This document shows positions 1-64,000 of a stretch of 64,000 bases of DNA, one piece after another. The stretch spans positions 1,054,001 to 1,118,000 of the forward strand of contig KE546973.1 in NCBI GenBank assembly GCA_000442125.1, given 5' to 3'. Position numbers and translations under genes: made by a program. The DNA comes from Opeltia flavorubescens. Taxonomy: Eukaryota > Ascomycota > Lecanoromycetes > Teloschistales > Teloschistaceae. The stretch's first letter is position 1. Each line of letters opens with the position of its first letter. The notes under the pieces were generated by a model. That model saw only the letters and a program-made list of their open reading frames with translations, was not told the DNA's origin and searched no databases.

Positions 1-2701
1 GAATCTATATAAAAGCTACTAGTTAAATAACTAACGAGTTTATTTTTAATAAAAAGCTTTCGGTAAATAGATTCTAGATAATAAAACGGAATAGTACTAG
101 AATTATAAAAACAATTTTTATTAATTAACGGATTTTACTAGAACCGAATATATAATAAATAAAAAACCTAATAAAGTTTTATATACTACTATTAAAAATC
201 CTAACTAATATAATAATATAATAGAATTCTATTTTATTATAATAAAGCGCGCGGAATTCAAACTAGTTAAAACGTATTAATATAATAAATATAATAAAAT
301 TTTTAAATTAAATAACGCTTTATATCGGTATTTATATTTTAGCTATAATAAAAAACTACTTCTAGTTATAACTATTATAGTTAAGCTAATTATTAAACTA
401 AATATTCTATTAATACTAGCGTAAATTTATTTAAAACTAGTTAAACTATTTAAAAATACGTTAAAAATTATTCAATTAAAGGTTATTAAATTACTACCGC
501 TATAAATACTCTAGTTAATTCGTTTAACCGCGAAAAATATATTAATAATAGGTTTTATTTTCTAAAAATACCGTTATATAATTATAGATATTCGCTTATA
601 ATTAAATACTAAAATTTCCAACTTTTATTAAAATATAAACTATAGAATAAATTTAATTAATTAAAAATTTCTATTAGATTAACTACTATATACTATAATT
701 TAAAAAATACCAGCTTTTATAATTATTAAAAATATTAGTAAAAAGTAATATAATATTATTAAATTTATAATTATTAAAATCTTTATATTTAATAAAAAAA
801 CTATAAAATTTACTATTATTACGCGCGAGTTTTATTTAATAGATAATTTAAATACTAATATATTTATCGGTATTAATATTATAAAATTTAAAAATATTAA
901 TATATATTTATCTATAAATATAATAACTATTAGTTTTTATAATAATATAGTAGTATTAATTGTTATTAATATTAAAAATATTAGAATAAGCGTTATTATC
1001 TATAATATTTAATATATTATAATACTATTATACGCTAGTAAAGCCGTTAAAATCGCTAGTTTATATTAAAAACCTCTAAATTTTCTATAAAACCGTAACT
1101 TTATTTATAAGCTAAAAACTTTAAATACCCTCGCTAGTTATATATATATTATAGATTATATATTTTCAAATAAATTTATATTTAAAATAATTTACTATTT
1201 TTTATCTAATTAGCTATAAAAATTTAACTAGATACTATTTATAAATATAAAGCTAATAAATACTATTAAATTAGCTCGAAAAATTATAAACTAGCTATTA
1301 AAACGCTAAAATAAAAGCTTAAATAGTTTTTAAAAAATTTTAAATACTATATAACAGCCGTTATAATAACTACTATAGTTTAAAATACCGCTATTATACT
1401 ATTTATTAATCCCAACTATTAAATAGAAGTAGTATATTTTATAAAAGTAATTTTTTTTAAAATATAAGCTAAATAGATTACTTTAACTATTTTAATTAAA
1501 TATTACCTATATTTATAATAAAATACTAGTAATATAATTAATATACTAAAGTTAGAATATATAAATATTTTATTAGTAGAAAATTAAAAATAGATTTATA
1601 AGCCCGAATAAACTTATATATACTCTATTAATATCTATAATAAAAACGTTATTAATAAAGCTTTTAATAAATTTTATAAATAATATAAAATAAAATAAAT
1701 TATTATTACTACTTTATTTTTATTTTATTACTTTATAATATAAAAAAATATTAATTAAAGCTTTAAAAGTTGTATTATTATAAATATCCGGGTATTTAAT
1801 AAAATTATAATATTAAATATCTATCTAATTTTATTATAAATAGAAATTTTAGCGTAAATTTATAATATTAAAGTTCTTTTTATAATAGTCTTTATAAATT
1901 TCTTTTATTAATAGTAGATTAACTAATAGTATTATTATCGCCTAATAGTAGTTTTATATTAAAAATAAAAAACGTTTAAAATACTAATAATAGATTATTA
2001 GAATTTACTAGCTTATATATAATAGATAATAAATAGAATTTTATACCCGTTTCGCTCCTTTTATAAAATTTATATCGATAATATTATAATATTTTCCTCT
2101 TTAATAAAAGAATATATAGAATATTTTAATTGAATTTTTAATATATTTAACGCTATAAATCTATATTTATTATTTATAAAATTATTTATTAATTATATAT
2201 CTATATATTTATTAAACTAGAAGGTTAATATTTTTAAATTTATTATTATAAAAAATAAATTAAAAATAATTTTAAAACTTTTATTTTTATATATATAATT
2301 TATTCTAATAGTTAAAAAAATATTTTAATTTAATAAACTACTTTTAATAATATATTAATAATTATATAGCTATTATTAAGCTATTTTAGAAATATAAAAC
2401 TTATATAAACCGTAATATTATTATTAGAAGTAACGCTTATAAAAAAACTACTATCTAAAATCTACTAGTAGTATTTATATTTAAAGAGTTTAATATATTT
2501 TATTATTTATAAAAATTTTTGTTATTATTATTAATTCTAGTTTATTTTAATAAAAGTTTAGTATTATATATAAACTTGAATACTAGTAAAAAACTCGGTT
2601 TTACAGCCTATATTTATAATAATTTAAACGAGGTTATCTATAAAATAAATAAAAAATTTAAATAAAAATTTAAATAATCGATTTTATTTTTTAACTATTT
2701 A
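1..2701 (+). mobile_element. Gypsy-A copy 1, 5' segment (fossil Ty3/Gypsy chromovirus, cut by window start)
   Basis: This LTR retrotransposon fossil reads on the + strand. It is homologous, segment by segment, to the complete minus-strand copy at 33436-40624: the protease-like stretch near 781-1010 matches the one at 37486-37713, and the reverse transcriptase region follows from about 1250 to 2400. By that alignment roughly the first 2.1 kb (5' LTR and most of gag) lie left of the window. The element is interrupted at 2701 by a Helitron and resumes at 10805, where the flanks rejoin exactly as in the uninterrupted copy. It is broken, with dozens of RIP-type stops. It is older than the Helitron inside it. 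Confidence 0.85.
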
Positions 2702-3196
2702 TTATATATATATTGGAAAACGTCCCTTATCGGCTTCCCGACCCGAAATAAATATAAACTTTATCGGTTGGTATCGAATAACCGTAGTTATAAATCCGGT
2801 TAACTCGATTCTAGAGGTTTCGACTATTAAAACTACTAGATTTTATATAGTTATAAGTTTATAGTATTATTATATATATAGTATAATAAAAAATATCTTA
2901 AATTATAAAGCGTATTAAGCGTATTTAAATATATTTTTTAGTTTTAAAATCCGATATTATTAACGCTGTTAGTATCGCTATAAAGTTTTCCTAATAGTTT
3001 TTCTATTTTATTTATTTTTTATATCTTCTTTTATAAGTTATATTTAAAAAATTTTTTATTTTAATACGTTTCGATTTAAATTAATCTAATTCTATTTATT
3101 TTCTTTTTATCGCGTATTAATATTATACCTCCTATTATATTATTATTACTATTTAAATATCTTCCTATCTCTTTTTAAAAATCTTTTTTTTTATTA

Positions 3197-3748
3197 CCGA
3201 TTTTATTATCCCTAGATCCCTTTACTATATTAATAGTATCGGTACAACATTATACTCGATATAAATACTTTAGATATTATTCTAATTTTAAAAAACTTTT
3301 ACTAGTATAAGGATTAAATAAATATTATACTACTTATAATATATATCGTAATAAGGTATAGTCGATTTATATTTCTAATAGTTATAGCTAACTTCCTAGG
3401 GGAGATAGACGCCTCTAGGAATCCTCGATATAAATATTTAGTCGAATCGAAATAAATTATTACTTTTAAAACGACCCCGTCTTTTTAACTCCTATCGCTC
3501 TTGCTTTTATAATATATAAGTACCGTATTAGTAGATTCGACTCTATAAATAACTATAAATAATTCCGCCACCGCGTTTATAGGCCGAATATCTAATATAT
3601 TATATACCCTCTTCACCCGGAAATATTAATCGAAACCTAAAAATAATAGTTTCTATTTTACTATAAGAGTTATACTAGGCGTATTAGGAATAATTTTCGG
3701 TAGAAATAGCTAGAAGCTATAATTTATAACTTTTCTTTTCTTCTATAA
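3197..3748 (+). pseudogene. Zinc-finger-like frame upstream of Helitron Rep (N-terminal exon or separate small gene)
   Basis: A coherent reading frame precedes the Rep/helicase frame but lies in a different phase. Its first third shows paired Tyr residues with spacing Y-x2-Y, then a second Y-x2-Y after about 25 residues. TGY to TAY change by RIP would turn Cys into Tyr, so this may be a former C-x2-C...C-x2-C zinc finger; that step is inference. The rest is basic and Gln-rich (former CAR codons now TAR). The phase change against Rep occurs near 3740 in both Helitron copies at the same spacing, so it is not a private indel of one copy. It could be a separate ORF overlapping the Rep start, or an upstream exon joined by an intron I cannot place. 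The start codon is not identified. Confidence 0.45.
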
Positions 3749-6700
3749 ACGATAATCCTAACTTTAATTCTAATTCTAATTCTATTATTAATAATAACTC
3801 CGATTCGGACTTTAAAGCTGATTTTTTCTATAATAATATTTTTAAAAGCCTTACTCCGTCTAAAACGAATTCTAGTATACTCCCGAATCGACTACTAGCG
3901 CCTTTTAATTCCTTTAACCGCCTTTAACCTATTATTTCGAAGTTTAATTTAAATTTTATAAAAAAGGAGAAATTATTTCGGGAAAGACCTAGCTAGCCGG
4001 ATCTACTATATTATTTAACCGGGCTTTACTATAGTTAATAAGGCCGTCGAAGAAATAGGTTACCGTTTATACCGGCTGAATATAAATCGGAATTATATAA
4101 AATAACTTTTTACTATATCGGCCTCTATAGCGTATCGAATCGTACCGGGGTGTAAATATACCTTACCTACCTCTATTACCACGCGAAATACTAGGTCGAA
4201 GAATACATTTCGGGTATATCGGCTTCCGCTACGGAATACGAGCTTTATTATAAAAAAAGCCAGCTGGTCGAATCGATAGATCCCCTTCTAAAAACGCCCT
4301 ATAGTAGAGAGTTTTAAAAAAATATTCGGCGCTATAATAATACTTTTATATTCACCTCGACTAAGTATTAAAGTAATTACCGTCGTATCCCTAACCGCGG
4401 ACCGCAACCCTTTATTATATACGGCGAAATATATTATATCTAGGGACCTCTCGAACCTACTAATAAGGAATCCCTTTTATTTACGTAATATTTTTTTCTA
4501 AATCCTAATAAAGCTACCAATACCCGTATTAGAAACGATTATAAAATATATTCTAGCAGCTACCTAAATCGAGGGATTTTATAGGATCTAGACTATATAC
4601 TTCGGGAAATCAACCCCTATATTAACTACTATCGGACGGCTCGGGAAGTCCTTTTTTAGAAAAGAAATAATCCGAATCCAAAGCTACTCTCGCTACTAAT
4701 TAATATATAAATACAGCTAATTATTAAAAAAGGGGCTAATAAATATCGCGAGAATCTACTAGTTCAGGGTAATAATAAGATTTAAATATTAATCTCTAAT
4801 AAATACTCTAAGAGCTATTTCCGTAATATCTATCTATTTCAAAAAGAAAGTTAAGACCTTAATAAATATAGTTTCTAGAGAATTAATTCGAATTACCCTA
4901 CCTATATACTATTATATTACGTCCTCCTTTTTACGAAAAGTAAACGAGGATTTAATTAAAATCGTTTTATTAGCGGACGGAATAGCGGGCGTCGTATTTA
5001 CTAGTATAATTACTATCTATTTCATTTATATTAGCGTACTATAGAATTCAATCCGATTCTTTATAATATAAAACTTTTCTAGCAGTATATTTACGATACG
5101 TGGGCAGTTTATAATTAAAATACGCTTAATTTTATCCGCCGGAATTAAAATAAAATTCGAGTTGAATTATATTAAGGGGTTTAGGATTATTTAATAGCGG
5201 ATAATCTAGATCCTATAGATAACCGCCCGGGTTTTAGATATTAAATAATTTTACCTTCTTTATATATATATAGTAACCGTTTTATATATATAGCGATAAT
5301 AGATTCGTACGCTATTATACGGCGCTACAGTCGATTTTCCCTATTTTTAATAATAACTACTAATCCGAAATAGCCTAAAATTATTAAAACGCTAGAACTG
5401 AATTAATAAGCTACTAATCGCCTAGATATCGTTATAAGGGTTTTTAATATCCGGAAGAAAGCGTTATTAAAAGAGGTTAAAGCCGGTATTTTTAGAAAAT
5501 TTTTAAAGCGGGTATAAATAATCGAATACTAGAAATAAAAGCTTCTTTATATATATCTACTAATTTTTATCGATTATTAAGGTACGTTTCGGAATATAAA
5601 TATAGTCGATTTAATAATTACTACCGAGTTATTACCACCCGAATTAAATCCGGATAGTTTTTTAACCAGAATTATATAGGAATTTATAATATATAAACTA
5701 TACGGTAATATATATCCCGATACTTCCTATATAATCGAATCTTCTAATAATAGTCCGAAACGATATTTAAAGGGGTTTCCTAAACTATTTTAAAAAAAAA
5801 CCAATCTTTCTAGCGACGGTTACCCTAGTTACCGGCGACCTAACAATAGTTATACCTAAATAAAAGGGAGTAATCCTTTTATTTTTAATAATCGGTAGAT
5901 TGTACTTTATAATCCGTATTTTAGTAGTCGATATAATTATTATATTAATATTAAAATTTATTCCGGTTTTAAGGCGGTTTAATATATTTATAAATATATT
6001 TATAAAAGTTACGATCGTAGAACTATTACGATAACTAGGGAAAATATTAAAAATAATAAAATAGTATAGTATTTAAATAGTAGGGTTATTAGTTTATTAT
6101 AAATATACTAGAAGCTCTTTAAATATTAAAACTATTAGAAATAGCCGCTAGTTTAAAAACTTTATCTTTACTTTAAAGGAGTATATTAGGTCGTATTTCC
6201 GGATAGAATTCTAAACGATACGCTTACTCGATAAGCGGAAAATATAATTTTAACCTTAATAAGATAGTTTAAATATAATACTAAAAACGAAGATAGCTAT
6301 AATATCCTATATTAGGACTTTCCGGAGTACTATATTTAAGAAAGAGATTATTAGAAACCCTGGGAAAAAGGTATTTTAATCGGTCGTATATATTATTATA
6401 ACCCTATTATAAAAAAACGGTATTATTTTTTACGGTTACTTCTAGAAGTTTTTAATATAAAATTATTTACTTATCTTCGGACGTATAAAAGGGTTATATA
6501 TAATACCTTTTAAATAGTATATTTTACCCGCGGTCTAATATCCGATAATTTTAAATAAAAGTATTATTTTAAAGAATTATCTATATTTATAGAGGGGAAA
6601 TAGCTACAGAGCCTTTTTATTACGGCGTATACCTATAATACGTTAAATTATCTACAACGGCTCTAGAAATAATTTCGGGAATTAATTTATAATAACCTAA

Positions 6701-8337
6701 AGTTTTAATTCGATATGGGGCGTTTTAAAACCCTAAAAGGCCTTAAATATCTTAAATAAAATTACGAGCTATATTAAATATAATGCCTTTTTATAGATTA
6801 AAATAAAACTCTAAAATAGTTCCGGTTATAGCTTTACGAGTACGATTAAGGCTGAACTATTAGGAATCTATTAGTAGCGGCGGAATTAAATTATAATACC
6901 GACGAATAATAACAGCTGCTTAAAAAGAATCGGCTGAAGCTAAATAATAAATAACGAGCGGTATATAATCGTATTATTTCGAAGCCTATAAATAGAGATC
7001 AACTTTTTTTTCTATAAAAACCGGCCGGTACAAGTAAAACCTTCCTATATTAGACCCTATATTACTATTTTCGTACTTATAGCGAAGTCGTTATCTATAT
7101 TATATCCTCCGGTATCGCTATATTACTATTCTCTAATAACTAAATATTATACTCTCGCTTTAAAATTCCTATCGATATTCTAGATAATTCCTTATATTTT
7201 ATTAGCTGAAATTTAAAACTTAATAGTCTACTTTAATAAATATTAATAATTATTTAAAATAAGGTTTCGATATAATATAAATATTATTTTATAACGGTTA
7301 ACCGTATATTACACAATATATATAATAAAAATATTCCCTTTAAAAGGAAGCGGGTAATTTTTAATAGCGATTTTACGCAAATTCTTCTAATTATACCTAC
7401 TAGTTCTAGAGGTGTTATTATTAAAATAAATATCTAGTATTATTTCTTTTAATATCGCTTTAAATAATTATATCTAATTTAAAATATATAGGTCTAATAT
7501 AATACTACTAATACTCGATTTATATAATAGTTAAAGAAAATATCCTATAACCGGAATCTCTATAATACGATTTAGTTTTTAAATAAGATTAACTAGATAA
7601 TAAATCTTTAAAACCTTTAGGAATATATCTTCCTAATTTAGGAGCTTTATAACCTATAATATAATCCGAACTTTTTCTAAAGCCGCGCGATCTTAATAAT
7701 ATATAATAAAATAATCGATTTTTTAAACTCTAAACTATTATAAAATTTATATAGGGAATTAAAGGTTTATTATAGTTTCAACTCCTATAATTAAAATAAA
7801 CGCCGGCCTAGAATTAAAGAGGTACTATTAAATTAACTAAATACCTTTAAATCTAAAAGTTTAGCGCCTTTAAGGCTAGAGTTAAAGGTTAATACCCCGA
7901 TAATATTAATTTATAATACTTATCCTAAAAACGGTATAATAAATAGGACTCGTTTAATAATAATATATCTTAGTTATAATATTATTAAAAAACGAATCGT
8001 TAGCGGTACTTTTTATAGTTAAAAACGATTAATTTACTATATCCTATTAATAACTTTAGAAAGCGAGTTAGTAGGTATCGTAGTAAAATAAAAGTAATTT
8101 CTAATTCAGTTTATATTTACTATAACCGTTAATAAATTGTAAGAGTAAATTTTAACCCGTATCAACTTGGATTTTCGGATACCTACTTTTTTATATAAGT
8201 AACTATATATAGCTTTATCTCGAGTTACGGATATTACAGATATATTAATATACTTTACTGCGGGTTCTAAAGAATTTATAAAGAATCTAGTATAATTAAA
8301 GATATTAATAAGACGATCAACTTAAACGAAATTATAA
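3745..8337 (+). pseudogene. Helitron Rep/helicase (RepHel), RIP-inactivated
   Basis: This is the transposase of the Helitron: an HUH-type replication initiator fused to a PIF1-family helicase. The frame spans 1531 codons, with the same phase at four checked landmarks and no net indel, a normal length for the family. Reading TAR as former Gln/Trp, the order is: Asn/Ser/Asp-rich N-terminus; Helitron-like N domain around residues 220-460 (GEIYYI, then LYYVLLF near 385); Rep motif TTNPK near 540; the HUH region near 600-614, where both His have become Tyr ahead of LLIFIDY; the catalytic-Tyr region KYIYKSYDR near 750; Walker A PAGTSKTFLY near 1092; Walker B region near 1170; and C-terminal helicase motif LYIALSRVTD near 1487. 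The proposed start is ATA, presumably mutated ATG. Very many internal stops make it inactive. Confidence 0.88.
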
Positions 8338-8424
8338 TTTCTATATTTTTATATAAAAATCAAGTTATAGATTCTATAAAAAACCAAAATTGCCGTAATA
8401 AAAAAATTGAATCTAATCCTAAAA

Positions 8425-8550
8425 GTTACTACCGAAGCAGCCCGAAACGAATACTAATATCTACTACTGAAGCAGCCCGAAAAAAATCCTAATATCTATT
8501 ACCGAAGCAGCCCGAAACTAATCCTAATATTTCTACTACCGAAGCAGCAA
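8425..8550 (+). repeat. Four-copy tandem repeat in the Helitron convergent intergenic region
   Basis: A unit of about 35-38 bp containing the core ACCGAAGCAGCCCGAAA recurs four times between the end of the Rep/helicase frame (8337) and the end of the antisense gene (8602). The last unit is partial. Helitron copy 2 has the corresponding, more mutated array near 45846-45970, so it belongs to the element rather than to the locus. It sits where two convergent transcripts would end. Its role is unknown. Confidence 0.8.
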
Positions 8551-8601
8551 TCTTTAAGTTAAAAAAAAAATTACTACTAGTGCAGCCGAATCGCCGTATT
8601 A

Positions 8602-10316
8602 TTAAATATTAAAAAATTCCTCCGATTTAATAATTATATTAATACTCTTGTTATTTTTTAAAATATAATTATCGTAATTAAATCCCTTTCTAATAATATC
8701 TCGAAATATTTTATCTCCGGAATTAGCTTCTACTAACAACTTCTGCAAGGCAACTCGATTCTATATCTATTTTAATTTTTTTTCGGACTAGGCGACCGAA
8801 TCGGTTCCGAGATTTAAGCTATATAGCAGATTCGTATTATATAAAGGAGGCGCGACTGTTTTAGTTAACTACTACTAGATTCTTTATAAAGAAATAATTA
8901 CCGTTTATATTTCTACCGGTTCTAATATTTCTACTATAATATACCCCGGTTAAACCGGATTCATATTTTTTTACGCGACGTTCCGTATCCGAATTAATTC
9001 TAGTTAGAATTCGTTTCTTAGTAGATATAGATACTACCTATTTCGCCTTCGCTGCCGCTTTTTTCGTTATAGCCCTCTTTTATTCACGTTTCTTGAATTT
9101 CGCCTAATCGCGGGATATTGAATACGCTTTAAAAAATACTAAATCTATTACTACCGTATAAGCTTTCTCGCTATATTCTTTTAAAATCTATTAATAACGA
9201 AATAAATAACCAGAATTAAACGGTATACGGAAGCCGTAATACAACGCTAACCCCTAGTAATAGTAATTCCCGTAGGAACCACCTAAGTCTCCTTCTACTA
9301 CGATATAGTCCGAATACAAACCGTTTCCCTTTCAACAGTATTCATACGGATTTTTAGCGATTTCTCCTATAATTTAAATCAATACAGATTCTTAATTTAA
9401 AGTTTTTTTATTATTAAAATACTAAAACTTATTAATTTTAAAGTTTTAAAGCGAGAGGATATATTTAATTCGACTAGTATTAATTAGATTCATCTAGTAA
9501 TTAATACAATCTAACCCGTTAATCGCATCTTAAATCAGCAGTATCGACTATTATATCAGACGGACTATATATATTACGACTAAATCAGGGAGAGTCGCGT
9601 CGTAAAATAGACCGGCTATTAGCTATAACAATTTAAATTTAGTAAATAAATACGGGGGATTAAAAAATTACTAATACGATAAGAAAATATTACTAGCTAA
9701 TTCAGAAACCAATACTACTTACCTACTCGCGTAGAGCTATAGGAATAATAAGCTACTAAATACCAATAAATATACCAGAATCGCTACCGGAGGATTTATC
9801 TTTATTATTATTACTTACTTCTACTACCGGCGCCCCAATTCTAGTCTTATCCTCTATATTAATAATATCCGCACCTACGGCCGTATTATCTTAATTCTAA
9901 TTATCCAAAGGGTTCTATAATAACCCGATATATTCCTAAATTANTAGTAATACACCTTTAATTTCATCGATCTCTACTTTAAAATCCTTAGTATTCGTTT
10001 TAATTATATTCGACGATTATATCAGCTTCTTAATACGGCCTTTTATTTCTTAATATCCTATATTAATCAAATCGATATACTTTAGTAACTATTTCTAATT
10101 CTCGAGAATTTTTAAAACCGCGGTATAATTTCGATTAATAGCAGCCTTTATCTTTTATAACTCCGTACGCTGCTATTTCAACTTTTTAGATAGTTTAGGT
10201 ACGAATTCGGATTTATTTCTAGTAGTTTCGGTAATAAACTACGTAGCCGATTCTATTACGATATCAATATTAGTTACTTTAAGGCCTATATCAGGTAGTA
10301 TATTATCGGATACTAT
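8602..10316 (-). pseudogene. Helitron antisense gene, about 570 codons, function unknown
   Basis: A long protein-like frame runs opposite to Rep/helicase in the 3' third of the Helitron. From an ATA (presumed former ATG) at 10316, it encodes: a charged, Lys/Gln-rich helical or coiled-coil stretch (first ~120 residues); an acidic Asn/Asp/Ser linker; a hydrophobic segment around LIAGLFYDATLPDLVVIYIV; a Tyr/Gly-rich part with DYIVVEGDLGGSYG and YSEKAYTVVIDLVFF; a Lys/Arg/Ala-rich stretch; and a basic, Gln-rich C-terminus ending in IKSEEFFNI before a stop at 8604. Stops are almost all TAA/TAG at expected Gln/Trp sites plus TGA. Compared with copy 2, this copy has one extra base in an A/T run near 8771-8784 and four extra bases near 9713-9730; removing five bases leaves exactly 570 codons. 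There is one ambiguous base (n) at 9944. I do not recognise the family. Confidence 0.7.
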
Positions 10317-10492
10317 ATTACTAAAAGTGATTTAAAAGTTACGAGGGTTATAAAAAAATACGAGTATTATAAGTTAAATTAAGATCTACAAGCCCAGCAA
10401 AATAAGCTACGCGGTATAATACGAGCTTAAAAAAAAAAAAAAAGGAAGAAAGAAATAGATCTATAATATAGAAAGCTCGGGTAGACTAGTTC

Positions 10493-10526
10493 CGCGCTAG
10501 TATTAGCTATATTTACTAGCCGCGCG
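10493..10526. repeat. Short GC-rich inverted repeat upstream of the antisense gene
   Basis: CGCGCTAGTA and TACTAGCCGCGCG face each other across about 11 bp, an imperfect stem with a small bulge. It lies about 180 bp upstream of the proposed start of the antisense gene and 280 bp from the Helitron 3' end. It is retained in copy 2 (47901-47934), although the surroundings are much more eroded there. It could be a promoter-proximal site, a Rep-binding site, or merely a sequence poor in CpA and so protected from RIP. Confidence 0.5.
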
Positions 10527-10780
10527 CAGTAAATAAGTAAATAAATATCCCAGTAAATAAAAATAAAAATTTTAATATAAACCGATTGATTATAAATAAT
10601 TTAATTTTATTAATAAAATATTATTTTTATCGTTTAATATAATTAATTAAATTAATTCTTTTAAAGAAACAATTAAAAAGTATCTAAAAAAATAGGTATT
10701 AAAAGATTCGATTTAAATCTATACTAGTAAAATTCTCTTTTAAATCTATTTTTTCTAATATAGAATTTAAATAAACCGGA

Positions 10781-10804
10781 ATCGGAACGATAGCCCGATA
10801 CTAG
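10781..10804 (+). other. Helitron 3' terminus: hairpin plus CTAG
   Basis: The stem ATCGG/CCGAT with a nine-base loop is followed by A and CTAG, the CTRR end typical of Helitrons. The next base is T, completing the A/T insertion site. Copy 2 ends the same way (48188-48211), with CTAA as its last four bases. Confidence 0.85.
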
Positions 10805-13177
10805 TTATTAAACGTTAAATTATTCTATTAATTTTTAAAATTAAAGGTTATAGGTATTATTTAAATAATAAAAAAAATTTATTATATAATTAAAATAGTT
10901 AAATATATTATTATTATTTATATAAACTATTCCGCTATAGTTAATATTTTATATTAGATTAACCTAAATATAGTATCTATAAAAAAGCTTAACCTCTATT
11001 TAATATAAGTTTTCGAATACTTTTAATATTTTAAATTTAATATTTATTATAAACCTAGAATTATATATACTATTCTAGATATATTATTAAGCTTTACTAG
11101 TTATAAATACTATTTAAAAATAGATAAATTACTAAATATAGATACCTTTATAATATATTATTTTCTAATAAATCTAATAGAAGTATTAGTTAAACTCCGT
11201 TAATAATTAATTAATAAGTATATTAAAAAAAAACCGCTAGATTAAAATTAAAAAATCCGTTAAAATTAATATAAAACTAGATAATAATACCGCTAAATTA
11301 CCGTATTATATTATTAACGGGCTATTCTACTTTAATAATAATAAATAAGGTTTATACTTAATAATACCTATAAATATAAAAAAAAAAAATTCTAGCTAGT
11401 ATATAATAAAATAAGCTATTTCGGTTATATATATATATATATATAAATATTTAATAAAAGGCCTCTATATATATAATATATTAATAAAATTATATTAATT
11501 TATCCGCTACTACCTATAGTATTAAATTAATTAAATATCTCGCTACCGTTTATATAAAATTTTATAGCTAGTATTTAGCCCGATAAAACTATTTTATATA
11601 TTTATTATCGATTTTATTTTTACTCTATTAAAATTGTATAAAAAATACGATTATTATATATTAATAATAGATAAACTTATTAAAATAATTATTTATATAT
11701 CTAGAAAAACTATTTAAAACGATAAATAATAGGTTAAATAACTATTAAATAAACTAATAAAACCAAATTAAAGCGTATTATAGGCGGTAATTTTAAATTA
11801 TAATAAAAAGTTTATTAATTAGCTATAATATTAGATATTTAAAATATTAAAAATAGATTTATAAAATTTTACTATTTAGTATTTATAAATTAATAATATA
11901 TTAGAATAATTTAATTAAACTACTAAAATTATTATATACTATTATATTACTATATTAAACGACTTTAAATTATAATTTATTATTTTTTTATAAATATTAA
12001 TAGCTTTTAATAACTTTATAAACTATAGCTTTATATTTAAAATATTTAATTAAATATTATTCGAATTTAAAACTTATAAAGTATTAGATTTTTTATACCT
12101 ATTAAATTCTAATTAAATTATTTAATTAGAAAATATACTAGATTCTAAAATTCTTATCGACGCTCCCGTTAAAAAACTAGCTGCTTTTCTAGCTATAATA
12201 TAAATAGTTTATTACTATAATCCGATTATTCCGGAAATTAATAAATCTATAAATATATTTATAATATAGATTATTAAAATATTAATAACTATAAAAAAAT
12301 ACCGGCCTATATATATTAATATTAAAAATACTATTACCTTTACTATAATAAAAATAAAAAAATACTATAATATATACTATTAACTAGTTTACTTTAAAAT
12401 TAGCGATTTTATAAAAATATATTTAAATTAAAACTATAATATATTAAAACTTATTTTTAAAAAGATAAAATAATAGCTAATAGGCCTTTTTAAAATTATT
12501 AAATATATTAAATTATTAATTTATTATTTAAAACTATTACCTATTTTTAAATATATAATATTATATTAATAATATATTTAAAGCCTATTACTAACTCTAG
12601 TAATAATCTCTACTAACGTTACTATATACCTATATCCCCCGTTATTATTAATAGTAATAAAAAATTTAAAATTAATTAAATCTTTTATAAACGTTATATT
12701 AATAAAAATAAAGGTTTTTTTATTTAATATTTTATTAATTAGGTTAATTATAAATCTAATAATAATTAGTAGATATTTAAATACCGTTTAAATAATATTA
12801 AAATATTAATAAAAGAATATAAACGCTATTTTAATTTAAAATCGGCTTTAAACTATAATAAAACTATTAATAATATTAATACTAATATTAAATAGTAAAA
12901 ATATATTAAAAAGCCGCTTATTAATAAAACAGAGTTTATTATTAAAAGTTAATAGTTTTATTTAATATCGGTATCTATTACGGTTATATTATATTAATAG
13001 AAGGCTAATAAAATAAATAGAATTAAATAGCTATTATAATCTAAAGGAGGCCTTTTAAATAAATTTACCTAGTTAAATTTAGCGCCTTTTAGCGCCTATA
13101 TTTATTTAGTTATAAATTCTATAGATAAATAGTTTTTTACCTTTAATATAATACTATTATTTTATATCTACTATATA
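10805..13177 (+). mobile_element. Gypsy-A copy 1, 3' segment with 3' LTR
   Basis: This continues the element of 1-2701 after the Helitron. The order matches the minus-strand copy read in reverse: end of RNase H, integrase region about 11400-12200, a chromodomain-like tail near 12650-12800, and the 3' LTR at 12976-13177. The segment length (2.37 kb) agrees with the equivalent interval of the intact-length copy (35792 down to 33436). It is broken, with dozens of RIP-type stops. RIP load is visibly lighter than in Gypsy-B copy 1. Confidence 0.85.
12976..13177 (+). repeat. Gypsy-A 3' LTR (202 bp), copy 1
   Basis: It aligns over its whole length with the LTRs at 33436-33637 and 40420-40624 in reverse orientation. 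It starts TATTACGG (TG mutated to TA) and contains the short internal duplication around GCGCCTTTTAGCGCC. The exact 3' edge could extend 1-2 bases. No target duplication can be tested because the 5' end is outside the window. Confidence 0.8.
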
Positions 13178-13180
13178 ATA

Positions 13181-13571
13181 CTAGCACTAAGCTACCGTCC
13201 CAACGGGATTTTGCTGCTGGTAGCTAGCAGCTGGTAGGGCTGAGTAGTAGAGCTGGCAGCCAATTCCTAGCCAGTTTAATACGCCTAAAACTTCTATACG
13301 ATATAGCGCTACTAGTTTTTATTCGATTTTAAAAATTTTTACGCTATTAGAATACGCTTATTAAGCGCTTTAAAATAAACTACTATCTATACTACTATAC
13401 ACGAAAGTAGTAAAGTTATTAAACTATAAAAAAACCAGCTGTTTTAATAGTCGAAATACGAAATTACGCTAGGCCCGAAATATATCTACCTTTATTTAAT
13501 ACCAACCGATAAGGTTTATATTTATTTCGGGTCGGGAAGTCGATAAAAAATATTTTCCAATATATATATAA
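13181..13571 (-). mobile_element. Non-autonomous Helitron, subfamily 1 (391 bp)
   Basis: Read on the minus strand, it begins TTATATATATATTGG after an A and ends CTAG before a T. The first ~76 bases match the 5' end of the autonomous Helitron at 2702, and a weaker match continues to about its base 165. The 3' end differs: stem CATTGGG / loop ACGGTGG / stem CCCAGTG in the unmutated relative. It has no coding capacity. Related copies lie at 50613-51019 and 62401-62808. It inserted 3 bp past the Gypsy-A LTR. Confidence 0.85.
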
Positions 13572-14513
13572 TTAAGTTTATATTTATAAATATATTTTTA
13601 TAAAAATTTTAAATATTTAACAGGTTATTTATATAATATTTTATTTATTAATTTTTTTATAGCGGCTATTTAAATTAAATATTTTCTTTTTAAAAATATT
13701 AATAATATAAATATTAATAATAAAATATAAATTAAAAATTAAAATTTTATTTTAAAAAAAAATATAAAGTAAATATATAGTTAATTTTCGAAAATAGCTA
13801 ATTTTATATATTAAAATACGTTAACTGTTACTACTATAGTAATTATTATAAAAAATAATTAACTATATAATAATTTGAAGCTTTAATAATAAAAAATTAA
13901 AAAATTAAATAGATAAAAGATATTTATTAGAAATAAAAAAAATTTTAATAAAAAATTCTTTTTTTAAATCTATAAAAATTATAAAAATTTATTAATATAT
14001 TATTATTAATTTAATTCTTTTATTATAATTTTTATAATTTTTATTAAATTAATAAATTTTTTTTTATATTAACTAGAATAATATAAATTTATTATATATT
14101 AAAAATTATAATATTATAATAATTTTTATTATAGTTTATTTTATAGAAATATTTAAATAGTAAAAAAAATAAAAGTTTAATATTAGCAGGTATATCCGGC
14201 GCTAGTAGATTATAAAATTCTATATATTTTATATTATTTTATATTTTTTATAATTACTAATCTTTTTTTTTATATATATTAGTTTTATAAACTTTAATTT
14301 TATTAGTTTTTGTTATAAATTAATTAAAAAAAAATATAATAATAATATAAATAAAAAAACGTTTATAATATAAATATTCTACCGCTAAAAAGTTTAAAAA
14401 ATAAAAAAAAAATAAAAAAAATATTAATATATTATTATATAATTAAATTTTTGTAATTTTAATTAAATTTAATAATATTAATATAAATTTTAATAAAAGC
14501 TCTATAATTATAA
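13572..14513. other. Unassigned AT-rich tract
   Basis: About 0.94 kb of extremely AT-rich sequence lies between the short Helitron and Gypsy-B copy 1. I see no coherent reading frame. Imperfect inverted AT repeats near 13970-14060 are probably compositional. A small less-eroded island near 14195-14215 matches nothing else here that I can see. Confidence 0.5.
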
Positions 14514-14726
14514 TATAAGGCCGGAGGCCCAGTAGGTATAAAATTCGTAGGAGGTAGGGCTATATCTAATATAAATAGCGTTTATATTTAATAAAAACTC
14601 TACGGGTTTTAAACTACTAATTCTTTAATAATTAGTTCTATTATTATCTAGATAAGCGTTTTTTATATTCTACTATTCAATTCCGTTAACCTAAAATTTA
14701 TAGATTATTTATTTAGTAATTTTATA
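14514..14726 (+). repeat. Gypsy-B 5' LTR, copy 1 (213 bp)
   Basis: It has the same length and layout as the near-unmutated solo LTR at 59545-59757 (in reverse). It begins TATAAGG (from TGTAAGG) and ends TTATA (from TTACA). The 5-bp flank TATAA matches the flank beyond the 3' LTR. Confidence 0.9.
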
Positions 14727-17700
14727 ATTTTAATTATTTTTTAATTATAAGGGATTATCTAGTAAAATAATAAAAAGAGCTTAAAAAAAAACCTCGCGTA
14801 TAGATTTTAGAATAATTAAAAGTTTTATAAAAAAATTAAATTATAAAATTTAATAATAATAAGTAAAATCCATTTAAAAATTCGAGCAGAAATAATAAAA
14901 ATAACCTAATAAACAAATTTTTATCTAATAAAAAAAATATTAAAATAATAAATAATTAAATAAATAGAACTTCTAACAAAATAATTTTATTAAAGAAAAG
15001 AGTTAAAGTATAAATATTATAAATTTAATTTTATATTTAAAAATTAGAATAGAAAAATAAATTATTAAAAATTTATTTATAAACTATTAAATTAAAGATT
15101 AGTATAGATTATTAAAAATAATATAGTAATAATTATTACTAATCTTTTTTAAATATTAGAAAAAAGGTTAATAAATTAAAATTATTTAATAAATAGCTAT
15201 ATATTAAATATAAAAATTTAATATTATAGTTTATTAATTATAAAAAATATATTAATATTTTATAAAAGGATTTTTTTATAAAAAAAAAAATTTATTAAAT
15301 AATTTTTAAATTTAATAGTAAATTTAAAATTTAATAATATAATTATATTAAATTATTAAACGCTAAAAATAAATTATTTATTAAAAATAATTTTATTAAA
15401 TATTATAAAAATATATTTAATAATTTATTAATTTAAAATATATAAATAAAAATCTAGTTAAAATTTATAAAATAATTAAAATTATTAATAATATTTATAT
15501 TTAATTAGTATTTATAATAGTAATATAATAATTTAAATTATTTAATAAATAAATTTATAAAAAATATTAATTTATAAATTAAAATAAATAGCTAAATTAA
15601 TAATAAAATATTATAAAATTAAAAAAAATTAAAAACTTATTAAATTCTTTTAATATAAAATATTATATTAAAATAATATTTATAAAAAATAAATATTATA
15701 TTTAAATTAAAATATAAAATATTTAATAAAAATATTTAATCCTTTAAATAAAATAGTTAAAGGAAAAGTTTATAAAAAAAAAAAAGTTTAAATTATAATA
15801 AAAATAATAATTAAAATTTAATTAAATATTTAAAAAAATATAAAAAAATAATATTTAAAATAAAATATTAGATTTATAAAATTAAAAAATATAAAATAAA
15901 TAATTTTATATATTTTAAATTTATAGAAAAGGAAAAAAAATATAATAAAAGAAAAAAAATATAAAAAAAAAATAAATTCTAATATATATTATTATTATAT
16001 AAAAATTATTTATAATTAAACGGTAAATATTTATTATAATAGTTTTTTTATATATTAATATTTTTATAAAATTTTAAATAGTTTATTATTTAATTAATTC
16101 TAATATAAAAAAAAAATTATTTTATAAATATTAATTAAAAAATTTTTTTTATTTAAAAATTAAATAACTTTAAAATAAATTAAAATAATAGATAATTATT
16201 AAATTTTATTTTATAATTTCTATTTATTAAATATAAACTTAATAAATAATTATAAAATAAAAAAATATTAAAATAATAATTATTATATAATAAATATATA
16301 TAAATATAATATAATTTTAAATTATTTTTAATTAATAAAAATAAATTTTAATATTTATTAATAAAATTAAAAATAAATTTATAAAAATATTTTTATTATT
16401 AATAAAATAGTATTAAACTAGATTAATATTTATATTATAAAAGAATTTATTAAATTAATAATATTAATAATAAATTAAAAGAATAATATATAAATTATAT
16501 ACTTTTATTAATTAATACTTAATTTAAAAATAGAAATAATTATATTAAAAATAGCGAGATATTATATAATATAAGTTAAAACTTTTAAAATTCTATTAAT
16601 ATTATAATATTTAGTAAAATTCTTTTTAAAAAAATTTATTAATAGTTTAAATATATATAATTAAATAAAATATATTATAAAATTAAAATTAAATAAATAG
16701 CTAAAAATAAATTTAATTTATAATATATTATTAGATAAATTAATAATAATTTAAAATTATTTTATAAATAAATAAATTAAAAGCTAGATAAAGCTTTTAA
16801 ATAATTTAATTAAAATATTAATATTATTTATAAAAAAAATAAATAGTAGTTTATAATTATATATAAATTTTAAAAGTTTTAATAAAATTATTATTAAAAA
16901 TAAATATTTTTTATTTTTATTATTAAAAATTTTAATAGATTTATATATATAAAATAATTTATTAAAATTAATATTTATAATATTTATTATTATATTTAAA
17001 TTAAATAAAAAAATAAATAAAAAATTATATTTTAAATTTATTATAAATAGTTTAAATATTAAATTATATTATTTAATTTTATAAATATTTTTATTATATT
17101 TTAATTATATATTAATAGAATATTATAATTTTATTTAAATATATTTTATATAATTTATTTAAATAATATATTAATTTATTTTAAAAATAAAAAAAAGTAT
17201 TAAAAATATATATATATAATTATTAAAGCTTTATTAAAATATTATATATATATAAAATTATTAAAATATATTTTTAATTATATTAAAATTGAATTTTTAA
17301 ATTTTATAATAAATTAATAAAAAATTTATATAAAATTTTTAAAAATTAAAATTATAAATAAATAGCTAATATTAGAAAATATAAAAAATATTTTAATATT
17401 TTTAAAATTTATAGAATTTTATAAATAATTTATAAAAGATTTTTTATAAATAATTATTCTTTTAACTAATTTAATATAAAATATAAAAAAAATTTAAATT
17501 AAATTTAAATTTATTTAATTTAAAAAAATATAAAAAATTTTTAAAAAATTATAAAAACTTTTTACTTTAATTTTTATTTTATAATATTATAATATAAATA
17601 TTAAAATTTATATAAAAACGGATATATTAAAATATAAAATAAAAAAAATTTTTAATTAAAAATTAAAAAAAAGTTTATATTAATATTTAATAGTTTTTTT

Positions 17701-20700
17701 TAATTATAAATTTAAAAATATAAAATTCTATTAAAATATATATAATAAAAAATTTAATATTATAATATTAGTTTTTAAAAATTAACGGTATTATTTATAA
17801 AAAATTAAAAAAATAATTTATATAATTATAAATTATAATAATTTTAAATATTTTATAATTATAAAAAAATTTATTATAAAATAAATATAATAAATAAAAA
17901 AATTAATTATATTTAATTTTTATATAAAATATTAAAAAAATTTATTAAACTTAATTAATATATTATTTAAAAGGTCTAATATTATAAAATTTAATAATAA
18001 TAAAAATAATAATAATTACTTTTTATCTATTTTATAAAATAAATTTTATAATAAAAATTATTAATTTAAATTATAAAAAAAAAAAATATTTATAATAATT
18101 AAATTTATAATAATTTTAATAATATAATTAAATAATATAATTATTATAAATATTTTTATTATTTATAAAAATAAAAAAAAATTTAAAAAAATTTATAAAT
18201 TTTTAAATTTTATAAACTTTTAATTTTTAATTTAATAAATTATTAAATTAAAAATTTTTTTTTTAAATATATAATTATTTATAGTAGAGTAGCTTTTTAA
18301 ACTTTAATAAAAAAACGCTTTTATTATAAAAAAAAAAAAATATTAAAGGTTTATTATTAATTAAAAAAAATTTTTAAAATAAAAAATTAAAAAAAATAAA
18401 TTATTTTAAAAAGATCTAATAATTTATATATTTAATAATCTAGTAATAAAAAAAAGTTTTTTATATAAATTATAATAATTTTAAAATAAATTATTTTATA
18501 AAAAAAAAATAAAAGATTTAATTTATAAAAAATATTATTAATTAAATATAATTAAAAAAATAAAAAATTATTATAAAATATATTTTAATTATTAAAAAGT
18601 ATAAATCTATTATTATATATTTTATAATTAATTAAAATTAATTCTATTAAAAGGTATAAAACCGTTTTATATAATAATAATAAATTTTATTATTAATTTA
18701 TAATTTATAACTAACTTTTATATAAAAAGAATTTATAATTTAATTTTTATATTAATAAATAAATTAATTAAATATATAATTTATAGTTTTATTATTAATA
18801 ATATTAATATAAAAAATTTATAGAATTATTATAATATAAATTTATTAAATATTATAAAATTATATAAAAAATTATTAATAATAAAAGGTCGTTTTTTATA
18901 AATAAATTTTAAAATATTTTTTATTATTATTAAAATATTAAAAAAAAATTTAATATTATAATTTATTTTTAAATTAATAATTAAATAAAATATTAAAATT
19001 AAATTTTAAAATATTATTTATAAATTTATTATAATTATAAATAAAATAATTAATTAAAATTATTATTTTTAATAGAATTTATTTATAATAATAATATATA
19101 TATAAATATTAATAAACTATTAAATAAATTAATTAAAAAATATATTATTATTTTAAAAATTAAATTTAAAAATATAATTTTTAAAAAAAAACGCTTTTAA
19201 TATTTAAAAAAATAAATTAATTAAAAAATTTAAAAAAATATTAAATTAAATTTTATAAAAAAATTTTTAAATAATAAAAAAAATATTATAATATTTATTA
19301 TAAAACTATAAATTTTTAAAAAAATAATAAAATATTATTATAAAATATTAATATTTATATTTTAAAATTTAAAAAAAAATTAAATTATAAATAATTAAAG
19401 CTTTTAAAAGTTTTAAAAAAAATTAATAAATAAATTTATTTTTTTAAATTATTTAAATAATATAAAAAAATTTATTTTATATTTTATATTAATTTATTTA
19501 AATTATAATATTTTTATAATAGAAATTTTAAATTTTAACCTATTTTAATAAAAGATAAAAAAGAATAAAAAATAAAATAGGTATTTAATAAATATATAAT
19601 TAAAAATAAATTTTAATATTTAATTTATTAAATTAATATTATATTTTTTAAAAATTTTTAAAAATTAATTAATAATTTAAATAATATAAAAGAATTTATT
19701 AAAAATTTTAAATAAATAAAATTAAAATAAATATATTAAAAAAAATAAAAACTAGAATAAAAAATAGATTTAAAGATAAAAAAAAAAAAAATTATATAAA
19801 ATTTATTAATTATTTAAAAAATTATTATTAGGAATTTATATATAAATTAAAGAATTTATATTATTATATTAGTTTAAATAATTATTATTTTTATAAATTA
19901 GTCTATAATATACCCGTATTTTTAAATAAAACTAGTAATTATTATATTTAAAAATAAATTATTAGTAAAAGTTTTAAATAAATAATTAAAAAAATAATTA
20001 TTAATATATATTTTTTTAATAATTTATTAAATATTATTTATTATATTTTATAATAAATTAAAAGTTTTTTTTATTATAAAAATAAAAAATTTAATTATAT
20101 TTATTATTATTAAAATAATAATATTAATAAACCCGTATTTTATAAAAAGTTTTATTTTAAATTTCTAAAAATATTATTATTAAAAAATAAAAATAATTTT
20201 AAAATTTATTTTTAAATAAAAATATTAATAAAAATTTTAAAATATATATTATTTTTTTTTAAAAATAAATATTTTATTTATATTAATAATTAATAAAAAA
20301 ATAGTAATTATATTTAATAATTTTTTTTATAAATTTATAATAAATATATATAAAACTTATTATAAAATATTTAATATATTATATATATTAAATTAAATTT
20401 TTATTAATAAAAAAAAATTATATTAATATTTAATTTAAAAAAATTTATAAATTTAAATAATTATTTAAAAATATTATTAAAATTATAAATTATAGAATTA
20501 TAATTTAAATATTTAAAAAATCTATTTTTTATATATTTTTAAATTATAGCTTTTTTTTATAGTTTTTTTTAAATAAAAGGATTATAATAAAAATTATATA
20601 AAAAGTTAAAAAAAATTAATTTTAAATTTATTTATTTATTAAATTAACTAGAATTTATAAAATTAAATAAAAATTTTAAAAAAATAAAAGAAATTTATAA

Positions 20701-21667
20701 TTTTAATACTATAATTAAATAAATAAATTATAATAATAATTAAGATTTATATATATATAATAAACTATAATTTTAAATTTAAAATAAATTTAAAATAAAT
20801 AAAAAATTTATAATTTAATAAAAATTAAAAATTTAAAAAAAAATATAATTATTTAAATATTTTAAAAAATATTTATTAAAGAATATTATAAAAATAAAAA
20901 AAAATTTAATAAATAATAATTAAATAAAAGAATAATTATTTATTTTTTTATTATATTTATTATTTATTAAAGAATATAATTTTAAAAAAAATTCTAATTT
21001 ATTTTATATTTATTATTATATATTTTTTAAAAATAAATTAAAATTAAAAATTAAACTTTAAACGATTTTATATAATAAAAAATAGTTTAATATTATTAAA
21101 ATAAATTTAAAATATTTTATAATTATATAATAAATAAAATAATATTTTAAAAAAAAAATTATATAATAAATATACTATTTATTTATAAATTTAATATTTA
21201 AAAATAATTTAATATAATTAAAAATCGAAGTTTATAAATTCCGTTTTTTAAAAATTTTTTAAAAAAATTTTATATTATTTTAAATTATTTTATAATAAAT
21301 AAAAAAATAAAATTTTAATATATTTATCTATAAATTTTATTTTTTAAATTTTATAAAATAATATTAAATAAATATTATAAATAAAAAGCTTTTAATTTAT
21401 AAATATTTAAATAAAATTAAAATAAATAATTTAATTTATTTAAATTAATTAAATAAATTAAAAGGATAATTATATTTTTAATTAAATTATAAAATATTTA
21501 GATTTTATAATTATATATAAAATCCGTTTATTTATAATTTATAAAATTAACTTTTATAAATTTTAATATAGGCGTATATCAGCTAGTAAAAGATAAAAAT
21601 ATATTATATAAATTTATTATTTATTAATAGAATTTATAGGATTAAATTTAATTAAAAAAAATATAAT

Positions 21668-21880
21668 TATAAAACTACAGGCTTAATAGATATAAAGTTT
21701 ATAAAAAATAAAACTATATTTAATATAAATAGCATTTTTATTTAATAAAAATTCTATAGATTTTAAACTACTAATTTTTTAATAATTAGCTTTATTATTA
21801 TCTAAATAAATATCTTTTATATTCTACTATACAGCTCTATTAATCCGAGGTTCGCAGGCTATTTATCTAGCGACCTTATA
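21668..21880 (+). repeat. Gypsy-B 3' LTR, copy 1 (213 bp)
   Basis: Pair of the LTR at 14514-14726. Its last ~40 bases (CGAGGTTCGCAGG region) keep several GC-rich words, while its first half is heavily mutated. It is followed by TSD TATAA. Confidence 0.9.
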
Positions 21881-21885
21881 TATAA

Positions 21886-22199
21886 ATAAAAAAAAAGCTA
21901 TATTTTAATTTAATAAATATTAATATAGAATTTTTAATATATAATATATAAAATTAAATATTTTTTATTTTTTTTTTATTTTTTTAATATATTATATTAA
22001 ATAGATTATTATTTTTTTTTTAATTTTTTTAATATATTATATTAAATAGATAATTATAATAATTAGTTTAATATATAATTAATATATAGCTTCTAATATT
22101 AAATATAAATAATTTATTATTATTTTTTCTATTATTTTTATATTAGTAGCGCTATATATTAAAAACTATTATAAAAATTACTTGAATTTATAGCTATTA
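21886..22199. other. Unassigned AT-rich tract with a 45-bp tandem duplication
   Basis: This gap lies between Gypsy-B copy 1 and Helitron copy 2. A stretch of about 29 identical bases starting ATTTTTTTAATATATTATA occurs at 21978-22006 and again at 22023-22051, a period of 45 bp. Otherwise there are poly-T/poly-A runs and no frame. It is the original left flank of the Helitron copy 2 target, which resumes at 48212. Confidence 0.6.
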
Positions 22200-25100
22200 T
22201 TATATATATATTAAAAAATATTTTTTATCGGTTTTCCGACCCCAAATAAATATAAATTTTATCGATTAGTATCGAATAACTATATTTATAAATCCGGTTA
22301 GTTTAATTTTAAAAATTTTAACTATTATAACTATTAAATTCTATATAATTATAAATTTATAGTATTATTATATATATAATAAAATAAAAAATATTTTGAA
22401 TTATAAAATATATTAAACGTATTTAAATATATTTTTTAATTATAAAATTCAATATTTTTAATATTATTAATATCGTTATAAAATTTTTTAATAATTTTTT
22501 TATTTTATTTATTTTTTATACCTTTTTTTATAAATTATATTTAAAAAAAAATTTATTTTAATATATTTTAATTTAAATTAATTTAATTTTATTTATTTTT
22601 TTTTTATCGCGTATTAATATTATACTTTTTATTATACTATTATTATTATTTATATATCTTTTTACTTTTTTTTAAGAATCTTTTTTTTTATTATTGATTT
22701 TATAATTTTTAAATCTATTTATTATATTAATAATATCGATATAATTTTATAATTAATATAAATACTTTAAATATTATTTTAATTTTAAAAAACTTTTACC
22801 GATATAAAAATTAAATAAATATTATACAATATATAATATATATTACAATAAAATAGAGTCGATTTATTTTTTTAATAGTTATAATTAATTTTTTAAAGAA
22901 AATAAATATTTTTAAAAAGTTTTAATATAAATATTTAATTAAATTAAAGTAAATTATTATTTTAAAAATAATTTTATTTTTTTAGTTTCTATTACTTTTA
23001 TTTTTATAATATATAGGTATTATATTAATAGATTCGACTTTATAAATAATTATAGGTATTTCCGCCGCTATATTTATAAATAGAATACCTAATATATTAT
23101 ACCCCTTTTTCCTCTAAAAATATTAATCGAAATTTAAAAATAAAAGTTTTTATTTTATCGCGAAAATTATACTAAACGTATTAAAAATAATTTTTAATAG
23201 AAATTACTAGAAATTATAATTTATAACCTTTTTTTATTTTTATAAATAATAATTTTAATTTTAATTTTAATTTTAATTTTATTATTAATAATAACTTTAA
23301 TTTAAATTTTAAATCTAATTTTTTTTATAATAATATTTTTAAAAGTTTTATTCCGTTTAAAATATATTCTAATATATTTTTAAATTAATTATTAATATTT
23401 TTTAATTTCTTTTACCGCTTTTAGTTTATTATTTTAAAATTTAATTTAAATTCTATAAAAAAAAAGGAATTATTTTAAAAAGAATTTAGTTAATTAGATT
23501 TATTATATTATTTAACCGGGTTTTATTAAAGTTAATAGAATTATTAAAAAAATAGATTACTATTTATACTAATTAAATATAAATCGGAATTAGATAAAAT
23601 AATTTTTTTTTATATTAATTCCTATAATATATTAAAATATACTAGAGTATAAATATATTTTACCTATTTTTATTACTAAATAAAATACTAGATTAAAAAA
23701 TATATTTTAGATATATTAACTCTTATTATAAAATACGAGCTTTATTATAAAAAAAGCTAGCTAGTTAAATTAATAGAATTTTTTTTAAAAATACTCTAAC
23801 TTTTAAAAAAAAATTTTATTAAATAAATACTTTAAAATAAAAAGTTTTAAAAAAATATTTAATATTATAATAATATTTTTTTATTTACTTTAATTGAATA
23901 TATAAAAAATTATTATTATATTTCTAATCGCGGACTATAATCCTTTATTATATATAACGAAATTTATTATATCTAAAAATTTTTTAAACCTATTAATAAA
24001 GAATTCCTTTTATTTATATAATATTTTTTTTTAAATTCTATAAAAGCTATTAATACCCGTATTAAAAGTACTTATAAAATATATTTTAAAAATTATATAA
24101 ATCGAGGGATTCTATAAAACTTAAATTATATATTTTAAAAAATTAATTTTTATATTAACTATTACCGGACGGCTTAAAAAAAATTTTTTAAAAAAAAATT
24201 TTAAATTAAAAGCTACTTTTATTATTAATTAATTTATAAATATAGCTAATTTAAAAAAAAAAGCCGATAAATATTATAAAAATCTACTAGTTCGAAATAA
24301 CTTTAAAATTTAAATATTAATCTTTAATAAATACTTTAAAAGTTATTTCCGCGATATTTATCTATTTTAAAAAAAAGGTTAAAATTTTAATAAATATAGT
24401 TTTTAAAGAATTAATTCGAATTATTCTATTTATATATTCTTATATTATATTCTCCTTTTTATAAAAAATAAATAAAAATTTAATTAAAATTATTATATTA
24501 ATAGATAAAATATAAAATATTATATTTACTAATAAAATTATAATTTCTTTTATTTATATTAGCGTATTATAAAATTTAATTTAATTTTTTATTATATAAA
24601 ATTTATTTAATAATATATTTATAATATATAAATAGGTTATTATTAAAATATATTCGATTTTATTCGTTAGAATTAAAATAAAATTTAGACTAAATTATAT
24701 TAAAAAGTATAAAATTATTTAATAATAGATAATTTAAATTTTATAAATAACTATTTAAATTTTAAATATTAAATAATTTTATTTTTTTTAAATATATTTA
24801 GTAACCGTTTTATATATATAATAATAATAGATTTATATACTATTATATAATATTCTAATTAACTTTTACTATTTTTAATAATAATTATTATTTTAAATTA
24901 GCTTAAAATTATTAAAACGCTAAAATTAAATTAATAAACTATTAATCGCTCGAATAATATTATAAAACTTTTTTATATTTAAAAGAAAACGTTATTAAAA
25001 AAAATTAAAGTTAATATTTTTAAAAATTTTTAAAACGGGTATAAACGATTAAATATTAAAAATAAAAGCTTTTTTATATATATTTACTAATTTTAATTAA

Positions 25101-27877
25101 TTATTAAAAGATATTATAAAATATAAATATAGTCGATTTAATAATTACTATTAAATTACTATTATTTAAATCGAATCCGATTAGTTTTTTAACTAGAATT
25201 ATATAGAAATCTATAATATATAATCTATATAGTAATATATATTTTAATATTTTCTATATAATTAAATCCTTTAATAGCGGTTTAAAATAATATTTAAAAA
25301 AGTTTTTTAAACTATTATAAAAAAAAAACTAATTTTTTTAATAATAATTACTTTAATTACCGGCGATTTAACAATAATTATATTTAAATAAAAAAGAATA
25401 ATTTTTTTATTTTTAATAATTAGTAAATTATATTTTATAATTTATATTTTAAAGATTAATATAACTATTATATTAATATTAAAGTTTATTTTAATTTTAA
25501 AACGATTAAATATATTTATAAATATATTTATAAAAATTATAATTATAAAACTATTATAATAATTAAAAAAAATATTAAAAATAATAAAGTAGCGTAATAT
25601 TTAAATAATAAAGTTATCGGTTTATTATAAATATACTAGAAGTTTTTTAAATAATAAAACTATTAAAAATAGTTACTAGTTTAAAAATTCTATTTTTATT
25701 TTAAAAAAATATTTTAGATTATATTTCTAAGTAAAATTTTAAATAATACGTTTATTTAATAAATAAAAAATATAATTTTAATTTTAATAGAATAGTTTAA
25801 ATATAATATTAAATATAAAAATAGCTATATTATTTTATATTAAAACTCTCTAGAGTACTATATATAAAAAAGGAATTATTAAAAATTTTAAAAAAAAAGT
25901 ATTTTAATTAATTATATATATTATTATAATTCTATTATAAAGAAATAGTATTATTTTTCGCGGTTACTTTTAGAAACTTTTAGTATAAAATCGTTTATTT
26001 ATTTTTAAATATATAAAAAGATTATATATAATATCTTTTAAATAATATATTTTACCCGCGGTTTAATATCCGATAATTTTAAATAAAAGTATTATTTTAA
26101 AAAATTATCCGTTTTTATAAAAGGGAAATAACTATAAGGCCTTTTTATTATAATATATATTTAAAATATATTAAATTTCTTATAATAGTTTTAAAAATTA
26201 TTTTAAAAATTAATTTATAATAATTTAAAGTTTTAATTTATTATAAAATATTTTAAAATTTTAAAAAGCTTAAAATATTTTAAATAAAATTATAGATTAT
26301 ATTAAATTTAATACCTTTTTATAAATTAAAGTAAAACTCTAGATTATTTCTAACTATAGCCTTATAAATATAATTAAAGCTAAATTATTAGAAATCGTTT
26401 AATAATAGTAGAATTAAATTATAATATTAATAAATAATAATAATTATTTAAAAAAAACCGATTAAAACTAAATAATAAATAATAAATAATATATAATTAT
26501 ATTATTTCGAAGCTTATAAATAAAAATCGATTTTTTTTAAAAGTCGATTAATATAAATAAAACCTTTTTATATTAAACTTTATATTACTATTTTTATAAT
26601 TATAATAAAATTATTATTTATATTATATCCTTTAATATTATTATATTACTATTTTTTAATAGTTATATATTATATTTTTATTTTAAAATTTCTATCGATA
26701 TTTTAGATAATTTTTTATATTTTATTAACCGAAGTTCGGAATTTAATAATTTATTTTAATAAATATTAACTATTATTCAGAATAAAACTCCTATATAATA
26801 TATATTCTATTTTATAGCAGTCGATTGTATATTATATAATATATATAATAAAAATATTCCTTTTAAAAAGAAGCGGGTAATTTTTAATAGCGATTTTTTG
26901 TAAATTTTTTTAATTATATCTACTAGTTTTAAAAATACTATTATTAAAATAAATATCTAGTATTATTTTTTTTAATATTACTTTAAATAATTATATTTAA
27001 TTTAAAATATATAAGTTTTATATACTATTATTAATATTTAATTTATATAATAATTAAAGAAAATATTTTATAACCGAAATTTCTATAATAGAATTCGGTT
27101 TTTAAATAAAATTAACTAGATAATAAATTTTTAAAACTTTTAAAAATATATTTTTTTAATTTAAAAAATTTATAATTTATAATATAATTTATTTTTTTTC
27201 TAAAACCGCGTAATTTTAATAATATATAATAAAATAATCGATTTTTTAAATTTTAAACTATTATAAAATTTATATAAAAAATTAAAGGTTTATTATAATT
27301 TTATCTTTTATAATTAAAATAAACGCTGATTAAAAATTAAAAAAGTATTATTAAATTAGTTAAATACTTTTAAATTTAAAAATTTAGCGTCTTTAAAGCT
27401 AAAATTAAAAATTAATATTTTAATAATATTAATTTATAATATTTATTCTAAAAATAATATAATAAATAAAATTTATTTAATAACAATATATTTTAATTAT
27501 AATATTATTAAAAAGGAAATTATTAACGGTATTTTTTATAATTAAAATAATTTATTTATTATATTTTATTAATAATTTTAAAAAACGAATTAGTAAATAT
27601 TATAATAAAATAAAAATAATTTCTAATTTAATTTATTATTACTATAACTATTAATATATTATCAAAATAAATTTTAATTTATATTAACCTAGATTTTTAA
27701 ATATTTATTTTTTTATATAAATAACTATATATATATTTATTTCGAGTTACAAATATTATAAATATATTAATATATTTTACTATAAGTTTTATAAAATTTA
27801 TATAAAATCTAATATAATTAAAAATATTAATAAAGCGGCCGATTTAAATAAAATTATAATTATTATATTTTTATATA
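22200..27877 (+). mobile_element. Helitron copy 2, 5' part
   Basis: It is homologous to 2702-8370 throughout, begins with the same TTATATATATATT terminus after an A (22199), and carries the zinc-finger-like frame and Rep/helicase remnant. It is interrupted at 27877 by a Gypsy-B array whose 5-bp duplication ATATA lies at 27873-27877 and 45770-45774. The element resumes at 45770 and ends at 48211; without the insert it would be about 8.1 kb, like copy 1. It is clearly more eroded than copy 1. Confidence 0.9.
23242..27859 (+). pseudogene. Helitron RepHel remnant, copy 2
   Basis: This is the second copy of the Rep/helicase frame at 3745-8337, aligned from the Asn-rich N-terminus (ATA, presumed former ATG, at 23242) to the C-terminal stop at 27857. 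It is about 25 bp longer than copy 1 because of a small insertion around 23790-23840, so its frame is shifted there. The Walker A region around 26540-26570 and the C-terminal helicase motif around 27725-27755 remain recognisable by alignment. It is heavily mutated and non-functional. The Gypsy-B array inserted 18 bp past its stop, so the coding region itself is not interrupted. Confidence 0.8.
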
Positions 27878-28090
27878 TATAAGGTCGCTAGATAAACAGC
27901 CTATAAACCTCGGGTTAATAAAACTATATAATAGAATATAAAAAACGTTTATCTAAATAATAATAAAATTAATTATTAAAAAATTAGTAATTTAAAATTT
28001 ATAAAATTTTTATTAAAAATAAACGCTATTTATATTAAATATAGCTCTATTTTTTATAAACTTTATATTTACTAGCCCTCCGGTTTTATA
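27878..28090 (-). repeat. Gypsy-B LTR, outer left of the array (213 bp)
   Basis: It matches the solo LTR at 59545-59757 in the same orientation, including the retained GGTCGCTAG start and CCTCCGG end. It is preceded by TSD ATATA (27873-27877). Confidence 0.9.
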
Positions 28091-31000
28091 ATTATATCCC
28101 TTTTAATTAGATTTAATTTTTTAAATTTTATTAGTAAATAATAGTTTATATAATATACTACTACTTTTTACTAGCCAGTATATAGCTATATTAGAATTTA
28201 TAAAAATTAATTTTATAAATTATAAATAAATAGACTTTATATATAATTATAAAATTTAAATATTTTATAATTTAGTTAAAAATATAATTATTTTTTTAAT
28301 TTATTTAATTAATTTTAATAAATTAAATTATTTATTTTAATTTTATTTAAATATTTATAAATTAAAAGCTTTTTATTTATAATATTTATTTAATATTATT
28401 TTATAAAGTTTTAAAAATTAAATTTATAAATAAGTAAATTAAAATTCTATTTTTTTATTTATTATAAAATAATTTAAAATAATATAAAATTCTTTTAAAA
28501 TTTTTTTAAAAAATATAATTTAAAAATTTTAACTTTTAATTATATTAAATTATTTTTAAATAATATTTTTATAAATAAATAATATTTTTATTATATAATT
28601 TTTTTTTAAAATAATATTTTATTTATTATATAGTAATAAAATATTTTAAATTTATTTTAATAATATTAAATTATTTTTTATTATATAAAATTATTTAAAA
28701 TTTAATTTTTAATTTTAATTTATTTTTAAAAAATCTATAATAGTAGATATAAAATAAGCTAGAATTTTTTTTAAAATTATATTTTTTAATAAGTTATAAT
28801 TATAAAAAAAAAATAAATAATTATTTTTTTATTTAATTATTATTTATTAAATTTTTTTTTATTTTTATAATATTTCTTTAATAAATATTTTTTAAAATAT
28901 TTTAATAATTATATTTTTTTTTAAATTTTTACTTTTTATTAAATTATAAATTTTTTATAATTTTTTTTTTATTTAATATTTAAAGTTATAGTTTATTATA
29001 TAAATATAATTTTTAATTATTATTATAATTTATTTATTAAATTATAATATTAAAATTATAAATTTTTTTTATTTTTTTAAAATTTTTATTTAATTTTATA
29101 AATTCTAATTAACTTAATAAATAAATAAATATAAAACTAATTTTTTTTAATTTTTTATATAATTTTTATTATAGATCTTTTATTTAAAAAAAATTATAAA
29201 AAAAAATTATAGTTTAAAAATATATAAAAAATAAATTTTTTAAATATTTAAATTATAATTCTATAATTTATAATTTTAATAATATTTTTAAATAATTATT
29301 AAAATTTATAAATTTTTTTAAATTAAATATTAATATAATTTTTTTTAATAAATAAAAATTTAATTAAATATATATAATATATTAAATACTTTATAATAAA
29401 TTTTATATATATTTATTATATATTTATAAAATAAACTATTAAATATAATTACTATTTTTTTATTAATTATTAATATAAATAGAATATTTATTTTTTAAAA
29501 AAATAATATATATTTAAAAATTTTTATTAATATTTTTATTTAAAAATAAATTTTAAAATTATTTTTATTTTTTAATAATAATATTTTTAAAAATATAAAA
29601 TAAAATTTTTTATAAAATATAAATTTATTAATATTATTATTTTAATAATAATAGATATAATTAAACTTTTTATTTTTATAATTAAAAAGATTTTTATTTT
29701 ATTATAAAATATAATAAATAATATTTAATAAATTATTATAAAAATATATATTAATAATAATTTTTTAAATTATTTATTTAAAATTTTTATTAATAATTTA
29801 TTTTTAAATATAATAATTAATAGTTTTATTTAAAAATATAAATATATTATAAATTAATTTATATAAATAATAAATATTTAAATTAATATAATAATATAAA
29901 TTTTTTAATTTTTATATAAATTTTTAATAATAATTTTTTAAATAATTAATAAATTTTATATAATCTACTTTTTTTTTTTTTTTTTTAGATATATTTTTTA
30001 TTCTAGCCTTTATTTTTTTTAATATATTTATCTTTAGCTTTATTTAATTAAAATTTTTAATAGATTTTTTTATATTATTTAAATTATTAATTAATTTTTA
30101 AAAATTTTTAAAAAATATAATATTAATTTAATAAATTAAATATTAAAGTTAATTTTTAATTATAAATTTATTAATTATTTATTTTATTTTTTATTCTTTT
30201 TTATCTTTTATTAAAATAGGCTAAAATTTAAAATTTTTATTATAAAAATACTATAATTTAAATAAATTAATATAAAATATAAAATAAATTTTTTTATATT
30301 ATTTAAATAATTTAAAAAAATAAATTTATTTATTAATTTTATTTAAAATTTTAAAAGATTTTAATTATTTATAATCTAGTTTTTTTTTAAATTTTAAAAT
30401 TTAAATATTAATATTTTATAATAATATTTTATTATTTTTTTAAAAATTTATAATTTTATTATAAATATTATAATATTTTATTTATTATTTAAAAATTTTT
30501 TTATAAAATTTAATTAAATATTTTTTTAAACTTTTTAATTAATTTATTTTTTTAGATATTAAAAGTACTTTTTTTTTAAAAATTATATTTTTAAATTAAA
30601 TTTTTAAAATAATAATATATTTTTTAAATAATTTATTTAATAATTTATTAATATTTATATTTATATTATTATTATATATAAATTTTATTAAAAATAATAA
30701 TTTTAATTAATTATTTTATTTATAATTATAATAAATTTATAAATAATATTTTAAATTTTAATTTTAATATTTTATTTAATTATTAATTTAAAAATAAAAT
30801 ATAATATTAAATTTTTTTTTAATATTTAAATAATAATAAAAAATATTTTAAAATTTATTTATAAAAAATAATTTTTTATTATTAATAATTTTTTATATAA
30901 TTTTATAATATTTAATAAATTTATATTATAATAGTTCTACGAATTTTTTTATATTAATATTTTTAATAATAAAAATATAAATTATATATTTAATTAATTT

Positions 31001-33435
31001 ATTTATTAATATAAAAACTAAATTATAGATTTTTTTTATATAAAAATTAGTTATAAATAATAAATTAGTAATAAAATTTATTATTATTATATAAAATGGT
31101 TTTATATTTTTTAATAAAATTAATTTTAATTAATTATAAAGCTTATAATAATAAATTTATATTTTTTAATAATTAAAATATATTTTATAATAATTTTTTA
31201 TTTTTTTAATTATATTTAACTAATAATATTTTTTATAAATCGAATTTTTTATTTTTTTTATAAAAGAACCCGCTTTAAAATTATTATAATTTATATAAAG
31301 AATTTTTTTTTATTATTAAATTATTAGATATATAAATTACTAGATTTTTTTAAAATAGTTTATTTTCTTTAATTTTTTATTTTAAAAATTTTTTTTAATT
31401 AATAATAAATTTTTAATATTATTCCTTTTTTATAATAAAAATATTTTTTTATTAAAATTTAAAAGGTTATTTTATTATAAATAATTATATATTTAAAAAA
31501 AAAAATTTTAATTTAATAACCTATTAAATTAAAAATCGGAAATTTATAAAATTTAAAAATTTATAAATTTTTTTAAATTTTTTTTTATTTTTATAAATAA
31601 TAAAAATATTTATAATAATTCTATTATTTAATTATACTACTAAAATTATTATAAATTTAATTATTATAAATATTCTATTTTTTTTTATAACTAAAATTAA
31701 TAGTTTTTATTATAAAATTTATTTTATAGAATAAATAGAAAGTTATTATTATTATTTTTATTATTATTAAATTTTATAATATTAAACTTTTTAAATAATA
31801 TATTAATTAAATTTAATAAATTTTTTTAGTATTTTATATAGAAATTAATTATTTTTAGTTTTTTTATTTATTATATTTACTTTATAATAAACTTTTTTAT
31901 AATTATAAAATATTTAAAATTATTATAATTTATAATTATATAGATTATTTTCTTAGTTTTTTATAAATAATACTACTAATTTTTAAAATTTAATATTATA
32001 GTATAAAGCTTTTTATTATATATATTTTTATAGAATTTTATATCTTTAAATTTATAATTAAAAAAAGTCATTAAATATTAATACGAACTTTTTTTTAATT
32101 TTTAATTAAAAATTTCTTTTATTTTATATTTTAATATATCTATTTTTATATAAATTTTCAATATTTATATTATAATATTATAAAATAGGAGCTAAAGTAA
32201 AAATTTTTTATAATTTTTTAAAAGTTTTTTATATTTTTTTAAATTAAATAAATTTAAATTTAACCTATTTTTTTTATACTTTATATTAGATTAATTAAAA
32301 GAATAGCTATTTATAAAAAACCTTTTATAAATTATTTATAAAATTTTATTAATTTTAAAAATATTAGAATATCTTTTATATTTTTTAATACTAGCTATTT
32401 ATTTATAATTTTAATTTTTAAAAATTCTATATAAATTTTAATTAACCTATTATAAAATTAAAAAATATAATTTTAATATAATTATATATATATTTTAATA
32501 GTTTTATATATAAATAATATTTTAATAAAGCTTTAATAATTATATAAATATATTTTTAATACTTTTTTTTTTTTAAAATAAATTAATATATTATTAAAAT
32601 AAACTATATAAAATATATTTAAATAAAATTATAATATTTTATTAATATATAATAAAAATATAATAGAAATATTTATTAAATTAAATAATATAATTTAATA
32701 TTTAAACTATTTATAATAAATTTAAAATATAGTTTTTTATTTATTTTTTTATTTAATTTAAATATAATAATAAATATTATAAATATTAATTTTAATAAAT
32801 TATTTTATATATATAAATCTATTTAAAATTTTTAATAATAGAAGTAAAAAATATTTATTTTTAATAATAATTTTATTAAAACTTTTATTATTTATATATA
32901 ATTATAAATTATTATTTATTTTTTTAATAAATAATATTAATATTTTAATTAAATTATTTAAAAATTTTATTTAATTTTTAATTTATATATTAATAAAGTA
33001 ATTTTAAATTACTATTAATTTATTTAATAATATATTATAAATTAGGTCTATTTTTAATTATTTTTTCAATTTTAAATTTATAAAATATTTTATTTAATTA
33101 TATATATTTAAATTATTAATAAATTCTTTTAAAAAAAATTCTATTAAATATTATAATATTAGCGGAATTTTAGAATTTTTAGTTTATATTATATTATATT
33201 TTATTATTTTTAATATAATTATTTTTATTTTTAAATTAAATAATAATTAATAAAAATATATAATTTATATATTATTTTTTTTATTTATTATTAATATTAT
33301 TAATTTAATAAATTCTTTTATAATTTAAATACTAATTTAATTTAATATTATTTTATAAATAATAGAAATACTTTTATAAATTTATTTCTAATTTTATTAA
33401 TAAATATTAAAATCTATTTTTATTAGTTAAAATAT

Positions 33436-33637
33436 TGTATAGTAGGTATAAGGTGATAGTATTATATTGAAGGTAAGAAACTATCTACCTGTAGAATCTG
33501 TAATTAAATAAATATGGGCGCTAAAAGGCGCTAAACTCAACTAGGTAAATATATTTAAAAGGCCTCCTTCGAGTTATAGTAGCTATTTAGTCCTACCTGC
33601 CTTATTAGCCTTCTACCTATATAGTATAGCCGTAATA
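33436..33637 (-). repeat. Gypsy-A 3' LTR, copy 2 (202 bp)
   Basis: It starts TGTATAGTAGG and ends GCCGTAATA on the + strand. It aligns with 40420-40624 and, reversed, with 12976-13177. It keeps several TG/CA dinucleotides and is one of the less mutated stretches of the nest. Confidence 0.88.
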
Positions 33638-36600
33638 GATACCGGTAATAAATAAAGCTATTAGCCTTTAATAGTAGGCTTTTCTTTATTAATAAACGGC
33701 TTTTTAGCTTGTTCCTACTACTTAATATTAGTATTAGTATTATTAGCGGCTTTATTATAGTTTAAGGCTGATTCCGGGTTAAAACGGTGCTTATATTTTT
33801 CTACTAGTGCTTTAATATTACTTAGGTGGTATTTAGGTATTTATTAGTTATTTTTAGGCCTATAACCAACCTAATAAATAAGATATTAAATAGAAAAACC
33901 TCTACTTTTATAGATATAGCGCTTGCGGAGGATTTATTCGATTTTAAACTTTTTATTACTATTAATAATAACTAGGGGTATAGGTATATAGTAGCGCTAG
34001 TAGGGATTATTACTAGGGTTAGTAGTAGGCTTTAGATATACTATCGATATTATATCGTGAATTTTTATAGTAGGTAGTAGTTTTAAATAGTAGGCTAATA
34101 GTTTAATACGTTTAATAATTTTAAAGGGGCCTATTAACTATTATTTAATCTTTTTAAAAGTAAGTTCTAGTATATTATAGCCTTAATATAAGCGTATTTT
34201 TATAAAATTACTAACTTTAAAATAAACTAGTTAATAGTATATATTATAATATTCTTTTATTTTTATTATAGTAAAGGTAATAGTATTTTTAGTATTAATA
34301 TATATAGGCCGGTATTTTTTTATAATTACTAGTACTATAGTATTCCGTACTATAGGTACGTTTATAGGCTCGCTAGCCTCTAGAATAATTAGATTATAGC
34401 GACGAGCCATTCGTATTATAACTAGAAAGGTAGCTGGCTTCTTAATAGGAGCGTCGGCGGGAGTTTTAGGGTCTAGCGTATCTTCTAGCTAGATAGCTTA
34501 TTTAGGGTCTAGTAGGTATAAAAAGTCTAGTACTTCGCGAGTTTTAAATTCGAATAATATTTAATTAAGTACTTTAAATATAGAACTATAGTTTATAAAA
34601 TTATTAAAAGCCGCTAATATTTATAAAAGAATAGTAGGCTATAGTTTAAAATTATCTAGTATAGCGATATAATAGTATATAGTAATTTTAGTAGTTTAAT
34701 TAGATTATTCTAATATATTATTAATTTATAGATATTAAGTAGTAGAATACTATAGATCTACCTTTAATATCTTAAATATCTAACGCTATAGTTAACCTAT
34801 AAACTTCTTATCACGATTTAAAATTATTACTTTTAATACGCTTTAATTTAGTTTTACTAGTCTATTTAATAATTATTTAACCTATTATTTATTATTTTAA
34901 ATAGTTTTTCTAGATATATAAGTAATTACTTTAATAAATTTATTTATTACTAATATATAATAATCGTATCCTTTATACGATTTTAGTAGAACAAGGATAA
35001 AATCGATAATAAGTATATAGAATAGTTTTACTAGGCTGAATACTAGTTATAGAACTTTATATAGGCGGTAGTAAAATATTTAATTAACTTAGTACTATAG
35101 ATAGTAGCAAATAAACTTATATAGCTTTATTAATATATTATATATATAAAGGCCTTTTATTAGGCGTTTATATATATATATATAACCGGGGTGGCCTATT
35201 TTATTATATACTAGCTGGAATACTTTTTTTTCTATATCCGTGGGTATTACTAAACGTAGGCTTTATTTATTATTATTAAAGTAGAATAACGCGTTAATAA
35301 TATAATACAATAGTTTAATAATATTATTATTTAATTTTATATTAGCTTTAATAAATTCCTTAACTTTAACCTAACAGCTTTTTTTTATATACCTATCGAT
35401 TAATTATTAACGGAATTCGGTTAATATTTCTACTAGGTTTATTAGGAAGTAATATACTATAAAAGCCTTTATATCTAGTAATTTATTTATTTCTAAACGG
35501 TATTTATAGCTAGCGAGCTTTAATAATATATTTAGAACTATATTTATAACTTTAAGCTTATAATAAATATTAAATTTAAAGCGTTAAAAGTATTTAAAAG
35601 CTTATATTAAACGAAAATTAAACTTTTTTATAAATATTATATTTAGGCTAGTCTAGTATAAAATACTAATTATAGTAGAATAGTCTATATAGATAATAAT
35701 AATATATTTAACTACTTTAATTATATAGCGGATCTTTTTAATTATCTAAACAACGCTTATAACCTCTAATTCTATAAACTAATAGTATATTTTAATATTT
35801 AATAGTAAACGGTTAAAGAATAGAATTAATTATTTAAATTTCTATTTAGGTTCTTCGCTTACTTTATAGGTAGCTTTATTTATATTATAATAGATATAAA
35901 TTATAAAACCGAATTTTTTACTAGTATCTAGGTCTATATATAGTACTAAGCTTTTATTAAAATAGACCAGGATCGATAGCAATAAAAAAAGCTTCTATAG
36001 ATAGTAAAACGCGTTAAGTTTTTTAGATATAAATACTACTAGTGGATTCTAGATAGTAGTTTTTTTATAAGTATTACTTTTAACGGTAATATCGCGGTTT
36101 ATATAAGTTTTACGTTCTTATAATAGTTTTATAATAGCTATATAATTATTAATATACTACTAAAAGTAGTTTATTAAATCTAGATATTTTTCTAACTATT
36201 AGAGTATATATAGAAACGAAAGTTTTAAAATTACTTTTAGCTTATTTTTTATTATAATAAGCCTAAAGATATTAACCTTCTGGTTTAATAGGTATATAAA
36301 TATATAATTAATAAACGATTTCGTAGGTAATAAATATAGATTTATAGTATTAAATATACTAAAAATCTAGTTAAAATACTTTATATATTCTTCTACTAAA
36401 AAGAAAAATACTATAATATTATTAATATAGGCTTTATAAAAGGAGCGAAACGGGTATAGAATCCTATTTATTATCTATTATATATAAACTAGTAAGTTAT
36501 AGTAGCTTATTACCGGTATTTTAAACGTTTTTTACCCCTAATATAAGACTATTATTAGGCGGTAGCGATACTATTAGTTAATTTATTATTAGTAGAAGAA

Positions 36601-39600
36601 GCTTATAAAGTTAATTATAGAAAGAACTTTAGCGCTATAAATTTACGCTAGGATTTCCATTTATAGTAGAACTAAATAGGTATTTAGTATTATAATCTTG
36701 TTAAATACCCGAATATCGATAATAATATAGCCTTTAAAGCCCTAATTAGTATTTTTCTAAACTATAAAGTAAGAAAATAAAAATAGGGTGGTTATAATAG
36801 TTTATTTTATCTAATTTTACTTATAGAGCTTATCGAAGGCTTTATTAATAACCTTTTTATTATAAATACTAACGGGGTATATATAGGCTTACCCGGGCTT
36901 ATAAATCTATTTCTAGTTTTCTACTAATAGAATATCTATATACTTTAACTCCGGTATATTAATTATATTACTAGTATTTTACTATAAATATAGGTAGCGT
37001 TTAATTAGGGCAGTTAAAGTAGTTTATTTAACTTATATTCTAAAGATTATTACTCCTATAAAATATATTATTTTTATTTAATAGTTAAAATTAATAAGTA
37101 GTATAACAGTAGTATTTAAAGCTATAATAGCTGTTATAATAGCTATTATATAGCGTTTAAGGTTCTTTAAAAACTATTCAGGTTTTTATTTTAGCGTTTT
37201 AATAGTTAGTTTATAGTTTTTTAAGCTGATTAGATAGTATTTATTAACCTTATATTTATAAATAGTACCTAGCTAAGTTTTCGCAGCTAATTAAATAAAA
37301 AATAGCGAATTATTTTAAATATAGACTTGTTTAAATATATAATCTATAATATATATATAACTAATAAAGGTATCTAGGGTTTTTAGCTTATAAATAAGGT
37401 TACGGTTTTATAAAAGATTTAGAGGTTTTCGGTATAAACTAGCGATTTTAATAGTTTTACTAGCGTATAGCAGTACTATAATACGTTAAGTGCTATAGAC
37501 GATAGCGCTTATTCTAGTACCTTTAGTATTAATAGCGATTAGTACTATTATATTATTATAGGAGCTAATAGTTATTATATTTATAAATAGGTATATATTA
37601 ATATTTTTAGGCTTTATAATATCGATATTAATAAATATATTAGCGCTTAGATCGTTTATTAAATAAAGCTCGTATATAATAATAATAAGCTCTATAGCTC
37701 CTTTATTAGGCACGAAGATTTTAATAATTATAAACTTAATAGTATTATATCGCCTTTTATTAATACCTTTAATAATTATAAAAGCTAGTATTTTCTAAAT
37801 TATAGCGTGCGGTAGCTATTCTAATAGAAATTTTCGGTTAATTAGGCTTATTATATAGTCTATATTCTAGTAGAAGCTATAATTTTTAGCGTTTAGTTAT
37901 AAGCGAATATCTATAATTATATAACGATATCCTTAAAAAGTAAAACCTATTATTAGTATATCCTTCGCGGTTAAATAAATTAACTAGAATATTTATAGCG
38001 GTAGCTATTTAATAACCTCTAGTTTAATAACCTCCGGTGTATTTTTAAATAGTTTAGCTAGTTTTAAGTAAGTTTGCGCTGGTACTAGTAGAATATTTAG
38101 CTTAATAGTTAGCTTAATTATAGTAGCTATAGTTAGAAGTGGTTTTTTATTATAGCTAGAGCGCAGGTACCGATATAAGGCGTTGTTTAACTTAAAAATT
38201 TTGTCGTATTTATTATATTAGTATATTTTAATTAGTTTAGGTTCCGCGCGCTTTACTATAGTAAAGTAGAATTCTACTATATTACTATATTAGTTAGGAT
38301 CTTTAATAGTAGTATATAGGGCTTTATTAAGCTTTTTATCTATTATATATTCGGCTCTAGTAAAGTCCGTTAATTAATAGAAGCTGTTTTTATAATTTTA
38401 GTACTGCTTTATTCTATCGCCTAGAACCTGCTCGCTGGAAGCTTTCTATTAAAAGTAGGCTTACTAGTTATTTAGCTAGCGGCTTCCGTATAAATTCTAA
38501 CTATTATTATACTATTAATAGTTATAGTTTTACTAGTTTCCGGCTTAATTTTATTACGGCGGAGTATTAGCTTTAGGCGGAAACTACTAATAAGTATTTT
38601 AAGTAGTATACTAATTATTTTATATACCCGGCTTGCTTTTAATTAGCGGAGTTTACAGAGTTATAGGGAGATTTCGGTATTAGTATATAGTAGGAAATAT
38701 ATTCAGTTAGTTTTTTTATATATAGTTTAGGTACGTAAATAGATATCTAGGTATATAAAAAGGGTTATTTTATAACGGCTAGTATACTATTACTTCTTTA
38801 TATTATTTACTTTTATCCTTTTAAAGAGGGTTTAGCTTTAGTGCCTCGCGGTTTTTATTATTATTATAAATATTAAATTAATTATTTTTTTTATTTTAAA
38901 GGAATTTATAGAAGGTTTTAATAGTAGTTATTATAATTTTATCCAGAATTAATATTTATAACCGAGCGTTAAAATATTTAATACTAATTATTATTTAAAT
39001 ATTTTTAATAGGTACTATTTTTATATTTTTTATTTTAATAATAATATTATTAAAATATTTTAAAAGGTCCTTTTAAGCCTGTATATTATTAATAGTATAG
39101 CGTATTTACTCTAGCTATATTAGTATAATAGACGGTAGCTCGCTAAAATAGTTTTTAAAAAATATATATTATAGTTTAATATCTTTACTTAATTATAGCG
39201 ATTTACGGGTAAACTTATTAATTATAATAGTAAACTATACGACTATTTTACTTTATAGGTAAAAATCCAGGTTATAGCGTATTAACGATATATTTATCGT
39301 TTTATATTTGATTTTTATACGCTGCGTAAAAGCGTATATATTATAATAGATATTATACGATTTTATAGACTTTATAGACGGCTTATTACTATCTAGTTAG
39401 AATAGACTAATATTATAAGCCCTTTATTACGATTTAGTAATCGCTAGTATAGCTATTAGATTTACCAGTATAGTAATTATTTAATTCTAGAAGTTTTATA
39501 TAAAAAATTCTAGTAATTAAGCTAGACGGGCGTCTATAAATAATTGCTTATCTAGAAAAGCTTACTACTACTACGGCGGATTATTATTATTTATAAATCT

Positions 39601-40419
39601 ATTCTACTATTATTATAATAGAATTCCTATTATATTTAGCGGCGGTATAATACTTTTTTCTAATTTTACTAAATATAGTAGGCTGGATTTAGTACTAGAA
39701 ATATAGTTTCGCTATCTGAATATATTAATAAATTCGGTGATATTTATAAATTAATTAATCTATTATAAGTTTTTTAATAAGCCTAAAAGGTAAGAGTAAA
39801 GATTTAAACTATTCTAAGTAAAATTTATAGCTAGCTCTTAAATATAAATTTAAAAGCTTTTATCTTTAAAAATTATAATAGTATTATTATAGAAATCGCT
39901 TATTACTTTAGTAAAGATCTATAAATACTCATTTTAGTTTATAGGGTAAGTAGTAATAGAAGCTATACTAGCTTTTATTATACTAGCTTAAGTTATTCAG
40001 CTATTAGAAGATTTTTATATTAAAGAATAGTATAGTCCTAGACTTCTTTTATAGATATAGTCAGTATAAGTTCTAAAGATTATTATAAAGGCTCGATTCT
40101 ATTTTAAAAACTATTTAATATATTTTTAAAACTTTTTAATATAGAAGGTAGCTATAATAAAAGCTAGTATAATAGCGAGGTTAGTTAAGTTTTCTAAATT
40201 ATTATAAAAGGTGCCTAGAATTTTACTAGAAGGGCTGGAAGTTAGAGTATATATTAGTTGATTTTATTAACCGAGTATTAGTATAGAAGCGGTGGTTTAG
40301 TAGGCGGAAAAGTATTAGGCCTATCTAGAGAATCTAGTACTATATAATAATTAATAGTATATATATACGGAAGTTAATAGTACCGTATTTTATACGGGTA
40401 ATTATTAATTACTACTATT

Positions 40420-40624
40420 TGTTATATAATAGATATAGGGTAATAGTATTATATTAAAGGTAAGAAATTATTTATTTATAGAATCTATAATTAAATAAAT
40501 ATAGGCGCTAAAAGGCGCTAAATTTAACTGGGTAAATATATTTAAAAGGCTTCCTTCGAGCTATAGTGGCCATTTAGCCCTACCTGCCCTATTAGCCTTC
40601 TGCTTATACGGTATAGCCGTAATA
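40420..40624 (-). repeat. Gypsy-A 5' LTR, copy 2 (205 bp)
   Basis: Pair of 33436-33637, differing mainly by C/T and G/A changes and a 3-bp length difference near the left end. The right part retains GTGGCCATTTAGCCC, indicating light mutation. Confidence 0.88.
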
Positions 40625-42232
40625 TAAAAATAGTTTAAAATTAAATTATATTTATATATATTTATTATATAGTAATTATTTCTTTAAAATTTTTTTACTT
40701 TATAATTATCTATTAAATTTATATTTAATAAATAGAAATTATAGAATAAAATCTAACGGCTATTTACCGTTTTAATTTATTTTAAAATTATTCGATTTTT
40801 AAATAAAAAAATTTTTTTAATTAATATTTATAAAATAGAATTTTTTTTTATATTAAAATTAATTAAATAATAAGCTATTTAAAGTTTTATAGAAATATTA
40901 ATATATAAAAAAACTATTATAATAGGTACTTTCTATTTAATTATAGATAATTCTAATATAATAATAGTATATACTAAAACTTATTTTTTTCTTATATTTC
41001 TTTTTTTTTATTATATTTTTCCTGTTTTTTTATAAATTTAAAATATATAAAATTATTTATTTTATATTTTTTAACTTTATAAATCTATTATTTTATTTTA
41101 ACTATTATTTTTTTATATTTTTTTAAATATTTAATTAGATTTTAATTACTATTTTTACCGTGATTTAAATTTTTTTTTTTTTATAAATTTCTCTTTTAAT
41201 TATTTTATTTAAAAAATTAAGTATTTTTATTAAATATTTTATACTTTTATTTAAATATAATATCTATTTTTTATAAATATTATTTAAATATTATATATTA
41301 TATTAAAAAGGTTTAATAAATTTTTAATTTTTTAAAATTTTATAACGCTTTATTATTAATTTATTTATTTATTTTAATTTATAAATAAAAAATTTTTATA
41401 AATTCGTTTATTAAATAATTTAAATTATTATATTATTATTATAAATACTAATTAAATATAAATACTAATTATAATTTTAATTATTTTATAAATTCTAGCC
41501 GGGCTTTTATTTATATATTCTAGATTATTAAATTATTAAATATATTTTTATAATATTTAGTAAAATTATTTTAAATAAATAATTCGTTTTTAATATTTAA
41601 TAATTTAATATAATCGCGTTATTAAACTTTAAATTTATTATTAAATTTAAAAACTATTTAATAAACCTTTTTTTTTTTATAAAAAAATTCTTTTATAAAA
41701 TATTAATATATTTTTTATAATTAATAAACTATTATATTAAATTCTTATATTTAAAATATAGCTATTCGTTAAATATTTTTAATTTAATAATCTTTATTCT
41801 AGTATTTAAAAGAAACCGATAATAATTATTATTATATTATTTTTAATAATTTATACTAGCTTTTAATTTAATAATTTATAAATAAATTTTTAATAATTTA
41901 TTTTTTTATTCTAGTTTTTAAATACGAAACTAAGCTTATAATATTTATATTCTAGTTTTTTTTTTAATAGAATTAATTCGTTAGAGGTTTTATTTATTTA
42001 ATTATTTATTATTTTAATATTTTTTTTATCGAACGAAAATTTATTTATTAGATTATTTTTATTATTTCCGCCTAGATTTTTAAGCGAATTTTACTTATTA
42101 TCGCTAAATTTTATAATTCGGTCCTTTTATAAAGCTTCTAGCTATTTTAAAATTTATATATAAGGTTTTTTTTTTTAAGTTTCTTTTACTATTTTATTAA
42201 ATAATTTTTTATATTTAAAAAATAATTAGAAT

Positions 42233-42445
42233 TATAAAGTTATTAAATAAATAGCTTATAAATTTCGGATTAATAAAATTGTATAGTAGAATATTAAAAA
42301 CGTTTATTTAAATAATAGTAGAACTAATTATTAAAAAATTAGTAGTTTAAAATCTATAGGGTTTTTATTAAATATAAGCGCTACCCGTATTAGATATAGC
42401 CCTATTTCCTGCGAATTTAATACCCGCTGGGCCTCCGGCTTTATA
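42233..42445 (-). repeat. Gypsy-B LTR, middle of the array (213 bp)
   Basis: A full-length LTR in the same orientation as the outer two. Its left side joins the normal 5' internal sequence, while its right side (42446 on) joins the middle of the internal region, at the point equivalent to about 31930. No target duplication surrounds it, so it is not an independent insertion. Confidence 0.87.
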
Positions 42446-45400
42446 TATAATCTATAATTATATAAATAATTTTTTTAACTTTTTATAAAGAATAATATTA
42501 ATTTTTAAAGTTTAATATTATAATATAAAATTTTTTATTATATATATTTTAATAGAATTCGGCGCTTTTAAAATTATAATTAAAGAATATTATTAAATAT
42601 TAATATAAACTTTTTTTTTATTTTTAATTAAAAATCCTTTTTATTTTATATTTTAATATATCTATTTTATATAAATTTTAGTATTTATATTATAATATTA
42701 TAAAATAATAATTAAAATAAAAAATTTTTATAATTTTATAAAAATTTTTTATATTTTTTTAAATTAAATAAATTTAAGTTTAATTTATTTATTTTTTTAT
42801 ATTTTATATTAGGTTGATTAAAAGGGCAGCTATTTATAAAAAAACCTTTTATAAATCGCTTATAAAATTCTATAAATTCTAAAAAGACTAGAATATTTTT
42901 TAAATTTTTTAATACTAATTATTTATTTATAACTTTAATTTTTAAAAATTTTATATAAATTTTTTATTAATTTATTATAAAACTTAAAAATATAATTTTA
43001 AAATAATTAAAAGTATATTTTAATAGTTTTATATATAAATAGTATTTTAATAAAGTTTTAATAATTATATAAATATATTTTTAATACTTTTTTTTATTTT
43101 TAAAATAAATTAATATATTATTTAAATAAATTATATAAAAAATATTTAAATAAAATTATAACGCTTTATTAATATATAACTAGAATATAATAAAAGTACT
43201 TATAAAGTTAAATAATAAAATTTAATATTTAAATTATTTATAGCGAATTTAAAATATAATTTTTTATTTATTTTTTTATTTAATTTAAATATAATAATAG
43301 ATATTATAAATATTAATTTTAGTAAATCGTTTTATATATATAAATTTATCTAAAATTTTTATTAATAAAAATAAAAGATATTTATTTTGAATAGTAATTT
43401 TATTAAAACTTTTATAATTTATATATAATTATAAGCTATTAGCTATTTTTTAAATAAATAGTACTAGTATTTTAATTAAACTATTTAAAGATTTTATATA
43501 GCTTTTAATTTATATATTAGTAAAATAAGATTAGATTATTATTAATTTATTTAATAATATATTATAAATTAAACTAGTTTTTATTATTTATTTAATTTTA
43601 AATTTATAAAATATTTTATTTAATTATATATATTTAAATTATTAGTAAATTTTTTTAAAAAGAACTTTATTAAATTTTATAAAACCGGTAAAATTTTAGA
43701 ATTTTTAGGTTATATTATACTATATCTCGTTATTTTTAATATAACTATTTCTATTTTAAAATTAAATATTAATTAATAAAAATATATAATTTATATACTA
43801 TTTTTATTAATTATTATTAATATTATTAATTTAATAAATTTTTTTATAATATAAATATTAATTTAGTTTAATACTATTTTATAAATAATAAAAATATTTT
43901 AATAAATTTATTTCTAATCTCGCTAATAAATATTAAAGTTTATTTTTACTAGTTATAAATAGTTTAAAATCGTATTATATTTATATATATTTATTATATA
44001 ATAATTATTCTTTTAATATTTTTTTATTCTATAATTATTTTTTAAACTTATATTTAATAAATAGAAATTATAAAATAAAATTTAACGGTTATTTACCGCT
44101 TTAATTTATTTTAAAACTACTCGGTTTTTAAATAAAAAAATTTTTTTAATAAATATTTATAATATAAAATTTCTTTTTATATTAGAAATAATTAAATAAT
44201 AAACTATTTATAATTTATTAAAGATATTCATATATAAAAAAACTATTATAATAAATATTTACCGTATAAATATAAATAATCCTAATATAATAATAATATA
44301 TACTAAAATTCTTTTTTTATATATTCCTTTTTCTTTATTATATTTTTTCTATTTTTCTATAAGTTTAAAGTATATAAAATTATTTATTTTATATTTTTTA
44401 ATTTTATAAATCTAATATTTTATTTTAAATACTATTTTTTTATATTTTTTTAAGCGTTTAATTAAATTTTAATTATTATTTTTACTATAATTTAAATTTT
44501 TTTTTTTTTTATAAACTTCTTTTTTAATTATTTTATTTAAAAAACTAAATATTTTTATTATATATTTTATACTTTAATTTAAATATAATATTTATTTTTT
44601 ATAAATATTATTTTAATATAATATATTATATTAAAAGAGTTTAATAAGTTTTTAATTTTTTAAAACTTTATAGTACTTTATTATTAATTTACTTATTTAT
44701 TTTAATTTATAAGTAAAAAATCTTTATAAACTTATTTATTAAATAATCTAAATTATTATATTACTATTATAAATACTAGTTAAATATAGATATTAATTAT
44801 AACTCTAATTATTTTACAAATTCTAACTAGGCTTTTATTTATATATTCTAGATCGCTAAATTATTAAATATACTTTTATAATATTTAATAAAATAATTTT
44901 AAATAAATAGTTCGTTTCTAGTATTTAATAGTTTAATATAATTATATTATTAAATTTTAAATTTATTATTAAATTTAAAAGCTATTTAATAAATCTTTTT
45001 TTTTATAAAAAAATTCTTTTATAAAGTATTAATATATTTTTTATAATCGGTAAACTATTATATTAAATCCTTATATTTAGTATATAGCTATTTATTATAT
45101 ATTTTTAATTTATTAGTTTTTTTCCTAGTATTTAAAAAAAACTAATAATAATTATTACTATATTATTTTTAATAATTTACGCTAGCTTTTTATTTAACGA
45201 TTTGTAAACGAGTTTTTAATAATTTATTTTTTAATTTTAGTTTTTTAATATAAAATTAAGCTTATAGTATTTATATCCTAGTTTTTTTTTAATAAAATTA
45301 ATTCGCTAGAAATTCTATTTATTTAATTATTTATTATTTCAATATTTCTTTTATTAAATAAAAATTTATTTATTAAGTTATTTTTATTATTTCCGCCCGG

Positions 45401-45556
45401 GTTTTTAAATAAATCTTATTTATTATTACTAAACTTTATAATTTAGTCCTTTTATAAAGCTTCTAGCTATTTTAAAGCTTATACGCGAGGTTTTTTTTTT
45501 AAACTCCTCTCGCTATTTTATTAGGTAATTCCTTATAATTAAAAAGTAATTAGAAT

Positions 45557-45769
45557 TATAAAGTTACTAGATAAATAATTTATAAACCTTAAATTAATAA
45601 AGCTATATAATAAAATTTAAAAGACGTTTATCTAGATAATAATAGAACTAATTACTAAAAATATAGCAGTTTAAAACCCGTAGGGTTTTTATTAAATATA
45701 AACGCTATTTATATTAGGTTTAGTATTACCTTCTATAAATTTTACACCCGCTGGCCTTCCGATTTTATA
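45557..45769 (-). repeat. Gypsy-B LTR, outer right of the array (213 bp)
   Basis: This is the 5'-most LTR of the array in its reading direction. It retains CACCCGCTGG near its right end and is followed directly by TSD ATATA (45770-45774), after which Helitron copy 2 resumes. Confidence 0.9.
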
Positions 45770-46020
45770 ATATAAGAATTAAGTTATAAATTCTATTAAA
45801 AATTAAAATTACTATAATAAAAAAATTAAATTTAATTTTAAAAATTACTATTAAAATAGTTTAAAATAAATACTAATATTTATTATCGAAGTAGCGCGAA
45901 ATTAATCCTAATATCTATTATTAAAATAGCCTAAAACTAATTCCAATATTTTTATTACTAAAGTAGTAATTTTTAAATTAAAAAAAAAATTATTAATAAT
46001 ATAACTAAATTACCGTATTA

Positions 46021-47735
46021 TTAAATATTAAAGAATTTTCCCAAATTTAATAATTATATTAATATCTTTATTATAATTTAAAATCTAATTATTATAATTA
46101 AAATCTTTTCTAATAATATTTTAAAATATTTTATCTTTAAAATTAACCTCCGCTAATAACTTTTATAAAATAACTCGATTTTATATTTATTTTTATTTTT
46201 TTTAAACTAGATAACCGAATCGGTTTTAAAATTTAAATTATATAGTAGATTTATATTATATAAAAAAGGCGCGATTATTTAAATTAACTACTATTAGATT
46301 TCTTTATAAAAAAATAATTACTATTTATATCTCTGCTAATTCTAATATTTCTATTATAATATATTTTAGTTAAACCGAATTTATATTTTTTAATATAATA
46401 TTTTAAATTTAAATTAATTTTAATTAAAGTTCGTTTTTTAATAAATATAGATACCGTTTATTTTAATATTTTTACTACCGCTTTTTTCGCTACGGCTTTC
46501 TCCTATTTATATTTTTTAAATTTCGCCTAATCGCGAAATATTAGATATATTTTAAAGAAAATTAAATCTATTATTACTATATAAACTTTTTTATAATATT
46601 CTTTTAAAATTTATTAATAATAAAATAAATAATTTAAATTAAATCGTATATAGAAGCTATAATATAATACCGACCTCTAGTAATAGTATTTTCTATAGAA
46701 ACTATTTAAATCTTCTTCTATTATAATATAATCTAAATATAGACTATTTTCTTTTTAATAGTATTTATACGAATTTTTAACGATTTTTTTTATAATTTAA
46801 ATTAATATAAATTTTTAATTTAAAGTTTTTTTATTACTAAAATATTAAAATTTATTAATTTTAGTGTTTTAAAATAAGAGAATATATTTAATTCGACTAC
46901 TATTAATTAATATCGTCTAATAATTAATATAATCTAGCCTATTAATTATATTTTAAATTAATAATATTAATTATTATATTGAACGGACTATATATATTAT
47001 AATTAAATTAAAGAACGTCGCGTTATAAAACGGACCGATTATTAATTATAATAGTCTAAATCTAATAAATAAATATAAAGGATTAAAAAATTACTAATAT
47101 AATAAAAAAATATTTTTAACTAATTTAAAAACTAATACTACTTATTTATATAGCGCTATAGAAATAATAAATTATAAAATATTGGTAAATATATTAGAAT
47201 CGCTATTAAAAGATTTATTTTTATTACTATTATTTATTTCTATTACCGGCGCTTTAATTCTAATTTTATTCTTTATATTAATAATATTTATATTTACGGT
47301 TATATTATTTTAATTATAATTATTTAAAGGGTTTTATAATAATTTAATATATTTTTAAATTAATAATAATATACTTTTAATTCTATTAATTTTTATATTA
47401 AAATCTTTAATATTTATTTTAATTATATTTAACGACTATATTAGTTTTTTAATTCGGTTTTTTATTTTTTAATATCCTATATTAATTAAATCGATATACT
47501 TTAATAACTATTTCTAATTTTTAAAAATTTTCGAAACCGCGGTATAGTTTTAATTAATAGTAGCCTTTATTTTTTATAACTTTATATACTGCTATTTCGA
47601 TTTTTTAAATAGTTTAAATATAGATTCGGGTTTATTTTTAATAGATTCGGTAATAAAATATATAGCTAATTTTATTATAATATAAGTATTATTTTTTTTA
47701 GAGCTTATATTAAATAGTATATTATCGAATCCTAT
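46021..47735 (-). pseudogene. Helitron antisense gene remnant, copy 2
   Basis: This is the second copy of the unrecognised antisense gene at 8602-10316. It runs from the presumed ATA start at 47735 to the stop at 46021-46023. At two places where copy 1 changes phase (a homopolymer run, and a four-base insertion around 9713-9730), this copy stays in one frame, which lets the two copies support one another as a single long frame. Its overall length (1715 bp) equals that of copy 1, so it must carry other small indels I have not located. Erosion is heavier than in copy 1 and nearly all Gln codons read as stops. Function unknown. Confidence 0.65.
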
Positions 47736-47900
47736 ATTATTAAAAGTAATTTTAAAGTTATAAAAATTATAAAAAAATATAAATATTATAGGTTAAATTA
47801 AAATTTATAAATCTAGTAAAATAAACTATACGGTATAATATAAGCTTAAAAAAAAGGGAAAAATAGATCTATAATATAGAAAACTCGAGTAGACTAGTTC

Positions 47901-47934
47901 CGCGCTAGTACTAGCTGTATTTATTAGCCGCGCG
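47901..47934. repeat. GC-rich inverted repeat, Helitron copy 2
   Basis: Counterpart of 10493-10526: CGCGCTAGTA facing TTATTAGCCGCGCG. It keeps its CpG words although flanking sequence is strongly AT-shifted. Confidence 0.5.
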
Positions 47935-48211
47935 TAGTAAAAAAATATATAAATATTCTAGTAAATTAAGATAAAAATTTTAATATAAACCGATCGATTA
48001 TAAAAGATTTAATTTTATTAATAGAATATTATTTTATCGTTTAGTATAATTAATTAAATTAATTTCTTGAAAAAAATAATTAAAAAATATTTAAAAAAAT
48101 AAATATTAAAAGGTTTAATTTAAATTTATATTAGTAAAATTCTTTTTTAAATTTATTTTTTCTAATATAGAACTTGAATCAACCGGAATCGGAATAATAG
48201 CCCGATACTAA

Positions 48212-50612
48212 TTATAAATATTCTATTATAAAATATATAAGTTTTATTTTTTTTTATTTTTTTTTATTTTTATCTATTTTAAATTATAAATTATTATAAT
48301 AAATAATTTGATTTATAATTTATTATTATTAAATTTTATAATTTTCAATTATAGTAAATTAAAAAAAATTAATAGGATTTGAATTAAAGTATAAAATAAA
48401 AAAAATCTAAATTAAAATTTATATATTAAAAAAATAAAAAAACGTTTAAAAGATTTTACTCTAGAAAAAATAAAATTAAAAAAAAAGTAAATTAATAAAT
48501 AATTTCTAGAATTAAAAATATTATAAAAAAAACTAAAAAATATTAAAATATATTTTTTAAAAATTAAAAAATAATAATAATAATAGTAATATAGTTAAAA
48601 ATTAAATAATAATATATTATAATAGTTTTTATAATAATATAAATATTAAAATAATTATTTTAAAATTATTTGAAATAAATATATAAATATATATAAAGTT
48701 TAAATTAGAATTAATTATAATTCTAAAAATATATATATAAAAAATAATAAGAATTTTTATTTTTAAAATATTTTAAATAATAAAAATAATAATAATAATA
48801 ATAAAATTTAAATATAAATACATTAATTTTTATACTAATTTAAACTCCTAGATTTTATAATTATAATATTAAAATTTTTTATTAATTATAAAAATAATAG
48901 CGAATATATATTTGAAAAAATTAATAAAAAGTTATAAAAAAAATCGATATATAAAAAATACTTTTATTTAATTCTTTTTTAATTTTAATTTAAAAAAATT
49001 CTATTCTAATAAAAATAAATATATTAAAATATATATTTATCTATTAATATATTTTAAGAACTACTATTTTAATTTTTATTATTATTTAAAAATATTTAAA
49101 AGGTATTAATAGTTTTTAAAAAATAATTATAATAATTATTATAAAAGATATTTTATAAATAATTCTAGAATAAATATATTAATATAAACTTTTTTTTATT
49201 TTATAAATATTTTTTATTTATTAAAAAAATTGCTTTTAAAAATATAATAATATATTATAAAATATTTTAAAAAAAAAGCTATAAAAAAAATTAATATAAA
49301 TTACTAAATTTTATTTAATAATAGAAAAATAAAATAAAATATTTTTATAATAGCTAATTTAATAAAAATCTAGCGGTTAATAGTATAAAAAATTATTAAT
49401 ATATTATAAATATAAATTAGTTTATTAAAAAAGTATTTTTAATAATAAAATATCTAGTAAATAAAAATAACCGCTTATTTTTATATAATAAAAAAATATA
49501 TAAATATATAAAATATACTATATTAATTTAAAAATATTATAAAAATTATTATAAAATTAGAATTTAATTATTTTAATAAGATTTTTTTAATTTTAAAAAT
49601 ATTATTTTATTAATTTAAAGGATTAAATATTATAAATTAAAATATTTTTAAAAAATATATAAATTATAAATTTAATTCTATAAATATAAAAATATTTATT
49701 AAAAAAATATAATTTAAACTTTTTTTAAAATTTTATTTATTTTTTATATTTATTATTTTTATAATTTCTATTTTTTATATTATTATATTTTATCTTTAAT
49801 TTTTTTTTAATTTAATAATATAAATTTTATTTATATTAATCAAAAGTTATTATAAAAATTTTTTTTTTAATTTTTTTTTATTATTATTTAATATAACCGT
49901 TATTTTTAATATTTTATTTTATTTTTTTAAAACTTTATAGCCTTTAAAGGATAAAAGTTTAAAAAAATAGAAAAATACTAGAATAATAGAGTTGGGCCTA
50001 ATAAAAAAGGGATTTTTCTATTAAATCTATTTTAATCGAATAATATTTTTTATTTAAAAATATTATAATATTTATAAATAAATTTAAAAATTAAAATTAT
50101 TTTTTATAATTTTAGATTAATTTTTATTAAAAAAAAATTATTTTTTATAAATTTAAGTAAAAGATTAGAATTTTCAGTTTTAATATTAATTTAATTTTTT
50201 TTAATTTATTATAAAATTTATAACTTAATTATTATAATAATTATTATAATTTATTTTTTTATTTATATAAAATTCTATAATATAAAAAAATCTTTTATAT
50301 ACTCGCGGTTTTTTTTTATTTTTATAAATATCGAAATTAATTAAAAGTAATACTATTATTTAAAATAAATTCTTATATAAAAAAAAATCGTTTTTTTAAA
50401 AATATAATAAAATTTTAAATAAATTTAATTGAAATAAAAAAAAATTAATTAATTATTTTTATTTAATAAATTATAAAAAGTTTATTTTTATTTTTATTAT
50501 TTATATATTCTACTAGTTCTTTTATTAATATTATATTTCGGCTAGATTTTTTATTTTAAAATTTTTTTTTATTTAAAGGCTTATTTATAGCGAGATTTTA
50601 TATTATAATATA
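48212..50612. other. Unassigned AT-rich tract, possible degraded coding sequence
   Basis: About 2.4 kb to the right of Helitron copy 2. I recognise no element. A + strand frame from about 48430 to 48800 reads as a basic, Lys/Glu-rich then Gln/Asn-rich stretch (with TAA as former Gln), including KRLKDFTLEKIKLKKK, and may be the remnant of a gene or transposon ORF, but no family motif is visible. AAT-type microsatellites occur near 48571 and 48786. No terminal repeats were found. Confidence 0.35.
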
Positions 50613-51019
50613 CTAGCACTGGGCCACCGTCCCAATGGGATTTTGCTGCTGGCAGCTGGCAGCTGGCAGCTGGTAGGGCTGGCAACTGGTAGGACTGGGA
50701 ACTGGTAGGGCTGCCAGTCAGCGCAGTGCGGCCAAAACTTTTACGCGCTATAGCGCCACCAATTTTTATCCAATTTCAATAATTTCTATACTAGTAGAAT
50801 GCGCCCATTAAGCGCTTTAAAATGAGCTACTATAGACTCCCGTGTGCATAATATTCGCTGTGTTATTTAACTGTAAAAAAACCAGCTGTTTTGGTGGTTG
50901 GCAGGGGTAAAAATAGCCTAACCGGAATAGAGTCTGCAAACGTTCGATACCAACCGATAAGGTTTATGCTTATTTCGGGTCGGGAAGCCGATAAGGGACG
51001 TTTTCCAATATATATATAA
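50613..51019 (-). mobile_element. Non-autonomous Helitron, subfamily 2, nearly unmutated (407 bp)
   Basis: Minus strand: it begins TTATATATATATTGG after an A and ends with stem CATTGGG, loop ACGGTGG, stem CCCAGTG, then CTAG before a T. CpA and TpG dinucleotides are abundant, unlike almost everything around it, so it has escaped RIP. The 5' ~76 bases match the autonomous Helitron. Bases about 77-135 differ from the 13181 and 62401 copies, defining a second subfamily. Near the 3' end are repeated CAGCTGG/GGTAGGGCTGG units. It has no credible coding content. Confidence 0.88.
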
Positions 51020-52046
51020 TTTATTATAAATTTTTTTTTAAAAGTAATATTAATAAACAATTATTTTTATATAAATTATTAATAAATAATATAATTTATA
51101 GTTATTATATATTTGACTAGTAATTAAAAATTAAGTTTTATTAATAATATTATATAATACTTTATTAAGTATATTTTATATTATTTATACTACAATAGGA
51201 AAGTAAAGTTCTAATTCTATATATTATTATAAAATAAATTTTTTAGATTTATTCGAATTTTTATTAAATAAAAATAAACTTTTAGAATTATATTAATAAA
51301 AAAACTATTTATTATAATAATTATTATAATATTTATATATTGTATTTTTAATATTTATTAAATTTATTTATTATTTTAGTTATAATAATATTTTAATTAA
51401 TATTATTAAAAAAATTATTTAATATTATTATATTTAAATATATTATATCCTAATTATTTAAATCCCTAATTTTATTAAATGTTTTATATTACTAATTAAT
51501 ATATTAATAATATATATTTTTTAAAGTCTATTAGTAGATTTTAATTTAAAGAATATTTATTTTATTATTACTTTAACCTATAAATGATATAGTAATTAAA
51601 AATAAATAAAATAAAGTAATTTTTTTATATAATAGCTCGAAATTAATTAGAGTTTAGTTATAATAAGTTTAGAACTTTTTATAAACTATATTAATCGCGT
51701 TTATTATAATTTTTTTTTAAATTTTTTTTTTTACCGATTTTTAATAGTATTAAAATAATTATAAAAATAATTATATATTTATAAGGAAAAATAAATTATA
51801 AAAATTTAAATTATATTTAATATTTTTATAAAAATATAAAAAGGTTTTAATATCTAGATAAAATATTAAATTTAATTTTATTTATTATTATTTAAATAAA
51901 AATACTCTATTTTTTTTAATTAATAAAAAAATATATCTAGTTTTATTTATAGACTATATATATAGATAAATATATATTCTATTAAATTTTATCGATTTAT
52001 TATATTTTAAAAAAGTTTTAATAAACGTTCAATTTAAATATATTCT
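51020..52046. other. Unassigned AT-rich tract
   Basis: About 1.0 kb between the short Helitron and Gypsy-B copy 3. I see no frame, terminal repeat or known element. A few TG/CA dinucleotides remain (for example near 51480 and 51590), so it may be ordinary AT-rich spacer rather than a repeat eroded by RIP. Confidence 0.5.
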
Positions 52047-52259
52047 TATAAAGCCGGAGGCCTAGCGGGTATAAAGTTCGCAGGAGGTAGGGTTATACCT
52101 AATACGGGTAGCGTTTATATTTAATAAAAACCCTATAAACTTTAAACTACTAATTCTTTAGTAATTAATTCTACTATTATCTAAATAAGCGTTTTTTATA
52201 TTCTACTATACAGCTCTGTTAATCTAAGGTTTATAGGCTACTTATCTAATAATCTTATA
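52047..52259 (+). repeat. Gypsy-B 5' LTR, copy 3 (213 bp)
   Basis: It begins TATAAAGCCGGAGG and ends AATCTTATA. The length is identical to the other Gypsy-B LTRs, and TSD ATTCT precedes it. Confidence 0.9.
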
Positions 52260-55200
52260 ATTTTAATTACTTCTTAATTATAAAAAGTTGCCTAGTAAAA
52301 TAGCGAGAGGAATTTAAAAAGGAAAACCTCGCGTATAGACTTTAAAATAGCTAAAAGCCTTATAAAAAGACTAAATTATAGAGTTTAATAATAATAAGTA
52401 AAATCCGCTTAAAAATTCAAATAGAAATAATAAAAATAATCTAGCGAACGAATCTTCGTTTAATAAGAAAAATAATAGAATAATAAATAATTAAATAAAC
52501 GAAGCTTTTAATAAATTAATTTTATTAAAGGAAAAAACTAGGGTATAAATACTATAAGTTTAGTTTTATATTTAGGAACTAGAGTTAAAGAATAAATTAT
52601 TAGAAACTCGTTTACGAATCGCTAAGCTAGAAGCTAGCGTAGGCTATTAAAAGTAATATAATAATAATTATTAGTAGTCTTCTTTAAATATTAAAAAGAA
52701 AGTTAATAGATTAAAAATATTTAGTAAATAATTATATACTAAATATAAAGATTTAGTATAGTAGTTTATTAATTATAAAAAATATATTAATATTTTATAG
52801 AAGGATTTTTTTATAAAAAAAAAAAAGTTTATTAAATAACTTTTAGGTTTAATAATAAATCTAAAGCTTAATAATGTAATTATATTAAACTATTAAACGC
52901 TAGAAATAAATTACTTATTTAAAATAATTTTACCGAGTATTATAAAAATATATTTAATAATCCGGCGATCCGGAATATATAAATAGAAGCCTAGCTAAAA
53001 TTTATAAAGCAGCTAGAATTATAGTTAGTATTTATATTTACCTAGTATTTCTAGTAGTAATATAGCGATTTAGATTATTTAATAGATAAATTTATAAAAA
53101 TTTTTTATTTATAAACTAAAGTAAATAAATAAATTAATAATAAAATATTATAAAGTTTTAAAAAATTAAAAACCTATTAAATTTTTTTAATAAAATATAT
53201 TATATTAAAGTAATATTTATAAAAAATAGATACTATATTTAAATTAAGGTATAAAATATTTAATAAAAATATTTAATAGAAATATTTAATCCTTTAAACG
53301 AAGTAGTCGGAAAAGAGATTTATTAAAAAAAAAAAAGTTTAAATTATAGTAAAAATAATAGTTAAAATCTAATTAAATATCTAAAGGAATATAAAAAAAT
53401 AGTATTTAAAATAAAATATTAGATTTATAAAGCTAAAAAATATAAAGCGGATAATCCTATATATTTTAAGTTTATAAAAAGATAAAATAAATATAATAAA
53501 GGAAAAGGAATATAAAAAAAAAAAAAATTCTAGTATATATTATTATTATATTAGAATTACCTATAATTAAATAGTAAATATCTATTATAATAGTCTTTTT
53601 ATATATTAATACTTTTATAGAATTTTAAATAGCTTATTACTTAGTTAATTCTAATATAAAAAAAAATTTTATTTTATAAATATTTATTAAAAAAATTTTT
53701 TTATTTAAAAACCGAATAGCTCTAGAGTAAATTAAAGCGGTAGATAGTTATTAGATTCTATTTTATAATTTCTACCTATTAGATATAAATTTAATAGATA
53801 ATTATAGGGTAAAAAAGTATTAAAAGAATAATTATTATATAATAAATATATATAGGTATAATACGATTTTAAGCTACTTTTAATTAATAAAAATAGACTT
53901 TAATATTCGCTAGCGAAATTAGAAATAAATTTATAAAAATACTTTTACTATTTATAAGGCGGTATTAAATTAAGTCGGTATTTATATTATAAAAAAATTT
54001 ATTAAATTAACGATACTAGTAATAAAAAAAAAGAATAGTATATAAATTATATGTTTTTATTAATTAATATTTAACCTAAAAGTAAAAATAGTTATTTTAG
54101 AAATAGCGAGATATAATATAATATAGGCTAAAGATTTTAAAATTCCGCTGGTTTTATAAAACTTAATAGAGTTCTTTTTAAAAAAATTTACTAATAGTTT
54201 AAATATATATAATTAGATAGAATATTCTATAAATTTAAAGCTAAATAAATAACTAAAAATAGACCTAATCTATAATATATTACTAAATAAATTAGCGGTA
54301 ATTTAAGACTACCTCGTTAGTATATAAATTAAAGGCTAGATAAAGCCTTTAAATAATTTAATTAAAGTATTAGTATTATTTATTAAAAAGGCTAATAATA
54401 GTTTATAATTATATATAAATTATAAAGGGTTTAATAAAATTATTATTAAAAATAAATATTTTTTACCTTTATTATCGGAAACCTTAAATAAATTTATATA
54501 TATAAAACGATTTATTAAAATTAATATTTATAATATTTATTATTATATTTAAATTAAATAAAAAAATAAATAAAAAACTATATTTTAAACTCGCTATAAA
54601 TAGTTTAAATATTAAATTATACTATTTAACTTTATAAATACTTTTATTATATTCTAATTATATATTAATAAGGCGTTATAATTTTATTTAGATATATTTT
54701 ATATAATCTATTTAAATAATATATTAATTTACTTTAAAAATAAAAAAAAGGATTAAAAGTATATTTATATAGTTATTAAGGCTCTATTAAAATATTATTT
54801 ATATATAAAGCTATTAAAATATATTTTTAATTATACTAAAATTATATTTTTAAACTTTATAGTAGATTAATAAAAAATTTATATAGAATTTTTAAAAATC
54901 GAAGCTATAAATAAATAGTTAGTACTAGAAAATATAAAGGATATTCTAGTATTTTTAGAATTTATAGAATTTTATAGGCGATTTATAAAAGGCTTTTTAT
55001 AAATAGCTATTTTTTTAACCGACTTAATACGAGGTATAAAAAAAAGGTAGACTAGACCTAAATTTATTTAATTTAAAAAAGTATAAAAAGCTTTTAAAAA
55101 ACTATAAAAATTTTTTATTTTAGCCTTTATTTTATAATATTATAATATAAATACTAAAATTTATATAAAAACGGATACGTTAAAATATAAAACAGAAGGG

Positions 55201-58200
55201 ATTTTTAGCTAAAAATTAGAAAAAAGTTTATACTAGTATTAAATAGTATTCTTTAACTATAAATTTAAAAGTATAAAATTCTATTAGAATATATATAATA
55301 AAGAGCTTTATATTATAGTACTAGGTTTTAAAAATTAACAATATTATTAATAAAAAGCTAAAAAAGTAATTTATATAATTATAAATTATAATAATTTTAG
55401 ATATTTTATAATTATAAAAGAGTTTACTATAAAGTAAGTATAGTAAGTAAAAAAACTAGTTATATTTAATTTCTATATAGAGTACCGAAAGAGTTTATTA
55501 AATCTAGCCGATAAATTATTTAAAAAGCCTAATATTATAAAACTTAATAGTAGCGAGGATAATAATAATAACTTTATATCTACCCTATAAAATAAACTTC
55601 GTAATAAAAATTACTAGCTTAAATTATAAAAAAAAATAGAGTATTTATAAGAATTTGATTTATAATAATTTTAATAGTATAATTAAATAGTATAACTATT
55701 ATAAATACCTTTACTATTTATAAGAATAAGGAAAAATTTAAGAAAATTTATAGGTTTTTAAATTTTATAAACTCCCGGTTTTTAGTTTAATAGGTTACTA
55801 AATTAGAAAAATTCTTTTTAAATATATAATTATCTATAATAAAATAGCTTTTTAAGTTTTAATAAAAGGACGCTTTTATTATAAAAAAGAATAATATTAA
55901 AGATTTACTACTAATTGGGAAAAATTTTTAAAATAGAAAGTTAAAGAGGATAAACTACTTTAAAAAAGCCTAATAATCTATATATCTAATAATTTAGCGA
56001 TAAAAAAAGAAGTTTTTTATATAAATTATAATAATTTTAAAGCGGGTTATTTTATAAAGAAAAAAATAAAGGATTCGGTTTATAAAAAATATTATTAGTT
56101 AAATATAATTAAAAAAATAGAAAATTATTATAAAATATATTCTAACTATTAAAAAGTATAAATTTACTATTATAAACTTTATAGCTAATTAAAATTAATT
56201 TTATTAAAAGATATAAAACTATTCTATATAATAATAATAGATTTTATTAATAATTTATTATCTATAACCGACCTTTATATAGAAAGGACCTGCGATTTAA
56301 TTTTTATATTAGTAGATAAATTAATTAACTATATAATTTATATTTCTACTATTAAAGATATTAATATAAAAAGGTTTATAAAGCTATTATAGCGCGAATT
56401 TATGAAATACTATAAAGTTATACGGGAAATTATTAATAATAAAGGGTCGCTCTTTATAAATAAATTTTAAAGTATTTTTTATTATTATTTAAGTATTAAA
56501 AGGAAATTTAATACTATATTTTATTTTTAAACTAATAGTTAAATAAAATATTAAAACTAAACCTTAAAATATTATTTATAAATTTATTATAATTATAAAT
56601 AGGATAATTAGTTAGAACTATTATCTTTAATAGAGTTTGCCTATAATAATAATATATATATAAATACTAGTAAACCGCTAAATAAATTATTTAAAGAGTA
56701 TATTACTATTTTAGAAATTAAATTTAAAGATATAATTTTTAAAAAAAAAACGGCTTTAATATTTAAAAAAGTAAATTAATTAAAAAATTTAAAAAAATAT
56801 TTAATTAAGCTCTATAAAAAGGTTTTGAAGTAGTAAATAAAATATTATAATATTTATTATAAAACTATAAACTTTTAAAAAAATAATAAAATACTATTAT
56901 AGAATATTAATATCTATAGTTTAAAGAGTAAAAAAAACTAGATTATAGATAATTAAGGCCTTTTAAGGTCCTAAAAAAAGTTAATAAATAAACTTATTTT
57001 TTTAAACTATTTAAATAATATAGAAGGATTTACTTTATATTTTATATTAGCTTATTTAAACTATAATACTTTTATAGTAAAAACTCTAAATTTTAACCTA
57101 TTTTAGTAGAAAATAAAAAAGAATAAAAAATAGAATAAACACTCGATAAATATATAATTAAAGGTAAACTCTAATATTTAATTTATTAAATTAATATTAT
57201 ACCTTTTAAAGATTCTTAAAAACTAGTTAATAATTTAAATAATATAAAAGAATCTATTAAAGATTTTAAGTAAATAAAACTAAAGATAGGTATAATAAAA
57301 AGAATAAAGGCTAGAATAAAAAGTATATTTAAAGGTAAAAAGAAAAGGGGTAAACTATATAAAATCTATTAATTATTTAAAAAATTATTATTAGGAATTT
57401 ATATATAAATTAAAGAATTTATATTATTATACTAGTTTAAATTAATTATTATTCTTATAAACTAGTTTATAATATACCCGTATTTTTAAATAAAACAAGT
57501 AATTATTATATTTAAAAATAAATTATTAATAAAAGTTTTAAATAAATAGTTAAAAGAATAATTATCGATATATATTTTTTTAGCGATTTACCGAATATTA
57601 TTTATTATATTTTATAGTAAAATAGAAGCCTTTTCTATTATAAAAGCAGGGGGTTTAACCGTACCTACTACTATTAAAATAGTAGTATTAATAGGCCCGC
57701 GTTCTATAGAAAACTTTATTTTAAATTCTTAAAAATATCGCTACTAGAAAATAAAAGTAACCTTAAAGTTCGCTTTTAAATAGGGGTACTAGTAAAAATT
57801 TCTAAATATATATAACCTTTTTTAAAAATAGATATCCTACTTATATTAATAGTTAATAGAAGAATAGTAATTATATTTAGTAGCTTTTTTTATAAATATA
57901 TAATAGATATATATAAAGTTTATTATAAAACGTTTAATATATTATATATATTAAATCGGATTTTTACTAATTAAAAAAAATTATATTAATATTTAGCTTA
58001 AAAAATTTAAAAATTTAAATAATTATTTAAAAATATTATTAAAACTATAAATTATAGAATTATAATTTTAATATTTAAAAGATCTATTTTCTATATATTT
58101 TTAAACTACGGCTTCTTCTTATAATCTTCTTTAAATAAAAGGGCTATAGTAAAGGTTATATAGAAAATTAAAAAAAATTAATTTTAAATTTATCTATCTA

Positions 58201-59230
58201 TTAGGTTAGCTAGAATTCGTAAAATTAAGCGAAAATTTTAAAGAAATAAGGGGAATTTATAATTCTAGCGCTGTAATTTAGTAAATAAATTATAATAGTA
58301 GATAGAAATTATATTTATATAGTAGATTATAACTTTAAGCTTAAAGTAAAAAAAAAACTATAAAAAGTTTACAGCTTAATAAGAAATAAAATTCTAAAAA
58401 GGGGTATAATTATCTGAATATTTTAAGAAATATTCGCTAGAAAGATATTATAAAGGTAAAAAGGGGTTTAATAAATAGTAGCTAAATAAAAGGGTAATTA
58501 TTTACTTTTTTACTATATTTATAACTCATTAAAGAATATAATTTTAAAGGAAATTCTAGCCTATTCTATACCTACTACTATATACTTTTTAAAAGTAAAC
58601 TAAAGCCGAAAATTAAGCTTTAAATAATTTTATATAGTAAAAAATAGTTTAATACTACTAAAATAAGTTTAAAATATTTTATTACTATATAATAAATAAA
58701 ATAATATTCTAGAAAAGGAAATTATATAATAAAAATATTATTTATTTATAAATTTAATATTTAAAAATAATTTAATATAGCTAAAAATTAAAGTTTATAA
58801 ATTCTACCTTTTAAAAAAATTTTAAAAAAGTTTTATACTATTTTAAATTATTTTATAATAAATAAAAAAATAAAATTTTAATATATTTACCCGCGAGTTT
58901 AATTTTTCGGATTTTATAGAATAATATTAAATAGATATTATAAACGAGAAGTTTATAGTTTATAAATATTTAAATAAAATTAAAATAATTAATTTAACCT
59001 ATTTAAATTAATTAAATAATTTTAAAGGATAATTACGCTTTTAACTAAACTATAAAATATTTAAATTTTATAATTATATATAAAGTCCGTTTATTTATAA
59101 TTTACGAGGTTAATTTTTATAAATTCTAATACAGCTGTATACCGGCTAATAGAAGGTAGAAGTATACTATATAAACTTATTACCTATTAATAGGACTTAA
59201 AGGATTAAATCTAGTTAAAAAAGATATAAT

Positions 59231-59443
59231 TATAAAACCGGAGGCCTAGCGGGTATAAAATTTATAGAAGGTAGGGCTATACTTAATATAAGTAGCGCCT
59301 ATATTTAATAAAAACCCTATAGGCTTTAAGCTATTAATTCTTTAGTAATTAGTTCTACTATTATCTAGATAAGCGTTTTCTATATTCTGCTACGCAGCTC
59401 CGTTAACCCGAGGTTCGCAGGCTGTTTATCTAGCAACTTTACA
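59231..59443 (+). repeat. Gypsy-B 3' LTR, copy 3 (213 bp)
   Basis: Pair of 52047-52259. The end CTTTACA retains the original terminal CA. It is followed by ATTTT, the mutated partner of TSD ATTCT. Confidence 0.9.
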
Positions 59444-59544
59444 ATTTTTATTTTTTATTTAATTATTTTTTAATAAAAAAATTAGTTTATTTAAATTAAA
59501 TCCTTTAAAATTAAATATTATCAAAAGTATTTTTTTAATTCCCG

Positions 59545-59757
59545 TGTAGGGTCGCTAGGCAAGCAGCCTGCGAACCTCGGGTCAACGGAGCTGCGTAGCA
59601 GAATGTAGAAGACGCCTGTCTAGATAATAGTAGAACTAATTGCTAAAGAATTAGCAGCCTAAAGCCCGCAGGGTTTTCATTAAGTGTGGGCGCTACCCGT
59701 ATTAGGTATAGCCCCACCTCCTGCGAATTTCACACCCGCTGGGCCTCCGGCCTTACA
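59545..59757 (-). repeat. Solo Gypsy-B LTR, nearly pristine (213 bp)
   Basis: A complete LTR with intact TG...CA ends (+ strand TGTAGGGTCG to GGCCTTACA) and perfect 5-bp target duplications TCCCG at 59540-59544 and 59758-59762. No internal Gypsy-B sequence adjoins it on either side. CpA/TpG sites are plentiful, so it has not been visibly mutated by RIP. A solo LTR normally forms by recombination between the two LTRs of a full element. It preserves the ancestral state of the other seven Gypsy-B LTRs here. Confidence 0.93.
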
Positions 59758-59762
59758 TCCCG

Positions 59763-60160
59763 CTTATATTAAGATAAACGTTTAATTTATATATTTTAGA
59801 TATATTATTACTATTAGTAAATATTATTTATTAAAAAATTAAATTACTATAATAATTATTATTTTTTTAATAAAAACTTTATATATTTTTATAAAAAAGC
59901 CCGAAATTTTTTTAAAAAAATTTATAGAAAAAGTTTATTTATTTTATTAAAAAATAGATTTTTTATTTAAAAAATTAAAAATTTTAAAAATTATAAAATT
60001 CGAAATAATTAATTTATTTAATTTTTTAATTATTAATTATTAGCTTTTTTTCATTTAGTTATTCCTGCTAAATATAGTAAAAATATTTAATAATTAAAAA
60101 ATTAAATAAATTAATTATTCCTTTTTAAATATTTTTTTTAAAATTTTTTAATTTTTTATA
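59763..60160. other. Unassigned AT-rich tract
   Basis: About 400 bp with no frame or terminal repeat. The stretch ATAAACGTTTAATTTA near 59774 resembles ATAAACGTTCAATTTA near 52021, a short similarity of uncertain meaning. Confidence 0.45.
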
Positions 60161-60452
60161 AGCTCTAATAGGCTTTTTAGCCCTATTAGATTTTTTAGCT
60201 CTATAAGGCTTTTCAGCCCTACCAGCTATTTCAGCCCTACCAGCTATTCCAGCTCTATAAGCTTTTTTAGTAAGCGTATAATGAAAATCGCCAGCGCAAA
60301 TCTTTTATCGTTTATAACGCCACTAGTTTTTATCTAAATTTCAAATTTTTTATAGTATTAGAATACGCCTATTAAGCGCTTTAAATTGAACTACTATATA
60401 TATTACTATATACGAAAATAACGGAGTTATTCTAACTATAAAATCTAGCTGG
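60161..60452. mobile_element. Helitron-related fragment with a minisatellite
   Basis: The part from about 60280 to 60452 matches the middle of the short Helitrons (the stretch around CGCCACTAGTTTTTATC, then TATTAAGCGCTTTAAA, ending at AGCTGG) in the same orientation as 50613-51019. Similarity stops there: the 5'-terminal ~130 bp of that family are absent. To its left, 60161-60270 holds degenerate tandem units around CAGCCCTACCAGCTATT, which are the reverse complement of the units in the 50613 copy. It is either a truncated or rearranged copy or a third subfamily with a different end. Confidence 0.6.
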
Positions 60453-60871
60453 ATTCTAATATTCCTCGCTTATTAAACGCAGCTTATTACTAATAGATAA
60501 GCGGGTAAAAATTAATTTTTTATATAAACTGGACCCTTTCTTTACTGAATCTATTATAAAAAAAGTAGATAAATTTAATACTATATTAAATATACTATTT
60601 TATTTAGTTAAAAAAAAATTAAAATTTTAATAATTAAAAAATATTAAATTTATTATTTTTAATTGATTATTTTTTATTTTATCAAATAAAATACTATTGA
60701 AATTTCGTTAATATTTTAATTTAAGCTATAATAATAAAGTAAAATAAATAGAAATTAAATCTATAATATAGATAAATATTTATCTAGGTAAAATTATCCT
60801 TGAATTTTTTTATAAAATTGTTTAATATATTATTTATTTTAATAATTAAAAGAAACGATTTAAATTATATA
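60453..60871. other. Unassigned AT-rich tract
   Basis: About 420 bp. A few less-mutated words (near 60465-60535) include an imperfect inverted pair around CGCTTATTAAACGC and GATAAGCGGG. No frame or element was recognised. Its last eight bases are the left target duplication of the hAT-like MITE. Confidence 0.45.
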
Positions 60872-61336
60872 TAGACTGGTTAATCGACCGGGTTTTATAG
60901 ATAAAATTAGGAACCGAAACCGACCCGAATCGGGTTATAAATTTTTATAACCCGATCTAGACGGTTTTAAATTAAATCCAGGGATTTAGGTTTAATCTAA
61001 TTTTAGTATAAATTATTAAATATAATAGAATTTTATAAAAATAGCGCTAATTTAAAAATAATAATAATAAATATATTAATATTTAAATTTATTAATTAAT
61101 TATTTATATAATTTAAAGTTTATTTAATATTATAAATTAATTTATAACGATTTTATTTAATTAATTATTAAATTTTTTATTATTTTAATACTAAAATCGG
61201 TCGGGTTAAATTATAATCAGTCGACTGAATATAATATAAATTTAACCCGATTATAAATTAGGTCGGGTTTTAATTTTAAAAATTAGTACTAATCTAGATT
61301 CGATTCGACCTAATCCGACCCGATTTAACTAGTCTA
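60872..61336. mobile_element. hAT-like MITE (465 bp)
   Basis: The terminal inverted repeats are TAGACTGGTTAATCGACCGG at the left and, reverse-complemented, TAGACTAGTTAAATCGGGTC at the right. They are flanked by perfect 8-bp duplications ATTATATA (60864-60871 and 61337-61344). The 8-bp duplication and the TAGACTGGTTAA-type ends point to the hAT superfamily. Subterminal regions contain several CCGACCCGA/TCGGGT words on both strands, a common hAT transposase-binding arrangement. The interior is AT-rich and non-coding. No autonomous partner was seen in the window. Confidence 0.88.
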
Positions 61337-61344
61337 ATTATATA

Positions 61345-62400
61345 TATTTAATTTAATAAGAAAGTATTTTTTCGTTAATTTATAATAAAATAAGCTATTT
61401 GTAGTAAATAAAAATATATAAAAATTTAATAAAAAGTATTTATTTATATATAATATATTAATAAAATTTTACGAATTTATAAATTATTATTTATAATATT
61501 AGATAAATTAAGCGTCTAGATAAATATTTTGTAAATTTCTATAGCCTATTTTTACGTATATTTAACTATTCTATATTATTATTATTAATTTTTTTCTAGG
61601 GCTTTTTATATTATAAATTATATATAATTTAAGTTTGTATCCTTTAAAAGAATTAAATAAATTTTTAATATATATAATTTCGATATATTATTATTATTTT
61701 ATAAAAAGGCTAATGGCTATTAATAAATTTAAAATCTCTAGATAGTTTATATTTAATAGTATTCTAATTTATAATTATAAAAAGTTTAAAATATTAATTT
61801 TTTATTCTTTTAAAAAAGTAGAATATTAAATATCTAATAATAAAAAAAATAAATAAAAGGGAAAAAAGATATTATTTATTAGATAATATAATTATTAAAA
61901 TAATATAGTATTTATTTATATTTCTAGGTATCTTTTTTTAGATTGATTATTTTATTTATAATTTTAATTATTTTATTTATGTTTTAAATTATAAAAAAAA
62001 AATTATTAAAATTATTTAACTATTAAAATCGATAATTATTAAAATTTTTTTTTATTAGAGTATTAATTTTACCGCTAATTATATTATTAGTAATTATTTT
62101 ATCGATATTTCTATTTTTTATTTTATAATATTAACTATATATTTTATTATACCTCGATTTTCTTTACAAAATTTTATATTCAAATTAAATTTTTAAAAGT
62201 TTCAATAAATATATAAAATTTTATATCAATTTATAAAAAAATTTATATAAATTAAATATATTATATATTAACTCTAATTATAATTAATAATAATAGACTT
62301 TTTTATATATAGTTTTATAGATTTTTTATATTCTATATAATTTATTCTATATAATTTATCTTATATATTCTATTTTATATAAATTCTATACAATAAAATA
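61345..62400. other. Unassigned AT-rich tract
   Basis: About 1.06 kb without a convincing frame. Near its right end (62327-62392) a degenerate repeat of about 16-17 bp based on TTCTATATAATTTAT occurs three to four times. It ends at the A that forms the insertion site of the next short Helitron. Confidence 0.5.
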
Positions 62401-62808
62401 CTAGTACTAGGCTACTGTTCTAGTAGGATTTTACTGCTGGTAGCTGGCAGCTAGTAGAACTGGTAGCTAGTTTAGCGCTAAAAATCTGCTTCTATAATCG
62501 TAATTTTAGAGAATAAAACTTTTTTAAAGCGATTACGCAATTATTTTTCGTCCGATTCTATTGAAAAATAAATTATTAAAAAACGTTTATTAAACGCTTT
62601 AAATAAAACTACTATATATATTTTTATATACAAAATTAACGAAGTTATTTAACTATAAAAAAATCAGCAATTTTAATAGTCGAAATATAAAAACGCGCGA
62701 GGCTTAAAATATACTTATTTATCTTTATTTAATACTAATTAATAAGGTTTATATTTATTTTAGATCGGTAAGCTAAAAAAAAATATTTTTTAATATATAT
62801 ATATATAA
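62401..62808 (-). mobile_element. Non-autonomous Helitron, subfamily 1 (408 bp)
   Basis: On the minus strand the 5' end TTATATATA...TTAAAAA (GG mutated to AA) follows an A at 62809's complement, and CTAG (+ 62401-62404) ends it against A at 62400. It aligns with 13181-13571 over its whole length, including the bases 77-135 that differ in the 50613 copy. The terminal TA run is a few units longer. It is moderately mutated and non-coding. Confidence 0.85.
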
Positions 62809-63233
62809 TTTATTGTTCTAAAAATAAATATTTTATATTTTTAATAAATTTATTAATAAAATTTTAAAATAGTAGAACTTTAAATACTTTTTTTTAATAC
62901 TATCTAGCTTTTTAGAATGATTTATTATAGTATATTTTTAGTAATATAAAAATATATTATTTTTTACTACTAATTTATTGATAATATATATAGAATTTTT
63001 AATTGTATTTATAAAAGTATTAATATTTTAGAATAAAAATTTATTATAAATAAAAATAATATTATTTATATTATCAAAATCTAGTATATTTAAATATAAA
63101 AATTTAAGCTCGAAAACTTTAAATTATATATATTATTTAGTATTTAGCCTAATATTATATTTTTTCAAGCTTTTAAACCTAAATAATCCTAATAAATTAA
63201 TTAGTTTTTATCTAGCGGTACTAGCTACTTTCT
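62809..63233. other. Unassigned AT-rich tract
   Basis: About 425 bp between the short Helitron and Gypsy-A copy 3. I see no frame, terminal repeat or known element. Confidence 0.45.
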
Positions 63234-64000
63234 TATTGCGGCTACACCGTATAGGTAGAAGGCTGATACAGTAGATAGGGCTGAATGGCTACCGTGGCTC
63301 GAAGGAGAAATATCTTTTATAATAATTTAAAGGATTTAACCGACTTTATTATTATACTAGCTTTTATTATAACTATTTTTTATATTAAAAAGTTCTAAAA
63401 GTATATTAAGCGGTTTTTAGAATAGAATCGGGCCTTTATAGTAATCTTTAAAGTTTATACCAACTATATTTATAAAAAAAGTTTAGATTTATACCGTTCT
63501 TTAATATAGGAGTTTTCTAGTAACCGGATAATTTAAATTAGTATAGTTTCTATTATTATTTATTTTATAAATTAAAGCGAGTATTTATAGATCTTTATTA
63601 AAATAATAAATAATTTTTATAATAATATTACTATAGTTTTTAAAGATAAAAGCTTTTAAGTTTATATTTAAAAACTAACTATAAATTTTTTTTAGGATAA
63701 TTTAAATATATACTTTTATTTTTTTAATTTATAAGAAGATTTATAATAGTTTAATAAACTTATAAATATTATTAAATTTATTAATATATTTAAATAATAA
63801 AACTATATTTTTTTTAATACTAAATCTAATCTACTCTATTTAGTAAAATTAAAAAGTAATATTATACCGCCGCTAGATATAATAAAAATCCTATTATAAG
63901 AACAATAAGGTAGATTTAGAGATAATAATAATTTATTATAATAATAGTAAGTTTTTTTAAATAAATAACTACTTATAAACGCCTATCTAGTTTAGCTATT
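63234..64000 (+). mobile_element. Gypsy-A copy 3, 5' end (fossil, runs out of the window)
   Basis: It starts with about 75 bp of Gypsy-A LTR (to about 63308), then jumps directly into gag-region sequence that matches 40220 downward of copy 2. The rest of the LTR and the first ~200 bp of the internal region are missing. The LTR part retains TG/CA sites, while the gag part is mutated like the other copies. It is broken by many stops; the remainder lies right of the window. Confidence 0.8.

Follow-up and report, generated by a model that had tools for sequence, protein, structure and literature searches.

RPA-like companions of plant Helitrons bind single-stranded DNA and are thought to act beside RepHel in rolling-circle transposition. 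A companion gene of this RPA-like kind is known from plant Helitrons, and in the Fusarium oxysporum complex the Helitron FoHeli3 carries an extra ORF in the opposite orientation, upstream of the transposase gene, which is without known domains and is found only in Helitrons (PMC5148889). Helitron1 elements of Pezizales carry genes for TET/JBP dioxygenases, which are proposed to counter methylation (PMC12730594). HELPO1 of Pleurotus bears capA, capB and capC, in which known domains are absent, and capA and capC are called specific to P. ostreatus (PMC4289320). Among other extra ORFs in ascomycete Helitrons, a literature search of partial coverage, which took in few subscription papers, has returned only FoHeli3 and the TET/JBP genes as relevant.

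The locus described here holds two Helitrons with an additional frame on the strand opposite to RepHel. A previous reading of this DNA, made from the letters alone (the sequence-only reading), had suggested that this frame may be an undescribed accessory gene or a captured host gene. The word "undescribed" is no longer apt, since a comparable extra ORF has already been reported in FoHeli3, though upstream there (PMC5148889).

Two Helitron copies in RIP-mutated DNA

The whole stretch of DNA analysed (64 kb, hereafter the window) is heavily mutated in the manner of RIP. In positions 3301–10320, the dinucleotides CpA, TpG and TpA stand at 0.21, 0.10 and 1.36 of expectation, respectively. The G+C content falls to 1.8–5.5% per kb in 15001–21000 and 28001–33000, which is extreme even among RIP-mutated DNA. 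The sole stop-free frame of at least 100 codons in the window is one of 102 codons at 37486–37794 on the minus strand.

Two related Helitrons, each of about 8.1 kb and both RIP-degraded, lie in the window on the plus strand. Copy 1 spans 2702–10804, with both ends read and with a preceding A and a following T that are shared with copy 2. Copy 2 is divided into a 5' part with RepHel (22200–27877; 77–78% identity to copy 1 by blastn, and matched to RepHel by tblastn) and a 3' part (45762–48211; 78% identity to copy 1 by blastn), with an insert of about 17.9 kb between them. This insert has weak matches of Gypsy type, under the Pfam cut-off, on the minus strand at 34027–34161 (SH3_Tf2-1, 1e-6) and at about 35716–36018 (RT_RNaseH_2, 0.003). 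The flanks of copy 1, 200–2600 on the plus strand and 10810–13300 on the minus strand, are coding-like in opposite orientations according to the frame classifier described below, and neither matches a Pfam family.

The RepHel gene of copy 1 lies in a single frame on the plus strand that extends from 3703 at least as far as 8202, with 100 in-frame stops in 1500 codons. A Pfam profile search recognises in it PIF1 (1.1e-31), Helitron_like_N (4.7e-27) and Pif1_2B_dom (3.1e-5), so that a Rep domain and a PIF1-type helicase lie in one frame, as is characteristic of the Helitron superfamily. The 3' end agrees with the canonical Helitron1 end, CTRR with insertion between A and T, as copy 1 ends in CTAG and copy 2 in CTAA, each followed by T. 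At the 3' terminus of copy 1 (10781–10804, plus strand), where canonical Helitron1 elements have a hairpin just before the end, a 5-bp stem with a 9-nt loop is followed by ACTAG before the T; the stem is identical in both copies, although 80 and 42 of 200 shuffles, respectively, fold as well or better. An A precedes the assumed 5' end in both copies, an observation on two copies in which the A might itself be part of the element. The exact 5' base, placed by the sequence common to the copies, may be a few bases off. The 5' end reads TT, against the canonical TC, in the four matched copies of this end. TC may be masked as TT by C-to-T mutation, but the copy at 51001–51019, which retains several CA and TG, also reads TT.

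Further Helitron 5' ends are present on the minus strand at 13553–13571, 51001–51019 and about 62725–62809, of which the one within 50943–51020 shows 96% identity to copy 1 across 78 bp, again with several CA and TG retained. The Helitron 3' end is found, with up to three mismatches, only in copies 1 and 2 within the window. A 35-bp tandem repeat in 3.8 copies (8415–8548) separates the facing ends of RepHel and the antisense gene in copy 1, and it also occurs in a mutated form in copy 2.

The antisense frame and its coding character

Between RepHel and the 3' end, both Helitrons contain a decayed frame some 570 codons long on the minus strand, convergent to RepHel, where the sequence-only reading had correctly placed it. 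In copy 1, it falls into an N-terminal piece (9731–10316), a middle piece (8788–9725) and a C-terminal piece (8602–8783), the last with three stops in 60 codons including the final one. These three pieces are in three phases because, compared with copy 2, copy 1 has four extra bases near 9726–9731 and one near 8784; both insertions had been noticed from the sequence and are confirmed. The frame of copy 2 is continuous in one unbroken phase from 46302 to 47739 and is followed by a C-terminal piece at 46023–46297, beyond a one-base difference of its own near 46299 that the earlier reading had not recorded. The sole N of the window, at position 9944, falls in the antisense gene of copy 1.

The number of in-phase stops is low for the phase but is not by itself distinctive. 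Copy 1 has 38 stops in 567 codons against 56.7 in same-phase shuffles (2 of 1000 are as low), and copy 2 has 41 in 569 against 68.7 (0 of 1000). When the best of six frames is taken for each piece, 960 of 1000 shuffles for copy 1 and 198 of 1000 for copy 2 do equally well, and a comparison of stop density with other windows does not single out the antisense frame. The codon-aligned plus-strand frames contain 34 stops in copy 1 against 38 on the minus strand, and 57 in copy 2 against 41. A clearer difference is seen in 46302–47147 of copy 2, where the minus phase has 19 stops and the five other frames have 29–43. In this middle part of copy 2, all 19 stop codons coincide with stops of copy 1, as would be expected if the same codons had been mutated to saturation or if the source element had already been mutated. 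It had also been argued that the stops occupy sites at which RIP would have altered Gln or Trp codons; this carries no evidential value, as CpA-to-TpA mutation lets any TAA or TAG be read so.

The composition of the N-terminal piece is more informative. The first codon positions are 70% purine in copy 1 against 49–52% at the others, and 69% against 51% in copy 2 (p 2.8e-5 and 9.6e-5, uncorrected for frame choice), a bias beyond the reach of C-to-T and G-to-A changes. It is missing in the longer C-terminal and middle stretches (p 0.43 and 0.42). Period-3 composition is reached by none of 1000 shuffles for the N-terminal pieces of both copies, by 26 of 1000 for the C-terminal stretch of copy 1 and by 510 of 1000, which is not significant, for the middle of copy 2. 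Of five controls, three are without this signal (459, 398 and 181 of 500 shuffles) and two, the outer flanks, have it (11 and 10 of 500); these flanks may be other coding elements.

The phase has been assessed by a frame classifier trained only on random proteins of generic amino-acid use that were passed through simulated RIP, in five settings. Under all five settings, five of the six pieces have the expected phase at the top of its ranking, including both phase changes of copy 1; for the sixth, the C-terminal piece of copy 2, the call is weak, with the expected phase first once and second four times. The margins over the next frame are 10–28 and 11–17 units for the N-terminal pieces and 5–14 for the middle of copy 1, and they narrow to 1.7–6.5 in the C-terminal piece of copy 1 and to 0.7–7.7 in the middle of copy 2, two non-coding controls within the element giving 0.3–2.8. 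A joint phase score, computed in one further setting of the classifier, amounts to 35.6 in copy 1, where the highest shuffle gives 17.3, and to 21.8 in copy 2, where the highest gives 14.6, so that 0 of 500 shuffles reach it in either case; the any-phase score of 137 windows elsewhere in the 64 kb has its 95th percentile at 18.9. The two copies are related and therefore are not independent tests.

On RepHel, the classifier is correct for only 7–9 of 28 windows and favours the codon-aligned reverse frame by 14–23 units. Because it misreads the strand of RepHel, its strand call is unsafe alone, and the phase of the antisense frame is better supported than the strand. The minus strand is preferred on account of the purine-rich first positions, the fewer stops in copy 2 and the plus-strand readings, which, judged by eye, look poor in charged residues. 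The strand assignment is regarded as well supported. Models of codon usage and of purine/pyrimidine pattern that were trained on RepHel have been dropped, being too weak for frame calls even inside RepHel.

No codon constraint is seen between the two copies. Transversions counted by coordinate phase number 10, 14 and 12 in the bins 8600–10599, with no clear codon-position skew among these few events, and the phase changes of copy 1 fall inside the bins. The RepHel bins (3600–8099) are likewise without clear skew (43, 35 and 32).

Predicted protein and homology searches

The N-terminal piece had been described as coiled-coil-like, and the structure model agrees in predicting a long helix at residues 38–123, but its confidence is low (mean pLDDT 51); the helical N-terminus is established in part. 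The acidic linker proposed after it does have an excess of D/E, although a mild one (8 D/E against 4 K/R in 55 residues). The middle piece comprises, by composition, a core rich in glycine and aromatic residues followed by a basic region, which is clear, as had been claimed, in its 27 K/R against 6 D/E in 107 residues. RIP converts Glu codons to Lys and Asp codons to Asn, and part of this basic character may therefore be damage. The basic region, too, is established in part. The model of the C-terminal part has no fold (mean pLDDT 32).

A profile search, which had been proposed along with the frame, finds no accepted family in Pfam, NCBIfam or PHROGs for the minus-strand translation. In Pfam, three translated stretches match no family at E up to 10, and five re-cut pieces at E up to 0.1 yield none accepted and none named Tet_JBP; a match of the 60-residue tail to PF22530 at 0.007 is under the cut-off of that family and is taken as chance. 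The missing Pfam match is meaningful because the same search finds RepHel at 1e-31 despite the damage to this DNA, and the absence of known domains is well supported. In NCBIfam, all matches are under cut-off, the best being SMC_prok_A at 0.0015 for the N-terminal piece (16 bits against 729) and the others unrelated, and PHROGs gives sub-threshold matches only (best 0.039). The observation that the protein resembles none of the OTU-protease, RPA and endonuclease companions of other Helitrons holds in that none of these Pfam domains is matched. Identities as TET/JBP, OTU, RPA or endonuclease have been rejected for want of a Pfam match to any.

In PDB, a sequence search for which the query was the C-terminal stretch from copy 1 gives no match. 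Beyond the window, homologues of the antisense protein are absent from the viral contigs and from the bacterial and archaeal genomes searched, where a 97-residue core served as the query for the latter. These negatives say little because the sets are non-fungal, residues were put in for stops in several patterns, and RepHel, the control, is also without match in the viral set.

Origin and role of the gene

The frame is best explained, with about even confidence, as a genuine second gene of the Helitron family, most likely encoding an accessory protein that served the element itself. Such a gene would have lain on the strand opposite to RepHel, in the interval before the 3' end, until C-to-T mutation through RIP and small indels inactivated it together with all other parts of the Helitron. 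The position of the frame, its occurrence in both copies and its coding character are established. Its product might form oligomers through a long N-terminal coiled coil, from which a flexible linker would lead to a core of no recognised family, and a strongly basic C-terminal half could bind DNA or RNA. By analogy with the RPA-like companions of plants, the protein may assist RepHel during rolling-circle transposition. It appears probable that the gene belongs to the Helitron and was not captured recently, whereas nucleic-acid binding and a helper role, drawn from the anatomy of the predicted protein, are doubtful.

That there is no gene, the frame being a chance product of AT-rich, mutation-shaped DNA or the shadow of a plus-strand coding region, has a slight probability. 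The best-of-six stop counts are unremarkable, the codon-aligned plus frames of copy 1 have similar stops, and the classifier errs on the strand of RepHel, all of which speak for this reading; against it stand the joint phase score that no shuffle reaches in either copy, the purine-rich first codon positions of the N-terminal piece and the low stop count of the minus phase in 46302–47147 of copy 2. If a gene is accepted, it may instead be a host gene, or a fragment of one, captured by the Helitron and passively carried in both copies. Helitrons do capture genes (PMC6431247, PMC4289320), and the frame lies on the 3' side, where DNA is added in the end-bypass model (PMC5148889, PMC6431247); against this stand the length of the frame, which is unlike a short fragment, and the absence of an accepted Pfam match, which a host gene might show. 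An accessory gene is favoured over capture because the frame follows RepHel and precedes the 3' end in each of the two copies, with no obvious gap in length. Capture is rated unlikely.

A third alternative is that the protein did not help transposition but served against silencing or defence, as is proposed for the TET/JBP dioxygenases that some fungal Helitrons encode. Genes of this type occur in Helitron1 of Pezizales and are proposed to act against methylation (PMC12730594), and the heavy RIP in the window means that counter-defence would pay. Yet neither Tet_JBP nor another enzyme domain is accepted in the frame and the present copies are mutated to ruin. An anti-silencing protein is rated somewhat less likely again than capture.

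Returning to an accessory gene of the element, we consider it a tentative possibility that a Helitron-specific family without known fold, opposite RepHel in ascomycete Helitrons (the present element and perhaps FoHeli3), is conserved and takes a working part in the rolling-circle transposition of fungi, which current models leave out. Both copies here carry the gene in a dead form. If intact Helitrons of ascomycetes have relatives of it next to RepHel, kept by purifying selection, a second protein would be needed or profitable there; models of rolling-circle transposition would then leave out this protein, and a link would be made to the unexplained ORF of FoHeli3.

Compared with the systems introduced above, the present gene resembles the RPA-like companion of plants in that it would supply a second element protein besides RepHel, although it matches no RPA family. 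Like the TET/JBP genes (PMC12730594), it is a putative accessory gene in ascomycete Helitrons, but it has no Tet_JBP match. With capA, capB and capC of HELPO1 it shares a location in a Helitron and the lack of known domains, while the host of HELPO1 is a basidiomycete and that of the present element an ascomycete. The termini of FoHeli3–5 are TGCCT...CTCCTGT (PMC5148889), and those of the present element are TTATATATATATTGG...CTAG followed by T. Unlike the extra ORF of FoHeli3, which is upstream, the present gene is downstream of RepHel and convergent with it. Like that ORF, it stands in a fungal Helitron as a gene of its own, runs opposite to the transposase gene and is devoid of known domains.
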